DNA of 64,000 nt from an uncultured Eubacteriales bacterium (GTDB lineage Bacteria > Bacillota > Clostridia > Oscillospirales > Oscillospiraceae): positions 19,373 to 83,372 of the forward strand of contig ONBX01000001.1 in NCBI GenBank assembly GCA_900316205.1, written 5' to 3'. The notes under the pieces were generated by a model. It did no database searches and had not been told where the DNA came from. It saw nothing but the letters and a program-made list of their open reading frames with translations. The translations under genes and the position numbers were made by a program. The first letter of the stretch is position 1, and every line of letters starts with the position of its first letter. Of the stretch, positions 1 to 64,000 are shown piece after piece.

Positions 1-840
1 GCTGTCCCGGATGTTGTCAAAACCCAGCAGCGACAGGTCCTCCGGGATGCGCAGACCGATCTCCTCCGCCGCCTGCATGATGCCCAGAGCATTGGTGTCG
101 GTGGCGGCGAAGATGGCGGAGAAGCGCAGCTCCTGGGAGAAGAGCTGCTTTGCCAACTGGTAGCCGTACTTGATGGAGGAAGAGGAGAAGGTGTTGTTGC
201 AGTAGCGTGGCGTCAGCCCAAAGTGCTCGCAGGCGGCGGCGTAGCCCTCCGCACGCAGCTGATGGGTGGTGCTGGCCCGGCGGCGGCCGAAGTAGAGGAT
301 GTCCCGGTGGCCCAGCTTGTAGAGATACTCCATGCCGATCTGGGCGCCCCGGAAATTATCCACAGAGACGTAGCTCTCCGGCACCTCCCGCAGGTTTTCT
401 CCGATAAAGACCGTGGGGATGCGGCTGAGGTAGGGGGAGAGCTTGTTGTAGCTCTCCATGCCGGAGGGGATCAGCAAGACCCCGTCCACCTGCCGGCCAA
501 TCATCAGCTCGAAGAGCTCCCGCTCCTGCTCCGGGTCCCGGGAGGAATTGCAGAGGATGATGTTGTAGCCCCTGGCTCGCACCTGCCGGTCGATGTGGTA
601 GGCCAGCTCCGCCATGAAGGGGTTGTTCACACTGGTGAGGATCAGCCCCAGGAGCTTGGTGCTCTTCATGACCATGGAGCGGGCCACGGTATTGGCTGTG
701 TAGTTCATGTCCTTGCAGATCTGCAGGATCCTCTCCCGGGTCTCCTGGCTGATCTCCGGGCTGCCCGTCAGGGCGCGGGAGACGGTGGAATAGGAGACGC
801 CGGCGGCCTTGGCCACGTCTTTGATGGTTACATTTTTCAT
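1..840 (-). CDS. LacI/GalR-family transcriptional regulator (3' end outside window)
   Basis: The gene reads from ATG at 840 towards the window edge, giving 280 residues without a stop. The N-terminus (TIKDVAKAAGVSYSTVSRAL) is a classic LacI helix-turn-helix plus hinge, followed by a periplasmic-binding-protein-like effector domain (LGLILTSVNNPFMAEL, then GFDNIRDS at the cut end). LacI members are normally about 330-340 residues, so roughly 55 are missing. It is divergent from the HAD/phosphoglycerate-mutase-like cluster starting at 1202, and a LacI-type palindrome lies in front of that cluster, so it probably controls it in response to a sugar or sugar phosphate. The effector is not readable from sequence. 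Confidence 0.93.
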   Translation of the reverse strand, partial: MKNVTIKDVAKAAGVSYSTVSRALTGSPEISQETRERILQICKDMNYTANTVARSMVMKSTKLLGLILTSVNNPFMAELAYHIDRQVRARGYNIILCNSSRDPEQERELFELMIGRQVDGVLLIPSGMESYNKLSPYLSRIPTVFIGENLREVPESYVSVDNFRGAQIGMEYLYKLGHRDILYFGRRRASTTHQLRAEGYAAACEHFGLTPRYCNNTFSSSSIKYGYQLAKQLFSQELRFSAIFAATDTNALGIMQAAEEIGLRIPEDLSLLGFDNIRDS

Positions 841-1122
841 AACGATCCCCTCGTGACGAAAATTTCCGGAATTATATCGAAAACATTGTACCCCATCCCT
901 TCCAAAAACGCAAGGTCATTTTTGTGAAATATCACGGAGAAGCCGCCAAAGATATTGGGCGATCCGGGCAAGCTTCTGGTGAAAATGACGGAGAAAAGGA
1001 AAAAACACTTCAAATGCCGGAAAAACCCGGGAATGAACCGGAAATATCCTGTAAAGAACGCGGAAAAGTTCCGAAAACGATTAAAAAAGCTTGAAAACTC
1101 TCAATATAAGGGAAACTAATGC
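841..1122. other. Intergenic region between LacI regulator and HAD cluster
   Basis: A 282-base AT-richer stretch holding the divergent control region. No open reading frame with a ribosome site was seen. On the minus strand a TATAAT-like hexamer (complement of 871-876) could be the -10 of the regulator, but a matching -35 is weak. The plus-strand promoter follows at 1123. Confidence 0.5.
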
Positions 1123-1151
1123 TTGACGGATAGAAGAAAAAGCGGTATCCT
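1123..1151 (+). promoter_or_regulatory. Sigma-A promoter of the HAD/PGM-like cluster
   Basis: TTGACG at 1123-1128, 17-base spacer, TATCCT at 1146-1151. The transcript would start near 1158, placing the AAACGTTT palindrome just inside the leader, the usual place for a LacI-type roadblock or operator. Confidence 0.7.
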
Positions 1152-1165
1152 GTTAGAGGAATGAA

Positions 1166-1180
1166 TCGGAAACGTTTGAG
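1166..1180. promoter_or_regulatory. LacI-type operator candidate
   Basis: TCGGAAACGTTTGAG contains the 8-base palindrome AAACGTTT (1170-1177) with the central CG typical of LacI/GalR operators. It lies between the promoter and the first HAD gene and next to the divergent LacI gene. The link to that regulator is inference from position. Confidence 0.55.
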
Positions 1181-1201
1181 TATCAAGAAAGGAGCGCTGT
1201 G

Positions 1202-1945
1202 ATGATCAAAGCTGTGCTGTTTGACCTGGGCGGAACGCTGCACACGTCCTCCACCTCCCCGGAGAGAGACCTGTGGTTCTGCCGGCGTATCCTGGATCGG
1301 ATGGGGGATTACGGCATCCATCTGGATGGCGGCGCAGAGCTGCTGGTAAGGCGCCTGCCTGTGAACAGCGAGATCTACAAGCATGAGTCGGAGCAGAGCC
1401 TGCGGGAGCTGCCCGCGGCGGAGATCTGGAGCAAGTATTATCTCCGGGAATACGGCCTCACGGCGGAGGAGCTTGCGCCCTTTGCCGAAGAGTTGAGCTT
1501 TCTCTATGACTATGAGCGGCCCCGCGTGATGCGCAGGCCCCATCTGAAGGAGACGATGGAGGGACTCCGGGCCATGGGGCTTCGTATTGGGGTCATCAGC
1601 AACATCATCTCCCGTTCGGTGGTGCGCCATTTCCTTGCGGAATACGGCATCGAGGAGCTGATGGACTGTGTCATTACCTCGGCGGAGACTGGAATCCGCA
1701 AGCCTTCGCCGGAGATCTTCCGCATTGCGGAAAAGACCATGGACCTGAAGCCGGAGGAGCTTGCCTATGTGGGGGACACCATCTCCCGGGATGTGATCGG
1801 CACCCGCAGAGCCGGCTGGGCCTGCATGATCCAGATCAGAAACCCCTCCATTGCCCACCGGGATGTTGGCCTGGAGAACGCGGGCTGGGAGCCGGATTAC
1901 CGCATCGAGGACCTGGCTGAGATCCCGGCGATCCTGAAACGATAA
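1202..1945 (+). CDS. HAD-superfamily hydrolase, tandem paralogue 1
   Basis: A 247-residue HAD protein, first of four tandem paralogues. Motif I is FDLGGTL with nucleophile Asp8, but the usual second Asp (DxD) is Gly. Motif II is the Ser in GVISN, motif III the Lys in IRKPSPEIF, and motif IV the GD in YVGDTISRD; this order fits HAD subfamily IA, with a helical cap between motifs I and II. ATG 1202 is preferred over GTG 1199 because GGAG at 1191-1194 sits 7 bases upstream of it. Most HADs are small-molecule phosphatases; the substrate is unknown. DxG motifs occur in active enzymes such as YihX, so it need not be dead. Confidence 0.9.
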   Translation: MIKAVLFDLGGTLHTSSTSPERDLWFCRRILDRMGDYGIHLDGGAELLVRRLPVNSEIYKHESEQSLRELPAAEIWSKYYLREYGLTAEELAPFAEELSFLYDYERPRVMRRPHLKETMEGLRAMGLRIGVISNIISRSVVRHFLAEYGIEELMDCVITSAETGIRKPSPEIFRIAEKTMDLKPEELAYVGDTISRDVIGTRRAGWACMIQIRNPSIAHRDVGLENAGWEPDYRIEDLAEIPAILKR

Positions 1946-1988
1946 GGAAAAATCGATAAAACAGATACAAAGAAAGGAAGGACGGAAC

Positions 1989-2717
1989 ATGCAGAATCTG
2001 GATGCCATTTTCTTTGACGTTGGCGCAACGCTTCGCTATGTGGTGGAGGACAAGGAATTTGCCGCCGCCGCCGAGCGGGAGCTGATGGAACTGGTAGGCT
2101 CCACTGAAGAGCACGACGCTTTTTTTGAAAAGCTCAATAAAAACTGGAAGGCCTATCGCAAGTGGGCCAAGACCGAACTTTTGGACGTGTCCGAGATGGA
2201 GCTATGGCTCCAGTATCTGCTGCCGGACTATCCTGCGGATAAGGTGGCGCCCAACGCCGCTCGGCTCACCCGGCTCTGGCGGGACCATGACGGCCGCCGC
2301 GTGGTACACGAGGGCACCCTGGAGACCCTGCGGGAGCTGCAGCGCCGGGGCTATAAGCTTGGCATCATCGCCAACACCATCACCGAGACCGAGATCCCCG
2401 ACTGGATGTGCCGGGACCATGTGGCGGACTGCTTCAAAACAGTGATCCTCTCCTCCAAGGTGCGTCTGCGCAAGCCGGACCCGGCGATCTATCTGCTGGG
2501 CGCCCGCTGCATCGGCTCCGCCCCGGAAGCCTGCGCCTACGTGGGCGACAACCCGGTCCGTGACGTGGAAGGAGCCAAGGCTGCAAACTTCGGCGCCATG
2601 GTGCTCTTCGAGGATGCCGGCACCGCCGACCGGGAAGGCAAGGCCCCCACGGTCCTGCCGGACTATACCATCAAGTCCATCCCCGAGCTGCTGGATCTCT
2701 TCCCGCCCAGGACCTGA
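1989..2717 (+). CDS. HAD-superfamily hydrolase, tandem paralogue 2
   Basis: A 242-residue HAD subfamily IA protein. Motif I is FFDVGATLRYV (second Asp again Gly), motif II GIIANT, motif III LRKPDPAIY, motif IV YVGDNPVRDVEG. The start has AAAGGAAGG about 8 bases upstream. It lies 43 bases after paralogue 1 and 10 bases before paralogue 3, so the genes are probably co-transcribed. It shares with paralogues 3 and 4 a cap segment of the type LW..WLLPDYP / MTYQYR. This makes 2-4 closer to each other than to paralogue 1. Substrate unknown; hydrolase activity is inferred from the family. Confidence 0.9.
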   Translation: MQNLDAIFFDVGATLRYVVEDKEFAAAAERELMELVGSTEEHDAFFEKLNKNWKAYRKWAKTELLDVSEMELWLQYLLPDYPADKVAPNAARLTRLWRDHDGRRVVHEGTLETLRELQRRGYKLGIIANTITETEIPDWMCRDHVADCFKTVILSSKVRLRKPDPAIYLLGARCIGSAPEACAYVGDNPVRDVEGAKAANFGAMVLFEDAGTADREGKAPTVLPDYTIKSIPELLDLFPPRT

Positions 2718-2727
2718 GGAGGGCGGT

Positions 2728-3459
2728 ATGAAAGAGATCAAGGGCGTATTCTTTGACCTGGGCGGCACCCTCCGTATCGCGGAGCAGGTGCCGGAGCACC
2801 AGGAGGCCGCCAAGCGCCGCATGGCGGAGCTGGCGGGATATGAGGATGTTCAGGCCTTCATCGACATGGTGGAGCAGCGCTATCTGCCCTACCGGGACTG
2901 GGCCCTGGGCGAGATGAAGGAGAGCAGCGATTTCGAGCTCTGGCACAAGTGGCTGCTGCCGGAGATGGATGAGGAGAAGGTCCGGGCGATCTGCCATGAG
3001 ATGACCTATCAGTACCGCCAGGTCAAGGGCCTGCGCCATCTGGTGGAGGGCGGCCGGGAGGTCATCGAGACCCTGCACAGGCGGGGCTACAAGCTGGGCA
3101 TCATCTCCAATCTCATCGGTGAATATGAGATCTACGACTGGCTGCGGGACGATGGCCTGGAGCAGTACTTTGACGCGGTGATCCTCTCGCCGGTGGTAGG
3201 CATCCGCAAGCCGGACCCCAGAATGTACTGGCTGGGCTGCGAGAAGCTGGGCCTGGAGGCAGGGGAGTGTGCCTCCGTTGCCGATAATCTGGACCGGGAC
3301 ATCACCGGCGCCATCACGGCGGGCATCGGGGCCAATATCCTCTTCATCAGCCCTCAAAAGCTGGCAAAGAAGACCATTACCGACGCCAATCGACCCGATT
3401 ACATCGTCCACCGGTTCCTGGACATTCTGGATCTGCCCATGCTGCAGGGAGGAAAATGA
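2728..3459 (+). CDS. HAD-superfamily hydrolase, tandem paralogue 3
   Basis: A 243-residue HAD protein starting MKEIKGVFFDLGGTL at ATG 2728, with GAGGAGGG just upstream; the open frame extends further 5' but without HAD similarity. Motif II is GIISNL, motif III IRKPDPRMY. Motif IV reads SVADNLDRD, where the usual Gly before Asp is Ala. As in its neighbours the second motif I Asp is replaced by Gly. Its TGA overlaps the ATG of paralogue 4 (ATGA), indicating translational coupling. Its cap closely resembles that of paralogue 4 (YRDWALGEMK versus YREWALHFYC), consistent with recent duplication. Confidence 0.9.
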   Translation: MKEIKGVFFDLGGTLRIAEQVPEHQEAAKRRMAELAGYEDVQAFIDMVEQRYLPYRDWALGEMKESSDFELWHKWLLPEMDEEKVRAICHEMTYQYRQVKGLRHLVEGGREVIETLHRRGYKLGIISNLIGEYEIYDWLRDDGLEQYFDAVILSPVVGIRKPDPRMYWLGCEKLGLEAGECASVADNLDRDITGAITAGIGANILFISPQKLAKKTITDANRPDYIVHRFLDILDLPMLQGGK

Positions 3460-4190
3460 TGGAACAGAACATCAACACCATATTTGTAGACCTGGGGGAC
3501 ACCTTCCGGGTCATTCGCAAGGATCCGGCCTATGAGCTGGAGGCCAAGACCGTGATCACAAAGTGCCTGGGCACAGACGAGGACCCCACGGAGTTTTACC
3601 GCCGGGTCATCGAACCCCGCTATGACAAGTACCGCGAATGGGCCCTGCACTTCTACTGCGAGGCCCCGGTGAAGGAACTCTGGACCCGCTGGCTGGCCTA
3701 TGACTTTCCCCGGGAGCGGGTGGAGGCCGCGGCAGACGAGATGACCTATGCCTATCGCCGCACCAAGGGCGAGCGGGTGGTCACCGACGGCGGTATCGAG
3801 ACCGTGAAGGAGCTTTATGCCCGGGGCTACACCCTGGCCATCGTCAGCGACCTGGTGGGTACCAAGGAGGTGGACGAGTGGCTGGACCGGGACGGGCTGC
3901 GTCCCTATTTCAAGAGCGTGCAGCAGTCCTCCGTCTGCCTGATCCGCAAGCCCCATCCCGCCATTTACTATTACGCCCTGGCCGAGTGCGGCGCCGATCC
4001 CAAGCGCACCTGCTACGTGGGCGACAATCTGAACCGGGACATCGTGGGCGCCAAGGCCGCGGGCCTGGGCATGACGGTGGCGGTGCAGTATCCCAACAAG
4101 AAACCCCAGACCGTGACGGACGAAAACCGCCCCGACCGGTTCATTACCCATTTTTCACAGCTGCTGGACATTTTCCCGCCGCTGCGCTGA
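3459..4190 (+). CDS. HAD-superfamily hydrolase, tandem paralogue 4
   Basis: A 243-residue HAD protein. Two adjacent ATGs (3456 and 3459) are possible; AGGGAGG at 3446-3452 is only 3 bases from the first but 6 from the second, so 3459 is preferred. Motif I is IFVDLGDTF, motif II AIVSDL, motif III IRKPHPAIY, motif IV YVGDNLNRDIVG. The gene overlaps paralogue 3 and is followed 16 bases later by the permuted phosphoglycerate-mutase-like gene with an AGGAGG site between. The fixed order of four HADs then a mutase-like enzyme suggests they act on related phospho-metabolites, but no substrate can be named. Confidence 0.9.
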   Translation: MEQNINTIFVDLGDTFRVIRKDPAYELEAKTVITKCLGTDEDPTEFYRRVIEPRYDKYREWALHFYCEAPVKELWTRWLAYDFPRERVEAAADEMTYAYRRTKGERVVTDGGIETVKELYARGYTLAIVSDLVGTKEVDEWLDRDGLRPYFKSVQQSSVCLIRKPHPAIYYYALAECGADPKRTCYVGDNLNRDIVGAKAAGLGMTVAVQYPNKKPQTVTDENRPDRFITHFSQLLDIFPPLR

Positions 4191-4206
4191 AGGAGGACAA
4201 GACAGA

Positions 4207-5775
4207 ATGTTTGACAAGAGCTTTCACGGCGGCGAGGCCCTGGCCAAGGCCGTAGAGAATGCCTATGTCCAGGGCCAGACCGATTACTCCCTGGAACCCA
4301 TGGTCCTGGTGGACGAGAAGGAAGAGCCGGTGGGCAAGATCAAAAACGGCGACCATGTGGTGTTCTGCTGCCGCCGGGGCGAACGGGAGATCGAGCTTAC
4401 CGAGGCCTTCACCGACAAAGACTTTCCTCATTTCCAGCGGGAGTACATGCCGGATCTGGACTTCGCCATCATGACCATGTATCACGAGAAGTTCAAGAAC
4501 CTGCCTATCGCCTTTGCCCCCGAGCGGGTACAGAAGCCTCTGGCCCAGGTGCTCAGCGAGGCGGGGCTTAGGCAGTTTCACTGCTCCGAGTCGGAGAAGT
4601 ATGCCCATGTGACCTTCTTCTTCAACGGCGGCTATAACCAGCCCTTCCCGGGGGAGACGGACCTCTGCATCCCGTCTCCCAAGGGCATCCCCTTCGATCA
4701 GCAGCCGGTGCTGAGCCTGCCCACCGTGGCGGAGAAGGTGCAGGGTGCCGTGGACGAGGGCTATGATTTCATCGTCACGAACTTCGCCAACGGCGACGTC
4801 ATCGGCCACACCGCGAACAAGGACGCCAAGCTGGAGGCTGCCGCGGCGATCAGCCGTTATGTAAACCAAGTGGCCAACTACGCCAAAGACAAGGGCTATG
4901 TGGTGGCCGTCACGGCGGACCACGGCAACATCGAGGCCCTCTATACTAAGGAGGGCAAGCCCCATGTGGCCCACACCACAAACCTGGTGCCCTTCCTGAT
5001 CCTGGACCCCCAGGGCAGGGAAGTGACGCTGCGGGACGGCCGCCTGGGCGACGTGGCCCCCACCATCCTCTCGGTACTGGGGCTGGAGCAGCCGGAGGAG
5101 ATGACCGGACACAGCCTCATCGAGACGCCCGACTTCCACAATGACAAGATGATGCTCATCATCCTGGACGGCTGGGGCTTCGGCACCAGGGACGAGGGCG
5201 ACGCCATCTACCTGGCCGATACCCCCGAGTGGGACGCGATGCTGGCAAAGTACCCCCGCAGCAAGCTCCGCGCCTCCGGCGAGGACGTGGGTCTGAAGGC
5301 GGGCAAGGCCGGCAACTCCGAGGCCGGACACAACAATCTCGGCGCCGGGCGGATCGTGGCCCAGGACGACGTGCGCATGGACCAGTCCATTCAGGACGGT
5401 TCCTTCAAGCGCAACCCCGTTTTCCTCCACGCCATCGAATCGGCGAAGCGGGAGGGCACGGCCCTGCATCTGCTCTCCTATCTCACGGAGAAGTCCAGCC
5501 ACGGCTGCATCGACTATCCCCTGATGCTCACCGAGATGGCCGAGGGGGTGGAGCAGGTCTACCTGCACATCATCTTTGACGGCCGCAGCACCGAGCCGGG
5601 GTCCGCGCCCGCCATGCTCCGGGCGCTGGACGAAAAGCTCGCCGCCATCGGCCGCGGCGTGATCGTGGACGGCGTGGGCCGGGGCGTAGCTCTGGACCGG
5701 GACAAGAATTATGCCAAGGTGAAGCGCGCCTACGACGCCATGACCATCGGCACCGGCACTCCCTACCGGGCCTGA
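4207..5775 (+). CDS. Circularly permuted cofactor-independent phosphoglycerate mutase-like enzyme
   Basis: The 522-residue protein has the length of GpmI but its halves are swapped. Residues 1-310 match the C-terminal half of GpmI (RRGER, EKYAHVTFFFNGG, NFANGDVIGHT, TADHGN, HTTNLVPF); residues 314-522 match the N-terminal half (LIILDGWGF, GNSEAGHNNLGAGR, FDGRSTEP, ALDRD). Using B. stearothermophilus numbering, the predicted counterparts are D12=D321, S62=S371, H123=H432, R153=R460, R185/R191=R492/R498, R261/R264=R57/R60, K336=K131, D403/H407=D197/H201, D444/H445=D238/H239 and H462=H256. Only D154 is changed (S461). Metal and nucleophile sites are thus intact and an active phosphotransferase is likely; the substrate may differ from 3-phosphoglycerate. 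AGGAGG lies 10 bases before ATG 4207. Confidence 0.85.
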   Translation: MFDKSFHGGEALAKAVENAYVQGQTDYSLEPMVLVDEKEEPVGKIKNGDHVVFCCRRGEREIELTEAFTDKDFPHFQREYMPDLDFAIMTMYHEKFKNLPIAFAPERVQKPLAQVLSEAGLRQFHCSESEKYAHVTFFFNGGYNQPFPGETDLCIPSPKGIPFDQQPVLSLPTVAEKVQGAVDEGYDFIVTNFANGDVIGHTANKDAKLEAAAAISRYVNQVANYAKDKGYVVAVTADHGNIEALYTKEGKPHVAHTTNLVPFLILDPQGREVTLRDGRLGDVAPTILSVLGLEQPEEMTGHSLIETPDFHNDKMMLIILDGWGFGTRDEGDAIYLADTPEWDAMLAKYPRSKLRASGEDVGLKAGKAGNSEAGHNNLGAGRIVAQDDVRMDQSIQDGSFKRNPVFLHAIESAKREGTALHLLSYLTEKSSHGCIDYPLMLTEMAEGVEQVYLHIIFDGRSTEPGSAPAMLRALDEKLAAIGRGVIVDGVGRGVALDRDKNYAKVKRAYDAMTIGTGTPYRA

Positions 5776-5793
5776 GATCCTGCATACAAATTC

Positions 5794-5816
5794 CTCCCGC
5801 CCCATCGGGGCGGGAG
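5794..5816 (+). terminator. GC-rich hairpin after the PGM-like gene
   Basis: Perfect 10-base stem CTCCCGCCCC/GGGGCGGGAG with a 3-base loop. No T-run follows, so it may stabilise the 3' end of the upstream mRNA or attenuate rather than fully terminate before the kinase gene at 5848. Confidence 0.5.
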
Positions 5817-5847
5817 AGAAGCATTTTATAAAGAGGTTAGGAAGCAG

Positions 5848-6732
5848 ATGAAAGAATACGATCTGATGATCCTGGGCCCGGCTACCCGGGACGTGAACAT
5901 CGATTATACCGGGGCGGAGGACCGGAGCGCCGGCGGCGCTGTGACCTTCTGCACCCCCGCGGCCCGGGCCATGGGCGCCCGCGTCTTTGCGGCGGTGAAG
6001 ATCGCCCCGGAGGACCGGGACATCATGGATGTCTTCGACATGCCGGAGGAGGACAAGGCCCTCTTACCCTCGAAGCGCACCACCCTCATGCGCAATGAGT
6101 ACTTCACCCCGGACCGGGAACGCCGCCGCTCCGGCTGCGCCGCCCAGTCCGACCCCATTCTGCCCGACGAGCTGCCTGAGATCTCCTGGAAGCTCTGCCA
6201 CCTGGCGGGCCTGCTCTACGGGGACTTCCCGGAAGAGCTGCTGGAGGAACTGCACAAGAGAGCGCTGCTCTCCGCCGACGCCCAGGGCTTCCTGCGGCAC
6301 AACGTGGGCGGCAGCATGTCCCTGCACGACTGGGAAGAGAAGCTGCGTTTTCTGCCCTGGATGGACTTTTTCAAGACCGACGCCGCCGAGGCGGAGATGC
6401 TCACCGGCCTTTCCGACCGGGAGGCTGCGGCCCGGCAGCTCGTGGCCTGGGGCGCGAAGGAAGTCATGGTCTCCCACAACGCAGAGATGCTGGTCTGCGA
6501 TGGGGAGCACATCGCCACCTGCCCGGTGAAGGCCCGGAACCTCTCCGGCCGCACGGGCAGGGGCGATACCACCTTTGGCTCCTATCTTGCCATGCGGATG
6601 ACGGGACATGATATGGAAACCTCGCTGCTCTATGCCACCGCCTGCGTCTCGCTCAAGATGGAGACACCGGGGGTCTTCAAGGGCAGCATCCAAGATGTGG
6701 AGGATTATATTCGCGAATTCTATCAGGCATGA
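5848..6732 (+). CDS. PfkB-family (ribokinase-type) carbohydrate kinase
   Basis: A 294-residue protein with the PfkB fold. It starts YDLMILGPATRDVNIDY, has a small glycine patch (SAGGAVTF) near residue 31, and ends in the family signature GRTGRGDTTFGSYLA, where Asp240 is the predicted catalytic base. These enzymes transfer the gamma-phosphate of ATP to a sugar, nucleoside or related alcohol. The usual GG substrate motif near the N-terminus is present, but the sequence is divergent and the substrate cannot be assigned. It follows the permuted mutase gene with a hairpin between, and probably belongs to the same LacI-controlled cluster: a kinase with four possible phosphatases and a phosphotransferase-like enzyme. 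Confidence 0.85.
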   Translation: MKEYDLMILGPATRDVNIDYTGAEDRSAGGAVTFCTPAARAMGARVFAAVKIAPEDRDIMDVFDMPEEDKALLPSKRTTLMRNEYFTPDRERRRSGCAAQSDPILPDELPEISWKLCHLAGLLYGDFPEELLEELHKRALLSADAQGFLRHNVGGSMSLHDWEEKLRFLPWMDFFKTDAAEAEMLTGLSDREAAARQLVAWGAKEVMVSHNAEMLVCDGEHIATCPVKARNLSGRTGRGDTTFGSYLAMRMTGHDMETSLLYATACVSLKMETPGVFKGSIQDVEDYIREFYQA

Positions 6733-6811
6733 TACGAAAAAACTATTGGCAACAGCCTGTATGATATGATAGACTTTATGGTATAAGTGAATCACGGAGG
6801 GAGACAGAACG

Positions 6812-8899
6812 ATGGAAAAGTACTTTATTCTCGGTTTTCTGGGTTCGATCCTGGCGCTGGGCTTTTCGGTGATCCAGCGGCGCAGGGTCCTGTCCGTTTC
6901 GGAAGGAAATGAGCGCATGCAGAAGATCGCCGCGGCGATCCGCTCCGGTGCCAATGCCTACCTGAAGCATCAGTACACCACGGTGTTCAAGGTTTTCGGC
7001 ATCGTGTTCGTGCTGCTGCTGGTCCTGGCCTTTGCCTCCGGCGGCCGGATGCTCTCCCGGGTGACGCCCTTTGCCTTCCTCACCGGCGGCATCTTCTCCA
7101 TGCTGGCGGGCTATATCGGCATGAAGATCGCCACCTCCGCCAACGCCCGCACCGCCAACGCCGCCAGCGAGAGCCTGAACAAGGGGCTGCGGGTGGCCTT
7201 CTCCTCCGGCAGTGTCATGGGCTTCTCCGTGGTGGGCCTCGGCATGCTGGATGTGACCATGTGGTTCTTCCTCCTGCGCTATGCCCTGGGCTTCACCCAG
7301 CCGGAGCAGATCGGCTCCGTCATGGTCATGAACGGCATGGGCGCCAGCTTCATGGCCCTCTTTGCCCGTGTGGGCGGCGGCATCTACACCAAGGCCGCCG
7401 ACGTGGGCGCGGACCTGGTGGGCAAGGTGGAAGCGGGCATTCCCGAGGACGACCCCCGCAACCCCGCCACCATCGCCGATAACGTGGGCGATAACGTGGG
7501 CGACGTGGCCGGTATGGGCGCGGACCTGTACGAGAGCTATGTGGGCTCCATTCTCGCCACCTTCTCCCTGGGCGCCATCGCGGGCTACGGCTTCGCCGGC
7601 ATGCTGCTGCCGCTGCTGCTGGCGGTGGTGGGCATCCTCTGCTCCATCCTGGGCTCCTTCCTGATCCGCACCAAGGAGGACGCCAGCCAGGAGGATCTGC
7701 TGAAGAGCCTGCGTACCGGCACCTACTCCGCCGCTATCCTCGCCGCTGTTCTCGGCGCACCGCTGACTTACTTCCTGCTGCACAGCTGGGGCGTCTACAT
7801 CGCCATCCTCTGCGGTCTGGTGGGCGGCTGCGTCATCGGCTATTTTACCGAGTACTACACCTCCGATACCTATAAGCCCACCCGGGAGCTGGCGGCCGAG
7901 AGCGAAACCGGCAGCGCCACCATCATCATCGGCGGCCTCTCCCTGGGCATGCGCTCCACCATGGTGTCCATCCTGGTGGTGGCCGCGGCGGTGCTGCTGA
8001 GCTTCTACTGCGCGGGCGGCGCCAAGTCCTTCAACATGGGCCTCTACGGCATCGGCATCGCCGGTGTGGGCATGCTCTCCACCCTGGGCATCACCCTGGC
8101 CACCGACGCCTACGGCCCTGTGGCCGACAACGCCGGCGGCATCGCCCAGATGGCGGAGCTGCCCGAGGAGGTCCGGGAGCGTACCGACGCGCTGGATTCT
8201 CTCGGCAATACCACCGCCGCCACCGGCAAGGGCTTTGCCATCGGCTCCGCCTCCCTCACGGCCCTGGCTTTGCTGGTGAGCTATGTGGATATCGTCCAGT
8301 CCAAGACCGAAGAGGTGCTGGACCTGTCCCTCACCAATCCGCTGATGCTGGTGGGCCTCTTCATCGGCACCCTGCTGACCTTCCTCTTCTCCTCCCTCAC
8401 CATGAACGGCGTGGAGCGGGCGGCCCAGTCCATCGTGGTGGAGGTCCGCCGCCAGTTCAAGGAGATCAAGGGCATCATGGATTACCAGGCGGACCCCGAG
8501 TACGCCAGATGCGTGGCCCTCTGCACCAAGGGCGCCCTGCATGAGATGATCGCCCCCGCGCTGATCGCCGTGGTCATGCCCATCCTCACCGGATTGATCC
8601 TGGGGCCTGTGGGCGTGGTCGGTATGCTGGGCGGCGTCTCCGTCTCCGGCTTTGCCATGGCGGTGTTCATGTCCAACGCCGGCGGCGCCTGGGACAATGC
8701 CAAGAAGTACATCGAAGCCGGCCACCACGGCGGCAAGGGCAGCGAGCAGCACAAGGCGGCTGTGGTGGGCGATACCGTGGGCGACCCCCTGAAGGACACC
8801 TCCGGTCCCAGCCTGAACATCCTCATCAAGCTCTGCTCCACCGTCTCCATCGTCTTTTCCGGCCTGATCCTGGCCTTCAACCTGGTTGGGCTTCTGTAA
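6812..8899 (+). CDS. hppA: K+-dependent membrane-bound ion-translocating pyrophosphatase
   Basis: A 695-residue, roughly 16-helix membrane protein of the V-type pyrophosphatase family. It hydrolyses cytoplasmic PPi and pumps H+ and/or Na+ outward. The catalytic loop is visible as [19 protein letters not shown] followed by [20 protein letters not shown]; a second Asp-rich motif is [13 protein letters not shown], and the C-terminal one [14 protein letters not shown]. In [10 protein letters not shown] the residue after GNTT is Ala469, the mark of the K+-dependent subfamily (K+-independent pumps have Lys). K+-dependent members in anaerobes are often Na+ pumps, but the ion is not decided here. Energy recovery from biosynthetic PPi fits a fermenter. 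Confidence 0.95.
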
Positions 8900-8911
8900 G
8901 GTCCGAAAGAT

Positions 8912-8940
8912 TTGCCTTTTGGCATCTTCTGTGGTAATAT
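8912..8940 (+). promoter_or_regulatory. Promoter of the MgtC/SapB gene
   Basis: TTGCCT at 8912-8917, 17-base spacer, TAATAT at 8935-8940, just after the hppA stop. It implies that the MgtC-like gene is transcribed separately, with a leader of about 50 bases. Confidence 0.55.
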
Positions 8941-8995
8941 AGCATAAAATCTCACCACGGAAGAACGGAAAAGTTGTTGGAAAGGACGGAACGTG

Positions 8996-9730
8996 ATGAA
9001 AGAAACTTTGATCGCGTACATGAACTGCCAGTTCTCGCTCATACAGGTACTGGACTTCTGCGGGAGGCTGCTGCTGGCCTGCGCGCTGGGAGCGCTGATC
9101 GGCCTGGAGCGCAGCAAGCGCTTCAAGGAGGCCGGCATCCGCACCCATATCATCGTCTGCTGCGGCGCCGCTCTCATGATGCTCGTTTCCAAATACGGCT
9201 TTGCGGATCTGACCAACGCAGCGGGAGACACGTTCAACGGCACCCGCGGGGCGGATCCGGCCCGCGTGGCGGCCCAGGTGGTCAGCGGCATCAGCTTTCT
9301 GGGCGCCGGCGTCATCTTCAAAAATGGCGGCACCATCAAGGGCCTGACCACGGCGGCCATGCTGTGGTTCACCGCCGGTGTGGGCCTGGCTGTGGGCTGC
9401 GGCATGATCTGGATCGCTATTCTGAGCACCATCATCGTCTTCCTGGTCCAGGTCATCCTTCACCGCCATGCCGTGGGCGCCGACGCGTACTCCGGCAACC
9501 GTCTGCAGTTCACGGTGAAAAACGGCCATGACTTCAACGCCGCCCTCACCGAGCAGCTGAAGAAGTGGGACGCCCAGATCACCGACAGCAAGGTGAACCG
9601 CCGCCGGGACGGCACCACCGAGTATGAGCTCACCATCCGCCGCCGTACCGAGATCAGCTATGACGAGATGAAGAGCTTCATGGAATCCCGGGAGGAGATC
9701 CTCAGTGCCAGCAACAGCCCCATGCGCTAA
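8996..9730 (+). CDS. MgtC/SapB-family membrane protein
   Basis: A 244-residue protein with an N-terminal MgtC domain of about five membrane helices. Signature segments are ALGALIGLERS, AGIRTHIIVCCGAALMM, VSGISFLGAGVIFK and IKGLTTAAMLWFTAGVG. A soluble C-terminal domain of about 80 residues (QFTVKNGHDF...) resembles the ACT-like tail of longer MgtC homologues. MgtC in Salmonella modulates F-ATPase and Mg2+/phosphate adaptation; in Firmicutes the role is largely undefined. ATG 8996 is preferred over GTG 8993 because AAAGGA lies 9 bases upstream. It has its own promoter and ends before a shared terminator. Confidence 0.9.
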   Translation: MKETLIAYMNCQFSLIQVLDFCGRLLLACALGALIGLERSKRFKEAGIRTHIIVCCGAALMMLVSKYGFADLTNAAGDTFNGTRGADPARVAAQVVSGISFLGAGVIFKNGGTIKGLTTAAMLWFTAGVGLAVGCGMIWIAILSTIIVFLVQVILHRHAVGADAYSGNRLQFTVKNGHDFNAALTEQLKKWDAQITDSKVNRRRDGTTEYELTIRRRTEISYDEMKSFMESREEILSASNSPMR

Positions 9731-9748
9731 GCTGCATAAGATATGAAA

Positions 9749-9775
9749 ATGCACCCCGAAAGGGGTGCATTTTTT
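9749..9775 (+). terminator. Rho-independent terminator
   Basis: Perfect 9-base stem ATGCACCCC/GGGGTGCAT with a GAAA tetraloop and a T5 run at 9771-9775. It closes the MgtC transcript; an A-run on its left side lets it also end the convergent citrate-lyase operon. Confidence 0.9.
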
Positions 9776-9787
9776 GCGCGCGAAAAT

Positions 9788-11134
9788 TCAGACTTCCTTC
9801 CAGTCGAGGAGGAAATAGGCGGCGGCCAGCAGGTCCGCGCAGCCGCCGGGGGAGAGATCCTGCCGGATGAAGTCCCGGTCCAGCGCCTCGGCAAAGGAAA
9901 GGGGCGGGAAGGGCGTTTTGGCAAGCGTCTCCCGCAGGGCCTGGGACACGGCTTCCGCCTGCTTCGTCCCGCCGCGTTTGACCATGTTGCTGTCCTGCCC
10001 CAGAGCGATGAGATGCAGCAGCGCAGCCGCGCCGGCGTCATTCCGGTTGAGGCCGCGGGCCAAACCCTCCTCCAGCCGGGGCAGAGCGGTCTGCAGCAGC
10101 GAGGGGAGCCCCGCTGCCAGTTCGCCCCGGATGCCCCGGATACCGCAGGAGAGGTAGAGCCGTTCTCCCGCGCTGCGCGGGGCGGCACCCTGATCCAAAG
10201 CGGCAAAGTCAGCTTCGATCGCAGCGGTGCAAAGCTCTTTTGCGGCCTTGGCGATGGCATCCACGTCCCGGCAGGGCCCATCAGGCCTCCATAGCCTGCC
10301 GATGGCACCGCAGAGGGTCCCCAGGGTAAAGATGGCGCCCTTGTGGGTGTTGACGCCGCCGGTAGCATGGAACATGGCCGCCTCCGCCTGCAGGCCCAGC
10401 TGCCGCAGTTGCCGGAAGGCGGCGTCCGGCGGGTCTTTCGCGGTTTCCGCACCGGAGAGGAAGCAGTTCTTCCAGTAGCCGCGCAGGGCCTCTACGCTCT
10501 TGCGGAAGGTCTCCGGCGTCATGTCCCGGTGAGAGCCGTTGTTGTTTCGGTCCACCAGACCGGGCTTCGGGGTGGTGTCCACCTCGTCCAGCAGGGCTTT
10601 CGAGGCAAGCGCATCCAGCGCCTCGGCGTCTTCTGCCAGCAGGCCATTCCGCAGCAGTCCTGTGACGGCGGCGTCCAGCTCGGCGAGACTGTGCAGGCGG
10701 CGGGAGGCGCAGCCCCGGCCCTGCCTGCCGCAGACCAGGCAGCGGCGCTCTTCCTGCCGTGCCAGCTTCTGCCCGTCGGTTCCGATCACGTCCAGATCGA
10801 AAAGCCGCCCCAGGGGACTGCTTTCTTCGATCTCCAGGCAGAGCGCCTTGATCTCCTCCGCCTTCGCCTCCACGGCGCAGAGAAGCTCGCATCCCGTGGC
10901 TTCCCGGAGCTCTTCCCGGGAGAGAAGCACAAAACCGGCGCCTCTCAGTGCCTTATCCAGGCGGCGAAGCCCCGCGTCAAAACCCCGGCGGATCAGGGGA
11001 CTGTCCTTGACCGGCCCGGGGATATTCATGGTGAAGGACAGGACCGGACGGTGAAACTGCCCCAGCAGCTCCCGCTGCTTCCAGGCCCGGCGTTCCCGGG
11101 TGTCCAGCACTTCCTGGAGACTGATCTCTCGCAT
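9788..11134 (-). CDS. citXG: CitX-CitG fusion: citrate lyase prosthetic-group synthesis and transfer
   Basis: A 448-residue fusion. Residues 1 to about 170 are CitX (apo-citrate lyase phosphoribosyl-dephospho-CoA transferase; RPVLSFTMNIPGPVKDSP near the start). Residues from about 175 are CitG (triphosphoribosyl-dephospho-CoA synthase; DEVDTTPKPGLVDRNNNGSH and GGVNTHKGAIFTLG). Together they make the 2'-(5''-triphosphoribosyl)-3'-dephospho-CoA cofactor and attach it to Ser14 of CitD. A CxxC/C pattern (RRCLVCGRQGRGC) marks the CitX end. ATG 11134 overlaps the citC stop (TGATG), so translation is coupled. Last gene of the cit operon. Such CitXG fusions are known in other bacteria. Confidence 0.92.
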   Translation of the reverse strand: MREISLQEVLDTRERRAWKQRELLGQFHRPVLSFTMNIPGPVKDSPLIRRGFDAGLRRLDKALRGAGFVLLSREELREATGCELLCAVEAKAEEIKALCLEIEESSPLGRLFDLDVIGTDGQKLARQEERRCLVCGRQGRGCASRRLHSLAELDAAVTGLLRNGLLAEDAEALDALASKALLDEVDTTPKPGLVDRNNNGSHRDMTPETFRKSVEALRGYWKNCFLSGAETAKDPPDAAFRQLRQLGLQAEAAMFHATGGVNTHKGAIFTLGTLCGAIGRLWRPDGPCRDVDAIAKAAKELCTAAIEADFAALDQGAAPRSAGERLYLSCGIRGIRGELAAGLPSLLQTALPRLEEGLARGLNRNDAGAAALLHLIALGQDSNMVKRGGTKQAEAVSQALRETLAKTPFPPLSFAEALDRDFIRQDLSPGGCADLLAAAYFLLDWKEV

Positions 11135-12171
11135 CAATAATGCCTCGCTTCTTCCATGGCGCGGATGGCGGCGATCACCGGGGCCGCCTCGGCGCTCTCA
11201 AAATATCGCAGGCTGCTCTCCGGCAGCATAAAGGCCGCGGAAGCCAGATCCCCGTCGTGAATGGCCTGGCGCACCGAGCTTGCGCTGACGGTCTCTCCCC
11301 GCAGGGCAAGCCTTGGGATCTCCCGGAAGCGGATCCCCAGGGCGGGAAGCTCCCGTGCCATGGTCTCGTTGTAGAGCGCCGTAACATGGCTGCTCTTCTC
11401 TTCGCCCACATAGCGGCTCTCGATCCCCAGGGCCGCCGCGATCTTCCCGAACACCGCCAGATCCAGCCTGGCGTGGGCCAGGATGGCCGCGTCCTCATCC
11501 CGCAGAAAGTAGCTGGGGAAGGTGGCGGAGGAGATAATATAGGGACCGGAATCGTGGAGGATCACGTTGGGCAGGTCTTCTGTGCCTTCCCGCACCAGAC
11601 GTCTGCGCACCGCAAAGGGGATGGGGCCCGCCTCCTCGCTGAGAAGAAAGAGATGGACCCAGTCGTTCTCCCTGGCGGCCTGCTCGATCAGGTGCCGGTG
11701 CCCCATGGTAAAGGGGTTGGCGTTCATCACAACGGCGGCGCATGCGCCGGGCTGCCGGGTCTTGGCAAGGCCCTTCAGGCAGCGGTCGAAGCCATCCCGC
11801 CGGTTTTCCAGAAACACCAGCTCGCCCTCCACCCGGGCGATCTCATAAAAACCCAGGTCCGCGAAGATCCGGGCGTTTTTTGCTTTCGTATAGAGAAACA
11901 CGTGACTGTTGCCCTGCTGCATCTGCCGCTCCAGCAGATGGCTCACCACCTGGTTCATGAGCCCCTCGCCCCGATGCTCCGAAGAGACGGCGAGGCAGCG
12001 CAGGGTATTTTTGAAGCTGCTGCCGGTGGCAATCAGCGTACCGTCGTCCTCAAAGACACCGCAGCTGTAGTCCAGGTTCTTGTCCCGCCGGATGCCCTCT
12101 GCCAGAAGGAGCGCGTCCATCTGCTCCTGGGAGCGGCGGTCATAGGAATAGATCTCGCCGAGAGATGCCAT
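11134..12171 (-). CDS. citC: [Citrate (pro-3S)-lyase] ligase
   Basis: A 345-residue enzyme that acetylates the thiol of the citrate lyase prosthetic group using ATP and acetate, activating the complex. The N-terminal third is a GNAT-like domain (CLAVSSEHRGEGLMNQVVSHLLE); the rest is a nucleotidyltransferase domain with NPFTMGHRHLIEQA (the HxGH-type site). A nearby pair of ATGs exists; GAGG is only 2 bases from the first (12177) but about 8 from the second (12171), so the latter is chosen. It is separated from the upstream transporter by a terminator hairpin and overlaps citXG by one base. Confidence 0.93.
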   Translation of the reverse strand: MASLGEIYSYDRRSQEQMDALLLAEGIRRDKNLDYSCGVFEDDGTLIATGSSFKNTLRCLAVSSEHRGEGLMNQVVSHLLERQMQQGNSHVFLYTKAKNARIFADLGFYEIARVEGELVFLENRRDGFDRCLKGLAKTRQPGACAAVVMNANPFTMGHRHLIEQAARENDWVHLFLLSEEAGPIPFAVRRRLVREGTEDLPNVILHDSGPYIISSATFPSYFLRDEDAAILAHARLDLAVFGKIAAALGIESRYVGEEKSSHVTALYNETMARELPALGIRFREIPRLALRGETVSASSVRQAIHDGDLASAAFMLPESSLRYFESAEAAPVIAAIRAMEEARHY

Positions 12172-12187
12172 GGTCATACCTCACTTC

Positions 12188-12221
12188 AAAAAGGATCCCC
12201 CTGATGAAAACCAGGGGGATC
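12188..12221 (-). terminator. Intra-operon terminator/attenuator between citrate transporter and citC
   Basis: Perfect 10-base stem GATCCCCCTG/CAGGGGGATC (12194-12203 and 12212-12221) with an 8-base loop. On the minus strand it is followed by a T5 run (complement of 12188-12192). It should reduce readthrough from the structural genes into the accessory genes citC and citXG. Confidence 0.85.
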
Positions 12222-12246
12222 GATTTGCTGTTGTGTTGCTCTGGGC

Positions 12247-13659
12247 TTACAGGGGCATTACGCCGATGATCACAGCGAAGAGCATGCAGAGGATGGAGAA
12301 GATCCACACATAGAAGAAGCTGTTCTTGATGTGGTCCTTGATATCCACGTCCGCAAGACCGGTGCCAAGCAGGGTGGCGGGCACCATGGGACTGATGAAG
12401 GTGGCGCAGTTGCGGCAGACCACCATGGCCACGGCGATGGGCAGAGCCTCCACGCCGAAGGCGGCGCCGATGCTGATGATGACGGGCATGAGGCCGTAGA
12501 AGTAGGAGTCGGTATCGAAGGCCAGGGCCAGAGGCACGGACAGGAAGCCGATGACCAGAGGCAGATTCTGACCCAGGAACTCAGGCAGGATGCCGGAGAT
12601 GATACCGGCCAGGCAGCGCACCACAGAGGGGACCGCATCCGCGGGCAGCTCCATGACCTTGGCGGAGATGACCTTGCCGTCGGCTCCGATGCTGGAGGTG
12701 AGCACGCCCATCAGGACGGCGGCGCCCATCAGGGTGGAGCACATCATCAGAGCGGGGCCGGCATGGAGGTTGATGATCTTCTTGTGCATCTTGGCGGTGA
12801 AGCCGTAGTTGACGAAGAGTGCGATGGCGCAGCCGATCATGAAGGGGAAGTAGGAGGGCAGATCGAAGCCGTCGCCCCAGATCAGCAGAAAGATGACGCC
12901 GATGGTCAGGAGAATGTTGAACCAGAAGAGCTTGGGACGGGCCAGATCGTTCTGGGCCTCCTCGGAAGCCTCTTCCAGGTCCACAGTGCCTTCGATCTCA
13001 GCCAGCTTGCCGTTGAGGCCCGCGCCGCGCTTCTTCTCCTGCAGACCGGTGAGGAAAGCGTGGACCAGAGCCAGGACGATACCGAAGATCTGGATGGGCA
13101 GGATGGTCTGCCAAAGGCTGCCGGCCTCAATGCCGAGAACGGAGGCGGCACGCATGGTGGGGCCGGCCCAGGGCATCAGGTTCAGAACGCCCATGGCCAG
13201 GACTGCGATGCGCAGCAGGGAGGTCTTGCGCATGTGCATCCGCTTGAAGACGGGCAGCATGGCGGGGACCACGATGCAGAAGGTGGAGGCGCCGCCGCCG
13301 TCCAGGTGGCCGATCAGCGCGATGACCGCGGTCATGATGCACACGCCGATGACGCTGTCGCCCACCAGCTTCATGAGTTTGTTGATGATGACGTCAAACA
13401 TGCCCGCGTCTGTCATGATGCCGAAGTACAGCACCGAGAACACGAACAGCGCGGCGGTGGGGCCGGTGCTGGAGAAACCAGACTTGAGCATGGCGGAGAA
13501 GTTCTCGCCGGTGATCCGGCCGCCGATGATCAGGATCAGGGCCAGGAGGGTGGGCCATACGATGAAGGCGATGGCCGGCTGGGTTTTGCTCTTGAACAGG
13601 GTGACAACGATGGCTATGATGGTCAGCAAGCCAAGGATGCCAACTAAGGTTTCGCTCAT
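12247..13659 (-). CDS. CitMHS-family citrate transporter
   Basis: A 470-residue membrane protein with about 12 helices, starting MSETLVGILGLLTIIAIVVTLFKSKTQPAIAF. Features of the citrate-Mg2+:H+ / citrate-Ca2+:H+ symporter family (CitM/CitH type) include GHLDGGGASTFCIVVPAMLPVF, NLMPWAGPTMRAASVL and the C-terminal NCATFISPMVPATLLGTGLA. A hydrophilic loop of about 35 residues rich in Glu separates two halves. It probably imports metal-bound citrate for the lyase; the metal is not predictable here. GAGGG lies 7 bases before ATG. It is embedded between citF and citC in the same operon. Confidence 0.92.
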   Translation of the reverse strand: MSETLVGILGLLTIIAIVVTLFKSKTQPAIAFIVWPTLLALILIIGGRITGENFSAMLKSGFSSTGPTAALFVFSVLYFGIMTDAGMFDVIINKLMKLVGDSVIGVCIMTAVIALIGHLDGGGASTFCIVVPAMLPVFKRMHMRKTSLLRIAVLAMGVLNLMPWAGPTMRAASVLGIEAGSLWQTILPIQIFGIVLALVHAFLTGLQEKKRGAGLNGKLAEIEGTVDLEEASEEAQNDLARPKLFWFNILLTIGVIFLLIWGDGFDLPSYFPFMIGCAIALFVNYGFTAKMHKKIINLHAGPALMMCSTLMGAAVLMGVLTSSIGADGKVISAKVMELPADAVPSVVRCLAGIISGILPEFLGQNLPLVIGFLSVPLALAFDTDSYFYGLMPVIISIGAAFGVEALPIAVAMVVCRNCATFISPMVPATLLGTGLADVDIKDHIKNSFFYVWIFSILCMLFAVIIGVMPL

Positions 13660-13726
13660 GTTTTTCCCTCACTTTTCTATCAATTTGAAACGAGAAGGCG
13701 CTGCCTTCTTTTTTCACAGGGGGAGC

Positions 13727-15292
13727 TCAGTCTCTGTACAACGTATAGGGCCTGATCTTGCGAACCACGTCCAGAATGGTGCCGTCCCGGGCCTCCAGCA
13801 CGGCCACGACTTCGTCCTCCCACTGCAGATCGTCAGGCCGGCCTACCAGAGAGTAGGCCTTCTCCTTCAACTCCTCCACGGTGACGTGGGGGATGCCGGC
13901 CTTGTCCAGGCACTCGATCAGATCGGGACGCAGGGGGTTCACGGCGATGCCGTAATCGGTGACCAGCACGTCCACGCAGTCGCCCGGGGTGGTGACGGTG
14001 ACCACGTGCTCGCAGACCGTGGCCATACGGCCGCGGATCAACGGAGTCACGATGATGCAACACTTGGCGCCGGCTGCGGTGTCCGGGTGGCCGCCGGGGG
14101 CGCCGCGGAGCACGCCGTCAGAGCCGGTGAGGACATTGACGTTGAAGCCGGTGTCGATCTCCAGAGCGGCCAGCACCACGAAGTCCAGCTTGTTGACGAA
14201 GGCGCCCTTGTTGGCGGGGTTGGCGTACTGGGAGGCGGACATTTCAAAGTGGTTGGGGGTCTGGTTGATGGAATTCACCGCGTCCAGGTCGAAGTCCTGC
14301 ACGTCGATGACCTTGCCCACCTTCCCCTTCTTGAGAAGCTCCACCATGGGGCCGCAGATGCCGCCGATGGCCCAGCCCATCTTGATGTTCCGCTCGTCCA
14401 TGTACTTTTCCAGGAACAGGTTCGCCGCCAGGGAAGGACCGCCCACGCCGGTCTGGAAGGAGAAGCCCTCCTTGAAATAAGGCGTGGAAGCGATGACCTT
14501 GGCCACGTTCTCCGCCATCATCAGATCCCTGGGGTTCTGACTGATGCGGGCGGCGGCGGAGGCGATCTTCTTGGGATTGCCGATGGAGTCCACTACCACG
14601 ACGGCGTCCACGTCGATGGCCTCCACAGAGGCGGGCATGTTGGGGAAGTCCACCAGACAGTCGGTGACCACCACCACGTGGTCGGCGTACTTGGCGTCGG
14701 TCATGGCATAACCCATGGAGCCGCAGTTGGACTTGCCGCCGATGCCGCGGCAGTTGCCCACGCAGTCACTGGTGGGAGCGGCGATGAAGGCGATGTCGAT
14801 GTGGACCTCTCCGCCCTCAATGGCGCGGGGACGTCCGCCGTGGCTGCGGATGATGGCGGGGGTCTTCAGCTTGCCGGCGGAGACCACTTCGCCCATACGG
14901 CCGCGGATGCCGCTGGTCTGGATGCCGATGACCTTGCCCTGTTCGATGTAATCGGCAATGGGGTCGTGGGCATTGCCCAGAGAGGATGCGGCGATGGTCA
15001 GATCCTCCAGACCCAGTTCCTCAATGGCGGCCTTCATGACCATGTTCACCACATAGTCGCCGTCCCGCAGGTGATGGTGGAAGGAGAAGGTCATGCCGCT
15101 TCTGGCGCCGCACTGCCGGAGCGCGTCCGCCAGCGTTTCCACCAGCTTGCTCTCCTGGGGCTTCTCATAGCGGCGGGTGCGGGGGGACGCCTTCTGGATG
15201 TACTTGCCATCCATGTAATTCTTGCCCTGATAGACTTCTCTGCCGTCCTTCAGCAGGAAGTCAGGGATCTCTCTGCCAACTGCGTTTTTCAT
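13727..15292 (-). CDS. citF: Citrate lyase alpha subunit (citrate:acetyl-ACP transferase)
   Basis: A 521-residue CitF. It swaps citrate onto the acetyl-ACP (CitD), releasing acetate. Typical segments include GMTFSFHHHLRDGDYVVNMV near residue 65, IRGRMGEVVSAGKL, IGGKSNCGSMGYAMTDAKYADHVVVVTD and the C-terminal NPLRPDLIECL. The length matches the family (about 510 residues). ATG overlaps the citE stop (ATGA), so the citD-citE-citF trio is translationally coupled. It is followed 67 bases later by the citrate transporter. Confidence 0.96.
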   Translation of the reverse strand: MKNAVGREIPDFLLKDGREVYQGKNYMDGKYIQKASPRTRRYEKPQESKLVETLADALRQCGARSGMTFSFHHHLRDGDYVVNMVMKAAIEELGLEDLTIAASSLGNAHDPIADYIEQGKVIGIQTSGIRGRMGEVVSAGKLKTPAIIRSHGGRPRAIEGGEVHIDIAFIAAPTSDCVGNCRGIGGKSNCGSMGYAMTDAKYADHVVVVTDCLVDFPNMPASVEAIDVDAVVVVDSIGNPKKIASAAARISQNPRDLMMAENVAKVIASTPYFKEGFSFQTGVGGPSLAANLFLEKYMDERNIKMGWAIGGICGPMVELLKKGKVGKVIDVQDFDLDAVNSINQTPNHFEMSASQYANPANKGAFVNKLDFVVLAALEIDTGFNVNVLTGSDGVLRGAPGGHPDTAAGAKCCIIVTPLIRGRMATVCEHVVTVTTPGDCVDVLVTDYGIAVNPLRPDLIECLDKAGIPHVTVEELKEKAYSLVGRPDDLQWEDEVVAVLEARDGTILDVVRKIRPYTLYRD

Positions 15293-16203
15293 ACCAGATC
15301 ACCCTCCCAGAGCCCGCAGGCGCGGGCAAGCTTCAAGGTCCTCTCGGCACCGGGGATGAAAGCAATGTCGATCATCTTGCCGTCCACGGTAAAGACGCCC
15401 ACGCCCGCGGCACTCTGCTCACGATAGGCGCGCACGATCTTCTCCGCCTGGCGGATCTCCTTCTCGGTGGGAGCGAAGACCTGGTGGACAAAACGGATCT
15501 GCTTGGGGTTGATGAGGCTCTTGCCGTCAAAGCCCATGGCCTTGTTCTGCAGCACCTCGGCCTCGAAGCCCTCCTGATCGTCCAGATTGGTAAACACGGT
15601 GTCAAAGCACTGGATGCCGGCGGCGCGGGCCGCAATCAGCATCTGTCCCCGGGCGACCATCATGTCCACGCCGTCCCGCTGGGGCGTGGTCTGCATGCAC
15701 TTGCGGAAGTCGCCGCCGGAGATGGCCACGCCGAACATCCGGGGAGAAGCGGCGCAGATCTCATAGGCGTTCAGGATGCCCTTGGGGCTTTCCAGGGCTG
15801 CCATCAGAAGGGTCCGGCCTTTCTCCACGCCGAATTCTTCCTCGGCGGCTTCCACGGCCTTTTCCACGGTCAGCACGTCCTGGGCGCTCTCGCACTTGGC
15901 GATACGGATGCCGTCGGCCCCGCCGGCTACGCACACGCGGATGTCCTCCTGCCAGTGGGGGGTGTCCAACCCGTTGATGCGCACGATCACTTCGGTATCA
16001 CCGTAATCGATGGTTTTCAGCGCGTGATACAGGGAGAAGCGGGCCGCGTCCTTCTGATTCTCGGCAACGGCGTCCTCCAGGTCCAGCATGATGCTGTCAC
16101 AGCCGTAGATGTAGGCGTCTTTGATGAGGCCCGGTTTCTGCGCGTTCATGAACATCATGGTCCGGCGCAGGCGGAAGCGCTCCGGTCTCGGTCTCGGGAT
16201 CAT
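15289..16203 (-). CDS. citE: Citrate lyase beta subunit (citryl-ACP lyase)
   Basis: A 304-residue CitE of the HpcH/HpaI-like TIM-barrel family. It cleaves citryl-ACP to oxaloacetate and acetyl-ACP. Typical features are RLRRTMMFMNAQKPGLIKDAYIYG at the start (in part), DSIMLDLEDAVAENQK with the Mg2+/substrate acidic residues, VRINGLDTPHWQEDI, ALESPKGILNAYEI, and ISGGDFRKCMQTT. The start overlaps the citD stop (ATGA), and the stop overlaps the citF start. Length is normal for the family. Confidence 0.96.
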   Translation of the reverse strand: MIPRPRPERFRLRRTMMFMNAQKPGLIKDAYIYGCDSIMLDLEDAVAENQKDAARFSLYHALKTIDYGDTEVIVRINGLDTPHWQEDIRVCVAGGADGIRIAKCESAQDVLTVEKAVEAAEEEFGVEKGRTLLMAALESPKGILNAYEICAASPRMFGVAISGGDFRKCMQTTPQRDGVDMMVARGQMLIAARAAGIQCFDTVFTNLDDQEGFEAEVLQNKAMGFDGKSLINPKQIRFVHQVFAPTEKEIRQAEKIVRAYREQSAAGVGVFTVDGKMIDIAFIPGAERTLKLARACGLWEGDLV

Positions 16204-16502
16204 CTGATCACACCTCCCCAGGGAATGTTGGCGTCAGAAGCGCCGCAGCTGCGGAAGACCGCGCATTCCACGCGTGCCTTGATGGTGCAGTCCAGCGCAC
16301 CCTTGTCCAGCACGGTGATCCGGACTTTATCCACGCCCAGACGCTCCAGCGTCTGGAGAACGGTGTCCTTGATCTGGCGTCCGTACTGGTTCATGACGCT
16401 GCTTTCCAGATAGATCTCGACCCCTTCTTCGATGGGTTCCACAGCTACCTGGACGTCACTGGATTCCAGAGTCCCGGCGATGGCCGGTTTCAGAATTTCC
16501 AT
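16200..16502 (-). CDS. citD: Citrate lyase gamma subunit (acyl carrier protein)
   Basis: A 100-residue acyl carrier protein, first gene of the cit operon. It starts MEILKPAIAGTLESSD, in which Ser14 is the expected attachment site for the phosphoribosyl-dephospho-CoA arm. A longer in-frame extension upstream exists but lacks homology; GGAGGAG lies about 7 bases before ATG 16502 and fixes the start. The C-terminus (SGCGASDANIPWGGVIR-like ending) matches the family. A strong promoter sits 47 bases upstream. Confidence 0.94.
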   Translation of the reverse strand: MEILKPAIAGTLESSDVQVAVEPIEEGVEIYLESSVMNQYGRQIKDTVLQTLERLGVDKVRITVLDKGALDCTIKARVECAVFRSCGASDANIPWGGVIR

Positions 16503-16548
16503 AAGCCACTCCTCCTTTTGCAATTTAACAGGTAAAATAACCGGAAAC

Positions 16549-16577
16549 ATTATAGCATATGCCGGCGGGATACGCAA
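16549..16577 (-). promoter_or_regulatory. Promoter of the cit operon
   Basis: On the minus strand: TTGCGT (16577-16572), 17-base spacer, TATAAT (16554-16549), with a TG one base before the -10 (TGCTATAAT). Leader of about 40 bases to citD. No catabolite-response palindrome was recognised beside it. Confidence 0.8.
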
Positions 16578-16726
16578 TGAATTTTTGTGGGTATTCACCA
16601 AGCGGAAAAGGGAGCTTTCGGCATGTTTTTGTTGGGAATCCCGTACAGGCATCTTGCAAAAATCGTCAAGAAAATAACGATCAAGCGTGAAAAAAAGTGA
16701 AAAATGACATGGGGATAAATGGAAAA

Positions 16727-16770
16727 CTGACAGAAAAAAACGTCGGTTTTCCGAAAGTTTTTTCTGTCAG
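16727..16770. terminator. Long nested palindrome between lplA and the cit promoter
   Basis: Outer arms CTGACAGAAAAAA (16727-) and TTTTTTCTGTCAG (-16770) enclose an inner CGG-TTTT-CCG hairpin. Followed by A/T runs on both strands, it can end the lplA transcript on the minus strand and insulate the cit promoter region. Confidence 0.65.
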
Positions 16771-16772
16771 TT

Positions 16773-17771
16773 TCAGCTGCAAAGCAGGGAAAGGAACTGT
16801 TCTGTTTTCAATCCGATAAAGAAAGGGGAGACATCTAGTCCCTCCAGGGCGGAAAGGAGGGCCTCCCGATTCAGGGGATGACCCCTCAGCCGCCCTTCAA
16901 GCTCCTCCGGTTCCTCCATGCTGAAGAAGTCTCCGCAGAAGGAAATGGCGGCGATGCGCCCGTGCTCGATCTGCAGCCTGGCTTCCACTGTGCCGCAGCC
17001 TTCAAAGCGCTGCCGGCGCACAAGCGAGCAGGGCGGGGAAGCGCCCACGGTCCAATCCCAGCTGCGGTAGCGGTTCTCGCTGAGCCGGCCAATCTCCTCC
17101 AGCTGCTCCGGGGAGAGCGTCAGCTCCCCGCCGGGATGCTCTTTCAGCACTTCCTCCAGCAGCAGCTCCCGGAAGCGGGGCAGATCGATCTCCTCCGGCA
17201 GAAAGGGGCGCAGATTGGTCACCCGGCTGCGCACCGAGGACAGACCCTTGGAGCGGATCTTTTCCGGGTCCACCCGCAGGGCGCGGGAGACCACGCTCAG
17301 GTCTGAATCGATGAGCAGGGTCCCGTGGTGCAGCACCCTGCCTCTGTACAGATGCTGGGCGCTGCCGGAAAACTTCTGGCCGTTCACGGTCATGTCGTTG
17401 CGCCCGCTGAGCGCGGCCGGCACGCCGAGACGGTGGAGCAGACGCAGCACCGGCTCGCAGAACATGGCCATGTCCGGGGCCTTGCTGCCCCGAGCGTCGG
17501 TGATGACGGAGTAGTTGAGATTGCCCAGGTCGTGGTACACGGCCCCACCGCCGGAGAGACGCCGGACCAACTGGATGCCCTTGGTCTCCACAAAGGCCCG
17601 GTCGATCTCGGCCAAGGCGTCCTGATGGCGGCCGATGACCACGGCGCTGCGGTTCTGCCAGAGGAGAAAGCAGTTATGGCCCCTGGGCAGGGTGTCAAAG
17701 ATCACCTGCTCCGTGGCCAGGTTCCGGGCAGCGTCGGTGCTTTTCAAGATGAGATAGGAGAAAGCGCTCAT
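16773..17771 (-). CDS. lplA: Lipoate-protein ligase A
   Basis: A 332-residue LplA that activates lipoate with ATP and attaches it to lipoyl domains. Visible signatures: RNLATEQVIFDTLPRG, FLLWQNRSAVVIGRHQD, VRRLSGGGAVYHDLGNLNYS (lipoate/adenylate site) and the lysine-bearing NDMTVNGQKFSGSAQ, followed by LHHGTLL. The C-terminal accessory domain (WTVGASPPCSLVRRQRFE...) is present. Of two ATGs, 17771 is chosen because GAGG touches the first (17780) but is 9 bases from the second. It lies 77 bases downstream of lacZ on the same strand. Confidence 0.93.
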   Translation of the reverse strand: MSAFSYLILKSTDAARNLATEQVIFDTLPRGHNCFLLWQNRSAVVIGRHQDALAEIDRAFVETKGIQLVRRLSGGGAVYHDLGNLNYSVITDARGSKAPDMAMFCEPVLRLLHRLGVPAALSGRNDMTVNGQKFSGSAQHLYRGRVLHHGTLLIDSDLSVVSRALRVDPEKIRSKGLSSVRSRVTNLRPFLPEEIDLPRFRELLLEEVLKEHPGGELTLSPEQLEEIGRLSENRYRSWDWTVGASPPCSLVRRQRFEGCGTVEARLQIEHGRIAAISFCGDFFSMEEPEELEGRLRGHPLNREALLSALEGLDVSPFFIGLKTEQFLSLLCS

Positions 17772-17848
17772 AGGTGCCATCCTCTTTCAAGCGGCATTCC
17801 GGGCGATGAAGCGCCGGGTTTCCTGCAGGTTTAGAACCATTTTCCTTT

Positions 17849-20926
<3,078 letters not shown>

Positions 20927-20954
20927 CTATATGTTATAATGGTGATAGGGACAG

Positions 20955-20992
20955 GAAAAACGCTCCCCCGCCGGGGCAGGAGAGCGTTTTCT
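20955..20992 (-). terminator. Terminator downstream of the DUF937 gene
   Basis: AAAACGCTC-type arms pair around a GC-rich loop (GCCCCGGCGGGG on the minus strand), ending in GCGTTTTT on the minus strand. The mirror A-run makes it potentially bidirectional. It separates the DUF937 gene from lacZ. Confidence 0.8.
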
Positions 20993-21013
20993 TGTCGAAG
21001 AATGTGGGGCAGA

Positions 21014-21625
21014 TCAGCCCTTGAAGCTCAGCAGGGCGGACAGCAGGTCGTTGCCGTTGAGGCTGTTGTCCTTCTCGTTCTTCTTGTTGGCCTTGCCGGC
21101 GCCGGTCAGGCTGCTCAGCAGACCGAAGGGACTGGCGGAAACCTTGCCGCCGCCCAGAAGGGCCGCCACATCGCTGAGATCCAGCCCGTCGGAGAGATCC
21201 ACCTTGCCGGCGTTTCCGGCGGAGGCGGTGGCGGAGCTCAGGGAGCTCAGCAGGGCCGGGGCAAGGCTGCCCAGAGCGGTATTGACCTGAGTGCCGGAGA
21301 GGCCGGACTGGCTGGCCAGGCTCTGCACGGCCTGGTCGTTGTCCTTGCCCAGAATGTGCAGCAGGATCTTGCCGCCGTCGGTCTGATCGGCCTCGGCGAT
21401 CTGCTCGGGCAGGGGCTTCTTGCTGGTGTGCTGGCCCAGCGCGCCCAGCAGGGAGAGGGCGCCGGACTGGTTGGAGGCGTTGCCGGTCAGGTACTTCAGC
21501 AGCAGGGGCAGCGCCAGGGGGATCAGCTTCTTGAGCTGGGATGCGTTCAGGCCGGTCTTCTTGGCCAGAGCGGTCAGCGTGGACTTGCCCAGCAGGGCTT
21601 TCAGCAGAATACTCAGAAGATTCAT
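21014..21625 (-). CDS. DUF937-family protein (YidB-like)
   Basis: A 203-residue protein starting MNLLSILLKALLGKSTL, with repeated Leu/Ser/Gly-rich helices (TGLNASQLKKLIPLALPLLLKYL, LLHILGKDNDQAVQSLASQSGLSGTQV). This is the pattern of DUF937, a family of unknown function with two similar helical halves. The C-terminus is Ser/Lys/Asn-rich. GGAGGA lies 6 bases before ATG 21625, which decides this start over an upstream in-frame ATG. It is a single-gene unit with its own terminator. Confidence 0.75.
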   Translation of the reverse strand: MNLLSILLKALLGKSTLTALAKKTGLNASQLKKLIPLALPLLLKYLTGNASNQSGALSLLGALGQHTSKKPLPEQIAEADQTDGGKILLHILGKDNDQAVQSLASQSGLSGTQVNTALGSLAPALLSSLSSATASAGNAGKVDLSDGLDLSDVAALLGGGKVSASPFGLLSSLTGAGKANKKNEKDNSLNGNDLLSALLSFKG

Positions 21626-21793
21626 GTTACATCCTCCAATTTCGATTTGATGGGAAATCATGATACGCTGAAAAAAGTATACCGCGCCTTTCGCCGTTTT
21701 TCAAGATAAAACGACCCGTGGAAAGAGATCGGTGAAAAAACTTTTTTTCCTTAGGTTCGTCTAAGGCTTGAGGAATATGATGGGACCACAACA
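21626..21793. other. Gene-free region beside the MITE
   Basis: AT-richer intergenic bases with no convincing gene. It holds the likely minus-strand control region of the DUF937 gene and ends at the left inverted repeat of the MITE-like element. Confidence 0.4.
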
Positions 21794-22067
21794 TAGGGTG
21801 AGCGGTATAATCCGAACCCGCCAAAACGGCGATCTTTCAGCGCTTTTGGGCTTGTCGTCATTGACTTGCGTTAGCAAGTCTGCTTCCTCCGCACCCAAAA
21901 TCATCCGAAATCTCATCCGTTTTGGTCAAAGAGTTTTGCCAGAGCAGGATTTCGTCCAGCCAAGGCAAAAACACAGGGAATACCTGCTGTATTCCCGAGT
22001 ATTTTAGCGAAGGATGGGCGTAATCCTGCCTGGCAAAACCGTGGTTCGGATTATACTGCTCACCCTA
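21794..22067. mobile_element. MITE-like element with TA-flanked terminal inverted repeats
   Basis: TA at both outer edges (21794-21795 and 22066-22067) encloses 23-base terminal inverted repeats starting GGGTGAGC and ending TATAATCCGAACC, identical but for one base (G/A at repeat position 9). Internally there are more inverted repeats: GACTTGC/GCAAGTC around GTTA near 21864, and a GTTTTGCCAGAGCAGGAT-like segment at about 21933 complementary to ATCCTGCCTGGCAAAAC at 22023. No coding capacity. The TA duplication, length (about 270 bases) and internal symmetry are those of Tc1/mariner-IS630-type MITEs. No related transposase is in the window. Confidence 0.75.
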
Positions 22068-22089
22068 CAGAAAGGACGGTTGAACCGAT

Positions 22090-23373
22090 ATGAAAACCAG
22101 AACCATCACCAAAGCCATCGCGCTGGCCCTCGCCGTCAGCGGCTGCGCCATCTTCACCCTGCAGGCCTGCGCCCCCGCCGCCTCGGCGGACAGCGAGGTC
22201 CTGACGGAAAGCAGCCTCGTTTCCGCAGTTGCCCAAAGCGTGAGTGCCCTTTCCAACGGCAGCACGCTGCTGAACACCGAGGAACTCTTCACCACCCGGG
22301 ATCTGGAGCAGACCGCGGATCTCAGCGAGGCCCAGACCATTACCGTGAGCGACGGGAAGCAGATCAGCATCAGCAGCGAGGGCGTCTACCTCCTGCAGGG
22401 CAGTGCCAAAAATGCCACCGTCACCGTGGAGGCGGATTCCTCCGCCAAGATCCAGCTGGTGCTGGACGGACTGAGCATCACGAACGAGGATGCCCCCTGC
22501 ATCTATGTAAAGAGCGCGGATAAGGTCTTTGTCACCACCCTCTCGGACAGCAGCCTCAGCGTTACCGGAAGCTTCATTGCCGATGGCGACACCAACACGG
22601 ACGCCGTGATCTTCTCCAAAGATGACCTGACCCTGAACGGCAGCGCCACGCTGACCATCTCCTCCACCGACAACGGCGTGAGCTGCAAGGACGACCTGAA
22701 AATCACCGGGGGCAGCTACGTCATCAGCGCCTCCGCCAAGTGCCTGGAGGCAAAGGACTCCATCCGCATCTCCGACGGCGTCTTCACCCTCACCGCGGGC
22801 ACCGACGGCATCCACGCCGAAAATGAGGACGACGACACGCTGGGCTATGTCTACATCGGCGGCGGCAGCTTCGCCGTCAGCGCTACGGACGACGGCATCC
22901 ACGGCAACGCCTTCGTGCAGATCGACGGCGGCAGCATCCAGATCGCGGCGGCCGAGGGCATCGAGGCAAGCTTTGTGCAGATCAATGACGGCAGCATCAG
23001 TATCCAGAGCTGGGACGACGGCATCAACGCCTCCAACAAGTCCGGGGCTTACCCCATCTGCGTGGAAATCAACGGCGGCGACATCAGCATCGCCATGAGC
23101 GCCGGAGACACCGACGGCATCGACGCCAACGGCAGCATTGTGGTAAACGGCGGCACCATCAACATCACCGGCAATTCCAGCTTTGACTATGACGGCACGG
23201 CCCAGCTCAACGGCGGCACCCTCATCGTCAACGGCCAGACCCTGGACTATATTCCCAACCAGATGATGGGCGGCGGCATGGGCGGCCAAATGGGCGGAGG
23301 CTTCGGCGGCATGGGCGGCCAGCCCGGCGGATTCGGGGGAGGCTTCGGCGGCGGCCCCGGCGGCAGACACTAA
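22090..23373 (+). CDS. Secreted lipoprotein with beta-helix carbohydrate-binding domain (Cthe_2159-like)
   Basis: A 427-residue exported protein. The N-terminus is a signal peptide with lipobox LAVSGC (Cys19). The body consists of short repeats such as TDGIHAENEDDDTLGYVYIGGG, DGIHGNAFVQIDGG and DGIDANGSIVVNGGTINITG, characteristic of the Cthe_2159/DUF4353 right-handed beta-helix family, whose founding member binds acidic polysaccharide and Ca2+. The last 50 residues are a low-complexity Gly/Met tail (MMGGGMGGQMGGGFGG). ATG has AAAGGACGG upstream and lies only 22 bases after the MITE-like element, so its promoter must be in or across that element. Carbohydrate target unknown. Confidence 0.8.
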   Translation: MKTRTITKAIALALAVSGCAIFTLQACAPAASADSEVLTESSLVSAVAQSVSALSNGSTLLNTEELFTTRDLEQTADLSEAQTITVSDGKQISISSEGVYLLQGSAKNATVTVEADSSAKIQLVLDGLSITNEDAPCIYVKSADKVFVTTLSDSSLSVTGSFIADGDTNTDAVIFSKDDLTLNGSATLTISSTDNGVSCKDDLKITGGSYVISASAKCLEAKDSIRISDGVFTLTAGTDGIHAENEDDDTLGYVYIGGGSFAVSATDDGIHGNAFVQIDGGSIQIAAAEGIEASFVQINDGSISIQSWDDGINASNKSGAYPICVEINGGDISIAMSAGDTDGIDANGSIVVNGGTINITGNSSFDYDGTAQLNGGTLIVNGQTLDYIPNQMMGGGMGGQMGGGFGGMGGQPGGFGGGFGGGPGGRH

Positions 23374-23391
23374 AGAACCAAATAAAAAGGA

Positions 23392-23615
23392 CTCGTTGCG
23401 AAAGAAGTGCATAGCCCAGTCAGCACCGTAGGGGAGGGGCTTGCCCCTCCCGGCAACAGGGAACACAGATCCAAGAAAAGGTTCGGTGAATTCGCAGATT
23501 GTACGAATTCACCGAACCTTTTCTCAAAAAACAGCCAGGTTCCGCCGGGAGGGCACAAGGCCCTCCCCCTACTTTATGACCAGGGGTTTGCGCTCTTCTT
23601 CGTGTTTGCAACGAG
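23392..23615. repeat. Composite palindromic intergenic element, copy 1
   Basis: Three nested inverted repeats: outer CTCGTTGC/GCAACGAG (23392-23399, 23608-23615); middle GTAGGGGAGGGG.../...CCCTCCCCCTAC (23428-23454, 23544-23572), each itself a hairpin; and a perfect 21-base inner stem (23474-23494 with 23504-23524) containing GGTTCGGTGAATTCG. No coding capacity. It shares its GTAGGGG edges and GAATTCG/TAC-containing core with the element at 30025-30168, so both belong to one dispersed family. Confidence 0.75.
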
Positions 23616-23675
23616 CTCTTCTATGATTACATGAAGAAAATGAAGGACATTCGCGAAGAGACTTCATTCTCCGAA

Positions 23676-25016
23676 TCAGTATCTGCAGACCGCCGCGCCC
23701 AGCATTTTGGCAAGCTGCTCCAGGGTCCTGCCGTGGCGGCCCTTCATCACCACAAAGTGGGGCTCGAAGCCTGCCAGCACGCTCTGCTCCACCAGCGTCC
23801 GACTGTCGTTCTCGGTGCGGATGACGAGGGAGGTGCCGATGAACTGCCTGGGCTTATCCAAAGCCTCACCCTCGGCGATGAAGAAGCGGAAGCTGCCGTC
23901 CGGCTCTCTGCCGATGCGGAAAATGGTGGCTTCTGGGAAGGCCTCGCAGCCGAAATTCATGGCAGGGCCGATCTTCCGGTTGGGGTGCACGCCGATCTCG
24001 GCACCGGTGTCCTTCCGCGCGAGAGAGCAGGCGGCGGCGCCGCAATGCCAGAAGGTCAGGCTGTTTTCCCCCTCGTCCAGGGAGACCGGGTCGCCAAAGA
24101 ACACCGGCTCGCCGCTGAGCCGCATCCCCACCCACATGGAGAGAGCGCCGTAGATATCTGCCTCGCAGGCGGCGGCCACGCCATCGTCATTCAGCAGGCT
24201 CAGCACCGTGCAAACCGGGGTGCCGAAGGCGGTGAAGAAGTCCGGCCAGCAGCGGCTGGCCAGAGCGCCGATGCCGTTTGCCTGCACATAGTCGCTGTAA
24301 GCCTTGTAGAGCCGGGCATGGTCCAGACGGTTGCGCTCGGGAGTCTTCTCCAGCCCGCAGGTGGCGCAGGCGGTCTTTTCCAGGTAAGCGGCGCATTCCT
24401 CGTCCGTGTAGCCCTTGGCCCGGTCGATGAGCTCTCTTGCCTCAATGGCCTCCAACTCCACGCCGAAGGACTGCATCAGCTCCCCGTCCAGCGCCCGGCC
24501 AAAGCCGAAGCCCTGGGGCGTGTGGCCGATGGCCGCCATTTTGAGGCTGCGCATTTCCTTTTTGACCCGTGCAGCGGCCACGCTTGCCCGCAGGACCCTG
24601 CCGACTTCTTCTTCCTCCGGCGCGCCGAAGGTATAGGAAAAGGCCCGCCCGCCGAAGGCGCGGAGGGTGTTGGCGGCGGAATAAGCGCCCGTGAGGGAGT
24701 TGAGGCGCAGGCGGCCCCCGTCAATCACCGGCTCCCGCAGGGTCCAGAGCAGCACCGGGCAACCAAAGCGGCGCAGCACCTCGGACATGTAGGCGGCGTT
24801 GGCAAAGGTCAGGTTCTGGAACACGATCAGGTCCGGCTGCAGCGAGTCCAGATAGGCGCGGAGCTTGTCCAGGGAGAGGAGCATCTCCTCCGGGCAGACA
24901 AAGCCTTCGTCGATGCTTTTCAGCACCCGGATGCTGCGCTCAAACTGGTCCTGAGCGCTCTCCAGATGGAAGGTGGGCACACCCACCGGAACATAGACAG
25001 GGGTGAATGGATGCAT
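23676..25016 (-). CDS. L-fucose/L-arabinose isomerase-family protein
   Basis: A 446-residue protein related to the FucI/AraA-like sugar isomerases. The N-terminal Rossmann-like part (LDSLQPDLIVFQNLTFANAAYMSEVLRRF, then PVLLWTLREP) and the C-terminal part (TFWHCGAAACSLARKDTG, EIGVHPNRKIGPAMNFG) match the family. The family interconverts aldoses and ketoses, often with Mn2+, but many members are divergent and the exact sugar cannot be assigned. It is divergent from the split transketolase genes starting at 25184, and with RpiB and the alcohol dehydrogenase suggests a pentose or deoxysugar pathway. Confidence 0.8.
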   Translation of the reverse strand: MHPFTPVYVPVGVPTFHLESAQDQFERSIRVLKSIDEGFVCPEEMLLSLDKLRAYLDSLQPDLIVFQNLTFANAAYMSEVLRRFGCPVLLWTLREPVIDGGRLRLNSLTGAYSAANTLRAFGGRAFSYTFGAPEEEEVGRVLRASVAAARVKKEMRSLKMAAIGHTPQGFGFGRALDGELMQSFGVELEAIEARELIDRAKGYTDEECAAYLEKTACATCGLEKTPERNRLDHARLYKAYSDYVQANGIGALASRCWPDFFTAFGTPVCTVLSLLNDDGVAAACEADIYGALSMWVGMRLSGEPVFFGDPVSLDEGENSLTFWHCGAAACSLARKDTGAEIGVHPNRKIGPAMNFGCEAFPEATIFRIGREPDGSFRFFIAEGEALDKPRQFIGTSLVIRTENDSRTLVEQSVLAGFEPHFVVMKGRHGRTLEQLAKMLGAAVCRY

Positions 25017-25183
25017 AGCATGATCCTCCTGATCAACGATTTTTAATTCATCCTAATCCACCGGCGGGTGATTGTCAAGGACCGGGGGCGAAATGCTGTT
25101 GACAAAGCAGGGGAGCGGGAATAAAATTCTTTTGTTGAGCATTTTTCATGATTCTATCATGCGATCGGAAAGGAGATCTGGAT

Positions 25184-26011
25184 TTGGACTGTGATCTGAA
25201 AGCCATCTGCAGGGAGATCCGCTGCGATACCCTCGCAGCCATCGGCCACCTGGGCGTAGGGCACCTGGGCGGCTCTCTCTCCCTGGCGGAGCTGCTGGCG
25301 GTGCTGTATTTCAAGGAAATGCGCATCGACCCGAAGAACCCCAAAATGCCCGGGCGGGACCGGCTCATCTGCTCCAAGGGCCACGCGGGCCCTGCCATCT
25401 ACGCGGCGCTGGCAAACCGGGGCTACTTTGAAAAGGATCTGCTCATGACATTGAACCAGGGCGGCACCCGCCTCCCCAGCCACTGCGACAGCAATCTCAC
25501 CGTGGGCATCGACATGACCACCGGGTCTCTGGGGCAGGGCTTCAGCTGCGCTGTCGGCGCGGCGCTGGGCTCCAAGCTGGAGGCGGACGGCGCCACCATC
25601 TATACCATCATCGGCGACGGGGAGTCCCAGGAGGGTCAGATCTGGGAGGCTGCCATGTTTGCCGCCGCCAAGAAGCTGGATAACCTCATCGCCTTTACCG
25701 ACCGCAACAAGCTCCAGCTGGACGGGCCGGTGTCCCAGGTCAACGACATCTCCCCTCTGGCGGAAAAGTGGGCCGCCTTTGGCTGGAACGTCATCGACGT
25801 GGAGGACGGCAACGACGTGGACCAGGTGGAGGCCGCCGTGGCCCATGCCAAGCTGGGCCGGGAGAGCGAAAGACCCACCATGGTCATTCTGAACACCCGC
25901 AAGGGCTGCGGCGTCCCCTGGATCGAGGAACTGGGCGCCGCCAACCACAACACCAACATCACCGAGGAGCAGGCCCTGGCGGCCATCGCGGCGATCCGAG
26001 AGGAGGGCTGA
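25184..26011 (+). CDS. Transketolase, N-terminal (TPP-binding) subunit
   Basis: A 275-residue split transketolase subunit. It carries the TPP/Mg2+ motif GDGESQEGQIWEA...NLIAFTDRNK, the GHLGVGHLGGSLSLAE start region and SKGHAGPAIYAAL. TTG 25184 is proposed as start since AGGAG at 25171-25175 lies 8 bases upstream; ATG 25148 is upstream of that site and would add 12 residues of no homology. Together with the next gene it forms a full enzyme moving two-carbon units between sugar phosphates. The two genes are 3 bases apart. Split transketolases often serve specialised sugar or secondary pathways. Confidence 0.93.
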   Translation: MDCDLKAICREIRCDTLAAIGHLGVGHLGGSLSLAELLAVLYFKEMRIDPKNPKMPGRDRLICSKGHAGPAIYAALANRGYFEKDLLMTLNQGGTRLPSHCDSNLTVGIDMTTGSLGQGFSCAVGAALGSKLEADGATIYTIIGDGESQEGQIWEAAMFAAAKKLDNLIAFTDRNKLQLDGPVSQVNDISPLAEKWAAFGWNVIDVEDGNDVDQVEAAVAHAKLGRESERPTMVILNTRKGCGVPWIEELGAANHNTNITEEQALAAIAAIREEG

Positions 26012-26014
26012 GAC

Positions 26015-26938
26015 ATGGAAATGAGAGCGGTTTATGCCGAATGCCTGGCCCGGCTCATGGAGCAGGACAGGCATGTGGTGGTGCTGGACGCGGACCTTGC
26101 CCGGGCCAGCGGCACCCTGAAGCTTTATGAGCGCTTCCCCCGGCAGATGTTTGACTGCGGTATTGCCGAGCAAAACATGGCCTCCATTGCGGCGGGCCTT
26201 TCCAGCTACGGCTTTAAGCCCTGGATCGAGAGCTTTGCCCCCTTTGCCACCCGGCGGATCTGCGACCAGATCGCCATCTCCATCTGCTATGCCAAACAGA
26301 ACGTGAAGATCGTGGGCACAGACCCCGGCATCTCCGCGGAACTCAACGGCGGCACCCACATGAGCATGGAGGACATGGGCGTTGTCCGCTCCATCCCCGG
26401 CATGGTGATCTACGAGCCGGTGGACGAGCGGCAGCTGCGCGCCGCCATGCCGGTGCTGAACGCCTATGAGGGGCCGGTCTACATCCGTCTCTTCCGCAAG
26501 GCCCAGCCGGATGTGTTCCCCGAGGGCTACAAGTTCGACCTCTTCAAAGCGGACCTTCTGCGGGAGGGCAAGGACCTGAGCATCTTCGTCACCGGAATGA
26601 TGACGAAGGACTGCCTGGACGCAGCTCAGATCCTGGCGGAGAAGGGCATCGACGCCGAGGTCATCAACGTGCATACCGTGAAGCCTGTGGACCGGGAGAC
26701 GGTGCTTGCCTCCGCGAGAAAGACCGGCGCGGTGCTCACTGTGGAAAATCACAACGTCATCGGCGGCCTCCACTCCGCCATTCTGGAGACCCTGGCCCGG
26801 GAGAAGATCCCGGCCATGGCCGTAGGTGTTATGGATCGCTTCGGCGAGGTGGGCAAGCTCCCATACCTCCGCGAGGCTGTGGGCCTCACGGTGGAGAACA
26901 TCGTGAAAACCGCCGAGGAAGTGGTAAAGCTGAAATAA
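26015..26938 (+). CDS. Transketolase, C-terminal subunit
   Basis: A 307-residue protein with the pyrimidine-binding domain (VVVLDADLARASGTLKLYERF, FDCGIAEQNMASIAAGLSSYG; the Glu of IAEQN is the TPP-activating acid) and the C-terminal transketolase domain (DLSIFVTGMMTKDCLDAAQILAEKG, TVENHNVIGGLHSAI). It pairs with the N-terminal subunit encoded directly upstream. The gene ends before a 560-base block of palindromic repeats that separates it from rpiB; whether transcription continues is unclear. Confidence 0.94.
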   Translation: MEMRAVYAECLARLMEQDRHVVVLDADLARASGTLKLYERFPRQMFDCGIAEQNMASIAAGLSSYGFKPWIESFAPFATRRICDQIAISICYAKQNVKIVGTDPGISAELNGGTHMSMEDMGVVRSIPGMVIYEPVDERQLRAAMPVLNAYEGPVYIRLFRKAQPDVFPEGYKFDLFKADLLREGKDLSIFVTGMMTKDCLDAAQILAEKGIDAEVINVHTVKPVDRETVLASARKTGAVLTVENHNVIGGLHSAILETLAREKIPAMAVGVMDRFGEVGKLPYLREAVGLTVENIVKTAEEVVKLK

Positions 26939-26939
26939 G

Positions 26940-27495
26940 ACTGCAGGGGCGGCTATCAGCCGCCGGCAAAGCCTTCCCCGCGCACGGGGAAGGTGCTCCA
27001 GTGCTCACACTGGGGCGGATGAGGTGCTTCGCGTAGGGAGCGATCCCCTGATCGCTCCGCTTTTCGCTGGTCAGGGGAGCCTAAGATGAAAGGAAGACCC
27101 CTCAGTTTGCCGCCTTGCGTGAGACGGCGTCAAACAGCGTCCGCTTTGCGGTGCCCGAAAAACGCTGCGGGCTTACGCTGTTCCTTGCGTTTTTCGACCG
27201 CTGCAGAAATTCCGGGTTCCCTTCTTCCGCCACTGGCGGCGGGAACCCGCAATTCCCTTTAGACAAGGGGGCCGAAAAGGAAGGAGCACCTCATCCGTCA
27301 TCCGCCTCGCGGGGGATCGGCGGATGCCACCTTCCCCTGAGGGGGAAGGCTATAAGGAAAGGAGAACCTCATCCGTCCGCTGACGCGGACAGCTTCCCCG
27401 GAGGGGAAGCCTACAAGGAAGGAAGACCCCTCAGTTTGCCGCCTTGCGTGAGACGGCGTCAAACAGCTCCCCTTTACAGGGGAGCCTACATGGAA
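26940..27495. repeat. Array of two-hairpin intergenic repeat modules
   Basis: Gene-free. At least four modules of 60-75 bases share one plan: an A/G-rich lead (GGAAGGA..CCTCA), a first hairpin (for example GCCGCC...GGCG or CATCCGCC...GGCGGATG), and a second hairpin AGCTTCCCC/GGGGAAGCC or AGCTCCCC/GGGGAGCC followed by TA.AAGG. Clear copies lie at 27282-27350, 27353-27415 and 27416-27495; a truncated copy is at 27093-27128, and one in reverse orientation at about 26965-27005. A 65-base segment at 27145-27209 recurs at 32808-32872. Confidence 0.7.
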
Positions 27496-27505
27496 GGAGA
27501 TTTAT

Positions 27506-27982
27506 ATGAAAATTGCCATTGGAAGCGATAAATCCGGTTTTTCCGCCAAGGAAGCCATCAAAGCGTATCTCACCGAGTCCGGCGCGGACTTTGAGGATCT
27601 GGGCACCGTGGACCTGAACGAGGTGCACCCCTATTACCAGGTGGCCGATACCGTGGCCCCCCTGGTCCAAAACGGGACCTTTGACCGGGCCATCCTCATC
27701 TGCGGCACCGGCGCCGGCATGTGCGTGGTGTCCAACAAGTATAAGGGCGTTTACGCTGTGGCCTGCGAGGGCGTGTATTCCGCCAAAATGGCCCGGGCCA
27801 TCAACAATGCCAACATCCTCTGCATGGGCGGCTGGATCGTGGGGCCTGAAATGGCCGTGGAGATGACCAAGACCTTCCTGGCCACCGACTGGTGCCAGGA
27901 CCTGGAGGACTGGCGTGCCGCCAACATGCACAAGTTTGCAAAGCACCTCTCCGCCATCGAGGACAAGATCTATGACAGGTGA
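27506..27982 (+). CDS. RpiB/LacA/LacB-family sugar-phosphate isomerase
   Basis: A 158-residue protein starting MKIAIGSDKSGFSAKEAIKAYL, with ILICGTGAGMCVVSNKYKGVYA (active-site Cys of the CGTG loop) and RAINNANILCMGGWIVG. The family isomerises ribose-5-phosphate/ribulose-5-phosphate or other aldose/ketose 5- and 6-phosphates. The loop differs from the standard GTGIGMSIAANK of RpiB, so the substrate may be another sugar phosphate. AAGGAG lies 7 bases before ATG, directly at the end of the repeat array. The stop overlaps the dehydrogenase start by 11 bases. Confidence 0.88.
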   Translation: MKIAIGSDKSGFSAKEAIKAYLTESGADFEDLGTVDLNEVHPYYQVADTVAPLVQNGTFDRAILICGTGAGMCVVSNKYKGVYAVACEGVYSAKMARAINNANILCMGGWIVGPEMAVEMTKTFLATDWCQDLEDWRAANMHKFAKHLSAIEDKIYDR

Positions 27983-29072
27983 GTTTGTCTATGCCCAGCC
28001 GGTGAAGATCTTCTTCGGCCAGGGCGAATTCAAAAAGCTGGGCAACCTGCTGGAGGAGTTTGGCATCACCCGGGCGGTGCTCTGCTGCGGGCGGCATTTT
28101 GCCCCCGAGGCGGAGAAGCTCCTGGCGGAGGATACCCGCATCGTCGCTGTTTTCTCCCAGGTGGAGCAGAACCCCCAGCTCTCCGGCATCGAGGAGACCA
28201 CCCGCCTTTGCCGGGCCTATAACGCGGACGGCGTCATTGGCATCGGCGGCGGAAGCTCTCTGGATACCGCCAAGTTCGCCGCCGCCGTGGCCCCCAACCC
28301 CGGGGAGCCGCTGGACTATTATGAGGGCCGCCGCGCTCTCGTGAAGGAGAACCGCCTGCCTGTCATCGCCGTGCCCACCACCGCCGGCACCGGCAGCGAG
28401 GTGACCCGGGTCTCCGTGGTGAGCCACGGGACCGAAAAGAAGACCATCAACAACCCCGCCTTCATGCCCGCCGCCGCCATCGTGGACCCGGCAATGACCC
28501 TGGGCGTGCCCCCGCGCACCACCATGAACACCGGGCTTGACGCCATGGCCCACGCCCTGGAGGGCTACTGGAGCCGTAACCACCAGCCAATCCCCGACCT
28601 GATGGCCATCGAGGCCGTGCGCCTGATCCTGGAAAATCTGGAAAAGGCCTGGCGGGACGGCAGCGACCTGGAGGCCAGGACCAAGATGTCCTATGCGGCC
28701 CTTCTGGGCGGGCTTAGCTTTGCCCTGCCCAAGACCGCGGCCAGCCACGCCTGCAGCTATCCGCTCTCCGAGGACTATCATCTGCCCCATGGGGAGGCCT
28801 GCGCCTTCACTCTGGACAGCTTGGTGCGCATCAACGCCGACGCTAGGCTGGAGGAGCTCTGCCGCCGGGTGGGACTCAGCGGCACGGAGGAGCTGGCGGA
28901 GCGGATCCGGGAGCTCAAAAAGCTGGGTGGCCTGCACAGCCGTCTCTCCGACCTGGGCGAGGTGGACCTGGACAAGCTCTGCCGGGACTGCGCCGCCCAT
29001 CCCCTCATGAACAACAACCCCGTGAAGCTGGACGAAGCGGCCCTGCGCCGGATGTTTGAAGCCCTGGCATGA
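27972..29072 (+). CDS. Iron-containing (group III) alcohol dehydrogenase
   Basis: A 366-residue NAD(P)-dependent dehydrogenase. Signatures: YAQPVKIFFGQGEFKKLGNLLEEFG at the start, GIGGGSSLDTAKFAA (nucleotide loop), AVPTTAGTGSEVT, and metal-binding region DAMAHALEGYW...ASHACSYPLSEDYHLPHGEACAF with its conserved His residues. ATG 27972 lies inside the end of rpiB in another frame, an 11-base overlap suggesting coupled translation; the upstream extension of the frame is only the antisense of rpiB reading. The stop overlaps the DMT transporter start. It probably reduces or oxidises a sugar-derived aldehyde or ketose phosphate; the exact substrate is unknown. Confidence 0.93.
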   Translation: MTGEFVYAQPVKIFFGQGEFKKLGNLLEEFGITRAVLCCGRHFAPEAEKLLAEDTRIVAVFSQVEQNPQLSGIEETTRLCRAYNADGVIGIGGGSSLDTAKFAAAVAPNPGEPLDYYEGRRALVKENRLPVIAVPTTAGTGSEVTRVSVVSHGTEKKTINNPAFMPAAAIVDPAMTLGVPPRTTMNTGLDAMAHALEGYWSRNHQPIPDLMAIEAVRLILENLEKAWRDGSDLEARTKMSYAALLGGLSFALPKTAASHACSYPLSEDYHLPHGEACAFTLDSLVRINADARLEELCRRVGLSGTEELAERIRELKKLGGLHSRLSDLGEVDLDKLCRDCAAHPLMNNNPVKLDEAALRRMFEALA

Positions 29073-29971
29073 AGCAGAGCCTGAAAACCGCCTTCCTGTT
29101 TGGCGGCATGATCCTGTCCTGGTCCGTGTACTACGCGGCCAGCAAGGTCCTGGTGGGGGAGACGGGCTCTGCGCTGCTGGCAGGTTTCCTGCTGCGCGCG
29201 GCGGCGCTTCTGTTCCTCACGGCACAGCTTTTGCTGGACGGCAGCTTCTCACGCCTGTTCCACCAGGGCAAGGCGGTGAAGATCCTACTGATGATCGGCG
29301 TCTTTGGCTTTTTGCTGGACCTCTTCGCGAACCTTGGCTACGCCGGGGGCAGCCTCTCCACCGGTACGGCGCTTTTGAAGACCGACGTGCTGATGGTGAA
29401 CCTGGTCACGGTGATCCTCTATAAGAAGAGGCTCTATCTCTCGGACTGGCTTGGCACCGCCGTGATGCTCCTGGGCGTGCTGCTGGTGCTGGGAGTGGAC
29501 TTTGGCAGCATGAGCATCCATGTCACGGATCTCTTCTTCCTTCTCTCCGCCGCCTGCGTCACTGCCAATGCCTTCATCATCAAGCGGGCCCAGGAGAAGT
29601 ACCATGAGGACGCGGACATGATCTCCTATTACAACAACTTCGTGGTGCTGCTGCTCTTCGGCCTCTCTGCCGGTCTTGCTGGGGACATGAAGACCCTGCC
29701 GCAGCTGCGCCTGGGCAGCCTCTGGTGGCTGATCCTCCTGGGCGGCCTTGCCCAGACCGGGATCTATTTCTTCTATTACCGAAACCTGAAAAGCCACGAG
29801 GTCTGGGAGGTAAAGCTGGCCCTGCTGCTGATGCCCGTGGTGAGCTGTTTCATCGGCGTCCTCTTCCTGCAGGAGGAGATGACAATGAGCAAGCTTCTGG
29901 GCATCGCCGTTGTGCTCCTGGGCGCGGCCCTGCTGCTTTTGCGCGGCAAGCTCCACCCGGAAAAAGAATGA
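29069..29971 (+). CDS. EamA/DMT-family transporter
   Basis: A 300-residue membrane protein with ten predicted helices in two EamA halves. It starts MKQSLKTAFLFGGMILSWSVYYAASKVLVG, and typical segments are TGTALLKTDVLMVNLVTVILYKK and ETNVWEVKLALLLMPVVSCFIG-like helices near the end. DMT proteins move small metabolites, often exporting; the cargo is unknown. ATG overlaps the dehydrogenase stop (ATGA), so it is translated with the sugar cluster and may move its substrate or product. Confidence 0.9.
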   Translation: MKQSLKTAFLFGGMILSWSVYYAASKVLVGETGSALLAGFLLRAAALLFLTAQLLLDGSFSRLFHQGKAVKILLMIGVFGFLLDLFANLGYAGGSLSTGTALLKTDVLMVNLVTVILYKKRLYLSDWLGTAVMLLGVLLVLGVDFGSMSIHVTDLFFLLSAACVTANAFIIKRAQEKYHEDADMISYYNNFVVLLLFGLSAGLAGDMKTLPQLRLGSLWWLILLGGLAQTGIYFFYYRNLKSHEVWEVKLALLLMPVVSCFIGVLFLQEEMTMSKLLGIAVVLLGAALLLLRGKLHPEKE

Positions 29972-30024
29972 ATGATCTATTACAAAAATGACAGCCATCA
30001 TGAGCAAAGGCCGACCTCCTGGAC

Positions 30025-30168
30025 GTAGGGGCGCATCACGATGCGCCCGGCGCTCCGGATGGGAATGATACAAAAGGGTCAGGCGAATTCGTACTTGTTT
30101 CGAGTTCGCCTGGCCCTTTGTGATTCTATTCCGTTCTGCTGCACGGGCGCATCGTGATGCGCCCCTAC
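30025..30168. repeat. Composite palindromic intergenic element, copy 2
   Basis: Perfect 25-base inverted repeats bound the element (30025-30049 and 30144-30168), each starting or ending GTAGGGGCGCATC and each internally a hairpin (GGGCGCATC/GATGCGCCC). Inside, a near-perfect 20-base stem (30071-30091 with 30101-30120) carries GGTCAGGCGAATTCG. Same design as 23392-23615. No coding capacity. Confidence 0.8.
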
Positions 30169-30364
30169 GCTTTGCGAAGCGTTGAGCGCCTGATCCATGG
30201 TACAGTTCTTTTTTGCAGGACGTCTTTTTGAGGAACGATTGTAGTAACATGGCGGCGTGGAGTTCTTGATTCAGCCTGTCTGTTTTGCCAAAAGCGGGGA
30301 ATACTGGGAGATGCGGGAAATGCCGTGAGGGTGAGGGCGTGAAAGTGGAGAACAGAAACAGAGA

Positions 30365-30380
30365 GTTAAATATATCTAAC
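30365..30380. promoter_or_regulatory. Operator candidate upstream of the DUF3793-flavodoxin promoter
   Basis: GTTAAATATATCTAAC: a GTTARA-N4-TCTAAC dyad with one mismatch, 7 bases before the -35 box. Matches the second copy at 30424-30439. Confidence 0.65.
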
Positions 30381-30387
30381 TCCTATC

Positions 30388-30416
30388 TTGACAATGGGAG
30401 ATCTGTGTGGTATAAA
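30388..30416 (+). promoter_or_regulatory. Promoter of the DUF3793-flavodoxin operon
   Basis: TTGACA at 30388-30393, 17-base spacer, TATAAA at 30411-30416; near-consensus and bracketed by two copies of the GTTARA-N4-TCTAAC dyad. The arrangement predicts tight repression, plausibly by a metal-responsive regulator. Confidence 0.85.
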
Positions 30417-30423
30417 CAAAGCG

Positions 30424-30439
30424 GTTAGAGTAATCTAAC
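30424..30439. promoter_or_regulatory. Operator candidate overlapping the transcription start
   Basis: GTTAGAGTAATCTAAC: a perfect GTTAGA-N4-TCTAAC dyad located 7 bases after the -10 box, where a bound repressor would block RNA polymerase. Half-site GTTAG/CTAAC recurs in front of feoAB. Confidence 0.7.
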
Positions 30440-30462
30440 TACGAAGCAAAGGAGGCGAAACT

Positions 30463-31014
30463 GTGAGTACGGAGCTCTTGATCCGCTGCTGTGCGCCCAC
30501 CCTCGCGGGCATGAAAACCGGCAGCATGTATTCCTGTCCCTGCGCCGATCGGAAGACCCTTCTGCGGGAGCTGCAGGGGATGAACCGGCTTCTTTCCCCC
30601 AAGGGCCTGTGCATCCTTCCCCTTCGCTTTGACGAGGAGCGCGCGCTGCTGTATCTGTTTCGCCCCGGGGAGCTGGAGCGGGACCTGCAGTGTCCCGTTG
30701 CGCGCCGGATCCTCCGGGAAGCAGGTTACGAGGACCTGCGGCTTGGAAAATGCCTTCGCTGCCTGGTGCATAAGCTTCAGCAGCGGCAGGATTTTCCTCA
30801 TGAGGTGGGCCTCTTCCTCAGCTATCCGCCGGAGGATGTGCGGGGCTTTATCCAGAACCGTGCCCAGAATTACAAGCGCGTCTGCGCCTGGAAGGTGTAC
30901 GGAGACGAGGAGCTGGCCCAGCGGACCTTTGCCAGATATCTGAAATGTACCGAATCCTACTGCAGGGCCTTCCGGGCCGGAAGAAAGCTGGAAGAGCTTG
31001 CAGTGGCAATATGA
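30463..31014 (+). CDS. DUF3793-family protein
   Basis: A 183-residue protein starting at GTG 30463 with AAAGGAGG 7 bases upstream. It has the DUF3793 pattern: MSTELLIRCCAPTLAGMKTGSMYSC near the N-terminus, ILREAGY, CLVHKLQQRQDFPHEVGLFLSYPPEDV and the C-terminal W-K-VYGDEELAQRTFARYLKCT. Function is unknown; in many Clostridia it is found beside a flavodoxin and iron-uptake genes. Here it is 15 bases upstream of a flavodoxin under a promoter with twin operators, so a role in low-iron or redox response is plausible. Confidence 0.88.
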   Translation: MSTELLIRCCAPTLAGMKTGSMYSCPCADRKTLLRELQGMNRLLSPKGLCILPLRFDEERALLYLFRPGELERDLQCPVARRILREAGYEDLRLGKCLRCLVHKLQQRQDFPHEVGLFLSYPPEDVRGFIQNRAQNYKRVCAWKVYGDEELAQRTFARYLKCTESYCRAFRAGRKLEELAVAI

Positions 31015-31029
31015 CAGGAGGTTTTCAGC

Positions 31030-31446
31030 ATGAGTAAAACAGCAGTGATCTATTGGAGCGGCACCGGCAACACCGAGGCCATGGCCAAGGCAGTCCTGAA
31101 GGGCGCCGGACTCGGAGCTCAGCTTTTTGCCGTTTCGGATTTTGATGCTTCCAAGATCGGCGCCTTTGGCGCCTTCGCTCTGGGCTGCCCTGCCATGGGC
31201 AGCGAGGCCCTGGAGGACGGCGAATTCGAGCCCCTCTTCAACGAGATCAAGGGACAACTTGCCGGCAAGAAGGTCGCGCTCTTCGGCTCCTATGGCTGGG
31301 GCGACGGCGAGTGGATGCGCTCCTGGGAAGACGACGGCGCCGATGCGGGCATCAACCTTGCCGCCGAGAGCGTCATCTGCAACGACGCGCCGGATGAGGA
31401 AGCCTTGGAAGCCTGCCGCGCCCTGGGCGAGACCCTGGCGCAGTAA
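31030..31446 (+). CDS. Flavodoxin
   Basis: A 138-residue short-chain flavodoxin. The FMN phosphate-binding loop is SGTGNTEAMAKAV at residues 11-23, and the second FMN loop is GSYGWGDGEWM. It is a low-potential electron carrier that replaces ferredoxin when iron is scarce. AGGAGG lies about 8 bases before ATG. Co-transcription with the DUF3793 gene and the operator arrangement support induction under iron limitation; this is inference from family and context. Confidence 0.95.
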   Translation: MSKTAVIYWSGTGNTEAMAKAVLKGAGLGAQLFAVSDFDASKIGAFGAFALGCPAMGSEALEDGEFEPLFNEIKGQLAGKKVALFGSYGWGDGEWMRSWEDDGADAGINLAAESVICNDAPDEEALEACRALGETLAQ

Positions 31447-31474
31447 AATCGATAACCCTCCCTCTTTTCTGCCG

Positions 31475-31512
31475 GAGGCGTCTGGTTCTCATGGCCAGGC
31501 GCCTCTTTTTTT
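31475..31512 (+). terminator. Rho-independent terminator after flavodoxin
   Basis: Arms GAGGCGTCTGG (31475-31485) and CCAGGCGCCTC (31495-31505) with one mismatch and a T7 run at 31506-31512. Confidence 0.9.
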
Positions 31513-31526
31513 GATGGATCACGCTC

Positions 31527-31555
31527 TTGAAGGATGCCTGTTTCCCGATTATAAT
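31527..31555 (+). promoter_or_regulatory. Promoter upstream of the orphan gene at 31670
   Basis: TTGAAG at 31527-31532, 17-base spacer, TATAAT at 31550-31555. Gives a leader of about 108 bases with no recognised riboswitch. Confidence 0.6.
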
Positions 31556-31669
31556 GATATCAAATACAGGGGGATCGGCGGCCGGTCAGTCAACAGAAGG
31601 TGGTGCAACGAACCGTCCCACTGCCCCATTCGTGTCCCATCCGGATTGTCATAACAGGAGGACTGTTTC

Positions 31670-32242
31670 ATGCTTCCAACCGACAAAGCATTTCATGGCA
31701 GGCAAAGTGTTGAAGTTGATGGGAATGTATATTACCGGTCATACAGGATTGAGAGAAAAGGGAAATATCGCTTGCTTATCCGTGTTATTTCGATCAATTC
31801 TGAATATGATCAGGGTATTGCTTTTACCTTCTCCAGAACTCCGAGATTTATAGGAACCCTTTTTTTGAACGGACAAATGTTCGTTCCGGATAAGAGGCAA
31901 CAACATTATGTTGTTCCTATTGCATATCCGGAAAAGAACGAGCTTGTAATGGATCTCGATGTGTTTGAAGGGTATTTTGTATTGGCAAATGCATCTGACT
32001 ATTTGGATGACTACCCTGCTTTGATCGATCGAATATCTCAGCAGACAGGCAGATCAAGGGATCAGTTTAGAGGCAATAGCTATACCTCCGGTTTTACAGC
32101 GTCGAATCTATATGGCAATGCCTTTTGGATAGAAGCGTTGTCGGAGAACCGCGATCGCTTTCATTGCAACGATCATCGGATGGATGATGATTTTGATGAT
32201 TTGATTTTCGATTTGGAAATCCAAAGCTTTTCTGCAGAATAA
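31670..32242 (+). CDS. Orphan hypothetical protein, AT-richer than its surroundings
   Basis: A 190-residue protein not recognised as any known family. ATG has AGGAGG about 10 bases upstream. No signal peptide, membrane helix, coiled coil or metal motif stands out. The sequence is beta-rich in appearance at the front (YYRSYRIERKGKYRLLIRVISIN) with several aromatic residues, and the C-terminus is acidic (RMDDDFDDLIFDLEIQSF). Codon use favours A/T third positions, unlike neighbours, and the gene lies between a terminator and a repeat-rich desert, which suggests horizontal acquisition. Flanked by its own promoter and terminator-like hairpin. Confidence 0.75.
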   Translation: MLPTDKAFHGRQSVEVDGNVYYRSYRIERKGKYRLLIRVISINSEYDQGIAFTFSRTPRFIGTLFLNGQMFVPDKRQQHYVVPIAYPEKNELVMDLDVFEGYFVLANASDYLDDYPALIDRISQQTGRSRDQFRGNSYTSGFTASNLYGNAFWIEALSENRDRFHCNDHRMDDDFDDLIFDLEIQSFSAE

Positions 32243-32248
32243 GAAGTC

Positions 32249-32277
32249 AGCGGGACGGGGTCAGATCCCGTCCCGCT
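32249..32277 (+). terminator. Terminator-like hairpin after the orphan gene
   Basis: Perfect 11-base stem AGCGGGACGGG/CCCGTCCCGCT with a 7-base loop; the following bases (TGGTTC) are only weakly T-rich. Confidence 0.6.
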
Positions 32278-32334
32278 TGGTTCAGTACAAATGAATCTAT
32301 AGTCCACTGCACCCCGAGGGCGAGTCTCACGGGG

Positions 32335-33140
32335 TGCTCTTGATGCGGCGGAAGGAGACTCCCTCAGTCATCCGGCTGGGCGTGACACGCCGGATGACAG
32401 CTCCCTAAGAGAGGGAGCCAGGGAACGCCGGGGCGGGATCCTTCGTCGGCTTTGTCTCCTCAGGATGATACCCCTTCCGGTTCCGGGCTGCAGGAAGCCC
32501 GGAACCACCTCCACAGAAGGAGAGGCGAGGAGACCCACCGGGGAGCCTGCGGCCGGGCCCCTGCAAGAGAATTGGGCAGAGCATCCGGCCTGTTCTTCCC
32601 CCAGCGGGGGAGGATGTCGCGAAGCGACAGGTGAGGGAGAAAAATGCAAAGCCTCCGCGTCACGAGATTTCCAACCGCCGGTGATGATCCGAGCTTCTCC
32701 CTCATCCGCCCCAGTGTGCGCACTGGGGCACCTTCCCCCGCTGGGGGAAGGACGGCGGAGACAGGGAGCGCGGGGACTTCATCCGGCACTTCGCGTCACC
32801 TATCCACCTTGCGGTGCCCGAAAAATGCTGCAGGCTTACGCTTTCCTTTGCATTTTTCGACCGCTGCGGAAAAGGAGCCCTCGCTTTATCCGCCCCTGGC
32901 GGCGCGAGGACTCCTTTCCCCCGTGCGAGGAGAAGGCTTTTGCCGGGCGGCCCCTCTCCGTCGCTTTGCGACACCTCTCCCCGACGCGGGGAGAGGCAAG
33001 CGGTGCGAAATCGGGATTCCCCGTGCGCGGGGAAGGCTTTTGTCGGGCGGTCCCTCTCCGTCGCTTTGCGACACCGCTCCTCGACGCGGGGAGAGGCAAG
33101 CGGTGCGAGACCGGGATTCCCCGTGCGCGGGGGGAGACGA
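32335..33140. repeat. Gene-free repeat cluster
   Basis: About 800 bases with no supported gene. It contains two-hairpin modules like those at 26940-27495 (for example CATCCGGC/GCCGGATG then GCTCCCT/AGGGAGC at 32368-32420; and GCCCCAGTG/CACTGGGGC then CCTTCCCCC/GGGGGAAGG at 32699-32751), a 65-base segment shared with 27145-27209 at 32808-32872, and a 100-base tandem repeat at 32933-33132. Open frames here are repeat-encoded and lack ribosome sites or homology. Confidence 0.7.
32933..33132. repeat. 100-base tandem duplication
   Basis: Two adjacent copies (32933-33032 and 33033-33132), each beginning AAGGCTTTTG, differ at six positions (about 94% identity). Each unit contains GTCGCTTTGCGAC and CTCTCC...GGGGAGAG hairpins and ends in CCCCGTGCGCGGGG. 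Confidence 0.85.
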
Positions 33141-33234
33141 GGGCGACGCTGATGACACAGTAGAATTGTCGTTTCTTTATGAGCACATGGATCACATTTC
33201 CTCCTTCTGTCTAAACTTTTCCGCGCTGCCTTCC

Positions 33235-33263
33235 TTGCTTTCTTTTCTCTGCTCATGTATAAT
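33235..33263 (+). promoter_or_regulatory. Promoter of the Fe-S/FAD oxidoreductase-hypA operon
   Basis: TTGCTT at 33235-33240, 17-base spacer, TATAAT at 33258-33263, followed by a leader of about 58 bases. Confidence 0.75.
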
Positions 33264-33327
33264 AACTATAAGCGTGCATTTTTGCGCTTTGCTATGAGAA
33301 ATTACATTTTGAGGGAGAGATCATATC

Positions 33328-36009
33328 ATGGCTGAACTGAGACCGAAAATCGTCAAGCTCTGTCATATCGTCGGCGGCCTGACCGGCGTGGTGAACAAGA
33401 TCGACGAGAACGCCCCCGAGTACTATTCCCTGGCCAGCATCGTCACCGATGACGAGGCTGATGTTGCCATCGCCGCAGGTCTCCGCAAGGAGCGCACCGT
33501 GGGCTATCTGGCCAAGAAGGTCGGCAAGCCCGTAGAAGAGGTGGAGAAGCTTGCCAAGCACCTGGCCTGGATCGGCGTTTTCCGCTGCACCTACGATGAA
33601 AAACTGGGGCAGGACGTGTACTTCATGCAGATCTTCGCCCCCGGCATCATGGAGATGCTGGTGAATAACCAGGAACTGCTGGACACCCATCCGGAAGTGG
33701 GCAAGGCCTTTGAGGAATACACCCGCATCCGCATGCAGACCATGTCCCCCCTGATCCCCAACGGCTACGGCCTGATGCGCGTGGTCCCCGTGGAGAGTGC
33801 CATCAAGGATCTCCCCGGTGTCCACCCCTATGAAAAGCTCAGCTACTATCTGGACAAGTATGACACCTTCTCCGTGTCTCCCTGCTCCTGCCGTGCCTCC
33901 CGCACCTCCATCGGCGACGGCTGCGGCCACCTGGCCGAGGAGATGTGCATCCAGATGGGCAAGGGCGCGGAGCACTACATCCGCTCCGGCCGTGCCCGCA
34001 AGATCAGCAAGGAAGAGGCGCTGGAGATCATCGCCCGCGCCGAGGCCAACGGTCTCATGCACGACATCCCCAACATCGAAGAGGCCGGTGACAGCGCCGC
34101 CATCTGCAACTGCTGCTCCTGCGCCTGCTTCGGCCTGCGCGTGGGCCTGATGTTCGGTGCCCGGGACGCCATCCGCTCCAACTTCCAGGCGGAAGTGGAC
34201 GAGGCCAAGTGCGTAGCCTGCGCCCAGTGCGTGGAGGTCTGCCCCGCCAACGCCCTGAAGCTGGGCCAGAAGCTCTGCACCACCGTGAACATCGCTCCCG
34301 CCAACTATGTGAAGCTCTCCGATCACCTGGTCTCCAAGGCTGCCTGGAATCCCGATTACCGGGAGAACCGGGAGGACGTGGTCCCCAGCGGCACCGCCCC
34401 CTGCAAGGTGGCCTGCCCCGCCCACGTTCCCATCCAGGGCTATCTGAAGCTGGCCGCCCAGGGCCGCTACAAGGAAGCTCTCGAACTCATCAAGACCGAG
34501 AACCCCCTGCCCGCCGTCTGCGGCCGCATCTGCAACAAGCGCTGCGAGGCGGAGTGCACCCGCGGCGGCGTGGACGAGGCCGTTGCCATCGACGAGGTCA
34601 AGCGCTTCATCGCCGACCATGACCTGCAGAGCGAGCACCGCACCGTTCCCAAGATGCTCAACCAGACCGGCAAGCCCTTCACCGAGAAGATCGCCATCAT
34701 CGGCGCCGGCCCCGCTGGCCTGAGCTGCGCCTACTACCTGGCCCTCAAGGGCTACCCCGTCACCGTCTTCGACCGCAACCCCGTCCCCGGCGGCATGCTC
34801 ACCATGGGCATCCCCAACTTCCGCTTGGAGAAGGACACCCTGAACGCCGAGATCGACATCATCCGCGAGATGGGCGTGGAGTTCAAGTGCGGGGTCGAGG
34901 TCGGCAAGGATGTGACCATCGAAGAACTGCGGCAGCAGGGCTTCAAGGGCTTCTACCTGGCCATCGGCGCCCAGAAGAGTGCGAAGATCGGCGTCCCCGG
35001 CGAGGAGCTGGAGGGCGTGATCGGCGGCGTGGACTTCCTGCGTGAAGTAAACCTTGGCCATGAGGTCAAGATCGGCAAGAACGTGGCCGTCGTCGGCGCC
35101 GGCAACGTGGCCATGGACGTCTGCCGCACGGCAGTGCGTCTGGGTGCCGAGAACACTTACATCATTTACCGCCGTTCCGAGGCTGAGATGCCCGCCGATC
35201 CCGAGGAAGTGGGCGAGGCCAAGGAAGAGGGCGTTGTCTTCAAGTTCCTCTCCGCTCCCGTGGAGATCCTGGGCGAGGACGGCAAGGTCAAGGCTCTGAA
35301 GGTGGAGCGCATGACCCTGGGCGAACCCGACGAGAAGGGCCGCCGCAAGCCCGTTGGCACCGGCGAGTTCGAGGAGATCCCCGTGGACACCGTCATCGGC
35401 GCCATCGGCCAGCGTGTGGACTTCGGTTCTCTGGATCTGGGCGAGATGAAGCTGGACAAGAAGGGCCTGGCCGAGGCCGACGCCCTGACCTATCAGACCG
35501 CCCAGCCCGACATCTTTGTGGGTGGCGACTGCTACACCGGCCCCAGCTTTGCCATCAACGCCATTGCCGCCGGCAAGGAGGCCGCCATCTCCCTGCACCG
35601 CTACGTCCATCCCGGCCAGACCCTCACCATGGGCCGTGACCGCCGCGTCTACCGCGCTCTGGACAAGGAGCACGTGCAGCTCACTGTGGGCAGCTATGAC
35701 AAGGAGCACCGCCAGGAGCGGGGCTACAACGCCGAAAAGGCCAAGACCTTCTCCGACGCCCGCGTGACCTTCACCGAGGAGCAGGTCCGCAAGGAGACCG
35801 CCCGCTGCCTGGGCTGCGGCGCCACCAAGGTGGATCCCTACCTCTGCATCGGCTGCGGCATCTGCACCACCCGCTGCAAGTTTGACGCCATCCACCTGAA
35901 GAAGGTCCGCGATTGGCACGCTGGCTCCTTCGAGACCATGCCCATCAAGGCGGCAGCCGGTCTTGTAAAGAAGGCGGGCAGCATCGTCAAGCGCAGCGTC
36001 ACGAAATAA
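33328..36009 (+). CDS. Multidomain Fe-S/FAD NAD(P)-dependent oxidoreductase (GltD-like), paralogue A
   Basis: An 893-residue protein. Residues 1 to about 110 look like a winged-helix-type domain (GYLAKKVGKPVEEVEKLAKHLAW). Next come a Cys-rich region (VSPCSCRASR; ICNCCSCACFG) and a 4Fe-4S site (CVACAQCVEVCPANAL, residues about 291-306). A GltD-type Fe-S domain follows (APCKVACPAHVPIQGYL, VCGRICNKRCEAECTRG), then FAD (IAIIGAGPAGLSCAYYL) and NAD(P) (VAVVGAGNVAMDVCRTA) domains, and a C-terminal ferredoxin (CLGCGATKVDPYLCIGCGICTTRC). It is comparable to NADPH oxidoreductases such as SfrB or NfnB-like flavoproteins. The partner is unknown; hypA lies 3 bases downstream. A close paralogue is encoded at 50421-53036. 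Confidence 0.85.
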   Translation: MAELRPKIVKLCHIVGGLTGVVNKIDENAPEYYSLASIVTDDEADVAIAAGLRKERTVGYLAKKVGKPVEEVEKLAKHLAWIGVFRCTYDEKLGQDVYFMQIFAPGIMEMLVNNQELLDTHPEVGKAFEEYTRIRMQTMSPLIPNGYGLMRVVPVESAIKDLPGVHPYEKLSYYLDKYDTFSVSPCSCRASRTSIGDGCGHLAEEMCIQMGKGAEHYIRSGRARKISKEEALEIIARAEANGLMHDIPNIEEAGDSAAICNCCSCACFGLRVGLMFGARDAIRSNFQAEVDEAKCVACAQCVEVCPANALKLGQKLCTTVNIAPANYVKLSDHLVSKAAWNPDYRENREDVVPSGTAPCKVACPAHVPIQGYLKLAAQGRYKEALELIKTENPLPAVCGRICNKRCEAECTRGGVDEAVAIDEVKRFIADHDLQSEHRTVPKMLNQTGKPFTEKIAIIGAGPAGLSCAYYLALKGYPVTVFDRNPVPGGMLTMGIPNFRLEKDTLNAEIDIIREMGVEFKCGVEVGKDVTIEELRQQGFKGFYLAIGAQKSAKIGVPGEELEGVIGGVDFLREVNLGHEVKIGKNVAVVGAGNVAMDVCRTAVRLGAENTYIIYRRSEAEMPADPEEVGEAKEEGVVFKFLSAPVEILGEDGKVKALKVERMTLGEPDEKGRRKPVGTGEFEEIPVDTVIGAIGQRVDFGSLDLGEMKLDKKGLAEADALTYQTAQPDIFVGGDCYTGPSFAINAIAAGKEAAISLHRYVHPGQTLTMGRDRRVYRALDKEHVQLTVGSYDKEHRQERGYNAEKAKTFSDARVTFTEEQVRKETARCLGCGATKVDPYLCIGCGICTTRCKFDAIHLKKVRDWHAGSFETMPIKAAAGLVKKAGSIVKRSVTK

Positions 36010-36012
36010 GCT

Positions 36013-36354
36013 ATGCACGAACTTGGAATCTGCGATGCCCTGCTGAAAATGGTGCGGGGCATCATGAAGGACGAAGAGCTGACGGAAGTGGAGAAGATCA
36101 CCGTTGAGGTCGGATCCCTCAGCGGTGTGGTCCCCAGATTTTTGGCGGACTGTTGGGAAGCGGTGGCCGACGGTACGGAGCTGGAGAAGACGGAATTCGT
36201 CATCGAGGAGCTCCCCGGTACCGCCCGGTGCATGGACTGCGGAGAGCAGTTCATTGCCGACTTGAACGACCTCACTTGTCCTGCCTGCAAAGGCAAAAAG
36301 CTCCTGCCCCTCACCGGCCGGGATCTGACCCTGAAGGAGATCCTGGCTCCATAA
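36013..36354 (+). CDS. hypA: Hydrogenase maturation nickel-insertion protein HypA
   Basis: A 113-residue protein beginning MHELGICDALL, with the N-terminal Met-His-Glu that binds Ni2+ in HypA. The zinc-binding loop is CMDCGEQF...LTCPACKGKK (two CxxC pairs). HypA delivers nickel to [NiFe]-hydrogenase precursors with HypB. No other hyp or hydrogenase gene lies in the window; linkage (3-base gap) to the Fe-S/FAD oxidoreductase suggests the two work with an electron-transfer or hydrogenase system elsewhere. A terminator follows. Confidence 0.93.
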   Translation: MHELGICDALLKMVRGIMKDEELTEVEKITVEVGSLSGVVPRFLADCWEAVADGTELEKTEFVIEELPGTARCMDCGEQFIADLNDLTCPACKGKKLLPLTGRDLTLKEILAP

Positions 36355-36358
36355 CAGC

Positions 36359-36396
36359 AAAAAACCATGAGAGCTTTGGCTTTCATGGTTTTTTGG
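36359..36396 (+). terminator. Rho-independent terminator after hypA
   Basis: AAACCATGA/TCATGGTTT stem with a 12-base loop and flanking A and T runs; could act on both strands, also for the convergent acyltransferase transcript. Confidence 0.85.
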
Positions 36397-36528
36397 TATA
36401 GTTTCAAGTTTCTGTTTTTAGGTAAACGCTGATCCAATCATCTGCGGCGCCTCCCGGATAATTTGTGCTCTGATTTCGTCACTTTTTCTTGCAATACACA
36501 AAGTATTCCTGCGAAAAAGTGCCATCAT

Positions 36529-36623
36529 AATTTCGGCTTTCAATTTTCAGCTTGAGAAGCAAGCTGAAAATGCACAGCGTAAGCTGTGCCCAGCAAAGCA
36601 ATGCTTTGCTGAAAGCCGGAATT
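36529..36623. repeat. Cloverleaf-like structured intergenic element
   Basis: Outer arms AATTTCGGCTTTC (36529-36541) and GAAAGCCGGAATT (36611-36623) pair with one mismatch and enclose three consecutive hairpins: TTTTCAGCTTG/CAAGCTGAAAA (36544-36570), GCACAGC/GCTGTGC around GTAA (36572-36589) and CAGCAAAG/CTTTGCTG (36591-36611). No open frame. Could be a mobile palindromic repeat or a structured RNA. Confidence 0.7.
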
Positions 36624-36678
36624 GGGATTCGCTCTTGCTGATTTCATCATCGTTTACATAGTTTTTAGGATTCAGGTT

Positions 36679-37869
36679 TCAGGCTTCCAGGAAGCGGAGA
36701 AGCCAGCGGGAAAACTTAGAGCAGGGCGCTTCCACATATTTCTGGAACAGCGCGGAGAAGAGCAGCACGGCCAGCAGCGTCACCACAGCGGTGAGAAAGC
36801 TCATCAGGTCATAACTTTGGACCCCCCAGCGGGAGAGCAGCACCGCGAAGCCTGTCCCAACAGAGAGAAGCACCGGCACATGCACCAGATACAGGCTGAA
36901 GCTGATTTTTCCCAGCCACTGGAGCGGGCGGCAGGTGAGGGCGCGCTGCAGCGCGGGAGAGAGGCAGAGCCCGGTCATCAGCATGGCGGCGCCGAGCACA
37001 TGCCAGACGCCAAGCACGTCCTCTACCCCCGGCAGGTTCAGATACCGGTAAAAATTGGTGGGCTCGAAGAAAGTGGGGTAAGCACCCAGCACCAGTCCGG
37101 CCAGGATCAGAAGCCCGGCGGCGCAGCTGCGCAGGGGAGAGGCAGCGGGCTGTTTCCCATACACCGACCACCAGGCCAGCATCGTGCCGATGGGGAAGCA
37201 GCCCATCATGCACAGGTCCAGTCCGCAGAAGAGACTTCCCACTGCCAGAAACAGATAGACCCAGAGGATGCGCTTGTTGCGGCCCCAGCTCATCTGTGCC
37301 AGAAGAATGGAGACGAAATAGCCGTAAAACAGCAGGCGGATGCTCCAGAGCACCATGACGTATTTTTCCGTGCCCACAAAGCAGAGCTTCACAAAGGTCT
37401 CCAGAATCAGAGAGGGGAAGGTGTAGAAGTCCTCCGCATAGGTGAGAGCGGACCAATAGATATAGTAGGTCTCAAAGAAGGCGCGGTTTGTAAAAAGCTG
37501 CAGCTTTACCATGATCAGAACCGCAAGGGAGATCCAGAATACCGGAAGCACCATGCGGAAATAGCGGTTCAAAAGCTGCCCCGAGAAACGCCGGAGGGAG
37601 ATGCCGTCTTCTCCGGGAGGGGTAAAATGACTGCGGGCAGCCACAAAGCCCGCGATGACGCAGAACACGCAAACCCAGAAATTGCCGTTGAGCAGCACTG
37701 CCAGGGGCGACTGCGCCAGGGCGATGGAGGCAGGCGTGGCCCAATCCCCATCCGGCCCGTATTGAGTCACCGGATAGAAGCAGCAGCCAAAGTGATGGGC
37801 GAAGATGGCGAGACAGGCGATGCCCCGCAGCCCGTCGATCCAGAGGACGCGGCCGTTTGCTTTTTGCAT
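36679..37869 (-). CDS. Acyltransferase family 3 (OafA-like) membrane protein
   Basis: A 396-residue integral membrane protein with about ten helices. It opens VLWIDGLRGIACLAIFAHHFGCCFYP, with the catalytic-type His in the first helix, and includes RYFRMVLPVFWISLAVL and SFSLYLVHVPVLLSVGTG near the C-terminus. The family O-acetylates cell-surface polysaccharides, peptidoglycan or lipids. Target unknown. GGAGG lies about 9 bases before ATG 37869. Monocistronic; the leader contains strong hairpins. Confidence 0.9.
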   Translation of the reverse strand: MQKANGRVLWIDGLRGIACLAIFAHHFGCCFYPVTQYGPDGDWATPASIALAQSPLAVLLNGNFWVCVFCVIAGFVAARSHFTPPGEDGISLRRFSGQLLNRYFRMVLPVFWISLAVLIMVKLQLFTNRAFFETYYIYWSALTYAEDFYTFPSLILETFVKLCFVGTEKYVMVLWSIRLLFYGYFVSILLAQMSWGRNKRILWVYLFLAVGSLFCGLDLCMMGCFPIGTMLAWWSVYGKQPAASPLRSCAAGLLILAGLVLGAYPTFFEPTNFYRYLNLPGVEDVLGVWHVLGAAMLMTGLCLSPALQRALTCRPLQWLGKISFSLYLVHVPVLLSVGTGFAVLLSRWGVQSYDLMSFLTAVVTLLAVLLFSALFQKYVEAPCSKFSRWLLRFLEA

Positions 37870-38143
37870 GTGCGTTCCTCCTTTCTATAAGGCAATTGCG
37901 AAACTCGTTTCGCAATGGAAGACTCGCGCATATCGCATCGGCTTTTGGCCGCTTTGGTTGGCGCGAGGCCTCGCACAGCTCGGCTCAAGGTGTTTTTGAG
38001 AAAGCAGAGCTCCCTCAAAAACGGAGTCTATTTCCCTTCGGGACATGTGACCAAGCCCGGCTGTCAATGATGCAAAGCGCTTGTTGTCCGCAGTATAACA
38101 CGGGAAGGGGAGGTCGGCAAGAGAGAAGAGGCGGAATTTTGTG
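37870..38143. other. Structured intergenic region between divergent genes
   Basis: No gene seen. Two perfect hairpins: ATTGCGAAAC/GTTTCGCAAT (37895-37916) and GTTTTTGAG/CTCAAAAAC (37992-38022). The first would lie in the 5' leader of the acyltransferase mRNA. A GGAAGGGGAGG purine run follows near 38103. Confidence 0.5.
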
Positions 38144-38172
38144 TTGTAAAGTTCGGGCAGTTTCGGTATAAT
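38144..38172 (+). promoter_or_regulatory. Promoter of msrC-rhodanese, giving a near-leaderless mRNA
   Basis: TTGTAA at 38144-38149, 17-base spacer, TATAAT at 38167-38172. Transcription would start near 38179, only about 4-10 bases before the candidate ATG codons. Confidence 0.7.
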
Positions 38173-38182
38173 ATCCCCGGTG

Positions 38183-38647
38183 ATGAAAATGACAGACTAC
38201 GCCATCCTTTGCGAACAACTGAAAAGCCTGATCGAAGGGGTGCCCTTTCAGACGGCCAATCTGGCCAATGCCTCGGCTTTGCTCTGGCAGGAGCTTCCGG
38301 ACTTGAACTGGGCCGGCTTTTATCTCCGGCGGGGGCAGGAGCTGGTGCTGGGACCCTTCCAGGGCAAGCCTGCCTGCATCCGCATCCCCTGGGGCAGGGG
38401 CGTCTGCGGCACGGCTGCAGAAACCGGCCACACCCAGCGGGTGGAGAATGTCCACGACTTCCCGGGACATATCGCCTGCGACTGCGCCTCCAATTCCGAG
38501 ATCGTGGTGCCCATTTTCCACTGCGGAGAGGTGGCCGCGGTCCTGGATCTGGACAGCCCCCTCTTTTCCCGCTTCAGCCCCGGGGATCAGCAGGGCCTGG
38601 AGGCCTTTGTCCATATCCTGGAGGCGGAATGGGGGAACATGGCATGA
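38183..38647 (+). CDS. msrC: Free methionine-(R)-sulfoxide reductase (GAF-domain fRMsr)
   Basis: A 154-residue GAF-domain enzyme like E. coli YebR/MsrC. It reduces free methionine-(R)-sulfoxide, using cysteines visible in PWGRGVCGTAAETG and HIACDCASNSEIVVP; the CDC motif holds an extra Cys. FSPGDQQGLEAFVHILE closes the fold. Start is uncertain: GTG 38180, ATG 38183 and ATG 38189 are all in frame, none has a clear ribosome site, and the promoter predicts almost no leader. The stop overlaps the rhodanese gene start (ATGA). An antioxidant role fits an anaerobe. Confidence 0.92.
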   Translation: MKMTDYAILCEQLKSLIEGVPFQTANLANASALLWQELPDLNWAGFYLRRGQELVLGPFQGKPACIRIPWGRGVCGTAAETGHTQRVENVHDFPGHIACDCASNSEIVVPIFHCGEVAAVLDLDSPLFSRFSPGDQQGLEAFVHILEAEWGNMA

Positions 38648-38952
38648 TCCGGAAAATCGGCTTTGCCGAAGCCAAAAAGCTGCTGGACTCCCGCCCGGAT
38701 GCGATAATGCTGGATGTGCGGGAGGAAGAGGAATACATCACGGGCCACGCGGTGAACGCCAGGCTCCTTCCCGTGGACGAACTCAGCGACGAGACCGCCA
38801 TGGATGTGATCCCGGAGCTTTCCACCCCCGTGCTGGTCTACTGTCGTTCCGGCTATCGCAGCAATGTGGCGGCCCATAAGCTGGAGGACTTCGGCTATGA
38901 GGAGATCTACGACCTGGGGAGCCTCATCGGCTGGCCCTATGGTCTGGAATGA
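38644..38952 (+). CDS. Rhodanese-like domain protein
   Basis: A 102-residue single-domain rhodanese. The signature LDVREEEEYITGHAVNARLLP and the active-site loop VYCRSGYRSNVAAHKL (Cys in YCRSG) are intact, so sulfur transfer is plausible. It starts within the msrC stop codon (ATGA), indicating coupled expression with the methionine sulfoxide reductase. Cytoplasmic, no signal peptide. Physiological sulfur donor and acceptor unknown. Confidence 0.9.
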   Translation: MIRKIGFAEAKKLLDSRPDAIMLDVREEEEYITGHAVNARLLPVDELSDETAMDVIPELSTPVLVYCRSGYRSNVAAHKLEDFGYEEIYDLGSLIGWPYGLE

Positions 38953-38964
38953 TGCAATTTTTTG

Positions 38965-38992
38965 TTGCTTTTTGCGAAAAATAAGGTATAGT
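38965..38992 (+). promoter_or_regulatory. Promoter of the YegP-like gene
   Basis: TTGCTT at 38965-38970, 16-base spacer, TATAGT at 38987-38992, in an AT-rich stretch; leader of about 50 bases with AGGAGG before ATG 39049. Confidence 0.55.
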
Positions 38993-39048
38993 AAAAACAG
39001 AACAAGTTTAGCCACAAGTCAGAACACATCGAAACAGGAGGAATAAAA

Positions 39049-39456
39049 ATGGGTAAATTCATCGTCAAGACCACCAAGACCGGCTTCCGCTTCAACCTGC
39101 TGGCCACCAACGGTCAGGTCATCGCCGTCAGCGAGACCTACTCCAGCGAAGACGCCTGCCTCAACGGCATCGAGAGCGTCCGCAACAGCTGCCAGGGCCC
39201 TGTGGAGAACCAGACCGTCGAGAACTTCGAGGTCCTCACCCACCCCAAGTTCGAGGTGTATATGGACAAGGCCGGGGAGTACCGCTTCCGCCTGAAGGCC
39301 CGCAACGGCCAGATCATCGCCACCGGCGAAGGCTATAAGCAGCTGGCCGGCTGCCTCAACGGCGTGGACAGCATCAAGCGCAACGCCCCCGAGGCCGAGA
39401 TCGTCCGGGAGGATCCCGTTCCCCACGCCGCTCCCGAGACCCCCACGCTGAACTGA
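39049..39456 (+). CDS. YegP-like protein with tandem DUF1508 repeats
   Basis: A 135-residue cytoplasmic protein with two DUF1508 units: FIVKTTKTGFRFNLLATNGQVIAVSETYSS region and YMDKAGEYRFRLKARNGQIIATGEGYK region, each followed by a CLNGI/CLNGV..S helix. Function of the family is unknown; it is small, abundant in many bacteria and has been linked only loosely to stress. Strong AGGAGG, its own promoter and a strong terminator indicate a well-expressed single-gene unit. Confidence 0.9.
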   Translation: MGKFIVKTTKTGFRFNLLATNGQVIAVSETYSSEDACLNGIESVRNSCQGPVENQTVENFEVLTHPKFEVYMDKAGEYRFRLKARNGQIIATGEGYKQLAGCLNGVDSIKRNAPEAEIVREDPVPHAAPETPTLN

Positions 39457-39475
39457 TTCCTATTTCGGCAGCCCG

Positions 39476-39507
39476 CAAGCAAGCGCCCAACGGCGCTTGC
39501 TTGTTTT
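39476..39507 (+). terminator. Rho-independent terminator
   Basis: Perfect 12-base stem CAAGCAAGCGCC/GGCGCTTGCTTG with a CAAC loop followed by TTTT. Confidence 0.9.
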
Positions 39508-39542
39508 ATGCCATGTTTCGGAAGGGAATTGCCAAATACCTA

Positions 39543-39571
39543 TTGACAAGGTAGGATTTTAGCAGTATCAT
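39543..39571 (+). promoter_or_regulatory. Promoter of cysK
   Basis: TTGACA at 39543-39548, 17-base spacer, TATCAT at 39566-39571. It predicts a leader of about 113 bases that contains the small open frame at 39606. Confidence 0.8.
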
Positions 39572-39605
39572 AAGCCCATCCCATCAGAAAGGCGGCGCGA
39601 TCGCC

Positions 39606-39632
39606 ATGTTTTTGCTGCACGAGCGATGTTGA
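39606..39632 (+). CDS. Candidate cysteine-ending leader peptide of cysK
   Basis: An eight-codon frame, MFLLHERC, ending Cys-stop in the cysK leader. AAAGG lies about 11 bases upstream. The bases immediately after its stop (TCCTCC, 39635-39640) are complementary to the cysK ribosome site GGAGGA (39678-39683) and alternatively to GAGGA at 39647-39651. A ribosome waiting at the Cys codon would cover TCCTCC. This suggests cysteine-sensitive translational attenuation; the frame could also be chance. Confidence 0.4.
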   Translation: MFLLHERC

Positions 39633-39691
39633 TCTCCTCCCGAACTGAGGACATAAACTATTTTGAAACAATCTGAAGGAGGAAAACAACA

Positions 39692-40624
39692 ATGGCTCAT
39701 ATCTATACATCCGCGGATCAGCTGATCGGCAAGACTCCGCTGCTGGAGCTGAAGAGACTGGAAGAGAAGGAAGGGCTGGAGGCCCGGGTCCTGGCAAAGC
39801 TGGAGTACTTCAATCCCGCCGGCTCCGTGAAGGACCGCATCGCCAAGGCCATGATCGACGATGCCGAGGCCCGCGGCCTTCTGAAGGAGGGCTCCGTCAT
39901 CATCGAGCCCACCTCCGGCAACACCGGCATCGGCCTTGCCTCCGTGGCGGCCGCCCGGGGCTACCGCATCATCATCGTCATGCCGGACACCATGAGCGTG
40001 GAACGCCGCCAGCTGATGAAGGCCTACGGCGCGGAGCTGGTGCTCACCGAGGGAGCCAAGGGCATGAAGGGCGCCATCGCCAAGGCGGATGAGCTGGCAA
40101 AGGAGATCCCCGGCGGCTTCATTCCCGGCCAGTTTGTGAACCCCGCCAATCCCGCGGCCCACAAGGCCACCACCGGCCCGGAGATCTGGGAGGATACGGA
40201 TGGAGAGGTGGACATCTTCGTGGCTGGCGTCGGCACCGGCGGCACTGTTACCGGCGTTGGCGAGTATCTGAAGGAGCAGAAGCCGGAAGTCAAGATCGTG
40301 GCGGTGGAGCCTGCAAGCTCCCCGGTACTCAGCAAGGGCACTTCCGGCGCCCACAAGATCCAGGGCATCGGCGCGGGCTTCGTGCCGGAGGTCCTGAATA
40401 CCGCCGTGTATGACGAGATCATTGCCGTGGAGAATGAGGACGCCTTCGCCGCCGGCCGCATCCTGGGCAAGACCGAAGGCGTGCTGGTGGGCATCTCCTC
40501 CGGCGCGGCGCTCCACGCGGCGATCCTTTTGGCCAAGCGCCCGGAGAACAAGGGCAAGACCATCGTGGCCCTGCTGCCCGACACCGGCGACCGCTATCTC
40601 TCCACCGCGCTGTTTGCCGAATAA
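39692..40624 (+). CDS. cysK: Cysteine synthase A (O-acetylserine sulfhydrylase)
   Basis: A 310-residue PLP enzyme that makes cysteine from O-acetylserine and sulfide. Lys47 in [13 protein letters not shown] binds PLP; the substrate loop is [12 protein letters not shown] and the phosphate cup [15 protein letters not shown]. The C-terminal [12 protein letters not shown] carries the PLP-nitrogen-contacting Ser. Length is normal. AGGAGG lies 9 bases before ATG. It is a single gene between its own promoter and a terminator. Confidence 0.96.
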
Positions 40625-40642
40625 AACCGAATCAGATCCCAA

Positions 40643-40678
40643 CGGAAGTATGAGACCTCTCATGCTTCCGTTTTTTTT
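40643..40678 (+). terminator. Rho-independent terminator after cysK
   Basis: Twelve-base arms CGGAAGTATGAG/CTCATGCTTCCG with one mismatch, ACCT loop and a T8 run. Confidence 0.93.
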
Positions 40679-40747
40679 CGGAGAAGATGGTCATCTTAGC
40701 TTGCTCTAAGGAAACGCTGCTATGCTGTGGACAAAGGAGGTGATCGG

Positions 40748-41662
40748 ATGAAAGCATCCGTGAAAGTATTTCGTATCCTGTCTGGCCTGTTTTTGCTGGC
40801 CTTCAGCGTCTATGCGCTGCTGGATACCTTCCTGATCCCGCGGGTATATGCCAGCGTGGAGAGTGTGGCCGCGGCGGCAGAGGAGAGCTGCCAGACTCAG
40901 ACGCTCTCCGGTACCGTGGGCGGGAGCGAGTCGGTCCCTGAGATCACAGAGACCAGCTATTCCGACGGCTCCCTCAGTGTGGAGATCAGCAGCTATCGGG
41001 TGGAGGATACCACCGTCTATGTGGCAGACATCCTCACGGAGGAGCCCCAGGCTCTGCTGGCCGCCTTCTCCCAAAACAGCTATGGGCGCAACATCACCGC
41101 TGTGTCCTCGGAGACCGCGGAGCAGGTCGGAGCGATCCTGGCCGTGAACGGGGATAACTATGGCTCCCGGGAAAAGGGCTATGTGATCCGAAACGGCGTG
41201 CTGTACCGGGAGACACCTGCTTCTGATCAGGAGGATCTGGTGATCTGGTCCGACGGCAGCTTTTCGATCATCCGGGAGTCGGAGATCAGCGCCAGAGAAT
41301 TGCTGGAGCAGGGGGCCTGGCAGGTCTTCTCCTTCGGCCCCGGGCTCCTGGAGGAGGGAGAGCTCCTGGTGGATGCGGAGGATGAGGTGGACCGGGCCAA
41401 GGCCAGCAATCCCCGCACGGCCCTGGGCCAAATCGGGGAGGGACACTATGTGCTGGTGGTCTCCGACGGGCGCAGCGATGAGAGCGAGGGGCTGAGCCTC
41501 TACGAGCTGGCGCAGTTTCTGCAGCAGCTTGGGGTACAGACCGCCTACAACCTGGACGGCGGCGGTTCCTCCACCATGGTGTTTCTCGGTCAGGTGGTCA
41601 ACCAGCCTGTGGGCAGCCGGGGCAGCGGGCAGCGGGCGGTGACGGATATCGTCTATGTGTGA
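40748..41662 (+). CDS. Membrane-anchored phosphodiester glycosidase (NAGPA-like) domain protein
   Basis: A 304-residue protein with an N-terminal signal anchor (VFRILSGLFLLAFSVYALLDTFL) and an extracellular domain of the NAGPA family. Signatures are AVNGDNYGSREKGYVIRNG, NPRTALGQIGEGHYVLVVSDGR and YNLDGGGSSTMVF. Relatives remove N-acetylglucosamine-1-phosphate-type phosphodiesters, or act on teichoic-acid-like glycans. AAAGGAGGT lies 5 bases before ATG 40748, which excludes the earlier in-frame codon. The stop is 16 bases before the start of the next membrane protein gene. Confidence 0.87.
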   Translation: MKASVKVFRILSGLFLLAFSVYALLDTFLIPRVYASVESVAAAAEESCQTQTLSGTVGGSESVPEITETSYSDGSLSVEISSYRVEDTTVYVADILTEEPQALLAAFSQNSYGRNITAVSSETAEQVGAILAVNGDNYGSREKGYVIRNGVLYRETPASDQEDLVIWSDGSFSIIRESEISARELLEQGAWQVFSFGPGLLEEGELLVDAEDEVDRAKASNPRTALGQIGEGHYVLVVSDGRSDESEGLSLYELAQFLQQLGVQTAYNLDGGGSSTMVFLGQVVNQPVGSRGSGQRAVTDIVYV

Positions 41663-41678
41663 AAAGGGGGGAGAGAGC

Positions 41679-42083
41679 ATGAAAAAAGAACTGTTGCGAA
41701 TTCGGGACCGCTGGCTGGTGGCCACGGTGAGCACGGTGTTTTTTGCCGCGGTCTATGAGTGCTTCAGCCATCAGGTCTATTCCCGGGCCATGATCCTGGC
41801 CTTCCTCTATCCGCTGCTGGGCGGCCTCATGCCGACAACGCTGCTGATGCTGGCGAAGGCAAAGCTGAAGCCGGGGGAGTGGACACGCAGTCTCTGGGAC
41901 GCGGGGATCGCGTCCCTCACGCTGGGCAGTTTGTTCGGTGGAGTGCTGGAAATCTACGGCACCACCAGCCGCCTGAGCGCGGTCCTTCCCGTTCTGGGCT
42001 GGACGCTGCTGGCGCTGGGACTCCTGCTCTGGATCCTGGAGCTGTGCCGCCGGGAAAAAGCGGCCGCATCATACGGAAAATGA
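41679..42083 (+). CDS. Small four-helix membrane protein of unknown function
   Basis: A 134-residue protein not recognised as a named family. Four hydrophobic segments are visible (WLVATVSTVFFAAVYECF, AMILAFLYPLLGGLMPTTLL, AGIASLTLGSLFGGVLEIY and LPVLGWTLLALGLLLWILEL) with positively charged ends. ATG 41679 has GGGGGGAG 6 bases upstream. It directly follows the phosphodiester glycosidase gene and is followed by a terminator, so the two form an operon and it may assist that enzyme at the membrane. Confidence 0.8.
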   Translation: MKKELLRIRDRWLVATVSTVFFAAVYECFSHQVYSRAMILAFLYPLLGGLMPTTLLMLAKAKLKPGEWTRSLWDAGIASLTLGSLFGGVLEIYGTTSRLSAVLPVLGWTLLALGLLLWILELCRREKAAASYGK

Positions 42084-42088
42084 ATGTG

Positions 42089-42122
42089 ACACAGGGGATT
42101 TTCAGTCTCCTGTGTTTTCTTC
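42089..42122 (+). terminator. Rho-independent terminator
   Basis: ACACAGG/CCTGTGT stem (42089-42095, 42109-42115) followed by a T-rich tail TTTTCTTCT. Confidence 0.75.
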
Positions 42123-42137
42123 TGTAGGCTTTACCAA

Positions 42138-42167
42138 TTGACATGGGGAACGGCGCGGCGGTATAAT
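42138..42167 (+). promoter_or_regulatory. Promoter of glyA
   Basis: TTGACA at 42138-42143, 18-base spacer, TATAAT at 42162-42167; both hexamers are consensus. Confidence 0.85.
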
Positions 42168-42200
42168 GACGCGAAATCTATCGAAGCGGAGAGAAATGAT

Positions 42201-43442
42201 ATGAGTTACGATATTATCAGGAAACAGGACCCTGAGGTCTACGCCTCCATGATGCGGGAACTGGAGCGGCAGCGGGATCATATCGAGCTGATCGCCTCGG
42301 AAAACTTTGTGAGCCCCGCCGTGCTGGAGGCCATGGGCAGCCATCTCACCAACAAATATGCCGAGGGCTATCCCGCCGCCCGCTATTACGGCGGCTGCCA
42401 GTATGTGGACGAGATCGAGAATCTGGCCATCGAGCGGGCCAAGAAGCTCTTCGGCGCGGAGCACGCCAACGTCCAGCCCCACTCCGGCTCCAATGCCAAT
42501 ATGGCGGTGTATATCGCCCTGCTCCAGCCTCATGATACCATCTTGGGCATGGATCTGACCCACGGCGGTCACCTGACCCACGGCTCCAGGGCCTCCATCT
42601 CCGGAAAGTACTTCAATGCCCAGTTCTACGGCGTGGAGAAGGATACCGAGACCATCAACTATGACAAGGTCCTCCAGAAGGCGGAGGAGTGCCGCCCCAA
42701 GCTCATCATTGCCGGCGGCAGCGCCTACCCCCGCTTCATCGACTTTGAAAAGATGCGCCAGATCGCCGACGAGGTTGGCGCCTATCTGATGGTGGACATG
42801 GCCCACATCGCGGGCCTTGTGGCCGCCGGCCTTCACCCGAACCCGGTGCCCTATGCCCATGTGGTCACCACCACCACCCACAAGACCCTCCGCGGGCCCC
42901 GGGGCGCTCTGATCCTCTGCAAGGAGGAACTGAAAAAGAAGATCAACAGCGGCGTCTTCCCCGGCACCCAGGGCGGTCCCCTCATGCACATCATCGCCGG
43001 CAAGGCCGTCTGCTTCGGCGAGGCCCTGACCCCCGAGTTTCACGCCTATCAGGAGCAGATCCTGAAAAACGCCGCGGCCCTGGCCGAAACCCTCCAGAGC
43101 CATGGCGTGCGCCTGGTCTCCGGCGGCACGGACAATCATCTCATGCTGGCCGATACCATGAGCCGCGGCAAGACCGGCCACGAGGTCCAGGTCCTGCTGG
43201 ACGAGGCCAACATCACCGCCAACAAGAACACCATCCCCTTTGATACACAGTCCATGCGCCTGACATCCGGCATGCGCTTCGGCAGTCCAGCCATCACCAG
43301 CCGGGGGATGAAGGAGCCGGAGATGCGCCAGATCGGCGAGGCCATTGCCCGCCTGATGGAGGAGGGGGAGAGCGCCGTGCCCCAGGTGCGGGAGGAAATG
43401 ATCGCGCTTTGCCGCCGCTTCCCCCTGTACCCCGAGCTTTGA
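42201..43442 (+). CDS. glyA: Serine hydroxymethyltransferase
   Basis: A 413-residue PLP enzyme converting serine and tetrahydrofolate to glycine and methylene-tetrahydrofolate. Visible signatures are [57 protein letters not shown] and the PLP-lysine site [20 protein letters not shown] 42201 follows GGAGAGA; an earlier in-frame TTG lies inside the promoter and is rejected. The stop is 9 bases before the acetyltransferase gene. Confidence 0.97.
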
Positions 43443-43451
43443 GGAGCCCTT

Positions 43452-44060
43452 ATGAACCAGAAGGAACGGATGCTCCGAAATCTTCCCTATAAGGCCTGGA
43501 TGGACGGCCTTCCGGAAGAGCGTCTCGATTGCCAGAAAAAACTCTGGGAGTATAACAACCTTCCTCCCCAGCGCTGGGAGGAACTGCCCGCGCTGCTCAA
43601 AAACATCCTGGGCGGCCTGGGGGAGGGCTCCGGCATCCTGCCGCCGCTGCGCTGCGACTATGGCACCAACATCTTCCTGGGCGAACATGTGGAGGTCAAT
43701 TATAACCTGACGGTCCTGGACGTGGGCAGGGTCACCATCGGGGACCGGGTGCTCATCGCGCCGAACGTCAGCATCTATACCGCGGGGCACCCCGTCCATC
43801 CCCGGTCCCGCCGCTCCGGCTATGAGTACGGCATCGACGTCAGCATCGGGGACGATGTGTGGATCGGCGGCAACGTCACCATCCTGCCCGGGGTGCACAT
43901 CGGCAGCGGTTCGGTCATCGGCGGCGGCAGCGTGGTGACGAAGGACATCCCGGCAAACGTCATCGCGGCGGGAAACCCCTGTCGGGTGCTGCGCCCCATC
44001 ACCGAGGAGGACCGGGACTTCTATTTCCGGGACCGGCGCTTTGATGTGGAGGACTACTGA
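43452..44060 (+). CDS. Maltose/galactoside O-acetyltransferase-type left-handed beta-helix protein
   Basis: A 202-residue trimeric-type acetyltransferase. The N-terminal Maa/Nod domain (KAWMDGLPEERLDCQKKLWEYNNL) is followed by hexapeptide repeats (VGRVTIGDRVLIAPNVSIYTAGHPVHPRSRRSGYEYG, then IGDDVWIGGNVTILPGVHIGSGSVIGGGSVV in shorter turns). The catalytic His is the one in TAGHPV. It transfers acetyl from acetyl-CoA to a sugar hydroxyl; the acceptor is unknown. It is co-transcribed with glyA and ends before a strong terminator. Confidence 0.92.
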   Translation: MNQKERMLRNLPYKAWMDGLPEERLDCQKKLWEYNNLPPQRWEELPALLKNILGGLGEGSGILPPLRCDYGTNIFLGEHVEVNYNLTVLDVGRVTIGDRVLIAPNVSIYTAGHPVHPRSRRSGYEYGIDVSIGDDVWIGGNVTILPGVHIGSGSVIGGGSVVTKDIPANVIAAGNPCRVLRPITEEDRDFYFRDRRFDVEDY

Positions 44061-44082
44061 TCCCCGGAATACAAAAACGGAA

Positions 44083-44117
44083 CACGGCGGAGCCCGGGCG
44101 GCCCCGCCGTGATTTTT
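44083..44117 (+). terminator. Terminator, copy 1 of a duplicated 39-base sequence
   Basis: CACGGCGG/CCGCCGTG stem with an inner CCGGGCGG pairing, then ATTTTT. The 39 bases 44079-44117 are repeated exactly at 46951-46989. Confidence 0.88.
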
Positions 44118-44132
44118 AAAAAGGGAAAGACA

Positions 44133-44861
44133 ATGATCCATCTTGTTATTTGTGATGACGACAGGGACTTTGCCCTGCGCTTGAAGACAGAGCTGGAGAA
44201 GCTGCTGGCGGAGCGGAGCGTGCCTGCAAGGATCCGCGCCTTCGCTTCGGCGGAAGAGATCGGGCAGGAGACGCTTGCGGACTGCGAAATCGCGTTCCTG
44301 GATATCGACTTTGCGGGAAAACGCTACAACGGCATCGATATCGCCCGCAGGATGCGCCGGAGCGGGAGCGAGGCTGTGATCGTCTTTGTCAGCAATTTCG
44401 TGGAATACGCCCCGGAGGGCTATGAGGTCCAGGCCTTCCGCTATCTGCTGAAGGACGAGCTGCCGCGGAAGCTGGCGGCCTGTCTGGACCAGATCCTGGA
44501 GCAGATGCGGAAAAAGAAGCTGACCGTTCGGATCCAGTCGGAGGGAGAGCAGATCTCCCTTGCGCTCTGCGATATCCTTTATCTGGAGTCCATGGGTCAT
44601 ACGCTGCTGTATCATGTCCTGCAGAAGGGCTTTGCGCCGGATCGGGTCTACAGCTGCTATGGGGCCATCGGCAAGATGGAGGAGGAACTGGCACAGCGGG
44701 GCTTCCTCCGCACGCAGAAAAGCTATCTTGTGAACATGGCGCACATCCGAAGGTTCAATTCCCGGGAGCTGCTGCTTTCCAACGGGGTGAGCCTGCCTGT
44801 GAGCGACAAGAGCTATGCCGCTTGCAAGCGCCAGTATTTGCTTTGGAGGGGAAAACAATGA
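44133..44861 (+). CDS. LytTR-family response regulator
   Basis: A 242-residue two-component regulator. The receiver domain (HLVICDDDRDFALRLKTELEK, phosphoacceptor Asp57 in AFLDIDFAGKRYNGID, conserved Lys in YLLKDELP) is followed by a LytTR DNA-binding domain (LTVRIQSEGEQISLALCDILYLES, RTQKSYLVNMAHIRRF). LytTR regulators typically control peptide-signalled, competence or surface functions. ATG 44133 follows AAGGGAAAG; its stop overlaps the histidine kinase start (ATGA). Its target is not evident; no AgrBD-like peptide genes are adjacent. Confidence 0.94.
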   Translation: MIHLVICDDDRDFALRLKTELEKLLAERSVPARIRAFASAEEIGQETLADCEIAFLDIDFAGKRYNGIDIARRMRRSGSEAVIVFVSNFVEYAPEGYEVQAFRYLLKDELPRKLAACLDQILEQMRKKKLTVRIQSEGEQISLALCDILYLESMGHTLLYHVLQKGFAPDRVYSCYGAIGKMEEELAQRGFLRTQKSYLVNMAHIRRFNSRELLLSNGVSLPVSDKSYAACKRQYLLWRGKQ

Positions 44862-46189
44862 TCGAGCTTCTTCTCAGCTGGATCTGGATCGGTATGGAAG
44901 CCGCCTCCCTGTACTGCTTTGGCTCGGCCTTTTTCAAGCGGAGGCTTTCTCTGGGCCGTACCATACTGGTCCTGCTGCTTTACCAGAGCTTTATGCTGAT
45001 CCATGCAAATGCTTTGCTCTACAGGCTGCCCCTTGTTTCGGAAAAGCTGCTTGGCATGCTTGCCGTAAGCCTTGCGTTTGCTGCGGTGTTTTCCGCTCCC
45101 TGGTACAGCTGTGCAGCCGGAGCGGTGGGCGTTTTCTTTCTGGTAACAGCCGTTGAGATCCTTTTTGCGGCCCTGGCTTCCGCTCTCTTCGGGATTTCCA
45201 TGGAGGACCTTGCCTGGAGAAAGGCTTTTTACGCCCTGTTCGTGACGCTGGAGAAAAGCCTTGAGCTCTTCCTTTGCTGGGGCTTGATGCGCCTGCGGAA
45301 CAGAAAAAAGAACCGCGCCCGCAGCCGCCGCTTTGCGCTGCTTGTGACGCTTTTCCCTCTGGTCAGCACCTTCCTGATCCTGTTTATCATTCAGAACTAT
45401 CAGGAACGGAGCGATTTTGCCGCCCCGGCTGTGCTGTTCAGCGTGATCCTGATCCTGGCAAACGTCTTTGCCTTGGGGCTGATGGACAGCCTCGAACGGA
45501 CGTCGGAGGCGGAGAAGGAGCTTGCGCTGCAGCATCAAAGCGCAAAACTGCAGACAGAAAACTATATGGCCCTGGAGAAAAGCTACCGCAGTCAGCGCGC
45601 GGCCAGCCACGAGTTCAAGCATCAGCTGGGTCTGATCCGGGATCTGCTGGCAGAGGGGCGCCCGGAGGAGGCGCAGCGCTATATCGACCAGCTGCAGGGA
45701 CAGCAGAATGCCCGGATTTTTGCCGTCAATTCCGGCAACCCCATCGTGGATGCCATTTTCAACGAGAAGTACCAGCGTGCCAGGGAGGAGGGGATTGACA
45801 TCCGCTTTCAGGTGAACGATCTTTCTCAAATCTCCATCCCCACCGATGACCTGGTGGTGCTGCTTTCCAATCTATTGGACAACGCCATTGAAGCCTGCCT
45901 CCGTCTGCCAGAGGACAGGGCCATCGCGTGCTCTCTGGTCCATGAGGAGGAGTTGCTTCTCTCCATCCGCAATACCTCTCCCGCGGTACAAATCGAGAAT
46001 GGCAGAATCGAGACCAGCAAGGAGCCAAAAGCGGAGCACGGCTTCGGATTGGCGGCGGTCCGCGATATCCTGATGCGGCTGGAGGGAGAATATGTGATGG
46101 ACTACAGCGAGCCCTGGTTTTCCTTTGTCGCGGAGATCCCCGATGCTGCCAACGAACGGAACGAATGTTCGACTCCGGCTGTCAATTGA
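44858..46189 (+). CDS. GHKL-family sensor histidine kinase (AgrC-like)
   Basis: A 443-residue kinase. About six N-terminal membrane helices (residues 1-200) form the sensor. The dimerisation/phospho-acceptor segment is RAASHEFKHQLGLIRDLL, His251, and the ATPase domain has the N box LVVLLSNLLDNAIEACLRLPED and G box HGFGLAAVRDIL. This architecture is typical of AgrC/ComD-type kinases that sense peptides. GGAGGGG lies about 7 bases before ATG 44858. Paired with the overlapping LytTR regulator. Confidence 0.93.
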   Translation: MIELLLSWIWIGMEAASLYCFGSAFFKRRLSLGRTILVLLLYQSFMLIHANALLYRLPLVSEKLLGMLAVSLAFAAVFSAPWYSCAAGAVGVFFLVTAVEILFAALASALFGISMEDLAWRKAFYALFVTLEKSLELFLCWGLMRLRNRKKNRARSRRFALLVTLFPLVSTFLILFIIQNYQERSDFAAPAVLFSVILILANVFALGLMDSLERTSEAEKELALQHQSAKLQTENYMALEKSYRSQRAASHEFKHQLGLIRDLLAEGRPEEAQRYIDQLQGQQNARIFAVNSGNPIVDAIFNEKYQRAREEGIDIRFQVNDLSQISIPTDDLVVLLSNLLDNAIEACLRLPEDRAIACSLVHEEELLLSIRNTSPAVQIENGRIETSKEPKAEHGFGLAAVRDILMRLEGEYVMDYSEPWFSFVAEIPDAANERNECSTPAVN

Positions 46190-46319
46190 GCCTGACCTTT
46201 CTGCCCGTCCCCCTTTTTCGTGTCAAAAAAAGCCTGTTTTGTGCCGAATGAGGCGACAGATCAGCGCTGATGCGCTAACATGGACGCATCATGGAAAGCG
46301 AAGGAGAGCGGGAGAAAAC

Positions 46320-46568
46320 ATGAAACGCACAAAGATGGAACGCATGGTGCAAGAACTCCTTGCGGCTGCCGGCAAGCCCTTGTCGCGCCGGGATCTGGAG
46401 GCTGTGTTTCCTTATCGATTTGTTCCGGCTGCGGTGATCATCCTTTCTCTGGAATCGCTGCAGCGGAAGGGCCTGGTCCGGGAAGTGGGCTATTCTTACC
46501 TTGGCTGCGGCGAAGAGGAGAGACTGTATGCTGTCTGCCCTTCGGGAGCGGTGGAGAAAGACCACTAA
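46320..46568 (+). CDS. Small winged-helix-like protein, unknown function
   Basis: An 82-residue protein starting MKRTKMERMVQELLAAAGKPLSRRDLEAVF. The central part (PAAVIILSLESLQRKGLVREVGYSYLG) resembles a short winged helix with recognition helix and wing, but no family was recognised with confidence. GGGAG lies about 6 bases before ATG 46320. It sits between the histidine kinase and a decayed sigma gene. It may be a small DNA-binding regulator of that module. Confidence 0.6.
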   Translation: MKRTKMERMVQELLAAAGKPLSRRDLEAVFPYRFVPAAVIILSLESLQRKGLVREVGYSYLGCGEEERLYAVCPSGAVEKDH

Positions 46569-46587
46569 GGACAGGGACGGGAAAAGA

Positions 46588-46950
46588 ATGAACGGGGAAC
46601 GGACAGTAAGCAGCTATAGTCTGCGCGAATTGTATGAGGAATATATGCCATCGGTCTACCGCGCGGCTTTCCATTGCGTTCAGAATCATTCCAGAGCGGA
46701 GACGATCGTGCGGGACAGTTTTCTGGATCTGGCCGGAAGCAGCTTGCGTTTTCGGAATAAGCGTCAGATCCGGGGATTTCTGATCCTTACGGCGGTAAAG
46801 CGTTGCGAGGAATGGCCTGACTGTGATCCGAAGGGGAGAGAAAGGTAAGAAAGCGGTGCGCTGGGCTATCTTACAGAGCAAGAGGGCTATACCGCTTGGG
46901 AACTGGCTGCGCTGATGTACATCTGGCAGATCGGTTGCATGGGAAAATGA
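46588..46950 (+). pseudogene. Decayed ECF-type sigma factor, paralogue of the intact gene at 47079
   Basis: Starts MNGERTVSSYSLRELYEEYMPSVYRAAF, clearly homologous to the intact sigma (SLRTLYRDYMPSVYRMAY). Region 2 similarity continues to LTAVKRCEEW, then TAA at 46846-46848. In the same frame after this stop a remnant of region 4 follows (LTEQEGYTAWELAALMY against YYFEGYSVQELAKLLH), ending at TGA 46950. About 25 residues of the linker and the recognition helix are missing. The first 86 codons may still be translated. A duplication and decay of the neighbouring gene is the simplest reading. Confidence 0.8.
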
Positions 46951-46954
46951 GGAA

Positions 46955-46990
46955 CACGGCGGAGCCCGGGCGGCCCCGCCGTGATTTTTT
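46955..46990 (+). terminator. Terminator, copy 2 of a duplicated 39-base sequence
   Basis: The same CACGGCGG/CCGCCGTG hairpin with T6 tail as at 44083-44117; 39 bases are identical. It separates the sigma remnant from the intact sigma operon. Confidence 0.88.
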
Positions 46991-47078
46991 ATGGAAAATC
47001 CGAAAAGCCTGAAACCTTTTGGCCCCCTCATCCGTTATACTGGGTGGAGAGATTATCACGGGAAAGAGAGGAGAGAAC

Positions 47079-47576
47079 ATGAAGGGCAAGCTGGAATATG
47101 CCAGCGTCAGCCTGCGGACCCTGTACCGGGACTATATGCCTTCGGTCTATCGCATGGCCTACAGCTATCTGCAAAACCATCCCGACAGCGAAGACGTGGT
47201 CCAGGAATGCTTTCTGCGTCTGGCGCAAAGCGGCAAGCACTTTGAGGATACACGCCAGGTCCAGGCCTGGCTGATCATCACGGCGGCAAATCTGAGCAAG
47301 GATCTGCTCCGGCGCGCCCACCGGAAGGACCTGCCCCTGGATGCCGCCGGAGATCGACCGGCACCGCGGGAGGAACACAGAGAACTGCGCAGGGCGGTGC
47401 TGGAGCTGCCGGATAAGTACCGGGCCGTCATTTACCTGTACTATTTTGAGGGTTATTCGGTGCAGGAACTGGCAAAGCTGCTGCACCGTCCGGAGAGCAC
47501 CGTGAAGACCTGGCTGCGCCGGGGACGGGAACTGCTCCGGGAGAAAATCGAAAGGGAAGGAGGGATCGCCGAATGA
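47079..47576 (+). CDS. ECF-type RNA polymerase sigma factor
   Basis: A 165-residue sigma-70 family protein with only regions 2 and 4. Region 2 is SLRTLYRDYMPSVYRMAYSYLQNHPDSEDVVQECFLRLA in parts, and region 4 is VLELPDKYRAVIYLYYFEGYSVQELAKLL followed by the recognition helix RPESTVKTWLRRGRELL. ATG 47079 with GAGAGGAGAG upstream is chosen. The stop overlaps the next gene (ATGA), which encodes a single-pass membrane protein in the usual anti-sigma position. Promoter targets unknown. Confidence 0.93.
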   Translation: MKGKLEYASVSLRTLYRDYMPSVYRMAYSYLQNHPDSEDVVQECFLRLAQSGKHFEDTRQVQAWLIITAANLSKDLLRRAHRKDLPLDAAGDRPAPREEHRELRRAVLELPDKYRAVIYLYYFEGYSVQELAKLLHRPESTVKTWLRRGRELLREKIEREGGIAE

Positions 47577-48865
47577 AGATCGAGGAAGAGATCCGCGGCA
47601 TCTACGGGCCGATAAAGCCCCTGCCCGGCGGGGAGGACCGGATGTGGATCGCCATCGATCGGGCGCTGGATGGAAAAGCAAAGGATGTGCAGATCCAGCT
47701 GCGCCCTCATCGGGTCAAGCTGCGCCCCTTTCTGACGGCAGCGGCGGTGATCGTGCTGCTGCTGATGAGCCTTGCCCTGCTGCGCAGCCTGCGTCCGCGT
47801 CCGGAGAACGGGGAGTTTTCGGCTTCCCTTGCCACGGCGGCTCCGGAAACGGAGTCCACACCCCGGCAAATTCGGGAGATACGCGCCATCGAACTGGTGA
47901 ATGCCCAGGTGGACGGAAGCGAGCTGCTGACTGTCAGCGAGGAGGGGCAGTATCTGGCACGGGCCGTGCTGCGGTCAGGCTTTTGCGTGGACCACTGGGA
48001 GCTGAACGGCGAAAGAGTGGATTCTCCTTCCCGCCGCTTCAGTCTGTTTTTCGACAGCATCGGCGTGAAGAAAGTGGAGGCGGTGCTGCGGGAGGAAAGG
48101 CGCGTCATCTGCGAGAATGCCTATCTGCAGTTTCCGGACGAAAGCGGCCAGCCCGCAGGGTGGATGTATCGGGATCTGTGCTTTGAATATGACTACACCG
48201 TTCCTACCACCGGCCTGCCCCATCCGGGAGGCAGCATCACCGCCTTTGTGCTGCCGCTGATCCCGGAGGGGACGGAGCTGGAGGCCTGGCGCATCGACGG
48301 GCAGCGGGTGGAGGCGGGAGATCCTGCCGCGCGTATCCTGCTGGACGGGCTGGACCGCAGCGTTACCATCGAAGCGCTGCTGCGGGAAGAGACCGGCGCG
48401 GCAGGAGCGGGGGAGAGCCTGACCCTGGGCGCGGGCGGCGCTCCCGGCACCTTCCTGGAGCTGCCGGAGGATGACAGACCCGCAGGCTGGAGCAGCCTGC
48501 CGGAAAACACCTGGCTGGAGATCGATTACCAGCAGGACGGGGTCCCCTTTGACCCCTCTGCGCCAGCCCGGGACGGTCACACGCATCAATGGCAGATAGA
48601 TCCTGCCCGCTCCTGGGAAAGAACCTGCGCCGCGGCGGGACAGACCACCCGAGTCTGCAGTGTATGCGGACGATCCTACAGGACTGAGCTGCCGACCTTG
48701 GATCATAGCTTCGAATGGGCCTTCTTTCCGGATTCGATCTATGTGTATGACGTCTGTACCGTGTGCGGATACCGGGTCCAGCTGGATATCACGATCTATG
48801 ATCTGGGTCTGGAGCCGCGCCCGACGGAGGAGCCGGCGCCACCGGGCGAAGCGGGAGCACCATAA
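47573..48865 (+). CDS. Membrane-anchored putative anti-sigma/sensor protein with extracellular zinc-ribbon-like repeats
   Basis: A 430-residue protein. About 50 cytoplasmic residues, including DRMWIAIDRALDGKAKD, precede one membrane helix (FLTAAAVIVLLLMSLALL, residues about 54-71) and a large extracellular part. The C-terminus has the HTHQW...RTCAAAGQTTRVCSVCGRSYRTELPTLDHSF pattern and a second CTVCGYRVQ: two CxxC knuckles with His residues, as in extracellular Cys/His repeats of clostridial surface proteins. Four-base overlap with the sigma gene supports an anti-sigma role, although no canonical ZAS motif is present. Ligand unknown. Confidence 0.7.
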   Translation: MKIEEEIRGIYGPIKPLPGGEDRMWIAIDRALDGKAKDVQIQLRPHRVKLRPFLTAAAVIVLLLMSLALLRSLRPRPENGEFSASLATAAPETESTPRQIREIRAIELVNAQVDGSELLTVSEEGQYLARAVLRSGFCVDHWELNGERVDSPSRRFSLFFDSIGVKKVEAVLREERRVICENAYLQFPDESGQPAGWMYRDLCFEYDYTVPTTGLPHPGGSITAFVLPLIPEGTELEAWRIDGQRVEAGDPAARILLDGLDRSVTIEALLREETGAAGAGESLTLGAGGAPGTFLELPEDDRPAGWSSLPENTWLEIDYQQDGVPFDPSAPARDGHTHQWQIDPARSWERTCAAAGQTTRVCSVCGRSYRTELPTLDHSFEWAFFPDSIYVYDVCTVCGYRVQLDITIYDLGLEPRPTEEPAPPGEAGAP

Positions 48866-48972
48866 GATCAAAACCGGCAAAAGAGCGTGGTCCCTCGCGG
48901 AAACGGGGTTTTCTTTTCAAAAAGTCTATGATATCATAGTTTTATCTGAAAGGCGGAAGGGAGACCTGCAGC

Positions 48973-50352
48973 GTGAGACGGGGAACAACAAGGGTGATCC
49001 TGAGCGTGTTGGCGATGCTGGTGCTGGCGGTGAGCCTTGCGGCGGTGATCAAGCTGCGCTTTACGGCGGCGCAAAAGCCGGTCACGGAGCCTGTGACAGT
49101 CGCAGAGACCCGGGAGCCGGCGTCCACACCGGAAGCCACCCCGGAGCCTACGGCGGAACCGACCCCGGAGCCGTCGCCGGAACCGACCCCGGAGCCCACG
49201 GCGGAGCCGACTCCCGAGCCTACGGCGGAACCCACACCGGAACCGACCCCGGAACCCACGCCTGAGCCGGAGGCCGAGCAACTGCAGATCCGGGTCATCA
49301 ACCGTTATGAAGAGCTGGAGATGCTCACCGACGGCAGCTATGATACCGTGAAGCCCATCTTCCGCGGTGATACGGTGACCGTATCCTCCGAGCAGGAGAT
49401 GAGCGCCCTCTACATCCAGTGGGATCGGCCGCCGCTGCCCTGGACCCTCTCCTGCGGCGGGCAGGAACAGCAGCAGGGCGAGCAGGGCTTCGTGCACGAG
49501 TACGTCCTTCTCCCGGAGCCTGCCAGGGAAGTGGAGCTTCATCTGGATCCGGGAGACGACTATGACATCGCCGAGGTCTATGCCTTCGGCCCCGGCGTCA
49601 GACCCGACTGGGTTCAGGATTGGCAGGAGCCCTGGGACAAGGCGGATCTGCTGGTGGTGCCCACCCACAGCGACGATGAATTTGTCTTCATGGGCGGTCT
49701 GATTCCCAAGTATGTGGATGAGGGCAAACGTGTCCAGCTGCTGTACATCGTGGGACACAACGGCTTCCGGCGGCACGAAATGCTCAACAGCCTCTGGGTC
49801 GCGGGGATCGACCACTATCCTGTGGCCTCAGGCTGCGGGGATATCTACGCGGACAGTGTGGGCCGGGCCAGGGAGATCTACGGGGAAAACTACATGACCG
49901 GTTTCCTTGTGGAGAACATCCGCCGCTTCCACCCGCAGGTGATCGTGGGCCACGCGGAGGACGGCGATTCCGGCCATCCGGTCCATATCTTCGGCGTGCA
50001 GTGCCTGCAGAAGGCGCTGGAGCTGAGCGTGGATGCGAGCTTCGACGCCGCCTCTGCGGAGCAGTACGGCGTGTGGGACGTGCCCAAGGTCTACCTGCAT
50101 CTTTACGGCGAAGGGGAGGACATGGTGAAGCTGGATTATGACAAGCCCCTGGATGCCTTCGGCGGCGCCACCGCCTTTGAGATGGCGGAGCGGGCCTTCC
50201 GGGCCTGCATCACCCAGTTCGAGGCGGGGAAATACTCCGTCTACGGCCCGGACAGCATCCACGATTCCAGCCGCTTCGGCCTGTATAAGACCACCGTCGG
50301 CCCGGACACGGAGAAAACGGACCTGTTTGAAAATCTTCCTCCCGAGGCGTGA
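48973..50352 (+). CDS. Secreted or membrane-anchored PIG-L-family deacetylase with Pro-Glu-Thr linker
   Basis: A 459-residue protein starting at GTG 48973 (GGAAGGGAG about 10 bases upstream). The N-terminal helix ILSVLAMLVLAVSLAAVI is a signal anchor. A low-complexity linker of PTPEPTAEP repeats (residues about 50-97) would span the wall. A small beta domain follows, then a PIG-L/LmbE domain with zinc motif VPTHSDDEFVFMGG and GHAEDGDSGHPVH. Relatives remove N-acetyl groups from GlcNAc-containing molecules. It probably edits cell-surface or environmental glycans; the substrate is unknown. Confidence 0.87.
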   Translation: MRRGTTRVILSVLAMLVLAVSLAAVIKLRFTAAQKPVTEPVTVAETREPASTPEATPEPTAEPTPEPSPEPTPEPTAEPTPEPTAEPTPEPTPEPTPEPEAEQLQIRVINRYEELEMLTDGSYDTVKPIFRGDTVTVSSEQEMSALYIQWDRPPLPWTLSCGGQEQQQGEQGFVHEYVLLPEPAREVELHLDPGDDYDIAEVYAFGPGVRPDWVQDWQEPWDKADLLVVPTHSDDEFVFMGGLIPKYVDEGKRVQLLYIVGHNGFRRHEMLNSLWVAGIDHYPVASGCGDIYADSVGRAREIYGENYMTGFLVENIRRFHPQVIVGHAEDGDSGHPVHIFGVQCLQKALELSVDASFDAASAEQYGVWDVPKVYLHLYGEGEDMVKLDYDKPLDAFGGATAFEMAERAFRACITQFEAGKYSVYGPDSIHDSSRFGLYKTTVGPDTEKTDLFENLPPEA

Positions 50353-50371
50353 AGCAGCGAACATTGCATAG

Positions 50372-50405
50372 AAAAACGACGCAACCGAAAGGCTGCGTCG
50401 TTTTT
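50372..50405. terminator. Bidirectional rho-independent terminator
   Basis: AAAAACGACGCA/TGCGTCGTTTTT arms (one unpaired region) around a CCGAAAGG loop between two convergent genes, with A and T runs on both sides. Confidence 0.92.
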
Positions 50406-50420
50406 CTATGTTGGTTTGTA

Positions 50421-53036
50421 TTACTTCTGCTGTTCTTTCAGCTTGCGCACGGCGATCTTCCGCTCGCGGTTGCGGATGAACTCCGGCAGCACCTTGGGAC
50501 GGTCGAAGTAGTCGATGCTCTCCTGGAAGGTGCGCTTCTTCAGGTGGATGGCGTCGAACTTGCAGCGGGTGGTGCACACGCCGCAGCCCAGGCACTTGTT
50601 GGGATCCACAAAGCTGGCGCCGCAGCCAAGGCAGCGGGCGGTCTCGGCCTTGACCTGCTCCTCGGTGAAGGTCTTGCGGTCGTCCTTGAAGGTGTTGGCC
50701 TTGCTCTGATCCTTGCCCGGAACCTGACGGCCGGCGGGATCGTAATCGCGCTTCACGGTGTCGAAGTCCACATTCTCCATGTCAAAGGCATGGTAGGTCA
50801 GACGGTCACGGCCGATCACCAGGCTCTGGCCGGGATGGACATAGCGGTGGATGGAGATGGCGGCCTGCTTGCCCTGGGCAATGGCGTCAATGGCAAACTT
50901 GGGGCCGGTATAGGCGTCGCCGCCCACGAAGATATCGGGCTGGGCAGTCTGATAGGTCATGGAGTCTGCCAGCACGCGGCCCTTCTCGTCGACCTTCACT
51001 TCACCCAGATCCAGGCCGTTCAGGTCGATGCGCTGACCGATGGCGGCCAGGATCGCGTCGCACTTGATCTTCTTGTCGCCCTCGCAGACAAGCGCGGCGA
51101 CCTTGCCGTTTTTGCCTTCGACTTCAACGGGCTTGTGCTCGAAGAGGAACTTCACGCCCTCTTCCTTGGCCTCCGCCACTTCGGCGGGATCGGCGGGCAT
51201 ATCGCTCTCCTTGCGCCGGTAGGCGACTGTCACTTCCGCGCCGAGACGCACAGCGGTGCGTGCCACGTCCATGGCCACGTTGCCGCCGCCCACCACGACG
51301 ATCTTCTTGCCCAGCACCGGGCGGGTACCGCCGTTGACCACACGCAGGAAGTCGATGCCGCCCCAGACACCCTTCAGCTCCTCGCCGGGGATGCCGAGAG
51401 AGGCGGACTTCTGGGCGCCGACGGCCAGATAGAAGGCGTCATAGCCCTCCTTGCGCAGCTGCTCGATGGTCACGTCCTTGCCGATCTCCACGCCGCAGCG
51501 GAAGATCACGCCCAGCTCTTTGAGCACGTCGATCTCCGCGTCCAGAACGGTCTTCTCCAGACGGAAGCTGGGGATGCCGTAGCGCAGCATGCCGCCGGGC
51601 TGTTCGTTCTTGTCGAACACGGTGACCTTGTAGTTGTCGGCGGCCAGGAAGTAGGCGCAGCTCAGGCCGGCGGGGCCGGCGCCGATGACGGCGATCTTCT
51701 TGTCGCTGAAATCATAGAGCTTCCGGGGCACAAAGCGGGTGTCGCGGTTCAGCTCCTTGTCGGCGATGAACTTCTTGACCTCGTCGATGGCCACAGCGCG
51801 GTCCAGGTTGCCGCGGGTGCAGACCTCTTCGCACTTGCGGTTGCAGATACGGCCGCAGACGGCGGGCAGGGGATTTTCCTTCTTGATGAGCTCCAGGGCC
51901 TCCAGGTATCTGCCCTGAGCGGCCAGCTTCAGGTAGCCCTGCACGGCGATGTGGGCGGGGCAGGCGGTCTTGCAGGGCGCGGTGCCCTCGGGGGCCACAT
52001 ACTCCCGGTTGGTGCGGTACTCGGGGTTCCAGTGCTCCGGACCCCACTCCTGATCGTCAGGCAGTTCATGGGGTTTGTGCTCGATGGGCGTCTTGGCGCA
52101 GAGCTTCTGGCCCATCTGAATGGCGTTGTTGGCGCAGCGGTCGGTGCACTGGCCGCAGGCCACGCACTTGGCCTCGTCGATCTCGGCCACATAGTTGCTC
52201 TTGGAGGTGGCGGGGGTATTATAGTACTGGCTCACGCCCAGAGCCAGGCAGCTTTCGGGCATGCAGTTGCAGATGGCAAAGGTCTCGCCGGAGTGGAGAG
52301 TGGTGATCTGGTGGACACAGCCGCGGGCGTCGCACTTTTCGATCAGGGCCTTGGCTTCTGCCACGGAAACGGGCTTGCCCTTTCCGGTGTGGTTGAACAT
52401 GTCGCCCACATGGCCCATGAAGATGCAGAGCCCTTCGTCCAGATCGCCGCTGCCCTCGCCCATCAGGCGGCGGACACGGCGGCACTGGCAGGGCGTTACG
52501 CTCAGGTGGCCCTCGTTGTCCTCAATGTACTTGCTGCACTTCTCATTGTCGATGGCGATGGCGTCGGCGGGGATGGCGCTCTCGATGGGGATGACGCGCA
52601 TGATGCCGGCGCCCATGGGAGTGTTGGCGCAGTGCTCGATCTGGCTGGTGGTGGCGTGCTGCTGGAACGCGTAAGCGATCTCGGGGTGCGCGAGGCAGAA
52701 CTTCTCATTGATCAGCAGGAACTCAAAAATACCGGGGGTGTAGGGGGGCAGCAGGTAGATCTCCAGATTCACCTTCGGCACGATGACCTGGACGACCAGA
52801 CCGATGTCGGTGATCTCGTGCAGGACCTCTCTCGTCCGCTTCACAGACATCTTGGCCTTGCGTGCGATCAGAGGAACGAAGCTGGGCTTCATGCTGGTCA
52901 GAGCCAGCATCACGGCGATCTGCTCGTCGGTGATCCACTTTTCGAACACCTTATACTCCGCGCAGTCCGGGGTGATTTTATAATGCCCGTCGTTGATCTT
53001 TTCGCACAGCCGGATCAGATTCTCTCTCACTTGCAA
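50421..53036 (-). CDS. Multidomain Fe-S/FAD NAD(P)-dependent oxidoreductase (GltD-like), paralogue B
   Basis: An 871-residue paralogue of the protein at 33328. Same order: winged-helix-like start (VPLIARKAKMSVKRTREVLHEI), Cys-rich part (SVTPCQCRRVRRL, ICNCMPESC), 4Fe-4S (CVACGQCTDRCANNAI), GltD-type Fe-S domain (APCKTACPAHIAVQGYL), FAD (IAVIGAGPAGLSCAYFL), NAD(P) (IVVVGGGNVAMDVARTA) and C-terminal ferredoxin (CLGCGVCTTRC). ATG 53045 abuts the AGGAGG site; TTG 53036, 9 bases from it, is preferred, with GTG 53030 as an alternative. Unlike paralogue A it is monocistronic. Electron partner unknown. Confidence 0.85.
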   Translation of the reverse strand: MQVRENLIRLCEKINDGHYKITPDCAEYKVFEKWITDEQIAVMLALTSMKPSFVPLIARKAKMSVKRTREVLHEITDIGLVVQVIVPKVNLEIYLLPPYTPGIFEFLLINEKFCLAHPEIAYAFQQHATTSQIEHCANTPMGAGIMRVIPIESAIPADAIAIDNEKCSKYIEDNEGHLSVTPCQCRRVRRLMGEGSGDLDEGLCIFMGHVGDMFNHTGKGKPVSVAEAKALIEKCDARGCVHQITTLHSGETFAICNCMPESCLALGVSQYYNTPATSKSNYVAEIDEAKCVACGQCTDRCANNAIQMGQKLCAKTPIEHKPHELPDDQEWGPEHWNPEYRTNREYVAPEGTAPCKTACPAHIAVQGYLKLAAQGRYLEALELIKKENPLPAVCGRICNRKCEEVCTRGNLDRAVAIDEVKKFIADKELNRDTRFVPRKLYDFSDKKIAVIGAGPAGLSCAYFLAADNYKVTVFDKNEQPGGMLRYGIPSFRLEKTVLDAEIDVLKELGVIFRCGVEIGKDVTIEQLRKEGYDAFYLAVGAQKSASLGIPGEELKGVWGGIDFLRVVNGGTRPVLGKKIVVVGGGNVAMDVARTAVRLGAEVTVAYRRKESDMPADPAEVAEAKEEGVKFLFEHKPVEVEGKNGKVAALVCEGDKKIKCDAILAAIGQRIDLNGLDLGEVKVDEKGRVLADSMTYQTAQPDIFVGGDAYTGPKFAIDAIAQGKQAAISIHRYVHPGQSLVIGRDRLTYHAFDMENVDFDTVKRDYDPAGRQVPGKDQSKANTFKDDRKTFTEEQVKAETARCLGCGASFVDPNKCLGCGVCTTRCKFDAIHLKKRTFQESIDYFDRPKVLPEFIRNRERKIAVRKLKEQQK

Positions 53037-53045
53037 AAACAGCAT

Positions 53046-53221
53046 CCTCCTTTGTATCCCGGTTCAAAGACCGGGGCTTTTGATTTGCTGCATTATAGTT
53101 TATTCGCTTTGACAATAAAAGTCAATCCGAATTGCTTTTCGTCAGGAAATTGACGATCTGTGCCTGCGTGTAAAGCTCCTGGGGAAGCGGAAGAAAGGGA
53201 AAAAATGGAGATAAGAAGAGC
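53046..53221. promoter_or_regulatory. Divergent control region with TTGAC-N7-GTCAA dyad
   Basis: On the minus strand a TATAAT (complement near 53093-53098) lies upstream of oxidoreductase paralogue B without a good -35. The dyad TTGAC-N7-GTCAA at 53109-53125 lies upstream of it and could be an operator. No gene was seen in this stretch. Confidence 0.45.
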
Positions 53222-53250
53222 TTGACAAGAAACGGGAAGGTCGATATAAT
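53222..53250 (+). promoter_or_regulatory. Consensus promoter of the 38-residue peptide gene
   Basis: TTGACA (53222-53227), exactly 17 bases, TATAAT (53245-53250): a perfect sigma-A promoter, suggesting strong expression. Confidence 0.92.
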
Positions 53251-53297
53251 GACAATGTTTGAAGGAATAGTCTGCTTTTATAAAGGAGCGATACAAT

Positions 53298-53414
53298 ATG
53301 AAGTCTTATGTTGAGCCGATGTTGAAGATCGACATGTTCAGCGATGTGATCGTGACCAGCGATGAGAACGAACTGCCGATCCTCGGCAACGAGTCCGGAG
53401 AGAGCCTCGGCTGA
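53298..53414 (+). CDS. Small peptide gene (38 residues), possible peptide precursor
   Basis: ATG 53298 with AAAGGAG 9 bases upstream, a perfect promoter 47 bases upstream and a terminator 53 bases after the stop: a complete single-gene unit for a 38-residue peptide. It begins MKSYVEPMLKID, has DVIVTSDENE in the middle, and ends GNESGESLG. No signal peptide, membrane helix or Cys. The K.Y..P.....F.DVI.TS pattern resembles short orphan peptides seen in other Firmicutes (recollection, not searched). No modification enzyme or exporter adjoins it, so a RiPP assignment is not supported. Confidence 0.75.
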   Translation: MKSYVEPMLKIDMFSDVIVTSDENELPILGNESGESLG

Positions 53415-53466
53415 GAACTGGCCCTCCGGGAGTTTCTTATCTCATTTCCGACAGCTTGGAAAAAAT

Positions 53467-53502
53467 GGGCGCTGGCGACAAGGTCGTTTTGCGCCCTTTT
53501 TT
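53467..53502 (+). terminator. Rho-independent terminator after the peptide gene
   Basis: GGGCGC/GCGCCC stem, with inner CGAC/GTCG pairing, and a T6 run at 53497-53502. Confidence 0.88.
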
Positions 53503-53679
53503 GCTGAGGAAAAAAATATCACCTGAACAGGCCTTTGGGAGCCGGGTCGAAAGATAGTGGATGCAAAGCCTCCGCGGGACAGGACAGTGTTCTGTTTGCG
53601 GTACGCTTTGCATTTTTTAGTTGTCAGGGAAGGACGGTATCCCGCGCCTGCCCGGAAAAACATAAAGAGGGGATCATTC
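53503..53679. other. Leader region before the CDF transporter
   Basis: No gene. A long-range inverted repeat GGATGCAAAGC (53554-) and GCTTTGCATTTTTT (-53620) brackets a smaller ACAGGACAGT-GTTCTGT hairpin, which could form a terminator-like structure. The phrase ATGCAAAGCCTCCGCG also occurs at 32643. No metal riboswitch was recognised. Confidence 0.45.
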
Positions 53680-54552
53680 ATGGAAAACACCTCGCAGGAA
53701 GCCATCAAAATATCCAGGATCAGCATTCTGGTCAATCTTCTGCTCAGTGCGGGAAAGCTGGCGGCAGGTCTCCTGGCCCATTCGGGCGCCATGATCTCCG
53801 ACGCGGTCCATTCCGCATCGGATGTGTTCAGCACCCTGGTGGTGATCGTGGGCGTCAAGCTCTCCGGCAAGGAATCCGACAGAGAACACCCCTACGGTCA
53901 CGAGCGGATGGAATGTGTGGCGGCGATCCTGCTGTCCGGAATCCTGCTGGCCACCGGCCTAATTATTGGTTGGGAGGGGATCCGGAAGATCCTTTCCGAG
54001 CGGTCCGAACTGGAGGCACCGGGGATCCTGGCGGCGGCCGCGGCGCTGGTCTCCATCCTGGTGAAGGAAGGGCTGTTCCGTTACGTCCGCGGCTTTGCGC
54101 GGAAGCTGGACTCCACCGCCCTTATGGCGGAGGCCTGGCACCACCGCTCCGACGCGCTCTCCTCCATCGGCGCGCTGGCAGGCATCCTGGGCGCTCGCGC
54201 GGGCTTTCCCGTGCTGGATCCTCTGGCCAGCGTTGTGATCTGCGTCTTCATTGCCAAAGCCGCGGCGGACATTTTCCGGGACGCGGTGGATAAGATGGTG
54301 GACCACAGCTGCGATGAGGAGACAGAGGACGCCATCCGCCTCTGCGCCGTGGAGCAGCCGGAGGTGGAGCGCATCGATCTGCTGAAGACCCGGGAGTTCG
54401 GCAATCGCATCTATATCGAGATGGAGATCGCCGTGAACGGGGATCTGCCCCTCCGCCAGGCCCATGACACGGCGGAGCGGGTCCACGACGAGATCGAGCG
54501 CCGTTTCCCCAAGGTCAAGCACATCATGATCCACGTCAATCCCGTAGATTAA
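53680..54552 (+). CDS. Cation diffusion facilitator (CDF) family metal transporter
   Basis: A 290-residue CDF protein with six membrane helices and a C-terminal cytoplasmic domain. The metal-site helices show AMISDAVHSASDVFSTLVV (His and Asp) and AEAWHHRSDALSSIGALAG (HxxxD), with HPYGHERMECVAA between. The tail (PEVERIDLLKTREFGNRIYIEMEIAV, VKHIMIHVNP) is the usual dimerisation domain. It exports Zn2+, Fe2+, Mn2+ or similar ions in exchange for protons. ATG 53680 follows GAGGGG; the earlier open frame is non-homologous. Closeness to feoAB hints at iron export, not proven. Confidence 0.93.
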   Translation: MENTSQEAIKISRISILVNLLLSAGKLAAGLLAHSGAMISDAVHSASDVFSTLVVIVGVKLSGKESDREHPYGHERMECVAAILLSGILLATGLIIGWEGIRKILSERSELEAPGILAAAAALVSILVKEGLFRYVRGFARKLDSTALMAEAWHHRSDALSSIGALAGILGARAGFPVLDPLASVVICVFIAKAAADIFRDAVDKMVDHSCDEETEDAIRLCAVEQPEVERIDLLKTREFGNRIYIEMEIAVNGDLPLRQAHDTAERVHDEIERRFPKVKHIMIHVNPVD

Positions 54553-54596
54553 AAAACGTTCTGAAAAACCCAGGTTTTTCAGAACGTTTTTTATTT
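54551..54596. terminator. Strong terminator between CDF and feo transcripts
   Basis: AAAAAACGTTCTGAAAAACC pairs with the following TTTTTCAGAACGTTTTTT around a short loop; symmetrical, so it probably stops both convergent transcripts. Confidence 0.93.
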
Positions 54597-54637
54597 ATCT
54601 TTTTGGATTCAGTATCCTAAAAACTAAAATCTGGAAA

Positions 54638-54811
54638 CTAAATACTCTTTTTCGAGGGGCAGTCCGGCTTCCCGCAGCTGCAGGCGGCGCAGCTTCCGCT
54701 GCAGCCGCCGCCTGCGCAATTACAGCTTCCCTTGCTGCGGATCGTTTTGCGCAGGGCAAAGAAGACAATGACGGCCAGCGCAGCCAGCAGGATCAGATCT
54801 ACGGCATTCAT
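54638..54811 (-). CDS. FeoB-associated Cys-rich membrane protein
   Basis: A 57-residue protein: one membrane helix (DLILLAALAVIVFFALRKTI) followed by a short Cys-rich cytoplasmic tail (GSCNCAGGGCSGSCAACSCG) and a final CPSKKSI. This is the FeoB-associated Cys-rich membrane protein family (PF12669 type), encoded just after feoB in many Clostridia and thought to assist ferrous iron uptake. GAGGG lies 8 bases before ATG 54811. It is 12 bases downstream of feoAB, in the same operon. Confidence 0.9.
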   Translation of the reverse strand: MNAVDLILLAALAVIVFFALRKTIRSKGSCNCAGGGCSGSCAACSCGKPDCPSKKSI

Positions 54812-54823
54812 GTTTCGGCCCTC

Positions 54824-57175
54824 TCAGCCCAGCCCTGCGCCCAGGGCCATACCGATGAGCCGCAGCAGCAGCGCCGCCAGCCAGGCCACGCCGCACTGCC
54901 AGAGCACTACGCCGATGGACCAGCCCCGTCCCAGCTCCCGGCGGATGGAGGCGATGGCCGCCACGCAGGGGGTGTAAAGCAGGCTGAATACCAGCAGGCA
55001 TCCGGCGGAAAGCGTGGTGAGAGCGGAGCCCACGCCGCCTTCAAACAAAATGTTCAGCGTGGAGACCACGCTCTCCTTGGCGAGAAAACCGGTGATGAGG
55101 CTTGTGGCGATGCGCCAGTCGCCCAGACCCAGAGGGGAGAGCAGGGGAGCCAGCCATCCAGCTACCAAAGCCAGGATGCTCTCCCGGGAGTCCTCCACCA
55201 GGTTGAAGGTGGGATCGAAGCTCTTCAAAAACCAGATCACGATGGTGGCGACCAGGATCACCGAGAAGGCCCGCTGGAGAAAATCCTTGGCCTTTTCCCA
55301 CAGCAGCTGCAGCACATTGCGTGGGCTGGGGAGACGGTAGTTGGGAAGCTCCATCACAAAGGGTACGGCCTCGCCGCGAAACAGGGTGTTTTTGAACAGC
55401 AGCGCACATAGGATCGCCATCACGATCCCCAGCACATAGAGCCCGGTCATCACGAGCCAGCCTTTGCCGGGGAAGAAGGCGCCCACAAAGAAGGCGTAGA
55501 TCGGAAGCTTTGCCGAGCAGCTCATGAAGGGCGTCAGCAGAATGGTCATCTTCCTGTCCCGCTCGCTGGGGAGGGTTCGGGTGGACATCACCGCCGGCAC
55601 CGTGCAGCCGAAGCCAATGAGCATGGGCACGATGCTGCGGCCTGAAAGGCCGATCTTCCGCAGAAGCTTGTCCATGAAGAAGGCAACCCTGGCGATGTAA
55701 CCGCTGTCCTCCAGCAGGGAGAGGAAGAAGAACATGGTCACGATGATGGGCAGAAAGCTCAGCACGCTTCCCACGCCCTCAAAGATGCCCTTGATGATGA
55801 GGCTGTGGATGGAGGGGTTCACATTGGCAGCGGTGAGACCTGCGTCCACAAGGTCTGTGAGCGCGCCGATGCCCGTCTCCAGCAGGCCCTGCAGCCAGGC
55901 ACCCACCACCGCAAAGGTCAGGTAAAAGACCAGCGCCATGATGCCGATGAAGACCGGCAGGGCGGTGTACTTACCCGTCAGCACCCGGTCAAGCCGCTCC
56001 GAGCGCAGATGCTCGCGGCTCTCATGAGGCTTTTTCACACAGGCGGCACAGACCTTTCCGATAAAGTCAAAACGCATGTCCGCCATAGCGGCGCTGGGGT
56101 CCAAGCCCCGCTCTTTTTCCAGCTGGAGGGTGATGTGCTCCAGCATCTCTTTCTCGTTCTCGTCCAGCTCCAGCTGCTTGAGGATCAGCTCATCCCCTTC
56201 GATGAGCTTGCTTGCCGCAAAGCGCACCGGAAGCCCCACCCGCTTGGCGTGATCCTCGATCAGGTGGATCACCGCGTGCAGACAGCGGTGCACTGCGCCG
56301 CCGTGGTCCTCCTTGCCGCAGAAATCCTGCCGCAGGGGCTTTTCCTGGTAGCGGGCGATGTGTACCGCGTGGCGCACCAGCTCGTCCACGCCCTGGTTCT
56401 TGGCGGCGGAGATGGGCACCACCGGCACTCCCAGCATCTCCTCCATGCGGTTCACATCCACCGAGCCGCCGTTGCCGGTCATCTCGTCCATCATGTTCAG
56501 GGCGATGACCATGGGCAGCCCCATCTCCAGCAGCTGCATGCTGAGATAAAGGTTCCGCTCGATGTTGGTGGCGTCCACAATGTTGATGATGGCCCGGGGC
56601 TTTTCCTTGAGCACAAAGTCCCGGGAGACCAGCTCCTCGCTGGAATAGGGGGACATGGAATAGATGCCCGGCAGGTCCGTGATGCTGGTTTTGGGATAGC
56701 CCCGGATGGCGCCGTCCTTCCGGTCCACGGTGACGCCGGGAAAGTTGCCCACATGCTGGTTGGAGCCGGTGAGCTGGTTAAAAAGCGTGGTCTTGCCGGA
56801 ATTCTGGTTGCCCACCAGGGCAAAGGTCAGCACCGTATCCTCCGGCAGGGCCTCACCGGTGCCCTTGGGGTGGAACTTGCCCTCCTCGCCGAGGCCCGGG
56901 TGGAGTACCTCCTTGGAGAGCTTGGCTGGGGCGATAGGTACGCTGATCTTTTCGATCCGCTCCGCTTGAATCTTCTCGGCATCCTCCAGCCGCAACGTCA
57001 GCTCATAGCCGTGGATACGCAGCTCCATGGGATCCCCCAGAGGGGCAAGCTTTACCACCGTGAGCTCCGCACCGGGGATCACGCCCATATCCAGAAAATG
57101 CTGCCGCAGCGCGCCCTCGCCGCCCACAGCCAGGACCCGGGCACTCTGCCCGGGCTTGCAGTCTTTGATGGTCAT
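54824..57175 (-). CDS. feoB: FeoA-FeoB fusion ferrous iron transporter
   Basis: A 783-residue fusion. Residues 1 to about 75 are an SH3-like FeoA domain (MTIKDCKPGQSARVLAVGG, LRQHFLDMGVIPGAELTV). Then comes the FeoB GTPase with P-loop GNQNSGKTT (Lys128), the G2-G3 segment VTVDRKDG...DLPGIYSMSPYS and G4 NMMD, followed by membrane Gate motifs GFGCTVPAVMSTRTL and the second half with FLAKESVVSTLN. It imports Fe2+ across the cytoplasmic membrane. ATG 57175 with GGGAGG 5 bases upstream is preferred over ATG 57190. Operon continues into the Cys-rich protein. Confidence 0.95.
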   Translation of the reverse strand: MTIKDCKPGQSARVLAVGGEGALRQHFLDMGVIPGAELTVVKLAPLGDPMELRIHGYELTLRLEDAEKIQAERIEKISVPIAPAKLSKEVLHPGLGEEGKFHPKGTGEALPEDTVLTFALVGNQNSGKTTLFNQLTGSNQHVGNFPGVTVDRKDGAIRGYPKTSITDLPGIYSMSPYSSEELVSRDFVLKEKPRAIINIVDATNIERNLYLSMQLLEMGLPMVIALNMMDEMTGNGGSVDVNRMEEMLGVPVVPISAAKNQGVDELVRHAVHIARYQEKPLRQDFCGKEDHGGAVHRCLHAVIHLIEDHAKRVGLPVRFAASKLIEGDELILKQLELDENEKEMLEHITLQLEKERGLDPSAAMADMRFDFIGKVCAACVKKPHESREHLRSERLDRVLTGKYTALPVFIGIMALVFYLTFAVVGAWLQGLLETGIGALTDLVDAGLTAANVNPSIHSLIIKGIFEGVGSVLSFLPIIVTMFFFLSLLEDSGYIARVAFFMDKLLRKIGLSGRSIVPMLIGFGCTVPAVMSTRTLPSERDRKMTILLTPFMSCSAKLPIYAFFVGAFFPGKGWLVMTGLYVLGIVMAILCALLFKNTLFRGEAVPFVMELPNYRLPSPRNVLQLLWEKAKDFLQRAFSVILVATIVIWFLKSFDPTFNLVEDSRESILALVAGWLAPLLSPLGLGDWRIATSLITGFLAKESVVSTLNILFEGGVGSALTTLSAGCLLVFSLLYTPCVAAIASIRRELGRGWSIGVVLWQCGVAWLAALLLRLIGMALGAGLG

Positions 57176-57211
57176 AATGACCTCCCACATTCTATCTTTC
57201 TGCGAATAAGT

Positions 57212-57221
57212 GTTAGCTAAC
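57212..57221. promoter_or_regulatory. GTTAGCTAAC palindrome upstream of feoAB
   Basis: Perfect 10-base palindrome 37 bases before the feoAB start. Its half-site GTTAG/CTAAC is the same as in the dyads at 30365 and 30424, but the spacing is different. A DtxR/IdeR-type or other iron-responsive repressor site is plausible. Confidence 0.55.
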
Positions 57222-57353
57222 GTAATTTACCACAAAAGCCTATAAACTGCAAGACACACAGATGCCTTTTCCTTACTCCTTCGGAAAAAACGGTGGCGGC
57301 GGGGGAGAAGCTGTGTTATACTGTCCGGGAATGCATTTGAAAAAGGAGAAAGC

Positions 57354-59516
57354 ATGGAACAGATCATTGAACTCCTGGCCCGGGAGCTGAACGCCAGGCC
57401 GGAGCATATCGAAAACGTCATCAAGCTTCTGGACGAGGGGAACACCATCCCCTTTATCGCCCGCTACCGCAAGGAACTCCACGGCGCCATGGACGACACC
57501 TCCCTGCGCACCCTGGAGACCCGACTGCAGTATCTCCGGGGCCTGCAGGAGCGGCGGGAGACCGTCCTCTCCGCCATCGAGGAGCAGGGCAAGCTGACGG
57601 AGGAGCTGCGCAAGGCCATTGACGCTGCTCAGACCCTGGCGGAACTGGAGGACCTTTACCGCCCCTATAAGCCCAAGCGCCGCACCCGCGCCACCATGGC
57701 CAAGGAAAAAGGCCTGGAGCCGCTGGCCCAGCTTCTTTTCCAGCAGGGGAGAAACTGCCCGGCACCGGAGGATGCGGCAAAGGATTATGTAAACCAGGAA
57801 AAGGGCGTTGCCTCTGCAGAAGAAGCCTTGGCCGGCGCCTCCGACATCATTGCCGAGCAGATCAGCGATGACGCCGGCCTGCGCAAGCGTCTGAAGGAGC
57901 AGATCGCCCGGGAGGGAAAGCTCCGCTCCGAGGCCGCCACGGAGGAGGACAGCGTCTACCGCCTGTATTATGACTTTTCCCAGAACGTCAGCCGTCTCCA
58001 GGGCCATCAGATCCTGGCCCTGAACCGGGGAGAGAAGGAGAAGATGCTGAAGGTCTCTCTGGACCTGGACCACGACCGGGCCATGCAGACGGTGTATCGG
58101 GAAGTTGTGATCCCCGGCAGCGCCGCCATGGCCTTTGTGAAAGCAGCTGCGCTGGACGCCTATGACCGCCTGCTCTTCCCCTCTCTGGAGCGGGAGGTCC
58201 GCAGCGAGCTTACGGACAAGGCAAATGAAGGCGCCATCGGTCAGTTTGCCCTGAATCTGCGTCCGCTGCTGCTGCAGCCGCCGGTAAAGGGCAAGGTCAC
58301 CATGGGCCTGGATCCCGGCTACCGCATGGGCTGCAAGGTGGCGGTGGTGGACGGCACCGGCCGGGTACTGGATACTACTGTGGTCTATCCCACCTACGGC
58401 GAGCGGCAGAAGCAGGAGGCCATCCAGAAGCTTGCCTCCCTGTGCCGCAAGTGGGGCGTGGAACACATCGCCATCGGTAACGGCACCGCCAGCCGAGAGA
58501 CCGAGCAGATGGCGGTGGAGCTCATCCGGCAGGAGAGCGACCGGGGGCGGCACATGAGCTATATGATCGTCTCTGAGGCGGGCGCCTCGGTCTATTCCGC
58601 AAGCCCTCTGGGGGCGGAGGAATTCCCCCAGTTTGACGTGAACCTGCGCTCGGCGGTGTCCATCGCCCGCCGGCTCCAGGACCCCCTGGCAGAGCTGGTG
58701 AAGATCGAGCCCAAGGCCATCGGCGTGGGACAGTACCAGCACGACATGCCCCAGAAGGAGCTGGAGACCGCCCTGGACGCGGTGGTGGAGGACTGCGTGA
58801 ACGCGGTGGGGGTGGACCTGAACACCGCTTCCCCCTCGCTGCTGCGCCGGGTCTCCGGCCTGACAGCCGCCACGGCAAAGAACATCGTCGCCTATCGGGA
58901 GGAAAACGGCCCCTTCCCGGACCGCAAACGTCTCCAGAAGGTGCCAAAGCTTGGCCCCAAGGCCTTCCAGCAGTGCGCGGGCTTCCTGCGGGTGCCGGAG
59001 AGCAAGAATGTGCTGGACAACACCGCCGTACACCCGGAGTCCTATGCCGCGGCGGAGGGTTTACTGCAGCTCATGGGCTATAGCCTGAAGGACGTGGAGC
59101 AGGGGAATATCCGGGAGCTGCCGGACCGACTCAAGGCCTACGGAAAGGACAAGGCGGCGTCCGAGCTGGGCGTGGGCGTTCCCACCCTGAACGACGTGGT
59201 CGCGGAGCTTTTGAAGCCCGGCCGGGACATTCGGGACAGTCTGCCCAAGCCCATCCTGCGCACGGATGTGCTCTCCATTTCGGATCTGAAGCCCGGCATG
59301 AAACTCTCCGGCACGGTGCGCAACGTCATCGACTTTGGCGCCTTTGTGGATATCGGCGTCCATCAGGACGGTCTGGTCCACATCTCCGAGATCGCCGAGC
59401 GCCGGGTCCGCCACCCCTCCGAGGTGCTGACTGTGGGGGACGTGGTGGAGGTCCTGGTGCTGGACGTGGACGAAAAGAAAAAGCGAATCAGCCTCTCCAT
59501 CAAGCAGGCAAAATAA
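57354..59516 (+). CDS. tex: Tex-family RNA-binding transcription accessory protein
   Basis: A 720-residue Tex protein of standard length and domain order: N-terminal helical domain (HIENVIKLLDEGNTIPFIARYRKEL), a YqgF-like RNase H fold (MGLDPGYRMGCKVAVVDGTG), helix-hairpin-helix pairs (LLRRVSGLTAATAKNIVAYRE) and a C-terminal S1 domain (KPGMKLSGTVRNVIDFGAFVDIGVHQDGLVHISE in parts). Tex binds nucleic acids and influences transcription or translation. AAAAGGAG lies 7 bases before ATG. Not apparently in an operon with the divergent feoAB genes. Confidence 0.96.
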   Translation: MEQIIELLARELNARPEHIENVIKLLDEGNTIPFIARYRKELHGAMDDTSLRTLETRLQYLRGLQERRETVLSAIEEQGKLTEELRKAIDAAQTLAELEDLYRPYKPKRRTRATMAKEKGLEPLAQLLFQQGRNCPAPEDAAKDYVNQEKGVASAEEALAGASDIIAEQISDDAGLRKRLKEQIAREGKLRSEAATEEDSVYRLYYDFSQNVSRLQGHQILALNRGEKEKMLKVSLDLDHDRAMQTVYREVVIPGSAAMAFVKAAALDAYDRLLFPSLEREVRSELTDKANEGAIGQFALNLRPLLLQPPVKGKVTMGLDPGYRMGCKVAVVDGTGRVLDTTVVYPTYGERQKQEAIQKLASLCRKWGVEHIAIGNGTASRETEQMAVELIRQESDRGRHMSYMIVSEAGASVYSASPLGAEEFPQFDVNLRSAVSIARRLQDPLAELVKIEPKAIGVGQYQHDMPQKELETALDAVVEDCVNAVGVDLNTASPSLLRRVSGLTAATAKNIVAYREENGPFPDRKRLQKVPKLGPKAFQQCAGFLRVPESKNVLDNTAVHPESYAAAEGLLQLMGYSLKDVEQGNIRELPDRLKAYGKDKAASELGVGVPTLNDVVAELLKPGRDIRDSLPKPILRTDVLSISDLKPGMKLSGTVRNVIDFGAFVDIGVHQDGLVHISEIAERRVRHPSEVLTVGDVVEVLVLDVDEKKKRISLSIKQAK

Positions 59517-59578
59517 AGGGAAAAGATAAGAGTGAAAAGTGAAGAGGGATAAGGGAGTTTTGAGACAGGAGGATCTGC

Positions 59579-60979
59579 ATGGAACAGAGCATCCATGAAC
59601 TGGTGGAACGGCAGCGTGCCTTTTTCCGGACAGGGGAGACCCTGCCCGTTTCCTGGCGCCTTGCACAGCTGAAAAAGCTGAGAGCCTGTGTCCTCCGTCA
59701 TCGGGAGGAGATGGAGCGGGCCCTTGCGGAGGATCTGGGCCGCGCTCCGCTGGAGGCGTATTTCTGCGATATCGGCTCTCTCTTGCAGGAGATCAACGAG
59801 ACCATCCGCTCCCTGCGACGCTGGGCCAGACCCGAGACTCATCTCAGCGGCCTCCTCTGCTTTCCCAGCGTGCTCACCAAGGTCTATAAAATGCCCTACG
59901 GCGTCTCCCTCATCATAAGCCCCTACAACTTTCCCTTCCTGCTCTCCCTGGGAGTGCTCACCGCCGCCATGGCCGGGGGCAACACCGCCGTACTGAAGGC
60001 AAGCTCCAAGTCGCCTCGGTGTACAGAGCTTCTGCAGCGCATGATGGCAGAGAGCTTTCCGCCGGAGTATATTGCCGTTGTGGGCGGGGGCCATGACCAG
60101 GCGGACCGCTGCCTCGCCGAGCGCTATGACAAGATCTTTTATACCGGATCGCCCCGGGTAGGCGTCCATGTGCTGGAAGCCGCAGCGGGCAATCTCACCT
60201 CCACCGCCCTGGAGCTGGGCGGCGAGACCGGCAACTGGTGCGTGGTGCGCAAGGACGCGGACCTGAAGGACGCTGCCCGGAAGATCGCCTTTCTGAAACT
60301 CCTGAACAGCGGCCAGGTCTGCATCAACATCAATCAGGTGGTGGTGGCCGAGGAGGTGGCGGAGCCCTTCCTCCGGGAACTGGAGGCTGCCTTCACTTCC
60401 CAGATCGGCACGGACGCGCCAAACAATTCCGAATACCCCCGGCTCATCAGCGCCGCGGCCTATGACAACTGCGCTTCGACTGCGGACCGGTATCGGGATC
60501 GGGTCCGCTTCGGCGGCTTCGGAGACCGGGAAAAACGCAAATACGCGCCCACCGTTCTCTATCCCATCGACATCGGGGAGGAGATCGTGAACCGGGAGCT
60601 CTTCAACCCTCTTCTGCCCGTGGTCCCTTACCCGGACGGGGAAATCGAAAAGCTTCTGGATACCATTGATTCCCGGGAGCACGGTTTGGCGCTCTATCTC
60701 TTCACGAAAGATGTGCCCTGGGCCAAAGCTGCCATGCAGCGCCTGCAGTTTGGCGGAGGCGGGATCAACGAGGTGTGCCTGCACATGATGGTGAAGGGCG
60801 TGCCCTTCAACGGCGTGGGGCACTCCGGCATGGGCGCCTACCACGGCGAATGGGGCTTCCGGGAATTCACCCACCCCTCCACCGTGCTCATCGGCTCCAA
60901 TCGCTTCAATCTGCCCCTCCGGGAACACCCCTACCAAGGTGCCTGGAAGCAGAAGCTGGTGGAGTGGTTTGAGCGCTGA
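59579..60979 (+). CDS. Aldehyde dehydrogenase (class 3-like)
   Basis: A 466-residue NAD(P)+-dependent aldehyde dehydrogenase, the short length and sequence resembling class 3/AldH-type enzymes. It has PYGVSLIISPYNFPFLLSLGVL, the general base Glu212 in ELGGETGNW (normally ELGGKSP, so unusual), and nucleophile Cys248 in NSGQVCININQ. C-terminal RFNLPLREHPY is close to the fatty-aldehyde enzymes. AGGAGG lies 5-6 bases before ATG. A tandem 24-base duplication covers its stop codon. Substrate unknown. Confidence 0.92.
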   Translation: MEQSIHELVERQRAFFRTGETLPVSWRLAQLKKLRACVLRHREEMERALAEDLGRAPLEAYFCDIGSLLQEINETIRSLRRWARPETHLSGLLCFPSVLTKVYKMPYGVSLIISPYNFPFLLSLGVLTAAMAGGNTAVLKASSKSPRCTELLQRMMAESFPPEYIAVVGGGHDQADRCLAERYDKIFYTGSPRVGVHVLEAAAGNLTSTALELGGETGNWCVVRKDADLKDAARKIAFLKLLNSGQVCININQVVVAEEVAEPFLRELEAAFTSQIGTDAPNNSEYPRLISAAAYDNCASTADRYRDRVRFGGFGDREKRKYAPTVLYPIDIGEEIVNRELFNPLLPVVPYPDGEIEKLLDTIDSREHGLALYLFTKDVPWAKAAMQRLQFGGGGINEVCLHMMVKGVPFNGVGHSGMGAYHGEWGFREFTHPSTVLIGSNRFNLPLREHPYQGAWKQKLVEWFER

Positions 60980-61015
60980 GACGGGGAATGCTTTGAGCGC
61001 TGAGACGGGGAATGC
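60968..61015. repeat. Tandem 24-base duplication at the aldehyde dehydrogenase stop codon
   Basis: Two perfect copies of a unit beginning TTTGAGCGCTGAGACG (60968-60991 and 60992-61015). The TGA of the dehydrogenase lies in the first copy, and the second is untranslated. Confidence 0.9.
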
Positions 61016-61019
61016 CCCG

Positions 61020-61048
61020 TTGCCAAGGACAACGCGGCGTGATATAAT
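61020..61048 (+). promoter_or_regulatory. Promoter of ispG
   Basis: TTGCCA at 61020-61025, 17-base spacer, TATAAT at 61043-61048, just after the tandem duplication. Confidence 0.75.
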
Positions 61049-61084
61049 TCCTATTTAGATTGTAAAAAAGGCAGGTATCTGCAA

Positions 61085-62140
61085 ATGCATTCAAGAGAGA
61101 ATACCAGACAGATCCGCGTGGGCGGCCTGGCCCTGGGCGGCGGCGCCCCGGTCACGGTCCAGTCCATGTGCAACACCAAGACCTGGGACGTGGAAGCTAC
61201 CGTGCAGCAGATCAAGGAACTGCGTGCCGCCGGCTGCGAGATCGTGCGCCTGGCCATTCCCGATGAACGGGCGGCCCTGGCCATCGACAAGATCAAGGAG
61301 CAGGTGGACGTGCCCATGGTGGCGGACATTCATTTTGACTATCGCCTGGCCTTGATGGCGGCGGAGCGGGGGATCGACAAGATCCGCATCAACCCCGGCA
61401 ACATCGGCGGCCCCGAGAACGTGAAAGCGGTGGCGGAGGCCTGCAAGCTGAGAAACATCCCCATCCGCATCGGCGTGAACGCCGGCAGCCTGGAGAAGCC
61501 TCTTCTGGAAAAATACGGTCACCCCTGCCCGGAGGCCATGGTGGAAAGCGCCCGGGGCCATGTGGAGCTGCTGACCCGCTTCGGCTTTGAGGACATCTGT
61601 CTCTCCCTCAAATCCTCCACCGTGCCCCTCACCATCGCGGCCTACCGCATGGCATCTGAGGTCTTTTCTTACCCCCTACATCTGGGCGTCACCGAGACGG
61701 GCACCGAGTGGAACGGCACCATCCAGTCCGCCGTGGGCATCGGCACGCTGCTCTCTGAGGGCATCGGCGACACCATCCGTGTCTCTCTGACGGCGGACCC
61801 GGTAAAGGAGGTCTCCGCGGGCATCGCCATTTTGAAGGCGGCGGGACTCCGCAAGGGCGGCGTCAAGTTCGTCTCCTGCCCCACCTGCGGCCGCACGGAG
61901 ATCGACCTGATCGGCCTTGCCAACCGGGTGGAGCCCCTGGTGCGGAACCTGGACAGGGACATCACCGTGGCCGTCATGGGCTGCGTGGTGAACGGCCCAG
62001 GCGAAGCGAGAGAGGCGGATTACGGCATCGCCGGCGGCAAGGACCGGGGCCTGCTCTTTAAGAAAGGCCAGGTCGTGGGCACCTACGATTACGACCAGCT
62101 GCTGGATAAGCTGATGGATCTTATTGAGAGTGAAGAGTGA
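61085..62140 (+). CDS. ispG: 4-hydroxy-3-methylbut-2-enyl diphosphate synthase (IspG/GcpE)
   Basis: A 351-residue Fe-S enzyme of the MEP isoprenoid pathway, converting MEcPP to HMBPP. The TIM-barrel start is VGGLALGGGAPVTVQSMCNT; ADIHFDYRLAL and GVNAGSLEKPLLEKYG follow. The Fe-S site is SCPTCGRTEIDL with a third Cys in VMGCVVNGPGEAREADYG. Length fits the compact bacterial form. It has its own promoter. AAAGGCAGG-like bases precede ATG. Indicates that the organism uses the MEP route. Confidence 0.96.
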   Translation: MHSRENTRQIRVGGLALGGGAPVTVQSMCNTKTWDVEATVQQIKELRAAGCEIVRLAIPDERAALAIDKIKEQVDVPMVADIHFDYRLALMAAERGIDKIRINPGNIGGPENVKAVAEACKLRNIPIRIGVNAGSLEKPLLEKYGHPCPEAMVESARGHVELLTRFGFEDICLSLKSSTVPLTIAAYRMASEVFSYPLHLGVTETGTEWNGTIQSAVGIGTLLSEGIGDTIRVSLTADPVKEVSAGIAILKAAGLRKGGVKFVSCPTCGRTEIDLIGLANRVEPLVRNLDRDITVAVMGCVVNGPGEAREADYGIAGGKDRGLLFKKGQVVGTYDYDQLLDKLMDLIESEE

Positions 62141-62206
62141 GCGTATCATCATACTTCTCTTTTCTCTCTTCACTTTTCACTATTCACTGTTTACGGAGTA
62201 AACATT

Positions 62207-64000
62207 ATGTCTGACCATACCCCATTTTTGACGGTCTTTCCCGGCTGCACGGATCTGATGAGTCTGGCGGGCGGACTGGAAAAGGCCTTTATCACCGATG
62301 TGCAGATCGACCTGCGGGAGCGGAGCATGAACGTCTCCGCCCGCTTTTCCGCCATGCCTTCCATGGTGGATCTGGGCTCCCTCTGTGATCGGCTCAAACA
62401 GGATTACGCCTTGGACGGCGTCAGCATCGTGCCGGACTATCCCAAGAGCGTGAAGGCCAGCACTGCCGCCATGGTCCCCGGCAGCAGCTCCTCCGCCTCT
62501 CATGGCGATGTGCTCTACGGCCGGGCCATCAAGCAAAAGCCGGTCCCCATGAACACCCTCACCATGGACTCCGGCCGCGTCGCTGTGGAAGGGGACGTGG
62601 TGACCGTGAACAGCCGTTCCACCAAAAACGGCGGCGCGGTGCTGGGTTTCGATCTCACGGACCTGAGCAACACCATCCACGTCTCCAAATACATGAGTTC
62701 CGAGGACGACCGCAGTATCCTGGACAAGGTTGCCCCCGGCGATCACCTCATCGTGCAGGGCGAGGTGGGCTACAACAAATTCGATGATGACATGGTCCTG
62801 ACGCCCCGGAACATCGCCAGGGGCAAAAAGCAGATCCGCCCGGACAACGCCCCGGAAAAGCGGGTGGAGCTGCACATGCACACCCGCTTCTCCGCTCTGG
62901 ACGCTTTGACGGACCCCGCCGCCATCGTCAAGCGGGCGGCCTACTGGGGCATGCCTGCCATCGCCGTCACAGACCATGGCGTGGCCCAGGCCTTTCCGGA
63001 TATGTGGAAGGCGGGCAAGAAGCACGGCGTCAAGATCATTTACGGCATGGAGGCCTATTACTATAACGATATGGACGGCAACTCCGCTGTGGTGGGCAAG
63101 TCCAAGCTCCCCCTGGATACGGAGTATGTTGCCTTCGATATCGAGACCACCGGCCTCAACGCCCGGGACGACCGCATGACCGAGATCGGCGCGGTGATCC
63201 TCTCCGGCGGAGAGGTGAAGGAGACCTTCAACACCTTTGTGAATCCCCACATGCCGATTCCTGCCAATATCGTGGAGCTCACCGGCATCCACGACAGCGA
63301 CGTGGCCGACGCCCCGGACGAGAAGGAGGCCATGGAGGCCTTCCTCCGCTTTGCGGGGGACCGGCCCCTGGTGGCCCACAACGCCCACTTTGACGTGGGC
63401 TTTATGACCGCGGCTGCCATCCGTCAGGGTCTGCGCTTCTCTCCGGTGTTTCTGGACACCCTGGCTCTCAGCCAGGCGCTGCTGCCGGACCTGAAGCGCT
63501 TCAAGCTGGACATCGTCTCCAACTATCTGGATCTGCCCCAGTTCAACCATCACCGGGCCTCGGACGACGCCCTGGTCTGCGGCCGGATCCTGAACAAGTT
63601 CCTGCCCATGCTCCGCCAGCAGGGGGCCAAAACCGTGGACGACATCGAGACGGTGTATCACTCTCTCCGCCGTACGGACCTGGCCAAGACCTATCACATG
63701 GTGCTGCTGGTGAAGAACCGGAAGGGCCTCAAAAATCTCTATGAGATGATCTCCCAGTCTTATCTGAAGTTTTATCACCGCACGCCCAACATTCCCAAGA
63801 GCCTGCTGCAGCAGCACCGGGAGGGCATCCTGGTGGGCTCCGCCTGCGGCATGGGCGAGCTCTACGGCGCGGTCATGCGGGGCGAGCCGGAAAAGGAACT
63901 CAAGAAGATCGCCGAACTCTATGACTATCTGGAGATCCAGCCCATCTGCAACAACGGCTTTCTGGTGGATAACGGCCGCGTCAAGGACGTGACTGTGCTG
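62207..64000 (+). CDS. polC: DNA polymerase III PolC-type alpha subunit (3' part outside window)
   Basis: 598 codons are visible with no stop. After a short N-terminal region (about 100 residues), an OB-fold segment (GDVVTVNSRSTKNGGAVLGFDLTD), the PHP domain (RVELHMHTRFSALDAL, VTDHGVAQAFPDMW, KIIYGMEAYYYND) and an inserted DnaQ-type proofreading exonuclease (VAFDIETTGLNARDDRMTEIG, ELTGI, VAHNAHFDVGFM, HRASDDAL) are seen in the Firmicute PolC order. GGAG lies about 10 bases before ATG 62207. PolC marks the lineage as Firmicutes. The N-terminus is shorter than in B. subtilis. Confidence 0.95.
   Translation, partial: MSDHTPFLTVFPGCTDLMSLAGGLEKAFITDVQIDLRERSMNVSARFSAMPSMVDLGSLCDRLKQDYALDGVSIVPDYPKSVKASTAAMVPGSSSSASHGDVLYGRAIKQKPVPMNTLTMDSGRVAVEGDVVTVNSRSTKNGGAVLGFDLTDLSNTIHVSKYMSSEDDRSILDKVAPGDHLIVQGEVGYNKFDDDMVLTPRNIARGKKQIRPDNAPEKRVELHMHTRFSALDALTDPAAIVKRAAYWGMPAIAVTDHGVAQAFPDMWKAGKKHGVKIIYGMEAYYYNDMDGNSAVVGKSKLPLDTEYVAFDIETTGLNARDDRMTEIGAVILSGGEVKETFNTFVNPHMPIPANIVELTGIHDSDVADAPDEKEAMEAFLRFAGDRPLVAHNAHFDVGFMTAAAIRQGLRFSPVFLDTLALSQALLPDLKRFKLDIVSNYLDLPQFNHHRASDDALVCGRILNKFLPMLRQQGAKTVDDIETVYHSLRRTDLAKTYHMVLLVKNRKGLKNLYEMISQSYLKFYHRTPNIPKSLLQQHREGILVGSACGMGELYGAVMRGEPEKELKKIAELYDYLEIQPICNNGFLVDNGRVKDVTVL

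Follow-up and report, generated by a model that had tools for sequence, protein, structure and literature searches.

Circular permutation within the cofactor-independent phosphoglycerate mutase family: a branch with distinct pocket residues and gene neighbourhoods

Among described enzymes, the closest to the protein studied here is the cofactor-independent phosphoglycerate mutase GpmI (structures 1ejj, 1o98 and 2ify; family TIGR01307), whose chain runs from the start of a phosphatase domain through a transferase domain to the end of the phosphatase domain. Its metal ligands we take to be D12, D403, H407, D444, H445 and H462, and the residues given for substrate contact are S62, H123, R153, D154, R185, R191, R261, R264 and K336 (PMC3886921). 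Three further systems are relevant to the genes that surround our protein. The kinase TM0415 is reported to phosphorylate inositol with pyrophosphate (PPi) and not with ATP or ADP, with D11, N78, Q141 and R145 tied to inositol and K171, F221, R229, R232 and M266 to PPi, although inositol has been doubted as its true acceptor given a Km of 12 mM (PMC5931981). AfuA, of the AfuABC importer, is described as a binder of sugar phosphates (PMC4546632), and the archaeal cyclic 2,3-diphosphoglycerate synthetase is represented by structures 8ork and 8oru.

It is unusual for a two-domain metabolic enzyme to be circularly permuted in nature with the break falling within a domain. Among the titles and abstract openings listed in searches of the open PMC literature, a body mostly without subscription papers, none describes a permuted iPGM, and passages of a paper on phytate (PMC7618129) show no phosphoglycerate mutase. 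Here we describe such a protein from a 64,000-nucleotide stretch (hereafter the window) of contig ONBX01000001.1, assembled from an uncultured bacterium of the Oscillospiraceae. Numbers prefixed L, G and f denote loci, genomes and families, and those prefixed C denote the contigs of a genome.

A permuted GpmI-like protein and its relatives

The reading frame at 4207–5775 (plus strand) is open over 522 codons and encodes a GpmI-like protein of 522 amino acids, recognised by HMMER and phmmer, in which the two halves of the family stand in swapped order. Aligned to 1ejj by phmmer (whole-sequence E-value 2.1e-106), residues 15–305 (4249–5121) correspond to chain positions 219–509, the half that is C-terminal in an ordinary GpmI, and carry R57, R60, K131, D197, H201, D238, H239 and H256. 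Residues 315–521 (5149–5769) correspond to positions 6–214, the ordinarily N-terminal half, with D321, S371, H432, R460, S461 (D154 in GpmI), R492 and R498, and a short linker (residues 306–314; 5122–5148) joins the ancestral C and N ends. The profiles Metalloenzyme (PF01676, 189.6 bits against a Pfam gathering cut-off of 24.3), iPGM_N (PF06415, 152.7 bits against 27) and TIGR01307 (475.6 bits against an equivalog cut-off of 330.65) each matched in two stretches, while NF003897 scored 394.6 bits against a cut-off of 862. In the genome scan, iPGM_N positions 134–216 lie upstream of positions 2–131, so that the break cuts the transferase domain after profile position 131 and before 134, and the GpmI order of phosphatase start, transferase and phosphatase end is swapped. 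A second protein of the same genome, on contig C51, matches iPGM_N positions 1–217 in order and is an ordinary GpmI. The initial annotation, made from the letters of the DNA, had already proposed a circular permutation broken within the phosphotransferase domain, with the original termini joined at about residues 305–314, and the alignments bear it out on each point: the named residues, Ser461 included, sit where it placed them, and the spacings of 50 residues from D321 to S371 and 41 from D197 to D238 are as it gave them.

Permuted relatives proved to be widespread. A scan of GTDB contigs, with one genome per species, confirmed 220 relatives, of which the best 80 (63–97% identity) were kept, and all locus counts below rest on these 80 of 220. 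In every one of the 80 loci, marker motifs from the two halves occur within one frame and in the permuted sequence. Their record titles name uncultured Clostridia, Clostridiales, Oscillospiraceae, Lachnospiraceae, Bacillota, Oscillibacter and others, many of the titles refer to gut or rumen samples, and two loci come from Oscillibacter valericigenes strains (An860 and An411) that are not marked as metagenome-assembled genomes. Among genome draws, the permuted order was carried by 6 of 60 close-kin genomes (the window's own included), 7 of 300 genomes of the family, 2 of 394 of the order and 2 of 391 of the class; these draws overlap, the window's genome is included in the count of every one, and the last three were made under strict E-value limits. 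Beyond this set (group 1), 398 genomes of the phylum yielded 11 more distant permuted proteins (group 2; 41–43% identity) in four families outside the class, all single open frames, with one of them (L141) cut short. Among the matches listed in the order, class and phylum draws, unpermuted proteins reach no more than about 262 bits, while the lowest score of a full-length permuted protein is 375 and the truncated L141 has 337. The reading as a mobile gene was set aside: searches of mobile elements matched 44 plasmid and 22 phage records, all below 60% identity, with the ten matches listed per search each in two pieces, and a scan of viral contigs confirmed 0 of 42 stretches. Some variation was seen among the loci: L041 (the G030 locus) has lost about 25 residues in frame at about 4160–4175, just before the joined ends; the permuted gene of L086 is split over two frames; and that of L092 is cut by a contig end.

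These relatives bear directly on whether the protein could be an assembly join or a mis-ordered gene, a possibility that the initial annotation had itself named as fatal to its claim. Because both halves stand permuted in one frame in all 80 loci, which come from other records, with the same join in many other assemblies, chance or an assembly join is excluded as the source of this order and we rejected an assembly artefact; the 11 distant homologues, likewise permuted, and the purifying selection acting on the gene (dN/dS 0.05–0.17 in five pairs) also speak against it, and leave this explanation a vanishingly small probability. The search for homologues with the same order, which the annotation had called for, thereby returned both the 80 kept loci and the 11 distant ones.

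Pocket residues, phylogeny and structure model

For comparison of the pockets, the halves were put into one order by script and 102 proteins were aligned: 30 ordinary GpmIs (of 33 loci, with L012, L117 and L118 dropped by the motif filter), 62 group-1 proteins (61 of the 80 loci plus the window) and 10 of the 11 group-2 proteins (the shortened L141 was left out). Fourteen of the 15 catalytic and substrate residues checked are identical in all 102 proteins, as the initial annotation had held for the metal ligands, the nucleophile and most of the substrate residues. Both domains are retained, together with the metal ligands D12, D403, H407, D444, H445 and H462 and the nucleophile S62 (the same in all 30 ordinary and all 72 permuted proteins), as are eight of the nine substrate residues given in PMC3886921. 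The ninth is D154: all 30 ordinary proteins have Asp there, and all 72 permuted ones have Ser. Other differences from GpmI are likewise fixed: in both permuted groups, and unlike the ordinary proteins (numbered by the host's own GpmI), G121-V122 is Ser-Ser and S124 is Gly around H432, and N254-F255 is Cys-Arg and P257 is Gly around R57/R60. The Gly that precedes the Ser pair position is Lys or Arg in all 62 group-1 proteins and in 7 of 10 of group 2. In the numbering of the window's permuted protein, R56, Ser430 and Ser431 are fixed among the permuted proteins, with Lys or Arg at 429 in the window's group.

Evolutionarily, the permuted proteins do not fall among the 30 GpmIs of the same class but form a separate clade, with SH-aLRT support of 100 for the split between ordinary and permuted sequences and 99 for each of groups 1 and 2. 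The tree held 60 sequences, including 20 of the 62 group-1 rows, and came from a quick search without bootstrap, rooted at the midpoint, with a long branch at L132 and an odd letter make-up in five group-2 rows. The break and the joined ends lie at the same place in both groups, for which one permutation event is the simplest reading, and a single, ancient origin is the best account of the permuted branch.

An AlphaFold2 model built from 62 permuted sequences was confident (mean pLDDT 89, pTM 0.80), particularly over residues 301–320, where the old ends join (pLDDT 96–97). The first 22 Foldseek matches of the model were all iPGMs; Foldseek follows chain order, and about 230–330 columns were aligned per target, with TM 0.37–0.50 of the query. 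The expectation that a predicted structure would rebuild the GpmI domains is accordingly upheld over the aligned part of the chain.

Gene neighbourhoods of the two groups

The permuted gene is preceded in the window by a LacI-type regulator (1–840, minus strand, cut by the window edge; whole gene L130 10197–11213, family assigned from its L033 counterpart) and by four HAD family IA proteins on the plus strand, with motif I reading DLGGT (1202–1945), DVGAT (1989–2717), DLGGT (2728–3459) and DLGDT (3456–4190), the last ending 16 bases before the permuted gene. It is followed, also on the plus strand, by a PfkB kinase like TM0415 (5848–6732), a membrane ion-translocating pyrophosphatase (HppA, 6812–8899) and an MgtC-family membrane protein (8996–9730). 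A HAD gene stands directly upstream of the permuted gene in 75 of the 80 loci, and the flanks also hold LacI (66 loci), PfkB (58), a binding protein (37), genes of the importer ATPase cluster (34), MgtC (31), HppA (30) and a PHP-like protein (23); downstream of the permuted gene, 10 loci each have a split transketolase and an iron-containing alcohol dehydrogenase (Fe-ADH). These counts come from our own codon-score gene calls grouped by single-linkage clustering, over loci that are related and contigs many of which are short. Genes of L143–L152 were taken from a second call; the self-trained call, made on L142–L158, picked antisense frames in some GC-rich loci.

Elsewhere in the window, the minus strand at 9788–16158 holds citrate lyase genes (a CitX-CitG fusion whose CitG part is below cut-off, a ligase and CitF) and a CitE-like protein below cut-off, and at 25184–29072 the N-terminal half of a transketolase (the other half recognised by eye) is followed by an Fe-ADH-like protein, the pairing found downstream of the permuted gene in the 10 loci above.

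Upstream on the window's own contig (C40), a type II GAPDH, IolE, IolD (NCBIfam) and a LarA-type racemase scored over cut-off, in company with a PGK-family protein, a split transketolase, an Ldh_2 dehydrogenase and IolB- and IolG-like proteins below cut-off; a permease, an ATPase, a binding protein, a 193-aa gene, HAD, MgtC and LacI genes then follow, the importer genes, MgtC and LacI being named from counterparts in related loci. The archaeal-type (type II) GAPDH and the PGK-family protein occupy L142 320–2645, beside the split transketolase, iolE, the iolB-like gene and iolD. By similarity, G017 repeats this upstream order from the split transketolase on, and iolD, E, B and G are all nearby in L079. 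At E 1e-20 or better, iolD was found at three permuted loci only (the own contig, G017 and L079), among flanks mostly too short to reveal it, and IolG is over cut-off in L098, its cluster occurring in 4 of 80 loci. Profile searches gave no family match for the 193-aa gene (cluster c6). The group-1 binding protein had no phmmer match in the PDB and weak profile matches only; its model has the fold of FbpA-like binders, which is its likeness to AfuABC.

The nearest solved relative of the kinase by sequence is TM0415 (E 5e-38), and the four inositol contacts D11, N78, Q141 and R145 are kept, together with K171, R229, R232 and M266 of the five PPi residues, in all 58 neighbour kinases compared (57 of 60 clustered genes plus the window's). 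The fifth PPi residue differs from TM0415 throughout, F221 being Val or Ile in 58 of 58; I76 is Met or Thr, and S89 is kept in no more than 37 of the 58. In the window's kinase the PPi and inositol residues checked are kept except for F221 to V and I76 to M. Across the 300 family genomes, the kinase was found in nine at E 1e-30, and the seven at E 1e-75 or better (a limit set after the list was seen) are exactly the seven that carry the permuted gene, which belong to five genera and are uncorrected for kinship; the other two share 30–33% identity. The kinase lies on another contig than the permuted gene in G291 and G073, and it was not seen in 22 of 80 loci, some of which are explained by short contigs. 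A second TM0415-like kinase (L163 8027–9721, own contig C48), 50% identical to the window's, adjoins a protein that by eye resembles a glycerophosphodiesterase.

In HAD phosphatases of the DxD type, the second Asp of motif I is the general acid/base. The HADs of the cluster have DxG there instead. In an alignment of 309 HAD proteins from the window and related loci (rows shorter than 225 amino acids left out), this position is Gly in 306 and a gap in three, while the first Asp is kept in 300 (a gap in nine), the motif III Lys in 309 and the two motif IV Asps in 309 and 308. The loss of the second Asp suggests that the cluster HADs either act on an unusual substrate, whose leaving group may be a good one, or do something other than hydrolysis.

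The context of group 2 is different. In G1178 and G1105 (f155), G1092 (f142) and G1299 (f167), the permuted gene is the last in a series made up of what looks by eye like a GntR regulator, a homologue of the cyclic 2,3-diphosphoglycerate synthetase, a binding protein, a fused permease and an ATPase, with gene families checked on the G1105 copies. Over residues 5–441 of 447 (L157 copy) the synthetase homologue matches 8ork and 8oru at E 1e-133; it was identified through these PDB sequences only, as NCBIfam (at 1e-8) and Pfam (at 0.001) gave no match. Unlike the archaeal enzyme, this putative synthetase is bacterial and has an Afu-type importer and the permuted protein for neighbours, an arrangement observed in L153, L154, L157 and L158. 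Strong synthetase matches occur in 6 of 25 permuted genomes, all of group 2; none was found in the 14 group-1 genomes searched or in G1276 (f167), and the f161 genomes had none or weak ones. The best PDB match of the group-2 binding protein is AfuA (4r72), and the importer permease and ATPase are homologous between the groups (28% and 40% identity). In the f161 genomes G1190 and G1219, the permuted gene lies between an apparent RapZ and an apparent phosphoglucomutase, with an apparent Csp between RapZ and the permuted gene (all by eye); inositol genes were noticed neither in the f161 loci nor in other group-2 loci. An Fbp/Afu-type importer therefore occurs in group 1 and in most of group 2, and suggests that an anionic compound is taken up.

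Candidate substrates and roles

All 25 genomes with a permuted gene hold another phosphoglycerate mutase: a second, unpermuted iPGM_N match of at least 214 positions in 21, a GpmA over cut-off in G017, and a protein over the PF10143 cut-off in G1178, G1429 and G1105, in a search that covered 16 of the 25. A role as sole housekeeping mutase was rejected on this count. The loss of the D154 acid, with the gain of R56, Ser430, Ser431 and, in the window's group, Lys/Arg 429, indicates that the permuted enzyme is probably not a housekeeping 3-phosphoglycerate mutase.

From the conserved residues we infer chemistry of the family type. Two metal sites would be formed, one by D321, S371, D238 and H239 and the other by D197, H201 and H256, a division that we assume from the family at large; Ser371 would take the phosphoryl group and hand it either to another oxygen of the substrate, as a mutase, or to water, as a phosphatase. 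We posit, at about an even chance, that the permuted branch consists of phosphoserine-type mutases or phosphatases of an imported organophosphate, which in the window's lineage would belong to an inositol pathway: the substrate may there be an imported inositol phosphate or a phosphorylated breakdown product of that pathway, handled in concert with the HADs and the PPi-type kinase. The neighbours that favour inositol are the iol-type genes and importer upstream and the TM0415-like kinase downstream. The arginines that hold phosphoglycerate are all kept, however, so a small acid phosphate fits as well as an inositol phosphate, or better. Also weighing against this proposal are the doubted acceptor of TM0415 and the replaced F221 and S89 in the kinases, the loci in which PfkB was not seen or lies on another contig, the few loci with iolD, the group-2 neighbourhoods, and the TIGR01307 score above the equivalog cut-off. 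The surmise of the initial annotation that the changed residue marks a new substrate is strengthened, short of proof, by Ser461 with the other fixed pocket changes, by the ordinary GpmI in the same host and by the inositol and organophosphate neighbours.

Other readings of the same evidence have to be weighed against this one. The group-2 gene runs invite the view that the enzyme removes or moves one phosphate of 2,3-bisphosphoglycerate or its cyclic form, so feeding an imported archaeal solute into glycolysis. Four genomes there place the synthetase homologue (E 1e-133 to 8ork/8oru, strong in 6 of 25 permuted genomes) in one run with a binding protein closest to the sugar-phosphate binder AfuA, the permease, the ATPase and the permuted gene; the permease and ATPase have homologues in group 1 at the identities given, and the changes common to both groups (D154 to Ser, R56, Ser430/Ser431), with their extra positive charges and lost acid, could make room for a second phosphate. 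Against it, the 14 group-1 genomes and G1276 gave no synthetase match and f161 none or a weak one, and group 1 has the inositol-type kinase and iol-type genes instead; we think it unlikely for the branch. Somewhat less probable still is a phosphoglycerate mutase isozyme, ordinary except for its permutation, that serves while the operon is expressed: the 14 of 15 kept residues, the TIGR01307 score above cut-off and the type II GAPDH and PGK-family protein 21–23 kb upstream on the own contig fit such an isozyme, but all 72 permuted proteins have Ser in place of an Asp that none of the 30 ordinary ones lacks, fixed changes flank H432 (GV to SS) and R57 (NF to CR), the clade is separate, and each of the 25 genomes has another mutase.

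A phosphorylated sugar acid, keto-acid or phosphonate outside the inositol pathway is a further candidate, since the kept arginines would suit a carboxylate and 10 of the 80 loci have the split transketolase and Fe-ADH after the gene; its close association with the TM0415-like kinase makes such a substrate doubtful. A bolder form of the inositol proposal, which we consider rather improbable, has the enzyme as an inositol-phosphate mutase that moves phosphate round the ring. The operon would then import inositol phosphates, the TM0415-like kinase, running in reverse, would make PPi from inositol phosphate and phosphate, and HppA would spend the PPi on ion pumping, so that the energy of the phosphate ester would be saved as an ion gradient.

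Whichever substrate applies, the permutation marks a whole clade with a pocket of its own. The window protein scores above the TIGR01307 cut-off, so automatic annotation likely calls such genes glycolytic phosphoglycerate mutase. The existence of permuted and unpermuted relatives side by side offers a direct test of the effect of chain order on a two-domain enzyme, and a correct assignment would reveal an unrecognised route of organophosphate use in the gut, with inositol phosphate as the probable compound.
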